A DNA stretch of 22,359 nucleotides from a virus. Below are positions 1 to 22,359 of the stretch, one piece after another (the first letter of the stretch is position 1; the number at the start of each line of letters is the position of its first letter). The stretch is taken from IMG/VR virus record IMGVR_UViG_3300043172_000322, positions 1 to 22,359 of that record; one strand, given 5' to 3'. Position numbers and translations under genes: made by a program. The notes under the pieces are model-generated. The model saw only the letters and a list, made by a program, of their open reading frames with translations, was not told where the DNA came from and did not search any database.

Positions 1-237
1 CATGATCTCGTCAATGCCTTCGTATGCTACCTTCAGCACAGCGTTGTCGATCTTCCCGTGAGTGTGAAACAGGTCACCGCAGAACACGATGTAGTCTACG
101 GTGTTCTCACTGATGTACTTGGCGAGCCGAGTGAACACATCGGCCTGCGCCTGTAGCCTGGAGTTCATCCCATCTACCAGCCTGGACCCGTAGGGCCAGT
201 TGTGTAGGTGGAAGTCTGAGAAGATCAGGACTTTCAT
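1..237 (-). CDS. SbcD/gp47-like metallophosphoesterase (N-terminal part, runs off window)
   Basis: The first 79 codons are present and the frame is still open at the window edge. The protein begins MKVLIFSDFHLHNW and contains a second block, YIVFCGDLFHTHGK. These are the first two metal-binding motifs (D-x-H and G-D) of calcineurin-like phosphoesterases of the SbcD/Mre11/T4 gp47 type, which form the nuclease subunit that processes DNA ends for recombination. The ATG overlaps the stop of the RecA-like gene in an ATGA, so the two are probably translationally coupled. An SbcC/gp46-like ATPase would be expected farther downstream, outside the window. The superfamily is clear. The SbcD/gp47 assignment rests on the N-terminal motifs and the recombinase neighbour, so another phosphoesterase remains possible. 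Confidence 0.75.
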   Translation of the reverse strand, partial: MKVLIFSDFHLHNWPYGSRLVDGMNSRLQAQADVFTRLAKYISENTVDYIVFCGDLFHTHGKIDNAVLKVAYEGIDEIM

Positions 238-1307
238 GTACCCCATGTCTCCATCATGCCATGTTCCATGCAGTAGTCAATGAACTCCCGATACGCAACG
301 TTGAGTCCACCACGGTCGTTCACCACCTGTTCCCAACCCGCCTTGCCAAAGTTGATTTCTTCGTCGTCCACCAGTGAGTGGATGCTGTAGTCTTGTGAGC
401 CTTTCTTGTGCGTCACCCATCCCGTCGTGCAACCAGCGGTCAGCAGGCTACCGAGGGTGTCGAACCCGTGGGTGTTGTAGAGAGCCACCTCTTTGATGTC
501 TGGCTGCGACATACACGAACCTTTCAGCTTCTCCACGCGCATCTTGATGACCTGTCCGATGCGGCGCTTCTTCTCCTTCTCTCCCACTGTGATCCAGCCA
601 GAGTGTGCGAGGTTGACCCGCACGGTGGAGAACAACTTGATGGCGTGACCACCCGCTGCTTCGCTCTGCTTCGCAAACTTGAACGTCGCACACGTAGCGA
701 TGGCATGGTTAATCATGAACAGGTTGACCTTGGCCTTGGCTAGCTTCTCCATGACCCGGCGCATCCCGCCCCGGATAGCCCGTGCATCCTGGCCGATCCG
801 TTCTTCCTTGCCCATCTCATGCTTCTTCATGAACTCAGTAGCCGTACCCGTCACGGAGTCGACCACGATGATGAAGGGCTTGCCGTCGTTCGCCTCTGCC
901 CTGGCTTCAAGGATGGTGAGTATGGAACGGAACACCGCTTCGATGGAGTCACAGTCCACGATCCCGAACCTGATGTTTGGGTCGATGCCACATTGGATGG
1001 CTCTCCTCTCATCCCAGGACTTCTCCGTGTCGATGAAGTAGCCCGCGCCACCCATGCGCTGGGCCTCGGCGATGGCGTGGTAGGCCAGCGTCGTCTTACC
1101 ACAGTGTTCGTATCCGAATAGCTCGATCACTCTACCCGCAGGCCAGCCTGGGCGTGCGATGTTGAAGTCTAGTTCAGGTACGCCAGTGGGTATGGCGAAG
1201 GGGATGTAGCTGCTGATGGAGAGGTCGCCTGATTTGTGTGACGAACTAAGAGGGTCTTTGTCTGTCTTCTTCTTTACCGCTTTGAAGATGTCGTCAAAGC
1301 TACTCAA
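234..1307 (-). CDS. RecA/UvsX-family recombinase
   Basis: A 357-residue strand-exchange protein that would form ATP-dependent filaments on ssDNA for recombination-dependent replication and repair. Walker A is GYEHCGKT (residues 65-72) and Walker B is FIIVVD (145-150). The block GGHAIKLFSTVRVNL (from 219) matches the GGxALKFYxSVRLDI core of RecA near loop L2. The length is close to RecA (about 350) and UvsX (about 390). The chosen start is a TTG at 1307, preceded by AGGGAG at good spacing; it overlaps the previous gene by 8 bp. The next in-frame ATG is far inside the core. It is coupled to the downstream gp47-like nuclease, and the gp32-like and UvsY-like genes lie nearby, matching a T4-type recombination set. 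Bacterial-type RecA versus UvsX cannot be separated by eye. Confidence 0.94.
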   Translation of the reverse strand: MSSFDDIFKAVKKKTDKDPLSSSHKSGDLSISSYIPFAIPTGVPELDFNIARPGWPAGRVIELFGYEHCGKTTLAYHAIAEAQRMGGAGYFIDTEKSWDERRAIQCGIDPNIRFGIVDCDSIEAVFRSILTILEARAEANDGKPFIIVVDSVTGTATEFMKKHEMGKEERIGQDARAIRGGMRRVMEKLAKAKVNLFMINHAIATCATFKFAKQSEAAGGHAIKLFSTVRVNLAHSGWITVGEKEKKRRIGQVIKMRVEKLKGSCMSQPDIKEVALYNTHGFDTLGSLLTAGCTTGWVTHKKGSQDYSIHSLVDDEEINFGKAGWEQVVNDRGGLNVAYREFIDYCMEHGMMETWGT

Positions 1308-1476
1308 TTAGGTCTCCCTTGTAGTCAAAGATCGGGCCGTCAAGTACGAGTTCATGTAGCTCACCACTGATGCTGAGCAGGGTCATGGCCTGATGGAACT
1401 CCTCCTCGGTCACGTCGTCCCACGCCAGACTTGGACAGGGACAGCCCCAGATTTCAAGCGCACGCTCATGGGTCAT
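1300..1476 (-). CDS. Small acidic protein, unknown function (58 aa)
   Basis: A short acidic protein beginning MTHERALEIWGCPCPSLAWD, with a CPCP motif near the N terminus and the rest rich in Glu and Asp. No family is recognised. The start ATG forms an ATGA with the stop of the upstream membrane-protein gene, and its own 3' end overlaps the TTG start of the recombinase by 8 bp, so its translation may feed the recombinase. A longer in-frame extension to 1623 exists, but that stretch is Arg-rich, overlaps the upstream gene and lacks a ribosome site, so it was not used. Confidence 0.65.
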   Translation of the reverse strand: MTHERALEIWGCPCPSLAWDDVTEEEFHQAMTLLSISGELHELVLDGPIFDYKGDLIE

Positions 1477-1667
1477 TTCCGGAACCTCTTGTGGTTGAGC
1501 TGCGCGTACTCGACGTCGGTCATGCGGTGGGGGTTGTCTTCCAGCTTGTCTTCTTTGCGACACTCCAACCAGCACCGCAACGCCACGGTGCCGAACAGCA
1601 GCGGGAAGACCATGAAGATCCACACTGGGTTACACGTTTCGAGGAAGGTCATCACGACCTCAAGCAT
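1473..1667 (-). CDS. Small single-pass membrane protein (64 aa)
   Basis: One hydrophobic segment (about residues 14-33, NPVWIFMVFPLLFGTVAL) is followed by a charged, probably cytoplasmic tail ending HKRFRK. No family is recognised. Two starts are plausible: ATG at 1667 (used here; GAGG six bases upstream, 8-bp overlap with the previous gene) and ATG at 1652 (GAGG five bases upstream, 59 aa). Both keep the membrane segment. It ends in an ATGA overlap with the next small gene. Membrane location is inferred from hydrophobicity only. Confidence 0.62.
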   Translation of the reverse strand: MLEVVMTFLETCNPVWIFMVFPLLFGTVALRCWLECRKEDKLEDNPHRMTDVEYAQLNHKRFRK

Positions 1668-1986
1668 CCGATGCCTCGTCGGCGTCGAGACACATGTCGT
1701 TGGCCTCAAGTTCTTCGCCTCGTTGTATGTCTGCGATGCACTCGACACAGATGAGGCCGGTGTCTTTCTCCGAGCAGATGGTGCAAGCGAACTTCCGAAC
1801 GACAAAGATCTCCTTACCTGTCCGGTTGCGCCATGCGAGACATAGGTCGTTGTGTTGTCGGAGCCAGTCGTTTGCGACACGGTACGAGGGGCACAGTTCC
1901 TTGCCCTTCGGGTCGCACATGTCGCACTGGCCTTCTTGCTCATGGTCTTCAAGTACTGACTTGACCATTACCATGGTGTTAATCAT
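1660..1986 (-). CDS. Cysteine-rich zinc-finger-like protein (108 aa)
   Basis: The protein carries two cysteine clusters: CDMCDPKGKELC near residues 21-32 and CTICSEKDTGLICVEC near 69-84. The second is a typical four-cysteine zinc-ribbon arrangement (CxxC-x8-CxxC). The C-terminal 20 residues are acidic. The family is not recognised; metal binding and possibly nucleic-acid or protein contact is the most that can be said. The ATG at 1986 has an excellent SD (AGGGAGG, five bases upstream). It is the first gene after the hairpin that follows the ssDNA-binding protein gene, so it may be the first gene of a separately controlled segment. Confidence 0.8.
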   Translation of the reverse strand: MINTMVMVKSVLEDHEQEGQCDMCDPKGKELCPSYRVANDWLRQHNDLCLAWRNRTGKEIFVVRKFACTICSEKDTGLICVECIADIQRGEELEANDMCLDADEASDA

Positions 1987-2004
1987 GTATCCTCCCTGGA
2001 AGAA

Positions 2005-2043
2005 GGCAGGGGGCAGGAACGGTGAGAAACCTGCCCCGCTGCC
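2005..2043 (-). terminator. Strong hairpin downstream of the ssDNA-binding protein gene
   Basis: A near-perfect inverted repeat: GGCAG (2039-2043 read on minus), a one-base bulge, then GGGGCAGG pairs with CCTGCCCC-CTGCC, closing a 12-base loop. That is 13 base pairs, almost all G-C. It begins 15 bases after the stop of the gp32-like gene. No U-run follows; the next bases are TTCTTCC and then the SD of the next gene. It could therefore be a partial terminator, or a 3' stabilising or processing structure that raises output of ssDNA-binding protein relative to downstream genes. Confidence 0.5.
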
Positions 2044-2057
2044 AGACCCTCCCGCGC

Positions 2058-2774
2058 CTATTCTTCGCTCTCCGGTTCATCCTTGTCCAAGCACTCAGCC
2101 AGCTTCTCGTAGGACTGAGGCGGGTACACGCCAGCGAGCAGCGTGGGTGGCCCGATCTCGTAGCCTTCTGCGGCCAGCTTGTCGAGGATGTTGGTGCGCT
2201 GAGGCATGGGCTTCGCACTGTACTTCGTGTCGAAGCGGCCCTTACCACTGCGCTCAATCCGGAACTCGACGCCTGCGTTGATGTTGGTGATGTCTCCCCA
2301 ACCACCGGCGTGATCCGAGTCATACTCCATCAGTTCCTTGAAGACAAGCGCGCCTGACTTCAGGATGTGGATGCCATCCTTCAATGACTTCCCATCAGGA
2401 GATGAGTGGACGTACACATTGTAGAGGTACTGCTTCTTCGGGCGGAACCGCTTCGCCGCCAGGATGTTCGCCTCCACCTTCGTGTCGTACAGTTCGTCGC
2501 CGTGCTCACAGATGGGGCACGGGAGGTCTTGCACGCCAGGACATGTGTAGGTCTGGAACTTACCTTCAGGACGAAGGCCGTGTTCTTTGTACTCACGGAA
2601 CCAAGACTTCGCATCTTCATGCGGAGGCAGGACGCGAACGTGTGTGATCCCTGCCTTCAGGAAAAGCACATCGCCGCTGTCGCTCCGTTGTTTCTTTGCT
2701 TCCGCATACGCTTCACGCATGAAGTCGGGATCGGCCTCGCCAAACCCAGCGGGTAGTTCATTTGTATCTGTCAT
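2058..2774 (-). CDS. gp32-like single-stranded DNA-binding protein
   Basis: A 238-residue protein that would coat ssDNA at the fork and in recombination. Residues H65, C78, C86 and C89 (H-x12-C-x7-C-x2-C) match the zinc site of T4 gp32 (H-x12-C-x9-C-x2-C). The basic-aromatic stretch RPKKQYLYNVYV (111-122) fits the OB-fold DNA-binding core. The last residues are strongly acidic (DKDEPESEE), as in most phage and bacterial SSBs, where the tail recruits partners. The ATG at 2774 has AAGGAG eight bases upstream. It has its own promoter 49-77 bases upstream and a strong hairpin downstream, which fits a highly expressed single gene in the middle of a long operon. Confidence 0.9.
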   Translation of the reverse strand: MTDTNELPAGFGEADPDFMREAYAEAKKQRSDSGDVLFLKAGITHVRVLPPHEDAKSWFREYKEHGLRPEGKFQTYTCPGVQDLPCPICEHGDELYDTKVEANILAAKRFRPKKQYLYNVYVHSSPDGKSLKDGIHILKSGALVFKELMEYDSDHAGGWGDITNINAGVEFRIERSGKGRFDTKYSAKPMPQRTNILDKLAAEGYEIGPPTLLAGVYPPQSYEKLAECLDKDEPESEE

Positions 2775-2822
2775 GTTTGCTGCTCCTTATCAGTATCGTC
2801 CGAGACGAATTGGTTGTCTCTT

Positions 2823-2851
2823 ATTATATGTTTTATTTCAACAGATTGCAA
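2823..2851 (-). promoter_or_regulatory. Sigma70-type promoter A (copy 1 of 3)
   Basis: Reads TTGCAA - 17 bases - TATAAT on the minus strand (-35 at 2851-2846, -10 at 2828-2823). The -10 is a perfect consensus with optimal spacing. Conserved flanks AACTTGCAATC and AAAACATATAATA are shared with copies at about 14954 and 20908. Predicted transcription starts near 2816, about 40 bases ahead of the ssDNA-binding protein ATG. The surrounding intergenic DNA is strikingly A/T-rich compared with the genes. Confidence 0.87.
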
Positions 2852-2871
2852 GTTTTGAAGGATAAATCTTT

Positions 2872-2888
2872 GAGTTTCCTCAAGAAAC
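2872..2888 (-). other. Small hairpin over the stop of the UvsY-like gene
   Basis: AGTTTC pairs with GAAACT around a five-base loop, TTGAG, which contains the TGA stop of the gene at 2880. It is weak (6 bp) and not followed by a U-tract. It might slow read-through just ahead of promoter A, but it may also be chance. Confidence 0.3.
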
Positions 2889-3317
2889 TGGGCCTCCTGT
2901 GGTCCGGATCTCCTCCTTCATCTTGTAGCAGAGGGCGATACCGAGGTTCGCCTTGTCTCTAAGGCCACGATAGAAGCCCTCAACCATGGTGGCCTGGGCT
3001 GTGGCCCTGAAGAACGCCCGCTTGGCCTGCTGGTACTCGTCTGAGAGGCGTACCTGCTCCTTGATACCGGGCTCAGTGGTCCGCACCCCCTCCGCTGCTG
3101 CCTTCTCACGGAGGTTCTGGGCCTGCCTAGACGCCTGAAACTTCACCGCAGCCTCGCAGCGCATGGCGTCAGCCTTTGTCTCACCGTGCAGCTCAGCGTA
3201 CAGGGCGATCTTCCTGGCCAGATTACAGAGGTCCGAGTCCAGGGTGTCCTCATCGAGGTGCATGTCTGCGTCCAAGTCCAGCTCTACCGTTCGGTTTTCC
3301 AGTTCAATCGTTATCAT
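2880..3317 (-). CDS. Candidate UvsY-like recombination mediator (145 aa)
   Basis: A helix-rich, highly charged protein with no hydrophobic segment. After an acidic N terminus (MITIELENRTVELDLD) come a helix with LARKIALYAELHGETKADAMRC, a Lys/Arg/Gln-rich helix, a middle segment EQVRLSDEYQQAKRAFFRAT, and a last helix MVEGFYRGLRDKANLGIALC. This order resembles T4 UvsY (137 aa), which loads UvsX on gp32-coated ssDNA. The gene sits directly upstream of the gp32-like gene and near the recombinase. The homology claim is an inference from length, helix layout and context. The ATG at 3317 is chosen because AAGGAG lies six bases upstream; a TTG 18 bases earlier has no ribosome site. It overlaps the previous gene by 14 bp. 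Confidence 0.55.
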   Translation of the reverse strand: MITIELENRTVELDLDADMHLDEDTLDSDLCNLARKIALYAELHGETKADAMRCEAAVKFQASRQAQNLREKAAAEGVRTTEPGIKEQVRLSDEYQQAKRAFFRATAQATMVEGFYRGLRDKANLGIALCYKMKEEIRTTGGPVS

Positions 3318-3573
3318 CAAAGTCTCCTTCTTCAAACACGAAGCACCCAGGCGCCAGTGTATGGTCTACTCTCATAGGGATGCCCTGCCATGTGAGATCC
3401 CTGATTGATACGTAGATGTTGTTGCAGCGTGGTGAAGCCTGTATCTCCATCGACATCTCATACGAGACACGTAGGCGCAAGCCCTTTCCATTACAATACT
3501 TGTTACCTCTCTTCCTCATGGTATGCCGAGCCACCTCGACCAACTCACGCTCCCACTCCAGTTCACCCCGCAT
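3304..3573 (-). CDS. Unknown protein, 89 aa
   Basis: No family is recognised. The N-terminal half is charged and probably helical (MRGELEWERELVEVARHTMR). The C-terminal half looks beta-rich (NNIYVSIRDLTWQGIPMRVD) and ends in a very acidic tail, EEGDFDDND. The start overlaps the last 11 bases of the polymerase gene, with GGAGG nine bases upstream inside polymerase codons. It overlaps the following UvsY-like gene by 14 bp, so all three are probably translationally coupled. It may be an accessory to polymerase or recombination, but only by position. Confidence 0.75.
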   Translation of the reverse strand: MRGELEWERELVEVARHTMRKRGNKYCNGKGLRLRVSYEMSMEIQASPRCNNIYVSIRDLTWQGIPMRVDHTLAPGCFVFEEGDFDDND

Positions 3574-6115
3574 TCAACTCAGCCTCCGACCAGCTAGCAC
3601 CCGTGCCCACCTTCATGGTGAACTCAAAGTCGTCTAGCTCTTTGATTGGTAGGCTGGCGATCTCTTGCAGCTTCGGCACGAACCAGTCTACGTGCTCATC
3701 CTTCACCTCCCAGGCCCCGGAGTCATGCACCGTGATGACTAGGTAGGCATCCTCTTCCTTCATGAGCCCAGCCTGGATCCTATCCTCGATGGATGCGTCC
3801 ATAGCGTTGAGGCACCGGACGGTGACTGAGTTCGCTGGTGACTGGATGCTACCATTCACCGCCTGTCGCTCAGCTTCAGCCCGCGCCCACTCATTGGATG
3901 CGTTCATCATCGAACCCATCCTCTTCATGCGCCCGAAGCGGGTGGTGTGGATGCCGTTGAGGGAACTGATCTCGTTCACTGTGTCCGTGAAGTACCGAGC
4001 CACAGCAGGGAACCGCTCGTCCAACGAGTCGAACCCCCGCTTCACCATAGCCTGAGTGATCGGGTGTTCCTTCCCGGCCTTGTCCATCCACGTCAGCTTC
4101 ATCAGGGCGTACCCATCTGTCGAGCCATACGTCCTACCGAAGTTGACGTTCTTCCCGATGGATCGGTTGAACTCCGACACATCCTCCAGGGGGCACTCAA
4201 GGAACGCTGCGGCTGTGGCCTTGTGAATATCCACACCCGACCGGAAGACCTCAAGCATGTCCTTGTCACCTGACAGGATGGCCAAGGTGACCAGCTCGAT
4301 CTGACTGTAGTCACCATAGATCATCTTGTGTCCTGGGTTCACGATGAACATGTCACGAAGGTTACCCTTGCCCGCCTTGATCCGAGCCTCGTCTAGCCGT
4401 GGGATCTGGTGGAGGAAGCGCGTAGATACACGGCCATTGACTGTGCCGTGGATCATCACGCCGATCCGTGCCCTGCCATCTGCCTCTTCCGATAGTTCCT
4501 TAGCGTTGTTCATGTAGGTACCAGTCAACTTCACAAGGCTACGGTGCTTCATGATGTCTTCCACCAGCGGGAACTTGTGTGCCAGCTTCAGCAGCCGTGA
4601 TTTGTTGGTGGTGTACCCCTTTTGTGTGCGCTTGTCTTCAATATCCTTGAAGTATCCCGCCGCCTTGATAGCCTCCATAACATCTGCACTAGCCTTGGGG
4701 TTGAACTCAGGCCACGTCTGGGCCTTGATGCTCTTCAGTGTGTCTTCCTGATCCTCAGTGAACTCCTTCGTCAGAGTCTCGATCACGTCCGTGTCCAGCC
4801 GCACCCCGTACCACTCAGCCTTGAACAGCGTGCGGATGAAGGGGTGCACCTCTTCCTGATACAGCTTCCACAGATTCCCCTGCGCCTTGAGGCGGGGGAA
4901 GTACAGCATCATCAGCCGGTACGTACACTCAGCATCCTTGCTGCCATACCTCCACATCATATCGTCAGGGACAGCATCGTAGGTGTTCTTCAGTACCCTG
5001 CCCCGGCCCACGATCTTCTTGAGATCCTTGCTGTAGTCGCCAGTGTCCAGCTCCAGATCAGACAGGTACTCAAGGTCATGGGGCGGGTGCTCCCACAACA
5101 GGTGGTGCATCAGCATGGTATCGAACAGGAAGCCCTTGACCTCCAGGCCCATGTGCTTCCGCGCCACGCACATGTCGTACTTGATGTTGTGTGCGATCTG
5201 AGGGATGCTGGGATCTTCGAACAACCCCTTCAGCCCATCGATGATGCCGAGCCGCTCGTTGTAATTCCACCGGGGCTTCAGCTTCCAGTCCGTACCCTCC
5301 GGGTCATGGTTGTACATCGGCAGTACGGCTGACGTGACCTCGCCAGTGTCGTAGCCCCAGCAGAACTGCATACAAATCATGGGCTCTTTTGACCACGGCA
5401 ACGACCTCGACTCAGTATCGAATGCGAACACCCCCTTCTTAGAGATCGCATCCACCATACAGTCCAGATCATCCAGGCTGTCGATCAGATTGTACTTGCA
5501 GTCAGGGGAATCCTCGGCCACGGTCCACCCCTGGACCACACTCTTGGCCACCCTGAGATCCTTGACCAGCTTGCTCTCCAGCTTAGGGTCGGGGTTCATG
5601 AACAGGGCGTTGGGGTCAGTGGATACCACCACGTTCCACACCTTCGTGAGCGTGTCGTCATGGGGGAAAGCCTTCTCGATGATCTTTCCATGCAGAGCAT
5701 TCACCCCACCCTCACCCATCAGGTTGAAGGCGCGGAGGGAGTCTGAGCCCATGAGCACCACCACGTCAGGGTTCACGGCCCTCAGTTCTGTGGCTAAATG
5801 CCCCATGCAGGCTAGGATCTCCTGCACCGAGGGCGGTCGCTTCGGAGGGGCACACTTCACCAGCGTGGTGACGTACACCTCCCGTGTGTCTATGGTAGCC
5901 AGGGCCAGGAGATCCTTCAGCTTGTCCACGTTCCTCCCGTTCCCGAGAGTGGAGAAGTCCTTCTGGTCCGGTGCCTTGACCACGACCATGATCTTGTGGT
6001 GTGTGGGAGGCACAGAAAGGGCACCAGAGGTGGCTAAAGCGACGCAGGAGCCACTTACTTGCCTGCACCGGGTGAGTTGCCCCAACTTGCACTGGGGCAG
6101 TGTTTTACAGGGCAT
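3563..6115 (-). CDS. Family A DNA polymerase with N-terminal UDG-like domain
   Basis: An 850-residue replicative polymerase. Residues 1-190 resemble a family 4 uracil-DNA glycosylase: Cys 3/9, KCAPPKRPP (C88) and C103 match the Fe-S cysteine pattern, with PDVVVLMGS after it. The 3'-5' exonuclease follows, with Exo I FDTE (D233, E235), Exo II N310-x3-D314 and Exo III Y390-x3-D394. Polymerase motif A is GDYSQIE (D602). The O-helix has R651, K655, F659 and Y663, equivalent to Pol I 754/758/762/766. Motif C is VHDSG (H797, D798, S799), with Ser in place of the usual Glu. The UDG-PolA fusion resembles phage SPO1 polymerase. The start overlaps the previous stop (TAATG), with GGAGG six bases upstream. 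The product is clear; whether the UDG-like domain is active is doubtful. Confidence 0.96.
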   Translation of the reverse strand: MPCKTLPQCKLGQLTRCRQVSGSCVALATSGALSVPPTHHKIMVVVKAPDQKDFSTLGNGRNVDKLKDLLALATIDTREVYVTTLVKCAPPKRPPSVQEILACMGHLATELRAVNPDVVVLMGSDSLRAFNLMGEGGVNALHGKIIEKAFPHDDTLTKVWNVVVSTDPNALFMNPDPKLESKLVKDLRVAKSVVQGWTVAEDSPDCKYNLIDSLDDLDCMVDAISKKGVFAFDTESRSLPWSKEPMICMQFCWGYDTGEVTSAVLPMYNHDPEGTDWKLKPRWNYNERLGIIDGLKGLFEDPSIPQIAHNIKYDMCVARKHMGLEVKGFLFDTMLMHHLLWEHPPHDLEYLSDLELDTGDYSKDLKKIVGRGRVLKNTYDAVPDDMMWRYGSKDAECTYRLMMLYFPRLKAQGNLWKLYQEEVHPFIRTLFKAEWYGVRLDTDVIETLTKEFTEDQEDTLKSIKAQTWPEFNPKASADVMEAIKAAGYFKDIEDKRTQKGYTTNKSRLLKLAHKFPLVEDIMKHRSLVKLTGTYMNNAKELSEEADGRARIGVMIHGTVNGRVSTRFLHQIPRLDEARIKAGKGNLRDMFIVNPGHKMIYGDYSQIELVTLAILSGDKDMLEVFRSGVDIHKATAAAFLECPLEDVSEFNRSIGKNVNFGRTYGSTDGYALMKLTWMDKAGKEHPITQAMVKRGFDSLDERFPAVARYFTDTVNEISSLNGIHTTRFGRMKRMGSMMNASNEWARAEAERQAVNGSIQSPANSVTVRCLNAMDASIEDRIQAGLMKEEDAYLVITVHDSGAWEVKDEHVDWFVPKLQEIASLPIKELDDFEFTMKVGTGASWSEAELNAG

Positions 6116-6369
6116 TATGAGCCTCCCTTGTTGGTGTGCTTCTTCGGTAGTTTCCCGTGAGATGTGAGCCTGTCCAGATCTTCCGGTCGTATCCGTGCCA
6201 CCGCCTTTCTGATGGCGTCACGTCCTATCGGTCCCTCTGTGTGAGCAGGCATTACCTTCCTCTGGTGGCGTGTCTCCCACCGGATATGGAGCTTCAGCAG
6301 GGGCTTGAGCAGCCACCGCACCACCTTCAGCTTGGTGATTGTCCAGGCTACACGTATACTATCCTTCAT
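6115..6369 (-). CDS. Small basic protein, unknown function (84 aa)
   Basis: Strongly basic throughout (starts MKDSIRVAWTITKLKVVRWL; ends KKHTNKGGS), with an amphipathic N-terminal helix and no long hydrophobic span. It may bind nucleic acid or the inner membrane surface; no family is recognised. Of two nearby ATGs the one at 6369 is used because AGGAGG lies six bases upstream. The ATG at 6375 would abut the SD directly. It overlaps the upstream DUF2061-like gene by 11 bp and its stop shares one base with the polymerase start, so it may set polymerase translation. Confidence 0.7.
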   Translation of the reverse strand: MKDSIRVAWTITKLKVVRWLLKPLLKLHIRWETRHQRKVMPAHTEGPIGRDAIRKAVARIRPEDLDRLTSHGKLPKKHTNKGGS

Positions 6370-6580
6370 CTGCATCCTCCTTTCCAAATCGAATCTTCGT
6401 ACTCCAGAGTCTATCATGGTAGTAGAAGATGAGAACCCCCAGCACCAAGTCGATGATCGCCAAGGCGCTGCCGAATACCCACGAACCAGTGAGGCCGTAG
6501 CCAACCCCGAAGTGGACAAACAGCATGATGCTCTTGTAGCTCAGCGTCTTGAAGATGGCCCTACGCGGTAGGCTTGGCAT
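6359..6580 (-). CDS. DUF2061-like membrane protein (73 aa)
   Basis: The pattern RAIFKTLSYKSIMLFVHF, then GYGLTGS, then SALAIIDLVLGVLIFYYHDRLW and a final FG matches the DUF2061 family: a Lys/Ser-rich start, two membrane helices (about 17-33 and 36-54), and a conserved Tyr-x-His-[DE]-Arg-x-Trp turn. The function of DUF2061 is unknown. The ATG at 6580 has GGAGG six bases upstream and overlaps the glycosyltransferase gene by 20 bp. A membrane protein next to a glycosyltransferase suggests an envelope-related task, but this is inference. Confidence 0.8.
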   Translation of the reverse strand: MPSLPRRAIFKTLSYKSIMLFVHFGVGYGLTGSWVFGSALAIIDLVLGVLIFYYHDRLWSTKIRFGKEDADEG

Positions 6581-7439
6581 TGATGGCCTCCAGCATTGTA
6601 TCCACACGGCTTGATGCTGTGTGGTTGGCTAGGTATTCTACGTACCCGGCCTCTCGAATCTTGTCCCTCTCCCCTGGCCTAGCTAGGTAGTGCTTGGCTA
6701 GCTCCGCTGCCTCGTCCAGGGTGCGGAACCATACGAGGTGCTTGTGATTCTCAAACAGATCCTCCAGGCCAGGGAACCACGCGACTAGGCAGAAGCCCCT
6801 GGACGACAGGATGTTGTACATCCGATTGGATGTGTACCCCGCCGCAGGCAGGGAGATAGACAGGCTGATGGGTGTGGTCTGATACAACCACTTGGAATCC
6901 GGTGTTACTCTCTCCCCACTGAGGATCGCAACGAACAACCCAGCATCCTTCAGAGCGTTGATCACAGGCATCCGGTTCCAGCCCCACTCCCTGTTCCCTA
7001 TCTGTAGCCGGGTCAGTTCTGGTGTCTGCACCAGCCCTTCGTAGGGTGCGGGGAACCCTGTGTCTCCAAGGAACACCACGTCGCAGTGCAGATCCCGATC
7101 CCCTACTGTCTCTGTGTCGTTGCCACATTGCGGGAGGTAGACCGTTGGTACCCCAAAGGAATCCTCGTACTCCAACAGGAAGTACTTGTTGCACAGCCCA
7201 ATGACACTGGCTGTGGTTGTGGTATTCCTGGGTGGTCGAAGATCATTCATCCACCAGAAGATCTTAGCCGATGTCTCCACAGTGGGGGGTCGGTTGTTCA
7301 TCCAGATCAAGGCGTCGTAGTCATCCCAGTTGTACTCCTCGTTTATGTGGAACACATCGACCCCTCTCGCCTCAGCACACAGGCTGAGAGAGCTTTGGAT
7401 GGGGCCTCCTTGTTCGCGGAAAGAGATAGCGTACTTCAT
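6561..7439 (-). CDS. CgeB-like family 1 glycosyltransferase
   Basis: A 292-residue GT-B-type protein. The C-terminal half carries the signature of the Glyco_trans_1_2/CgeB group: TSNRMYNILSSRGF (203-216), then FPGLEDLFENHKHLVWF, an AELAKHYLARPGERDKIR stretch, and a closing NHT near 273. The N-terminal half has alternating strands and helices, including a DYDALIWMNN segment. The enzyme would move a sugar from a nucleotide-sugar; the acceptor could be phage DNA, host surface polysaccharide or a virion protein, and nothing here decides this. The ATG at 7439 forms an ATGA with the upstream stop. The in-frame ATG at 7454 has an SD-like AAGGA directly abutting it. Placing it among membrane and exported genes is unusual within a replication region. 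Confidence 0.82.
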   Translation of the reverse strand: MKYAISFREQGGPIQSSLSLCAEARGVDVFHINEEYNWDDYDALIWMNNRPPTVETSAKIFWWMNDLRPPRNTTTTASVIGLCNKYFLLEYEDSFGVPTVYLPQCGNDTETVGDRDLHCDVVFLGDTGFPAPYEGLVQTPELTRLQIGNREWGWNRMPVINALKDAGLFVAILSGERVTPDSKWLYQTTPISLSISLPAAGYTSNRMYNILSSRGFCLVAWFPGLEDLFENHKHLVWFRTLDEAAELAKHYLARPGERDKIREAGYVEYLANHTASSRVDTMLEAINAKPTA

Positions 7440-7645
7440 TTTGTATTGACGCATTCCTTGTAGTATTCGTACTCACATTCACGGCGGTCAGAGTTGTTCC
7501 CCTTCTCGCGGCATTCCTCATGCATGACCGCACCGCAGTCCTGCCAGTGCTGGCGCTGGTCTACCTCACTGACGCAGCCTAGTGAGAGGTACATACCCAC
7601 CACGACCACACCAGCTATGACCCAGAAGAAGAGCCGCTCCATCAT
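7436..7645 (-). CDS. Small membrane-anchored or lipoprotein-like Cys-rich protein (69 aa)
   Basis: An N-terminal hydrophobic segment (residues 5-22) ends in LSLGC, which looks like a weak lipobox (Cys at position 24, Gly before it, but Ser rather than Leu at -3). The remainder is hydrophilic with four more cysteines (HEECREKG, RRECEYEYYKEC), suggesting disulphides outside the cytoplasm. No family is recognised; the size recalls small outer-membrane lipoproteins, but there is no proline-rich region as in Rz1. The first ATG overlaps the upstream stop (ATGA). The second ATG (7642) has better spacing from AGGGG. Confidence 0.62.
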   Translation of the reverse strand: MMERLFFWVIAGVVVVGMYLSLGCVSEVDQRQHWQDCGAVMHEECREKGNNSDRRECEYEYYKECVNTK

Positions 7646-8112
7646 ATCCCCTGATCCGGAATGATATCCTTCCTAGCCACGATGAAGGTGCCGGTGTCGA
7701 AGTCGTACCGCTCATCGAAGTTCACCAGCACGTACCCTTCAGTGTGCCTGACTATGACGATGTGGTAGAATTCCGCTACCGTTGCACACATGTGGTTGTC
7801 GTAGAGCAACTGGCCTGTGATGGCTAGCTCCTCTTCCACCGCAGGGCCTCCCCGCTCGTATGCCTCAAGGTTGTCCACTGCCCGCTGCCATGTACCCAGC
7901 AGCGTGATGGACTCAGTGCTGAGGTCAAGGCTGAAGCACACCTCAGCCTGACCTACGATGAGCCCTGTGCCCTGGTTGTACGGCTCGTACTGTTGCCCCT
8001 CGGCCAGCGTTGATCCGAGTGCGAAGACCGCAGCGATGATGCCGATCAGCACCATCCAGTTCGTTGCGGGTACCCGTCGCTTCCTGTGTTCTTGTAGTCT
8101 GCTGCCGTTCAT
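7642..8112 (-). CDS. Exported or membrane-anchored protein, unknown (156 aa)
   Basis: A basic N terminus (QEHRKRR) precedes one hydrophobic helix (about 20-37), then a small-residue stretch STLAEG that could be cut by signal peptidase or simply follow a signal anchor. The rest is soluble with two cysteines (C59 and C109) that could form a disulphide, and a beta-rich end. No family is recognised. The ATG at 8112 has GGAG five bases upstream and lies nine bases after the AAA ATPase stop. With the next two genes it forms a short cluster directed at the cell envelope. Confidence 0.75.
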   Translation of the reverse strand: MNGSRLQEHRKRRVPATNWMVLIGIIAAVFALGSTLAEGQQYEPYNQGTGLIVGQAEVCFSLDLSTESITLLGTWQRAVDNLEAYERGGPAVEEELAITGQLLYDNHMCATVAEFYHIVIVRHTEGYVLVNFDERYDFDTGTFIVARKDIIPDQGI

Positions 8113-8121
8113 AGTTTCTCC

Positions 8122-9213
8122 TTAGATGTATTGTCCAGCCTTCGGTTTGTCTTCAGTCTGAGGTACCCACCCATCCTCACGGGCTATCCTGTATATCTCA
8201 GCCAGAGTGGTGTTCTTTCTGAGGTCGACCGTCTTGTTCTTAACCATCGAAGCGTAGAGTTCGTTTGCCTCCTTGGGTGTGAAGGGCCTGAGGTGTATGT
8301 GCTGACACATTCTTCCCGGTCGTGTGACCGCCGGGTCCAGATCGAGCAGCTCAGCGTTGGTCGTCGCAATGATCCTGATGTCCAGCATCTCTCCGAGCAG
8401 CCCGTCGCCCAGGTTCAAGAGCCCACTCAGTTCTGCCACGCCTCCGTTCTTCCTGTGAGATAGAGCGATGTCCGAATCCTCAAGGATGAAGGTGACGGGC
8501 TTCGGGTCATCCGGGTCAACGCAGCCAAGAATGACAGGGAGGATGGAAGGCCCCGACAACTCAGCGATCATGTGCGCCCCGACAATGATGAAGGTAGAGT
8601 TCACGCTCGTCACCAGTGAGCGGATCATGTAGCTCTTGCCGGTACCCGGAGGGCCTTGCAGCAAGATGAGCCTGCCACAAGGGTCTTGCGAAGACAGGCA
8701 GTCAGTGATGTGATTGTACCCTGTGACCGCATCCTTGGTGTAGTTGGCCTCAATGAGGTCGTGATCTATCTTGCCAAGGGAGCGGAGGCCCAGTCCGCCG
8801 GGGCTACTCATAAGAGCAAAGACATTGTTGGACGCCTTCTTGGTGTCAATGATGATAGATATCTTCCTAATCTTAGCGACGGTGAGTTCGTTTGTTGTGA
8901 CTCCCCGGAGCTGAAGGTGCATATCCTTGGCGTCGTTGAAGTAGACACGGACATATGACTCAGCGTCGGTGTACTCATTGTAGTAAGTCTTGTCTTCTGT
9001 GTCCTCCTGCATGAGGATAGGGGGGCCAAAGATATCGGACAACGCGCCGTTCACAGCGGCATGATCTGCCGTCCCGTCATAAGAGAAGCGATACATCACA
9101 CCCCTCTCAGACTGGGTGCTGGACTCAACCGTGTTGAGGGTGGCTAGTGTATCCTCAATGTTGTAGGCTTCACACCCAATCCCCAGACGTTCACGTAGTT
9201 TCTTTAGTATCAC
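8122..9213 (-). CDS. BCS1-like AAA+ ATPase
   Basis: 363 residues with an unrecognised N-terminal half (about 1-175) and a C-terminal AAA domain. Walker A is GPPGTGKS (187-194). Walker B is FILEDSD, in the Glu-Asp order typical of BCS1-type AAA proteins. The second region of homology reads IIATTNAELLDLDPAVTRP followed by GRM, with both arginines present. Such ATPases remodel or translocate proteins; the substrate is unknown. The start is set to the GTG at 9213, because AAGGAG lies five bases upstream and the GTG overlaps (GTGA) the stop of the zinc-finger gene just before it. The in-frame ATG at 9246 lacks a ribosome site and overlaps that gene. Confidence 0.85.
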   Translation of the reverse strand: MILKKLRERLGIGCEAYNIEDTLATLNTVESSTQSERGVMYRFSYDGTADHAAVNGALSDIFGPPILMQEDTEDKTYYNEYTDAESYVRVYFNDAKDMHLQLRGVTTNELTVAKIRKISIIIDTKKASNNVFALMSSPGGLGLRSLGKIDHDLIEANYTKDAVTGYNHITDCLSSQDPCGRLILLQGPPGTGKSYMIRSLVTSVNSTFIIVGAHMIAELSGPSILPVILGCVDPDDPKPVTFILEDSDIALSHRKNGGVAELSGLLNLGDGLLGEMLDIRIIATTNAELLDLDPAVTRPGRMCQHIHLRPFTPKEANELYASMVKNKTVDLRKNTTLAEIYRIAREDGWVPQTEDKPKAGQYI

Positions 9214-9356
9214 TTCTTCTCCTTGTACCGCACGCAATTCATGCATGGGTCATGGTTACAACCCGTGGCTTCTGTTTCGTGTCTCTGCGGTCTACCGGGA
9301 CACTTGCCCTTCCCCGGCCAGAAGTGCCTGCCACACTTGCAGCAGATGGTAGTCAC
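9210..9356 (-). CDS. Tiny zinc-finger protein (48 aa)
   Basis: The reading frame starts at a GTG that overlaps the phosphoesterase stop (GTGA) and ends in another GTGA with the AAA ATPase start. The GTG has AGGAG eight bases upstream. The product has seven cysteines in two groups: ICCKCGRHFWPGKGKC and TGCNHDPCMNCVRYKEKK. It is most likely a two-site zinc protein. No family is recognised. It fits exactly into the gap between its neighbours, which is the main reason to accept it. Confidence 0.75.
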   Translation of the reverse strand: MTTICCKCGRHFWPGKGKCPGRPQRHETEATGCNHDPCMNCVRYKEKK

Positions 9357-9952
9357 TTGATGTTCTCCTCTGTGTAGCCAGCACGGAGGTGAAGGTCATC
9401 GAGTTCCTCCTGTCCCATTATATCCATGACGCTCTCGATCTCCCAGAATGACACGGGCGAGAAGTTCCAGCAGTCCACACCAATGTCCATTTCCTTACGG
9501 TCCTGACGAGAGGGCAGCGTGCCGTGGCTGTGACCATACAGGTGCCACGATCCCCGGAAGCTGTGGTTCCACACCCGCATCGCGTAGTGGCACATGATGA
9601 TACGCTGATCGACACCGTGTGCGGTGACCATCACCTCGGCCATGTCATGCACGGCAGTGAAGAACTCAAGCGTGCGGCGGTGGTCGTGGTTCCCTTGGAT
9701 CAGGATGACGTTCCCGTTCAGCCGAGCCAGGGTGCGCTTCACAAAGTTCACGCCACCCCTGTAGCCGAAGTCACCGAGGTGGAACACTGTCTGATCTGGG
9801 CGCACTGCGCGGTTCCACCTCTCAACCATCACCTCGGTCATGTGATCGGCATCCTTGAAGGGACGCTCACAGAACCTGATGATGTTCTCATGACCGAAGT
9901 GTTGGTCAGCCGTGAACATCACATCGTCCGCTGCCATACTATATTTCTGCAT
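9353..9952 (-). CDS. Calcineurin-like metallophosphoesterase (199 aa)
   Basis: All metal-ligand motifs are present: ADQHFGHENI (D16, H18), HLGDFG (D61), QGNHDHR (88-90), MCHYAM (H122) and YGHSHG (H141, H143). This matches a compact phosphoesterase family common in phages and bacteria whose substrate is unsettled. The ATG at 9952 shares a base with the previous stop (TGATG) and has GGGAG six bases upstream; the ATG at 9958 abuts the SD. It lies one tiny gene downstream of RtcB, so a role in trimming RNA or DNA ends, such as cyclic or 3' phosphates, is possible but unproven. Confidence 0.9.
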   Translation of the reverse strand: MQKYSMAADDVMFTADQHFGHENIIRFCERPFKDADHMTEVMVERWNRAVRPDQTVFHLGDFGYRGGVNFVKRTLARLNGNVILIQGNHDHRRTLEFFTAVHDMAEVMVTAHGVDQRIIMCHYAMRVWNHSFRGSWHLYGHSHGTLPSRQDRKEMDIGVDCWNFSPVSFWEIESVMDIMGQEELDDLHLRAGYTEENIK

Positions 9953-10101
9953 CAGCATCTCCCATCTTCACGGCTCATGCGCTGGTACTTACCGCACCTA
10001 TCGCAGTACCGTTCCTGTACGATTGCCTTCTCGTCCTTACCGACGATACCCACCACAGTAGCTTTGCTCCACTTGCCCCACTTATGTCTCCAGAAACACA
10101 T
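9952..10101 (-). CDS. Tiny CFW-type zinc-finger protein (49 aa)
   Basis: Begins MCFWRHKWGKWSKATVV and ends with QERYCDRCGKYQR. Cys 2, His 6 and the C33-x2-C36 pair could bind one zinc. The same layout (CFW-x-H-x-W-x2-W-S, then Q-x-R-x-C-x2-C-x-K) occurs in the 44-residue product at 17974-18108, so the two are paralogues. The ATG has AGGGG 5-6 bases upstream; the gene starts just after the RtcB stop and its own stop shares a base with the phosphoesterase ATG. It occupies a gap that would otherwise be non-coding. Confidence 0.78.
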   Translation of the reverse strand: MCFWRHKWGKWSKATVVGIVGKDEKAIVQERYCDRCGKYQRMSREDGRC

Positions 10102-10103
10102 AG

Positions 10104-11354
10104 TTACCCCTTGATGTTGATGAGTTGTTGTAGCGTGTGCTTGATGGACACCAGATCACTCTGCGCTGCCATCACCGCATCAATGTCCTTGTAGCAGGCG
10201 GGTGTCTCGTCAATCACATCCTTATCCTTCCTGCATGTGATGCCCTCTGTTGCCTTGACGTGATCCTCTACCGTGAACCGTCGCTTGGCTTCCGACCTAG
10301 ACATGACACGGCCCGCTCCATGAGAACAAGAGTTAAAACTATCAGCATTACCACGCCCCTCAACAATATAGCTACGAGCCCCCATAGAACCAGGGATGAT
10401 GCCCAGATCCCCAATACGAGCACGCACAGCACCTTTTCGAGTAACGAATACGTTCTTTCCAAAGTGATTCTCCTTCTCCACGTAGTTGTGGTGGCAGTTG
10501 ATCGCTGTCTCCGTGTTACCGGAGTCACCGTCGGTGCCCCAATCATCCCGTCGTCCAACCGCTGTGTACAGGGCGATAAGTGTCTGCTCCAGCATGATGT
10601 TGCGGCTGTTGAATGCGTAATGCTGCGCCCACCCTACAGCCTCGACGTAATCATCATGGTACTCTGTCCCTTCTGGCAGGTACGCCAGATCCTTGTTGGG
10701 CAGGTTGCTCATCCACTTCTCGCACTCACCCTGAGCCAGCTTGATGAAGTGGGTGCCGATGCGGTTGCCGATACCCCGTGACCCTGAGTGAAGCATGACC
10801 CACACCTCATCGTTCTCATCCTGGCACACCTCAATGAAGTGGTTGCCTCCACCCAGCGTCCCGAGTTGGTACAGCGGGTCACCGAACTGTCGGATGCGTG
10901 GGTACTTGTCTGCGATCTTGTTGAACGTGTGGCCCATTGCACCGGTCCATATCTGGCACGCTATGTTGGGGATATGATCCTGCCATCGCCCCTTGTCGCC
11001 GAGCCCACCCCTGTCTGTTCTGCCGTGAGGCACGGCCTTCATGATGGCCTCGTAGATTGCATCACGGTGCTCGTACACCTCATCCAGCTTGATGCCGGGG
11101 ACACGCTGCGCCACCATGCCACACCCAATGTCCACACCCACCGCAGCGGGGATGATGGCCTTGCTGGTAGCGATGACGGTGCCCACCGTGGAGCCCATGC
11201 CCCAGTGTGCGTCGGGCATCACAGCGAGGTGCTTGTGGATGAAGGGGAGCTGCGCGCACTCTCGTAGCTGCTGTTCAGCCTTGATGTCTAGCTCCACGCC
11301 ATCCACCCATGCCTTCACCGGCACCGCTTGCTTCTTACCTGTCAGTACTCGCAT
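10104..11354 (-). CDS. rtcB: RtcB-family RNA 3'-phosphate ligase
   Basis: A 416-residue GTP- and Mn-dependent ligase that joins RNA 2',3'-cyclic phosphate or 3'-phosphate ends to 5'-OH ends. Visible motifs: AVMPDAHWGMG (44-54), VGVDIGCGM (D75, C78), GGGNHFIEV (H172), LHSGSRGIGN (H189), and CSHGAGR with H345, the expected guanylylated histidine. The length fits the compact phage and bacterial forms. The ATG at 11354 has GGAGG seven bases upstream and overlaps the preceding small gene by 20 bp. In phages RtcB may repair tRNAs cut by host defence nucleases. It occurs here together with an Rnl2-like ligase of different end chemistry. Confidence 0.96.
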   Translation of the reverse strand: MRVLTGKKQAVPVKAWVDGVELDIKAEQQLRECAQLPFIHKHLAVMPDAHWGMGSTVGTVIATSKAIIPAAVGVDIGCGMVAQRVPGIKLDEVYEHRDAIYEAIMKAVPHGRTDRGGLGDKGRWQDHIPNIACQIWTGAMGHTFNKIADKYPRIRQFGDPLYQLGTLGGGNHFIEVCQDENDEVWVMLHSGSRGIGNRIGTHFIKLAQGECEKWMSNLPNKDLAYLPEGTEYHDDYVEAVGWAQHYAFNSRNIMLEQTLIALYTAVGRRDDWGTDGDSGNTETAINCHHNYVEKENHFGKNVFVTRKGAVRARIGDLGIIPGSMGARSYIVEGRGNADSFNSCSHGAGRVMSRSEAKRRFTVEDHVKATEGITCRKDKDVIDETPACYKDIDAVMAAQSDLVSIKHTLQQLINIKG

Positions 11355-11511
11355 CGAGTTTCCTCCACGCCTGTAGTTCTTCAGCGATCACCCTCGCCTC
11401 TTGGAAGAAGTCGTCGAGCCACCACTCTTCTCCGTATGAGATCTTCCTGTTTACATCTTCGATGAACGCATCTATCTGTTCGTCTGACATGTCCAGTGCG
11501 GGCTCAGCCAT
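11335..11511 (-). CDS. Small acidic protein, unknown (58 aa)
   Basis: Acidic and probably all-helical: begins MAEPALDMSDEQIDAFIEDV and contains GEEWWLDDFF. No cysteine and no membrane segment; no family is recognised. The start lies inside the end of the upstream gene (8-bp overlap) with only a weak GGTGA ribosome site, so it likely depends on re-initiation. Its 3' end overlaps the RtcB start by 20 bp and holds the RtcB SD. A later in-frame ATG (MSDEQ) is an alternative start. Confidence 0.65.
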   Translation of the reverse strand: MAEPALDMSDEQIDAFIEDVNRKISYGEEWWLDDFFQEARVIAEELQAWRKLDASTDR

Positions 11512-11686
11512 CTACAATCACCGGGTTACCTAGCCCTTTCACAGACCAGATGCACTCGTTGTTCGGCTCACCATTACGGTACGCCCGGATGGCACCCTCG
11601 TAGTCCGCTGCGACTACGTATGTGGATGACTGGGTAATGGTTTCATCTTTATCAAATTCTTGGTTGAATATGAACAGCTTCATCAT
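11504..11686 (-). CDS. Small protein, unknown (60 aa)
   Basis: Begins MMKLFIFNQEFDKDE, followed by STYVVAADYEGAIRAYRNGE and a short beta-rich end. The pattern (a strand, then 'AADYEGAIRAYR') resembles small phage proteins with an alpha/beta fold whose function is unknown. Two adjacent ATGs are present, with GGAGC upstream at workable spacing. The start belongs to a 20-base segment that is repeated ahead of the next gene upstream. It overlaps the following gene by 8 bp. Confidence 0.7.
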   Translation of the reverse strand: MMKLFIFNQEFDKDETITQSSTYVVAADYEGAIRAYRNGEPNNECIWSVKGLGNPVIVDG

Positions 11687-11700
11687 TTGAGTAGCTCCTT
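11681..11700 (-). repeat. Start/ribosome-site repeat, copy 1
   Basis: On minus this reads AAGGAGCTACTCAAATGATG. It differs at one base from 11797-11816. It contains an SD-like AAGGAG, the codons for a terminal ELLK, a stop and the next ATG. The two copies are 116 bases apart and bracket the 38-codon gene. Confidence 0.85.
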
Positions 11701-11799
11701 ACAGTGCTTGCATTTAGGATCTTCATCTTGTGCTAGGTGGCCCCAGAGGGCACACGGCCACGCCATCGTCCAATGCCGTATCAACTTCAGTAGTGTCAT
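11683..11799 (-). CDS. Tiny DUF1660-like zinc-finger protein (38 aa)
   Basis: Contains CALWGHLAQDEDPKCKHC: a C-x4-H ... C-x2-C arrangement like DUF1660 phage proteins (C-x3-GH ... CxxCG). The ATG forms an ATGA with the primase stop and the gene ends at a TGA overlapping the next ATG. GGAG is 11 bases from the ATG, rather far, so translation probably relies on coupling to the primase. Its last five codons (KELLK) equal those of the primase because the same DNA segment is repeated at both ends. Confidence 0.65.
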   Translation of the reverse strand: MTLLKLIRHWTMAWPCALWGHLAQDEDPKCKHCKELLK

Positions 11800-11816
11800 C
11801 ACTTGAGTAGCTCCTT
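11797..11816 (-). repeat. Start/ribosome-site repeat, copy 2
   Basis: On minus this reads AAGGAGCTACTCAAGTGATG, with 19 of 20 bases identical to 11681-11700. It carries the last codons of the primase and the ATG of the 38-codon gene. It looks like a tandem duplication of a translational-coupling junction. Confidence 0.85.
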
Positions 11817-12644
11817 GATCTCTTCGTATGTGTGGTCGTCCGGTTGGCCCGTGATGTAGATGCTGCGTGCTGCTATGCCAACCTTCTTCAGTTGTCGTTC
11901 AGCCTTCTGCGAGTTCGCTCCCTCGTCCCACAAGAACGTGACTCGCTTGACCCTGGAGTGAACCAGCATGTCCACTTGCCGAGGGCTAAGGTACGATCCA
12001 AAGTTAGTGGTCACTCCTAGGTCACGTAACCACATGGAAACAAAGGTGTTTTCCACGAAGGTGATTTCTTCCCACAGTTTGCACTCGCTCCACCCGAGGA
12101 TGAAGTTCGTGATCGCGACACCCGATGCGTACTTGTAACGCAGTGCGTCAGGATCTATGTCACTGAACCACTTGTGACAATGCGTGTTCTTGTTCACTCG
12201 TCGTGAGTTGTACTGCACCAGCTTCCCATCCTCCATGATGGGCACGATGACGTGCGTCTTGTTGGTGTGTATGTCCCACTTCCGAATCATGTCCCACGTC
12301 ACACCCCGTGTAGATAGCACCCACGCCTCCTCACTGCCCTCTTCGATCTTCGCTGCCTTAGGAGGCAGCGTCACCTCAACCACCTTCCGTTCCTGCTTCT
12401 CCATCCCAGGTACGTACCCTGCCAACTCAGGTGGGTACCCCACGATGTTGATCGTCTGCTCAAGGTTGAGCGTACAGTGGCACCCCGCCCGGTGACAGTA
12501 CCCGAGCACCTTCTTGATGTTGAAGTAGAAACTCTCATGCCCACACGTAGGGCACGGGAACTTCAGCTCATTCCCTTGGCGGTGCTCTACCTCAAACGCA
12601 CCGAGCATCCACTGAAGGATGTCAGCCTTGGTGTATTCGTACAT
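11799..12644 (-). CDS. DnaG/gp4-type primase (zinc-ribbon plus divergent TOPRIM)
   Basis: 281 residues. The N terminus has a CHC2-like zinc site: FPCPTCGHESFYFN (C31, C34) and GYCHRAGCHC (C50, C55 or C57), a module that reads the template trinucleotide in DnaG and T7 gp4. The C-terminal half fits a TOPRIM core: ITFVENTF (E198, where the usual motif is EG) and VTFLWDEGANS (D240, where DxD is usual). Expected product: RNA primers for lagging-strand synthesis with the DnaB-type helicase encoded upstream. It lacks a fused helicase domain, as in T4 gp61 rather than T7 gp4. The TOPRIM motifs are degenerate, so catalytic competence is uncertain. The ATG at 12644 has GGAG nine bases upstream. Confidence 0.8.
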   Translation of the reverse strand: MYEYTKADILQWMLGAFEVEHRQGNELKFPCPTCGHESFYFNIKKVLGYCHRAGCHCTLNLEQTINIVGYPPELAGYVPGMEKQERKVVEVTLPPKAAKIEEGSEEAWVLSTRGVTWDMIRKWDIHTNKTHVIVPIMEDGKLVQYNSRRVNKNTHCHKWFSDIDPDALRYKYASGVAITNFILGWSECKLWEEITFVENTFVSMWLRDLGVTTNFGSYLSPRQVDMLVHSRVKRVTFLWDEGANSQKAERQLKKVGIAARSIYITGQPDDHTYEEIKELLK

Positions 12645-12771
12645 GATAAGTATCTCCGCAAGTTTCGCACCGCCAGTGGTGCAGGAAGCGCTTCCTCGTC
12701 CAAGCGTTCTGGCTTATCGTTATGAGCTGCGCGCCTCCCTTGTGGCGTGCTCGCCATTTCCTGAAGGTCAT
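12622..12771 (-). CDS. Tiny basic zinc-finger protein (49 aa)
   Basis: Begins MTFRKWRARHKGGAQLI and ends with HHWRCETCGDTYHVRIHQG. The CETCG knuckle with nearby histidines suggests one zinc site, and the N-terminal half is very basic, suggesting nucleic-acid contact. The ATG at 12771 is used because GGAGG lies five bases upstream. A longer frame to 12813 has no ribosome site and would overrun the preceding gene. It overlaps the primase start by 23 bp. Confidence 0.68.
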   Translation of the reverse strand: MTFRKWRARHKGGAQLITISQNAWTRKRFLHHWRCETCGDTYHVRIHQG

Positions 12772-12875
12772 TGCAGCCTCCTGAATGCGTATGTGAAGCA
12801 CCGCTTGCACCACCTACTCTTGGTGTAGTAGATGTGGTACTCATGGTGCACCAGCCTGCACTTCCTGACCGTCAT
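12768..12875 (-). CDS. Tiny zinc-knuckle protein (35 aa)
   Basis: Contains KCRLVHHEYHIYY followed by RWCKRC: a C-x4-HH ... C-x2-C layout similar to DUF1660-type phage proteins. It is strongly basic. The ATG forms an ATGA with the stop of a short hydrophobic frame upstream, with a G-rich SD four bases away. Its stop overlaps the ATG of the next tiny gene, so it sits in a continuous chain of coupled frames. Confidence 0.6.
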   Translation of the reverse strand: MTVRKCRLVHHEYHIYYTKSRWCKRCFTYAFRRLQ

Positions 12876-12949
12876 CGTGCCCCCGCTATCCCTATGATCG
12901 CCAGCCACATGCCCACGTACACCACCGCTGTGATGGCTACGATAATCAA
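12872..12949 (-). CDS. Possible 25-aa hydrophobic peptide
   Basis: A frame opening at a TTG that overlaps the upstream stop (TTTTGA) encodes LIIVAITAVVYVGMWLAIIG and a short basic end, a near-perfect single membrane helix. It fills the only space between two coupled genes and ends in an ATGA overlap with the next. There is no ATG and only a weak ribosome site, so it could be spurious. A GTG a few codons in is another possible start. Confidence 0.35.
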   Translation of the reverse strand: MIIVAITAVVYVGMWLAIIGIAGAR

Positions 12950-13155
12950 AACGGTACGTCCGCTGATGGTCGTTGTCGCGTCGGCTCCTCCAGCTTGGCG
13001 ATCAGTAGGTCAGCCAGTTCGATAGCCTCACTCACCGCATCCCCTACCTTCTGCTCCCTGTCGCCATGCTCCATCTTGATCTGTATGAACTTCAGCGCCG
13101 CCTCGAATCTCTGCTGACGAAGCTGCAATTCCTCTGCGAGTTCCCAGTCGTTCAT
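12946..13155 (-). CDS. Small coiled-coil-like protein, unknown (69 aa)
   Basis: Mostly one long charged helix region (MNDWELAEELQLRQQRFEAA, then IKMEHGDREQKVGDAVSEAI) and a short flexible, proline-containing end. It has no cysteines and no membrane segment. No family is recognised; the pattern could support oligomerisation. The ATG follows the FmdB-like stop directly (TGAATG), with GGAGG seven bases upstream inside the previous gene's last codons. Confidence 0.72.
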   Translation of the reverse strand: MNDWELAEELQLRQQRFEAALKFIQIKMEHGDREQKVGDAVSEAIELADLLIAKLEEPTRQRPSADVPF

Positions 13156-13398
13156 TCAGCTACCTCCCTTCGGTGTCCAACCACCACCCTTCAGTACAAA
13201 CGTACAACCAGCGATGAGCCTGCGGCACGGGGCCATGCACTTCGTGAACTTACCCGGCTTCCCATAGCCTGCGATGCCCTCAAGTTCCTCCTGATTGATG
13301 AGGGTCATGAACTGACACTCAGTCAGAACGTCATCCTTGATGCCCTGGATGACCTCGATCTCATGGCCCTCATCACACGCGTAGAGATACGTCGGCAT
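13156..13398 (-). CDS. FmdB-like zinc-ribbon protein (80 aa)
   Basis: The N terminus MPTYLYACDEGHEIEVIQGI and the C terminus RRLIAGCTFVLKGGGW match the FmdB family frame (MPTYEYxCxxCGHEFE ... GxGFxxKGxGWY). The usual first CxxC is reduced to a single Cys (ACDEGH), and an insert of about 25 residues separates LTEC from KCMAPC, so the zinc site is rearranged. FmdB proteins are small and of uncertain regulatory role. The ATG at 13398 (TAATG overlap) has GGGAG five bases upstream, supplied by the last Trp-Glu-Arg codons of the preceding gene. A longer frame to 13470 lacks support. Confidence 0.78.
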   Translation of the reverse strand: MPTYLYACDEGHEIEVIQGIKDDVLTECQFMTLINQEELEGIAGYGKPGKFTKCMAPCRRLIAGCTFVLKGGGWTPKGGS

Positions 13399-13664
13399 TA
13401 TCGCTCCCACGCCATCAGTTTGAGGAACCCTAGTACCCGAGAGGGCACAGGCGCCGCGCATCCCGTACACTCTCTGTCACCCGCCCAACAGTAGTGCCAC
13501 CCGCGTGGCAGGTCACAGTACATATCGTCTGACTTAAGCGGGTTGTCGCAGTGGTGCTGGATCATGCTTCCCGAAGCATCACCCGGGTCTTTTATGATCC
13601 TGAAGTCGTTGTCCTGAATCAGAACCTCGTACTCCTCACCCACGTCACAGTCAACATCACGCAT
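13398..13664 (-). CDS. WER-tail zinc-ribbon paralogue a (88 aa)
   Basis: Cysteine-rich: C6 (MRDVDC), QHHC, DMYC, WHYC, then RECTGCAAPVPSRVLGFLKL and MAWER at the end. The final CxxC-x4-P-x3-[LI]-x5-L-x-x-WER module recurs in five other small genes of this window. Probably a structural zinc protein; function unknown. The ATG at 13664 (TGATG overlap) is preferred over a TTG one codon earlier. The last codons TGG GAG CGA supply the SD of the FmdB-like gene. Confidence 0.75.
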   Translation of the reverse strand: MRDVDCDVGEEYEVLIQDNDFRIIKDPGDASGSMIQHHCDNPLKSDDMYCDLPRGWHYCWAGDRECTGCAAPVPSRVLGFLKLMAWER

Positions 13665-13990
13665 CAATTGGGCACCTTCCCCGGCCTGTAGTTGAGTCCA
13701 TCTCGCACCCTAGCCTGCTCCACCCGCTGTCTCTCGGCCTCACGGTATGCCTCGTTCAGACAATCAGGGGGTGCAGCCTCGTCGCCACCTGGGAACTCGT
13801 ACACCGTTGCCTTCTCATCCGGGTCCAGATCATTCTCCATGCCCTCGTACATGCACCGAGGCCGACGGCCTGCGGCGTTGTGTCTCTGGGCGAAGGTGCG
13901 CCACACGAGGTCAAGGCTGGCCTGCTCCTCACGCCACGGCTCCACCACCTTGAGTGCCCATCGCTTGAAGTCCTGCCATAGATACCTCAT
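13664..13990 (-). CDS. Unknown protein, 108 aa
   Basis: The N-terminal part is helical and basic (MRYLWQDFKRWALKVVEPWR, then RTFAQRHNAAGRRPRCMYEG). The middle is acidic (MENDLDPDEKATVYEFPGGD) and the end is a charged helix (NEAYREAERQRVEQARVR). No family is recognised and no membrane segment is visible. It is coupled on both sides: an ATGA with the membrane-protein gene upstream and a TGATG with paralogue a downstream. Confidence 0.72.
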   Translation of the reverse strand: MRYLWQDFKRWALKVVEPWREEQASLDLVWRTFAQRHNAAGRRPRCMYEGMENDLDPDEKATVYEFPGGDEAAPPDCLNEAYREAERQRVEQARVRDGLNYRPGKVPN

Positions 13991-14202
13991 TTGCGGCGGT
14001 GCTGGGGCATGCCGAACTTCAGCTCACTGTAGTTGAAGTCCTTGCACATCCCCTTGTGAGCGAACCACCCGACACCCAGTATGAACGTACCAATCGCCGC
14101 ATCTACCAGCACGGGGGCGAAGCACCACAGCCAGCCAAGGCTGAGGAACCCAAACGCCTTGGCCGTTACCAAGACCAGTGCTACCATTGTACAGAATCCC
14201 AT
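13987..14202 (-). CDS. Small two-helix membrane protein (71 aa)
   Basis: Two hydrophobic segments (about residues 3-24 and 26-47), the second starting near WLWCFAPVLVDAAIGTFI, followed by a basic hydrophilic tail. This is the common phage small-membrane-protein pattern with a W-x-W-x-x-x-P turn; function unknown. The ATG at 14202 is used because AAAGGAG lies five bases upstream and the ATG overlaps the previous stop (TAATG). A 10-codon extension to 14232 runs through the preceding gene. Confidence 0.75.
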   Translation of the reverse strand: MGFCTMVALVLVTAKAFGFLSLGWLWCFAPVLVDAAIGTFILGVGWFAHKGMCKDFNYSELKFGMPQHRRK

Positions 14203-14309
14203 TACTTCTCCTTTGTTGAATACGATGCCCATCGCTTCATGTTCTCACGTTCTAGATAAGCGATGGTCGCCGCCATCAAAATCAATGCAGTTGCTAGGAA
14301 CCACCCCAT
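14202..14309 (-). CDS. Tiny membrane peptide (35 aa)
   Basis: MGWFLATALILMAATIAYLE forms a single N-terminal membrane helix followed by a basic tail. AAGGAG lies five bases ahead of the ATG, one of the best ribosome sites in the window. Its last codons contain the SD of the next gene and its stop shares a base with that ATG. Function unknown; small membrane peptides of this sort are frequent in early phage regions. Confidence 0.72.
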   Translation of the reverse strand: MGWFLATALILMAATIAYLERENMKRWASYSTKEK

Positions 14310-14318
14310 TGTTTCTCC

Positions 14319-14597
14319 TTAAAGTTGATACATCTTGTGGATGAACCAGACCGAGTCGGAGCACCGGGCCTTACACTTCCAGCACACCCGATCGGTCACG
14401 TCGTATTCCATTACTCCTGAGTCACCTACCACATCCTCACCGGGCTCCTTCGGGTGCCTGTGGTAAAGGATGTTTGCGTCCACGGCCCAGTTACCTATGT
14501 AAATGGAGTCGCCGGGATCATTCGGGCACGGGACCACGTACTGTCCCGCTGAGCTACAGATGGTAGGGGTCTGAGGTGCCTTGACGCCTTTCAACAT
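14319..14597 (-). CDS. WER-family zinc-ribbon paralogue b (92 aa)
   Basis: Has ICSSAGQ and VVPCPNDPGD in the N-terminal half and ends with VCWKCKARCSDSVWFIHKMY plus QL. The final CxxC and the helix after it align with the other zinc-ribbon paralogues here, although the Pro and WER are missing. Likely zinc-binding; function unknown. The ATG at 14597 has AGGAGG four bases upstream; an in-frame extension to 14726 runs through the hairpin and lacks a ribosome site. It is the first well-supported gene after promoter B. Confidence 0.75.
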   Translation of the reverse strand: MLKGVKAPQTPTICSSAGQYVVPCPNDPGDSIYIGNWAVDANILYHRHPKEPGEDVVGDSGVMEYDVTDRVCWKCKARCSDSVWFIHKMYQL

Positions 14598-14616
14598 GAC
14601 GCCTCCTGAAATGAGT

Positions 14617-14657
14617 AGCCCCCTCGCCCCTGATTTAACAGGTGTGACGAGGGGGCT
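14617..14657 (-). terminator. Strong leader hairpin (attenuator or terminator candidate)
   Basis: AGCCCCCTCG pairs perfectly with CGAGGGGGCT, enclosing a second small stem CCTG/CAGG with loop TTAAAT. The stem of 10 plus 4 bp is highly stable. It is followed by ACTCATTTC and then AGGAGG, not a U-run, so a classical terminator is uncertain. A leader control element or a transcript-end processing site fits as well. Confidence 0.55.
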
Positions 14658-14837
14658 GGATGCTCTAGCTCTACAGTAGTACTGAAAGAACCAAGAGCTG
14701 AAATGAAACTCTTCTGAGAGATCCAACGGATCGAGTAGCTATTCAGAATGTATGAGTTCATTGTCATTTATTATTACTACTTATGTTTTGACCGTATTAG
14801 TGTTGGGGTCTTCGAGTTTACGGCTTTTCAGAGGTTA

Positions 14838-14891
14838 TCATTCTCTGGGTAAGCGGGTGCCTCTAGCACGTCTAACCCTTGCTACGTTCAT
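14838..14891 (-). CDS. Arg-rich 17-aa leader peptide candidate
   Basis: ATG at 14891 with GGAGG five bases upstream, a textbook ribosome site about 60 bases after promoter B's -10. The frame encodes MNVARVRRARGTRLPRE and stops at TGA followed at once by TAA. Six of 17 residues are Arg, four of them encoded by AGA or AGG. Its place at the front of a long structured leader suggests translation-dependent control of the downstream genes. It could also be an ordinary unneeded short ORF. Confidence 0.5.
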   Translation of the reverse strand: MNVARVRRARGTRLPRE

Positions 14892-14953
14892 TTGATCCTC
14901 CCTCTGTCGAGGTGTATGGTATGGAGATTGAATGACTTCGTTCTCCCTGCTCT

Positions 14954-14982
14954 ATTATATGTTTTCTTTTCAGAGATTGCAA
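14954..14982 (-). promoter_or_regulatory. Sigma70-type promoter B (copy 2 of 3)
   Basis: TTGCAA (14982-14977), 17 bases, TATAAT (14959-14954), with the same flanks as copies A and C. The -35 lies just past the helicase stop codon at 14986. It would drive the leader and the genes from 14597 leftward. Over 33 bases it differs from copy A at four positions and from copy C at about four, all in the spacer. Confidence 0.87.
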
Positions 14983-14985
14983 GTT

Positions 14986-16395
14986 TCAACTCGCTGCCTT
15001 CCTCTTTTGTGCTGCTACCTGCTTCTCTCGCGGCGTCTTAGCCGTGCTGTCGGCCACCTCAGGTACGCTAGTGCTGTCGTAAGTCTCCGTTTCGTATATC
15101 TTATTGGTGATCGACATCTTACTGAGGTCACATTCTAGCATTACCGGCTTAAAAGATCGCCGGGAGTGCCTCTGTTTGAGGGATGAGAACTCCATTGCGA
15201 TCTTGTCCTCCCCAATCTCCTGCTGGGTCATCCCGATCACGACCGTCGCCTCTTGCAGATGCTTGGTCGAAGCCTGTGCCATCTCCAGTCCCATCTTGGC
15301 ACCCTTCACCATGCCCGAGCGGTTGGTCTGCGCTGCTGTCCACACCAGAATGTTGTGCCGCTTGGCGAACCGGGACAGGTCACGGCTGATCGCACCCAGC
15401 CAGTTCCATTCTTTATCCCGCGCGAACCCCGCATCACAAGGCTTCATCCTTTCCATGAAGTCGAGGATCAGTACGTCAGGCTTCCACCCAATCAGGTTGA
15501 CCCACTTCATCATCTCTGATTCGATGTCGTCAACGCTCACCTCCCTGTTGATCTCCGTGATCCTGATGCGATCATGCAGGCCAGCCTTCCAGTGCCGCTC
15601 CAGCCCCTTGTACGCCACGCCTGGGTCGTTGATGACCTCAGTCAGGTCAGTACCAGTGATGCGGCAGAGCAACCGTTCTGTTTCTTCCTCGATGGTCAGC
15701 TCATTGGTCACGATCCACACCCTCGCCTGCTCTAGCTCAGCCATCTTGTGAGCCATCACGATCAGGACACTTGACTTGCCTGCGCCTGTCGGGGCCATGA
15801 CGATCCCGAGCTGCTTCGTCCGCAGCCCACCACCTGACCAGTCGTCAACCACCGTGATGCCCGTAGGTATCCGGGTCACCTCGGGCGTGAAGCCTGCGGT
15901 TTGGACGAGGTTCTCGACAGCCTGTCTCAAGTCCATCGTCCTATCCTGTCCCACGTCACCATGCCTGTTGAAGAAGGTGTGCAGGGACTTGAGTACGCTG
16001 CTGCCCTTGAGGTTAGCCTGCTTCTTCAGGAACGTCTGGTCGTTCGCTAGTTCTTGGAAGTCACGCACCACTCCCGTGTCCCGTGCCTGATCCAGTGTGT
16101 ATAGGATGGTGGACCGATCCGGTATCTCTACCGTGATGCTGTCCAGTGCGTCCTTGTACCTCAGGTTGTACGCTTCCTCGTCCTTGTCCTTGAACACCCT
16201 GTGCAGGGTGGAGATGGATGGTTGCTCCCCGTGTGTTCTGGTGAACGCATACAGCTCAGCCAGGATGGGGATGTACTCTGTCTTGTGCAACCAGTCCGGT
16301 TTGAACGTGGTTGCAAACTTGCGTGCGTCCTCTGGTCGTGAGGACAGGGCGTATAGAAACGCCGCTTCGTCGAAACTACTACTGCTACTACTCAT
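14986..16395 (-). CDS. DnaB/gp41-family replicative DNA helicase
   Basis: 469 residues. The N-terminal 170 are helical, as in the DnaB primase-interaction domain. The RecA-like motor follows: Walker A APTGAGKSS (201-209), a catalytic-glutamate segment TNELT (E232), Walker B VLILDF (308-313), motif H3 WTAAQTNRSG (Q356) and the closing FSSLKQRHSRR basic finger. This is a hexameric 5'-3' helicase unwinding the fork in partnership with the primase. The length fits T4 gp41 (475 aa). The ATG at 16395 has AAGGAGG four bases upstream, overlapping the stop of the preceding gene. Residues 2-7 are a run of six serines. Its terminal 30 residues are Lys-rich. Confidence 0.94.
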   Translation of the reverse strand: MSSSSSSFDEAAFLYALSSRPEDARKFATTFKPDWLHKTEYIPILAELYAFTRTHGEQPSISTLHRVFKDKDEEAYNLRYKDALDSITVEIPDRSTILYTLDQARDTGVVRDFQELANDQTFLKKQANLKGSSVLKSLHTFFNRHGDVGQDRTMDLRQAVENLVQTAGFTPEVTRIPTGITVVDDWSGGGLRTKQLGIVMAPTGAGKSSVLIVMAHKMAELEQARVWIVTNELTIEEETERLLCRITGTDLTEVINDPGVAYKGLERHWKAGLHDRIRITEINREVSVDDIESEMMKWVNLIGWKPDVLILDFMERMKPCDAGFARDKEWNWLGAISRDLSRFAKRHNILVWTAAQTNRSGMVKGAKMGLEMAQASTKHLQEATVVIGMTQQEIGEDKIAMEFSSLKQRHSRRSFKPVMLECDLSKMSITNKIYETETYDSTSVPEVADSTAKTPREKQVAAQKRKAAS

Positions 16396-16404
16396 GCTTC
16401 CTCC

Positions 16405-16683
16405 TTACCATGACAGCAACATCGCTATCATCTTAATTCCTTCGGGTATCTCGGTACCACACGCCTCGCAAGCCTCCGTACACCATGCCACAGGGTCCGC
16501 GTCCACATCGAACGCAGTCCTCCAGTTTGGCTCGCAGAGATGGTAGCGTGTGTCTTTGTACGTACCTTTGTTGTTCCTTGGGGTTGGAAAGAACCAGTCA
16601 CCTACGACTTGCCAGTTCGCGTTGTCAGCTCCTCTTGTTATGACCCATTCTCTCCATTCCTCGTAGGTTTGTTTGTGATCCAC
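16405..16683 (-). CDS. Zinc-ribbon paralogue c (92 aa)
   Basis: Shares with the gene just upstream (paralogue d) QTYEEW near the start, a central Y-H-x-C, and the tail CxxCGxE-[IV]-PEGIKMI. Here the tail reads CEACGTEIPEGIKMI and ends LLSW. The two genes are clearly tandem duplicates that have diverged. Likely one zinc site from C50 and the C-terminal cysteines. A GTG start (TAGTG overlap) is used because no ATG is available before QTYEEW; its ribosome site is weak. The stop codon lies inside the helicase SD. Confidence 0.78.
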   Translation of the reverse strand: MDHKQTYEEWREWVITRGADNANWQVVGDWFFPTPRNNKGTYKDTRYHLCEPNWRTAFDVDADPVAWCTEACEACGTEIPEGIKMIAMLLSW

Positions 16684-16982
16684 TACAGTTTTGCCAGTAG
16701 TATTATCATCTTAATCCCTTCGGGTACCTCGGCTCCGCATATGAGACATCCTCCTTCCATCTTAGCAACAGACGCATCATACCCACCCTCAAGTTTGAAC
16801 AGCCGGTCGTAGTTCCCTCGGCACACGTGGTAGACATTATCACTCAGGGAGAAACCCTGGTTCACCCTACCAGGGTACAGCCAGTGGTCAACCGCGATCC
16901 ACGATGAGTCCGGTCCCTTCCACATGGTGAGCATCTCTTCCTCCCATTCTTCATATGTCTGCTGTTCCACCGCCACACCCAT
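16683..16982 (-). CDS. Zinc-ribbon paralogue d (99 aa)
   Basis: Begins MGVAVEQQTYEEWEEEM, has W-rich strands (SSWIAVDHWLYPGRV), then YHVCRGNYDRLF and a tail GGCLICGAEVPEGIKMI ending LAKL. C54 with C79 and C82 could bind zinc. Tandem duplicate of the gene at 16405. The ATG at 16982 shares a base with the RNA ligase stop (TGATG). The upstream extension of the frame to 17084 is the antisense-like overlap with the ligase gene and was dropped. Function unknown. Confidence 0.78.
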   Translation of the reverse strand: MGVAVEQQTYEEWEEEMLTMWKGPDSSWIAVDHWLYPGRVNQGFSLSDNVYHVCRGNYDRLFKLEGGYDASVAKMEGGCLICGAEVPEGIKMIILLAKL

Positions 16983-17977
16983 CAGAATAGATCCGCTGCG
17001 TACTTCTTGGTCTGCTGGATGCTGTGCTGCCGCAGCCGCTTGAAGTCCACGGTCGGGAACTTGTACTTCTTCAGTACCATCCATAGCTCCTCATCCACTA
17101 GGTCATGGAACACGGTGCCGAGCAGCCGGGGGATCAGCTTAGCCCGGTGCCTCTCCTGTACCCGTCGCTCCCTACCTTCATCCTTCCAGATGCCAGACGC
17201 TTCCTTCCCTTCCCGTACATCCTGCTCCGTCAGCTCACACACGATCTTGGACCGCACCTTCTCTACCAAGAACTGAGTCACGAACTCCTCAGCAATAGCA
17301 GCCTCCACTTGGAACTCACCACCCTTCTCCAAGGTACCGAAGGCCCGCTTGTTCTCTTCCTTGAACTCGTTGCGTACTATCTTAGCCCAAGGCTGGTTGC
17401 CACTGGTGCTCTGCCATGCGTAGTTCTTCAGCACGATACCCTCGCCTGCCCCTGCCCCATCAAGGATGAGGTACGAGTTCTGCTCCACCTCATACTGGAG
17501 CTGCTTGTCGCTTGGGTTGGTGAAGATGCACAACGGCTCAATCACGTCCAGCCCTGCTGCCCTGATGGTGGGCTCGTACTTGTCGTAGTGCAGGTAACAA
17601 CCCTTCGCGTTATCATACACATCGAAGACGTAGAACCTACGCCATGCCTCCTGCCGGTACGTCTTGAGGGTGTGAGGCACCAGCCACTCACCGTAGATAG
17701 TCCAGCTCGCACCGCCACTGGACATGATCTCATAGAACCTCTCCTGTGTGTCTGGTTCGTGCGCCCACTGCCAGAACCCAGCGTTGTCTGCCTCAGCATC
17801 CAGCGTGCGGGAGCGAGAGCCACACTCTATGGTTGGAGCGAGGCCATCCTCTGATTCAAACCACACGCTGGCGTTGGTACCATCCAGCTTGGGGAACACG
17901 TACACATCCCCAATGGTGATGCCCTCTACCTTCTCATGTCCTATTCTCTCTACGTGGTCGTACCTACGGAAGCTCAT
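16982..17977 (-). CDS. Rnl2-like RNA ligase
   Basis: 331 residues with nucleotidyltransferase motifs in order: motif I FPKLDGTN (K30 is the adenylated lysine), CGSRSRTLD (Arg near 55-57), motif III-region IYGEWL (E97), RRFYVFDVY, motif IV GEGIVLKNY (E179) and motif V WAKIV (K199). The C-terminal 110 residues form a separate helical domain. The family seals 3'-OH/5'-phosphate RNA ends, as T4 Rnl2 does. The sequence also resembles DNA-ligase-type KxDG motifs, but the Gly-Thr-Asn after motif I favours the Rnl2 group. The ATG at 17977 (ATGA overlap with the tiny zinc gene) has GGAG eight bases upstream. Confidence 0.82.
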   Translation of the reverse strand: MSFRRYDHVERIGHEKVEGITIGDVYVFPKLDGTNASVWFESEDGLAPTIECGSRSRTLDAEADNAGFWQWAHEPDTQERFYEIMSSGGASWTIYGEWLVPHTLKTYRQEAWRRFYVFDVYDNAKGCYLHYDKYEPTIRAAGLDVIEPLCIFTNPSDKQLQYEVEQNSYLILDGAGAGEGIVLKNYAWQSTSGNQPWAKIVRNEFKEENKRAFGTLEKGGEFQVEAAIAEEFVTQFLVEKVRSKIVCELTEQDVREGKEASGIWKDEGRERRVQERHRAKLIPRLLGTVFHDLVDEELWMVLKKYKFPTVDFKRLRQHSIQQTKKYAADLF

Positions 17978-18108
17978 ACAACTCTCTCCTCTATCTTGTT
18001 GCACTCGCTGCATGTCCTCTTCTGCATCTCCCAGACCCCACCTCCCCTTATGGGTGTCTGGTAGATGTTACTCCAGTTTGACCAATCGTGTCCCCAAAAG
18101 CAGCTCAT
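17974..18108 (-). CDS. Tiny CFW-type zinc-finger protein (44 aa)
   Basis: Begins MSCFWGHDWSNWSNIYQTPI and ends QKRTCSECNKIEERVV. The order CFW-x-H-x-W-x2-W-S ... Q-x-R-x-C-x2-C-x-K matches the product at 9952-10101. ATGA overlaps join it to the DNA ligase upstream and the RNA ligase downstream, and AGGAGG lies seven bases from its ATG. In each case the tiny gene is in direct contact with a ligase gene, which is notable. Confidence 0.82.
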   Translation of the reverse strand: MSCFWGHDWSNWSNIYQTPIRGGGVWEMQKRTCSECNKIEERVV

Positions 18109-19109
18109 GACATATCCTCCTTGGATCTGAACCCCAAGAACACCGGGAACCGGGGCTTCGCCTTCGCCCCGGAAGGCCAGTGCTTGTACTTGATGATGTG
18201 CCCAACGTAGACCTGACGGTCACGCCAGAACGCCTTGCGCTGTTCGTCCGAGTATCCACTGCCACACTCAAACTCGATGTTGGTCTTGAGGTCACGGCAC
18301 ATGAACTTACCTAGCTTACCAGCCGGGATCTTCCCAGCCTTGGCACTCGACCGCTGTGTCCTACCAAGGGCATTCTTCACGGCCTTGTTGGTGTTGGTCA
18401 TCAGCTCTTCGAAGCCAATGATCTCAGCCTCGTCATCCTGAGACACCTTGAGCTTGGCCATCATCCCTCTGGTTGAGCGCCCGAACTTGTACCCACCTTC
18501 GGGGTCACGGAAGATGGCACCCTCATAGTTCTCATCCGTACACTTCTTCCAGAATGCCATCAACCCACCGGAGTTGTAGCATTCCTCCGGTAGCACCAGG
18601 GTCACCCACTCAGGGCGTGGAGCCTTGAGGCGTTCCTTCATCACCTCCATCCTCTGCCGATACGTCAGCTCCTTGTCCCACACATCGAACACCTTGTACT
18701 CAAAGTCAGGCGTCCCTTCGATCCGCATGATGGGACCAGACACCTCACCAAACGTGGTGGCACCCTTGATCCACAGCTCACCATCCAATCCCTCCATGCC
18801 CCATGTCTCCAGCATGTACCTGATGTGGTTGTTCGGGATCTTCTTGAGGCTGCGGGACATGGGTGTCCCACCCGCCACGGTCAGGCACCTGATGCCATCA
18901 ATCTTGGGCGTAGCCAGGACAGGGAACTTCACCTTGTGAATTTCCTTGCATGTCTCAGCCAGCATGGGCTTCAGTTGTCCATTCAATCTCTGCACCCCAC
19001 TATCCTTGGCCTGCTTCTTCACGTCAAATACCGGCTGCACCGTGCGGCCCGGTCCGAAGTGCCTCGCTCCCATACCTCTCTTCTGTCTGTCTTTCGGTCC
19101 TTTGCTCAT
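18105..19109 (-). CDS. ATP-dependent DNA ligase
   Basis: 334 residues, compact like the T7 enzyme (359). Motif I TPKIDGIR (K69), motif Ia SRSLKKIPN, motif III LDGELWI (108-114), motif IIIa VFDVWD, motif IV YEGAIFR (near 195-201) and motif V MMAKLKV (near 217-223) are all present. A C-terminal OB-like segment ends VYVGHIIKYKHW ... FLGFRSKED. It would seal nicks and Okazaki fragments. The second of two adjacent ATGs is used because GAGG is then six bases upstream. Its 5' end overlaps the previous small frame by 86 bases, the longest overlap seen here. Confidence 0.93.
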   Translation of the reverse strand: MSKGPKDRQKRGMGARHFGPGRTVQPVFDVKKQAKDSGVQRLNGQLKPMLAETCKEIHKVKFPVLATPKIDGIRCLTVAGGTPMSRSLKKIPNNHIRYMLETWGMEGLDGELWIKGATTFGEVSGPIMRIEGTPDFEYKVFDVWDKELTYRQRMEVMKERLKAPRPEWVTLVLPEECYNSGGLMAFWKKCTDENYEGAIFRDPEGGYKFGRSTRGMMAKLKVSQDDEAEIIGFEELMTNTNKAVKNALGRTQRSSAKAGKIPAGKLGKFMCRDLKTNIEFECGSGYSDEQRKAFWRDRQVYVGHIIKYKHWPSGAKAKPRFPVFLGFRSKEDMS

Positions 19110-19218
19110 CATTCACCTCTTTCCATTTTGCCTTCTTGCTCATCGTCTTCGGCGCACCCATCATGAACCAGTTCGTTTTGCTGTTCAGCCAGTGTATGTC
19201 GAAGTCTACGTGGCTCAT
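19024..19218 (-). CDS. Small basic protein overlapping the ligase start (64 aa)
   Basis: Begins MSHVDFDIHWLNSKTNWFMM, then a very basic and charged stretch (MSKKAKWKEVNDEQRTERQT). The ATG forms an ATGA with the upstream gene's stop, which favours real translation, though no clear ribosome site is visible. The frame runs 86 bases into the ligase gene; the overlapping half has ligase-antagonistic low-complexity composition, so only the first 35 residues may matter. No family is recognised. Confidence 0.5.
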   Translation of the reverse strand: MSHVDFDIHWLNSKTNWFMMGAPKTMSKKAKWKEVNDEQRTERQTEERYGSEALRTGPHGAAGI

Positions 19219-19946
19219 GCGTCAACCACGAAGCCCGACGTGTCATGCTTGGCTCTCCCTCTGGCAAGCAGGCCCACGACACAGCCCTTCTTGTCCATGA
19301 ACCTGAAGTCATGCTCGATCCCAGAGATCACATCGACACCCTGGAACACAGCGGGTATCTCTGATCTGAACACCACAGCTACGTTGATCCCTTGGTTGGT
19401 GAACTTCCTGACCAACCCCGGTGCGGTGTACTCATGATAGCTGTACGTCAGGTCGTAGTTCGGTGGCAGCTTGCCAGCGATCCAGTTGCGTACCCGCTGC
19501 TCACCCTTGGTGTAATCATAGAACCTCGTATTGGTGAAGGCATCCATCGGGATGTAGTTCTCCCAAGGTACGTCACTCGTACCATTCAGCCGAGCCACAG
19601 GGTAGAGGCCCTTGGAGAGCGCCCGCTTCTCCAACAGAACCAACTCTTCGGTCAGCCTGTCTGCGTACCCCTGTCGATCATTGAAGAACTCCATCGTCTT
19701 GGTGATGCGTGACCGATGGATCATGTACATCTCAAGGTTCTTGGTGGTCAAGTCACCGCTGATCTGGCTGCGCCCTGCTGTGTTGAGGCACGTTGCCCTA
19801 CACCCAGGGGTTGACCACGCACACACCGTATGCACCCCGTCAGCCAGGGTGTCCGGTGTCATGTGGTGGATCACAGCCTCGTATCCGAACTCTTCCAACA
19901 ACTTCGCTGTCTTTGGATTCGTAGATGCGTTAGACAGTAGTGTCAT
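19215..19946 (-). CDS. DUF7227/gp88-like phage protein
   Basis: 243 residues. The block VCAWSTPGCRATCLNTAGRS places three cysteines as C42-x6-C49-x3-C53, followed by a helical region with RITKTMEFFNDRQGY and then YPVARLNGTSDVPWENY. This combination of STPGCRxxCLNTAGR with R-L-N-G-T-S-D is familiar from a phage-specific family (DUF7227, related to mycobacteriophage gp88). Function unknown; the three cysteines suggest a metal or cluster site. The middle part has an alpha/beta barrel-like alternation of strands. The ATG at 19946 has GGAGA four to five bases upstream. It ends in an ATGA overlap. The family name is from memory and should be treated with care. Confidence 0.75.
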   Translation of the reverse strand: MTLLSNASTNPKTAKLLEEFGYEAVIHHMTPDTLADGVHTVCAWSTPGCRATCLNTAGRSQISGDLTTKNLEMYMIHRSRITKTMEFFNDRQGYADRLTEELVLLEKRALSKGLYPVARLNGTSDVPWENYIPMDAFTNTRFYDYTKGEQRVRNWIAGKLPPNYDLTYSYHEYTAPGLVRKFTNQGINVAVVFRSEIPAVFQGVDVISGIEHDFRFMDKKGCVVGLLARGRAKHDTSGFVVDA

Positions 19947-19955
19947 GCGTTCTCC

Positions 19956-20186
19956 TTATCTCTCCCACTCTATCAGTTTAATCATGCCCATCATTTCTGA
20001 TGGTGGTGCCTTACTACACTGCCCACATGAGCGGTGTCTATCTACTAGGTTGGCATTGACGGATACCATACCACACGATCCATCACCCTGCCATGAGCTA
20101 CACCCCGTGTGCGAGATGTAGTAGTATCTGGCTGAGTACCCTTTGGATACCCACAACCTCCACCCACCATCATTAAGCAGCGTCAT
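19956..20186 (-). CDS. WER-tail zinc-ribbon paralogue e (76 aa)
   Basis: Contains TGCSSWQGDGSCGM, then RSCGQCSKAPPSEMMGMIKL and IEWER at the end. CSS-x-W-x-G-x-G also occurs in paralogue f, and the CxxC ... P ... WER tail in a and f. The last 24 bases, counted back from the stop, match paralogue a at 21 positions. The first part (MTLLNDGGWRLWVSKGYSAR) is Trp/Tyr-rich. The ATG at 20186 has GGAGAGAGC directly upstream. The TAA stop abuts the SD of the next gene. Confidence 0.78.
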   Translation of the reverse strand: MTLLNDGGWRLWVSKGYSARYYYISHTGCSSWQGDGSCGMVSVNANLVDRHRSCGQCSKAPPSEMMGMIKLIEWER

Positions 20187-20194
20187 GCTCTCTC

Positions 20195-20440
20195 CTATCT
20201 AGCCCTGTGGTTGTTCATGAAGCTGAGCGGGATGTGTATGCAGGAAAGGAGCTGTGGGTGGCGGAGTTGCCAGTAGCAGACCACGCTGTTCTCCTTGTCC
20301 ACGTACTTCTGAATCTTATACGGGCGTTCAAGCGCATCCTCAAGGGTGGTTGGTTCCTTGGCGTTGGCGTAGTCCACGCACGTCGTTGTCACGAACGCCA
20401 GCCCGATGACCATGAGTGCTGCAAGTAGCAATAGTTTCAT
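20195..20440 (-). CDS. Small exported protein with signal peptide (81 aa)
   Basis: MKLLLLAALMVIGLAFVTTT is a clear signal sequence; ANA at 25-27 before KEP is a plausible signal peptidase I site. The mature part of about 54 residues has C55 and C67, which could pair outside the cytoplasm (NSVVCYWQLRHPQLLSC). C21 lies in the signal region but the residues before it do not form a lipobox. No family is recognised. The ATG at 20440 has GGAGG 4-5 bases upstream. Confidence 0.75.
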   Translation of the reverse strand: MKLLLLAALMVIGLAFVTTTCVDYANAKEPTTLEDALERPYKIQKYVDKENSVVCYWQLRHPQLLSCIHIPLSFMNNHRAR

Positions 20441-20448
20441 GTTACCTC

Positions 20449-20664
20449 CTAGTTTCCTTCGTAGATCCAGATGTAACCTCGCCCTGACTCGTACTCAGCC
20501 AGCTCACCACAGTTGTGGCCTTTGGCGGGTGCGTCATCATCGAAGAAGGCGTTACTCAACTCAGACGACGCACCGCTGGCCCCATGTACGGAGAATACCT
20601 CTAGCTCTCCCCCGTGCTCGGCCTCTAGCTTCTGTAGATTGTCAATGAACTGTGACAGTTTCAT
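20449..20664 (-). CDS. Small acidic phage protein, unknown (71 aa)
   Basis: MKLSQFIDNLQKLEAEHGGE followed by LEVFSVHG resembles a widespread small phage and bacterial protein type that begins with an amphipathic helix and a 'HG-x-LEV' strand; function unknown. A middle acidic loop (FFDDDAPAKG) precedes an aromatic end. The ATG overlaps the helicase stop (ATGA), with GAGG five bases upstream. It is the first gene downstream of the internal promoter C. Confidence 0.72.
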   Translation of the reverse strand: MKLSQFIDNLQKLEAEHGGELEVFSVHGASGASSELSNAFFDDDAPAKGHNCGELAEYESGRGYIWIYEGN

Positions 20665-22115
20665 GTTACCTCCTCAATATCGAAGCCCTCTTCAACCCAC
20701 ACCTCACGGCGCAGCTTGGAGTGGTGCTTCAGTATGTACCCGCTTGTGTCTTTGAAGTCGATGAGTGCGAAGGCGTGCTTGCCCTTGGCGATACGCAAGC
20801 CTCGGCCTATGCGTTGCAGCATGGTCTTACGGGACTTGCCACCACCGGCAAGTATGATCGAGCGTAGCTCGGGCAGATCCATTCCCTCATCGAATACCGT
20901 TGTAGCTATTATATGTTTTGTTTTCCCGGATTGCAAGTTTGAAATCGTCTGTGTACGTACCTCCGTAGTTGTACTGCCCTGAATGACAGGAAGGAATAGA
21001 CCCTGCTGTTTCGCTAGGTTAGCAAGGGCTGTTGCATGTGATATTCGATTCACCATCACGATTGCAGGCGTCGGAACTTTCTTCAGTTCGCTAATGATTC
21101 TGTTGTTCCTGTTGCTGTTCATTATGATGGCCGACTCGTAGCACTCGGGCCATGCCTTCGGGCCAGTCACCGGAGGCATCTTGATGATGGTGACCTTCGG
21201 CTTGGTCAGGTGCCCCGCCTTGATGAGCGTGTCGTTGTTGATCTCAAAGATTATGTCACCAGTGCAGCCCATCAAGAGCTGGTTGCTGTACTCATCCCGC
21301 ATGAACGGCGTAGCTGTCAGCCCCCACCGTAGCATGGCATGGCGGAACTGCCTGCTCAGCAGGATGAATTGGTTTCCCTTGTCCAGCTTGGCACCGCACA
21401 GGTGAGCCTCATCGAAGAATATCTGCCGTGCCTTGATGAACTGGTTGATCTTGCTCATGTCTCCTTGCTTCAGCACGTTGTGGAGTGTCTGGATCGTAGC
21501 CACAGTGATTCCCTGCGGGTCGGGATCAAACACACTATCTCCGATCTGCCCTGCGTGTATGCCATACTTCTTGAACCTATCTATTGCCTGCTTGACGAGG
21601 TGCTTGCGATGCACCACGAATACAGTTGGCATCTGGATTGTCTGGTACATGGCTACAGCCAGCTCCGTCTTGCCACCACCCGTTGCGATCTTCAGCACAC
21701 CACGGGGCCACGGCATCCCCTCAAAGGTACTACTCAGCGCAGCATCCAACGCTGCTATCTGGTAGGGCCTGAGCTGTACGCTGGTCTGCCTGTGTACTCC
21801 AGGGACAGGAGGGGCCATCACCCTCATGTCCTTGAACGTCCTGTCCCGCTTGGGTGTGAGTAGCTGTTCGTAGAGAAAGGGCAGCATCCCCGTTGGGAAC
21901 TGTGCTCCATTCATGGGGTGCGGCTTGCTGATGATGCTGGTCTTACCATCCCACCCCTTCTTCCCCTTGGTGCGGAGGTACAGCTTGTGGTTGTACATGT
22001 ACTTCGCCCCAGGTGCCATGACCTTAGCCTGCTCACGCACCACCTCAAGATCAAGGATCTCCGCTGCGTTCTCTGGCTTGACCAGACACACAGTGTTATC
22101 AAATTCAAACCTCAT
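20661..22115 (-). CDS. UvsW-like SF2 DNA/RNA helicase
   Basis: 484 residues. An N-terminal domain of about 110 residues precedes the motor: Q-LRPYQ, motif I ATGGGKTE (144-151), motif II FFDEAH (DEAH 235-238), motif III LTATP (267-270), motif V IATTVFDEGMD (403-413) and motif VI QRIGRGLR (434-441). The order and spacing match UvsW/RadD-type helicases that unwind R-loops and branched recombination intermediates and help switch from origin- to recombination-dependent replication. The ATG at 22115 (ATGA overlap) is used; the GTG nine bases before it is part of the preceding gene's Trp-Glu-Arg region. The 3' part contains promoter C. Confidence 0.92.
   Translation of the reverse strand: MRFEFDNTVCLVKPENAAEILDLEVVREQAKVMAPGAKYMYNHKLYLRTKGKKGWDGKTSIISKPHPMNGAQFPTGMLPFLYEQLLTPKRDRTFKDMRVMAPPVPGVHRQTSVQLRPYQIAALDAALSSTFEGMPWPRGVLKIATGGGKTELAVAMYQTIQMPTVFVVHRKHLVKQAIDRFKKYGIHAGQIGDSVFDPDPQGITVATIQTLHNVLKQGDMSKINQFIKARQIFFDEAHLCGAKLDKGNQFILLSRQFRHAMLRWGLTATPFMRDEYSNQLLMGCTGDIIFEINNDTLIKAGHLTKPKVTIIKMPPVTGPKAWPECYESAIIMNSNRNNRIISELKKVPTPAIVMVNRISHATALANLAKQQGLFLPVIQGSTTTEVRTQTISNLQSGKTKHIIATTVFDEGMDLPELRSIILAGGGKSRKTMLQRIGRGLRIAKGKHAFALIDFKDTSGYILKHHSKLRREVWVEEGFDIEEVT
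20908..20936 (-). promoter_or_regulatory. Sigma70-type promoter C inside the SF2 helicase gene (copy 3 of 3)
   Basis: TTGCAA (20936-20931), 17 bases, TATAAT (20913-20908), with flanks AACTTGCAATC and AAAACATATAATA as in copies A and B. It lies within codons 393-404 of the helicase, where the same bases encode NLQSGKTKHIIA just before motif V. A transcript would begin near 20901 and have a leader of about 240 bases before the next gene at 20664. Confidence 0.75.
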
Positions 22116-22359
22116 CGCTCCCACCTCAGTAGTGACATGAACCCATTGATAGCGTCCGGTGCGTCCTCAGTACAGGTGCGACACCTGTAGATAACCCTTC
22201 CGTGCCCTTCCCAATCACTAGAGCACGGGATGGTTTGGTGTAGGTTTTCATTCGCGCGTCGAACGTGTCCTGTGAATGCGTGGATGTGGTGCACATCGAA
22301 GATTACTTTGGGCTCACCACCTCCACCATTATGATAACGTCGAGTGATAAGCCACTTAT
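22112..22359 (-). CDS. WER-tail zinc-ribbon paralogue f (3' part; start beyond window)
   Basis: Contains IPCSSDWEGHGRVIYRCRTC and then TEDAPDAINGFMSL, LRWER. The CSS-x-W-x-G-x-G and CxxC ... P ... WER features match paralogues e and a. The frame stays open to the right edge, with sensible sequence upstream (WLITRRYHNGG, then a helix with FDVHHIHAF) and no ribosome site at the internal GTG (22294), so the true start probably lies outside. The W-[LV]-ITR segment also resembles the start of paralogue c. The last codons form part of the helicase ribosome site. Confidence 0.72.
   Translation of the reverse strand, partial: KWLITRRYHNGGGGEPKVIFDVHHIHAFTGHVRRANENLHQTIPCSSDWEGHGRVIYRCRTCTEDAPDAINGFMSLLRWER

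Follow-up and report, generated by a model that had tools for sequence, protein, structure and literature searches.

Are six small genes that carry a CxxC motif, scattered along the replication region of an uncultivated virus, members of a single protein family, and what could such a family do for a phage? The question is raised by the window analysed here, by which we mean the whole 22,359-base virus record IMG/VR IMGVR_UViG_3300043172_000322. Its minus strand holds a phage replication region encoding a UvsX-like recombinase, an SSB, a DNA polymerase, RtcB, a primase and a DnaB-like helicase, along with an RNA ligase, a DNA ligase and a DNA helicase. Megablast of the window against a phage collection found no similar DNA. 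As far as can be judged from sequence and predicted structure, all six belong, as paralogues, to a single undescribed multigene family found in uncultivated tailed phages, with proteins of about 60-130 aa.

The six genes and their surroundings

A preliminary description of this DNA had listed the six genes, which we call A to F (Table 1), and all of them are indeed found on the minus strand, with every quoted peptide present. Its further remarks that three of the proteins end in Trp-Glu-Arg (A, E and F), that C and D are tandem (they are adjacent and overlap by 1 nt at 16683), and that the genes alternate with replication enzymes along the operon also hold, the family members being interspersed among the replication genes. 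The starts of A, B and D were revised on the basis of ribosome-binding-site-like sequences and overlaps. That of A is most likely ATG 13664, which overlaps the preceding stop as TGATG; that of B is most likely ATG 14597 behind AGGAGG, and not TTG 14726; and that of D is most likely ATG 16982, and not 17084. An SD-like GGAGAG lies upstream of E. F runs off the end of the window; the frame stays open between 22357 and the end, so the gene may start elsewhere than at GTG 22294.

Table 1. Family members and promoter-like sites in the window
Feature	Position	Strand	Length	Anatomy or context	E value, left-out HMM
Member A	13398..13664	-	88 aa	F at the W/F-x-I strand position, QHHC pair, CTGC knuckle, C-terminal helix, WER end; iterated HMM 8.8e-19	2.9e-12
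Member B	14319..14597	-	92 aa	HRH pair, CWKC knuckle	7.8e-4
Member C	16405..16683	-	92 aa	YHLC pair, CEAC knuckle	2.1e-6
Member D	16683..16982	-	99 aa	added N-terminal helix, YHVC pair, CLIC knuckle	1.8e-5
Member E	19956..20186	-	76 aa	SHTGC pair, CGQC knuckle, WER end	1.2e-11
Member F	22112..22357	-	81 aa visible	CRTC knuckle, WER end	1.6e-7
Promoter-like TTGCAA-N17-TATAAT	2823-2851	-		copy of a 42-nt repeat (three copies in the window)	
Promoter-like TTGCAA-N17-TATAAT	14954..14982	-		42-nt repeat copy, exact match; precedes the stretch from B to A	
Promoter-like TTGCAA-N17-TATAAT	20908..20936	-		42-nt repeat copy, exact match; within the helicase gene; precedes the stretch from 20664 to E	

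Some other genes of the window's minus strand deserve mention in their own right. RtcB, the RNA ligase and the ATP-dependent DNA ligase lie together in one replication region (10104-11354, 16982-18013 and 18105-19112), a grouping that may hint at the repair of cleaved RNA. A second small family, with the pattern CF(W)xHxW ... CxxC, is represented at 9952-10101 and 17974-18108 and has copies in the related contigs L005, L006 and L008; scored with the HMM of the zinc-motif family, these genes are not members of it. Small CxxC genes of the MTFRKW and MTVRKC types, at 12622-12813 and 12768-12908, have relatives in L004, L005 and L006. Finally, the gene at 13156-13470, which has relatives in L005 and L008, starts with MPTYLYACDEGHEIE, which we take to be FmdB-like, and its second cysteine pair is degenerate.

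Evidence for one family

Pairwise phmmer comparisons connect C to D (1.5e-16) and A to E (7e-4). Related contigs were found through relatives of the DnaB helicase in IMG/VR, and their small ORFs show the same pattern again, namely W-x-[IL] ... H-x-C (or H-x-H) ... variable loop ... C-x2-C-x4-P-[DE]-x-I ... L-x2-W. Three subgroups (A/E/F-like, C/D and B) are linked by profile-profile P values of 2e-6, 7e-7 and 9.5e-5, with 7e-7 for B against the A/E/F group. An iterated HMM matched 104 of 4924 ORFs at E<1e-3, the best reversed-sequence control reaching 0.76, and 99 distinct cores entered the family alignment, where the five complete window members could be aligned across the region, as could the visible portion of F. 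We also built an HMM from 71 members, omitting the window genes together with every subfamily orthologous to one of them; it recovered all six window genes (3e-12 to 8e-4, each below 1e-3), a test that is not wholly independent, because A, E and F were the seeds of the search that first gathered the 71 members. Independent support comes from G008, a contig that contributed no sequence to the profile and yielded 33 matches.

These results modify the preliminary description in three respects. The C-terminal tail that it proposed is shared, but the homology spans the whole domain. The N-terminal parts do vary, as it said, yet they have in common the W-x-[IL] strand and the H-x-C ligand pair. The six genes are related, but the family is far from having six members, given that large related contigs carry about 30 each.

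Ligand pattern and predicted fold

Column statistics of the 99-core alignment show an aromatic residue (W/F/Y) in the first strand, histidine in 99% of the sequences at the first ligand position, and C (70%) or H (12%) at the next. Both cysteines of the CxxC are present in 100%, followed by P in 91%, then I/L/V/M and, where that column is filled, a terminal aromatic (W/F/Y). Sorted by type, the first ligand pair is HxC in 70 cores, HxxC or HxxxC in 12, HxH in 14 and something else in 3. The loop between the ligand pairs ranges from 7 to 65 residues, and loop and turn columns have an entropy of 3.3-4.1 bits; conservation is confined to the ligands and the core hydrophobic residues. The idea that the family is one enzyme was rejected, as nothing else is conserved.

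From this pattern we infer a single metal site with H/C/C/C ligands; the label "zinc ribbon" is based on the motif only. The predicted fold opens with a short beta meander, comprising the W-x-[IL] strand and a later strand that closes with H-x-C; a loop whose length differs greatly between members comes next, and the C-x2-C knuckle then leads through a proline to a hydrophobic C-terminal helix. The H/C/C/C residues would hold one zinc ion and in this way keep a tiny core folded. AlphaFold2 models of two members, A (pLDDT 83.5) and D (81.5), read strand-strand-strand-strand-helix and helix-strand-strand-strand-helix-strand-helix, respectively. The two models have the same order of core elements: HxC closes the third core strand, and CxxC precedes the last helix. 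Thus, the two predicted folds agree across the CxxC-helix region on which the preliminary description relied, and the profile searches place the six genes in one family instead of scattering them into unrelated ones.

Copy number, arrays and promoter-like sites

In some of the related contigs the family is much larger than in the window. For instance, G005 (119.6 kb) has 29 members, all at 33-78 kb and including a run of 15 at 33.5-38.8 kb; its portal, terminase and head genes lie outside the family region, and no member was detected there. G007 (49 kb) has 18 members, with a run of 11 at 35.1-38.7 kb, and G008 (119.5 kb), which comes from a different sample, has 33, those of its run largely pairing with members of G005. 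Starts within the runs mostly fall -7 to +1 nt from the preceding stop, and the majority of neighbours overlap at stop and start. Copy number also changes on a smaller scale: C/D-type copies number two in the window and in L004, one in L005 and four in L006, where the four genes are consecutive with 1-nt overlaps and A is doubled.

At the promoter end of big arrays we also observed four borderline genes (L032:3324-3659 and 3985-4350; L035:13447-13764 and 12867-13568) that have the HxC ... CxxC plan, but the family HMM gives them scores of only 0.02-2; they are possibly more divergent members.

In G005, G007 and G008 a pair of divergent, sigma-70-like TTGCAA-N17-TATAAT sites lies immediately upstream of the run. 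The window site that follows DnaB (14954..14982) is conserved at that place in L004, L005, L006 and L010, and the one within the helicase gene (20908..20936) recurs in L005 and L010. No exact match is expected in block shuffles. Exact sites recur in the related contigs, including the regions upstream of structural genes, and the site is therefore no proof of early expression.

Possible functions

We tentatively propose, with a confidence that stops a little short of even, that the family consists of non-enzymatic, metal-stabilised binding scaffolds whose paralogues have diversified for different host or phage partners, in takeover of the host or in counter-defence. Copies would arise by tandem duplication, keeping the core while altering loops and charge, and each would engage a different partner, most likely a host protein and possibly, in some cases, a phage replication protein. 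The phage would thereby express a cocktail of members from a small number of polycistronic messages. Three facts favour host targets: the family changes in copy number whereas each replication enzyme remains single, the long runs stand apart from the replication genes, and the proteins, most of them acidic, differ widely in charge. The position of the window members among replication genes counts against host binding, and a role in replication could apply to these members.

The charge of the proteins also bears on another reading, which we regard as unlikely but deserving of attention. Small zinc proteins could be nucleic-acid-binding regulators that bind DNA, RNA or RNA polymerase to govern the transcription of phage or host genes, different paralogues serving different sites. 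The zinc-type ligand set is common in proteins that bind nucleic acids and RNA polymerase, members are located in replication operons, and E and F are mildly basic, with a pI near 8.5. However, A, C and D have values near 4.6, and the median of the family is 5.6, with 57 of the 99 members lying below 6 and just 9 exceeding 8; moreover, the column statistics reveal no conserved basic patch outside the ligands, and no DNA-binding family was matched above the cut-off. The wide range of charge and the mostly acidic members argue against uniform DNA binding, and charge differences between paralogues are easier to reconcile with a variety of partners than with a single nucleic-acid surface shared by all.

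It is less probable still, and in our view quite unlikely, that the proteins are replisome accessories, each copy binding and modulating the adjacent phage replication or recombination enzyme. The alternation of window members with replication enzymes would fit such a role, as would B, a positional orthologue whose place downstream of DnaB is kept in several related phages. Nevertheless, the largest expansions are long runs made up of members only, and copy number varies where replication enzymes are single. Although we prefer diversified binding scaffolds as the explanation for the family, regulators or replisome partners remain conceivable among interspersed copies such as B.

Evolution and turnover of the copies

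Between the window and L004, dN/dS is 0.28 for B, 0.31 for D and 0.69 for E, whereas DnaB and RtcB have 0.14; fast evolution is also seen in other small genes of the neighbourhood. G005 and G008 have about 30 members each, yet they share only 18 reciprocal pairs, with dN/dS of 0.12-0.54 where it could be computed, values that indicate coding genes under constraint. Every computed pair lies below 1, so that nothing in the NG86 averages points to an arms race, which speaks against the binding-scaffold reading. In the G005/G008 pairs, identity is 51% in the inter-ligand loop and 60% in the scaffold, the pooled loop being still constrained. A tree of the family mixes cross-contig orthologues with local duplications, although most of its forks are poorly supported; L006 members cluster by contig, and those of G005 do so weakly. 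Recent explosive duplication as the sole explanation was rejected, as the tree contains orthologues shared between contigs.

The fast turnover seen in the scarcity of reciprocal pairs could mean that most copies have no specific role and undergo a mostly neutral birth and death, as selfish or near-dispensable duplicates. We consider this very unlikely in view of the dN/dS values, of ligands that are nearly invariant in 104 sequences, and of tight, overlapping, operon-like packing. Least probable of all, and hardly credible, is that the six are unrelated small proteins with a convergent CxxC-P-helix ending: CxxC motifs are common in small proteins and B, the weakest member by sequence, matches at only 7.8e-4, but the left-out HMM recovers all six, the match spans strand, HxC and helix, and the A and D models share their core order.

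It is conceivable, though we would put it forward with more doubt than confidence, that a clade of phages with contigs of ~120 kb spends very roughly 7-9% of its sequence (an estimate from about 30 genes of about 100 codons) on paralogues of one hitherto unknown metal-stabilised scaffold, as evolvable host-protein binders renewed by tandem duplication. In practical terms, dozens of unannotated small genes per phage become one recognisable family with a usable profile. Arrays whose members bound different host proteins would offer natural inhibitors as a ready-made panel, and would illustrate clearly how a phage can evolve new targets by gene duplication on one scaffold.

Searches for relatives and comparison with known systems

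The preliminary description did not recognise the family, and the libraries searched contain no description of it: there is no convincing family match in Pfam, PHROGs, NCBIfam, PADLOC, PDB or cultured phages, and no paper describing such a family was found in the open-access literature. PHROGs, Pfam, NCBIfam and PADLOC gave isolated weak matches, with no more than two members per model; A to F have no PHROG or Pfam match worth the name, and PADLOC, which models defence genes, shows no consistent match among members. Foldseek comparison of the A and D models with the PDB and with viral predicted structures returned nothing at E<=0.001. VIA-align was uninformative: for A its best Z was 3.5 (PURA), with HIT-family proteins next, and D had no match. 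Neither program listed a solved zinc ribbon, an absence that is no sign of a different fold. Profile matches in the PDB to RSC8 (0.005) and PARP1 (0.44) are local only and were not taken as homology. With tblastn, D found nothing in cultured phages, L035:9694-10008, A and the consensus found short insignificant matches only, and plasmids gave no matches; of the two hits checked, in Pseudomonas phage PaMx11 and Salmonella phage INT55, neither was matched by the family HMM. Two scans of bacterial and archaeal genome contigs detected no relative of the DnaB or of the LHNW subgroup.

Nothing in these libraries and papers matches the family, its ligand pattern or its copy number, and we rate it as a new protein family whose arrangement has precedents. 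Generic zinc ribbons (Pfam Zn_Ribbon_1, DUF2614) likewise have two ligand pairs on small beta units, and there are isolated sub-threshold matches to them, but the present family has HxC in place of the first CxxC and a C-terminal helix after the second knuckle. DksA/TraR C4-type zinc fingers (phrog_54, PF01258) are also found in small phage-encoded CxxC proteins; they require two CxxC pairs, whereas the first pair is H-x-C or H-x-H here, and 98 of the 99 members have no match, the remaining one matching phrog_54 at 0.0033 and PF01258 at 0.03, the latter short of the cut-off. The PARP-type zinc finger (PARP1 ZnF1) resembles the family in its CxxC-x4-P leading into a hydrophobic stretch and in its H/C ligands. 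In PARP1, the CxxC ligand pair comes first. The family has HxC and then CxxC, not the order CxxC-then-HxxC, the match (0.44 over about 26 residues) is not significant, and there is no Pfam PARP match.

One precedent for the arrangement comes from archaeal viruses, in which several small, functionally uncharacterised anti-CRISPR (Acr) paralogues occur in one viral genome (PMC11065993). Both cases involve multiple small paralogues per virus, although the hosts are different and no sequence link is known. An anti-defence role of the present family is hypothetical, and what sets it apart from the Acr paralogues is its metal-ligand core, together with its about 30 copies per contig.
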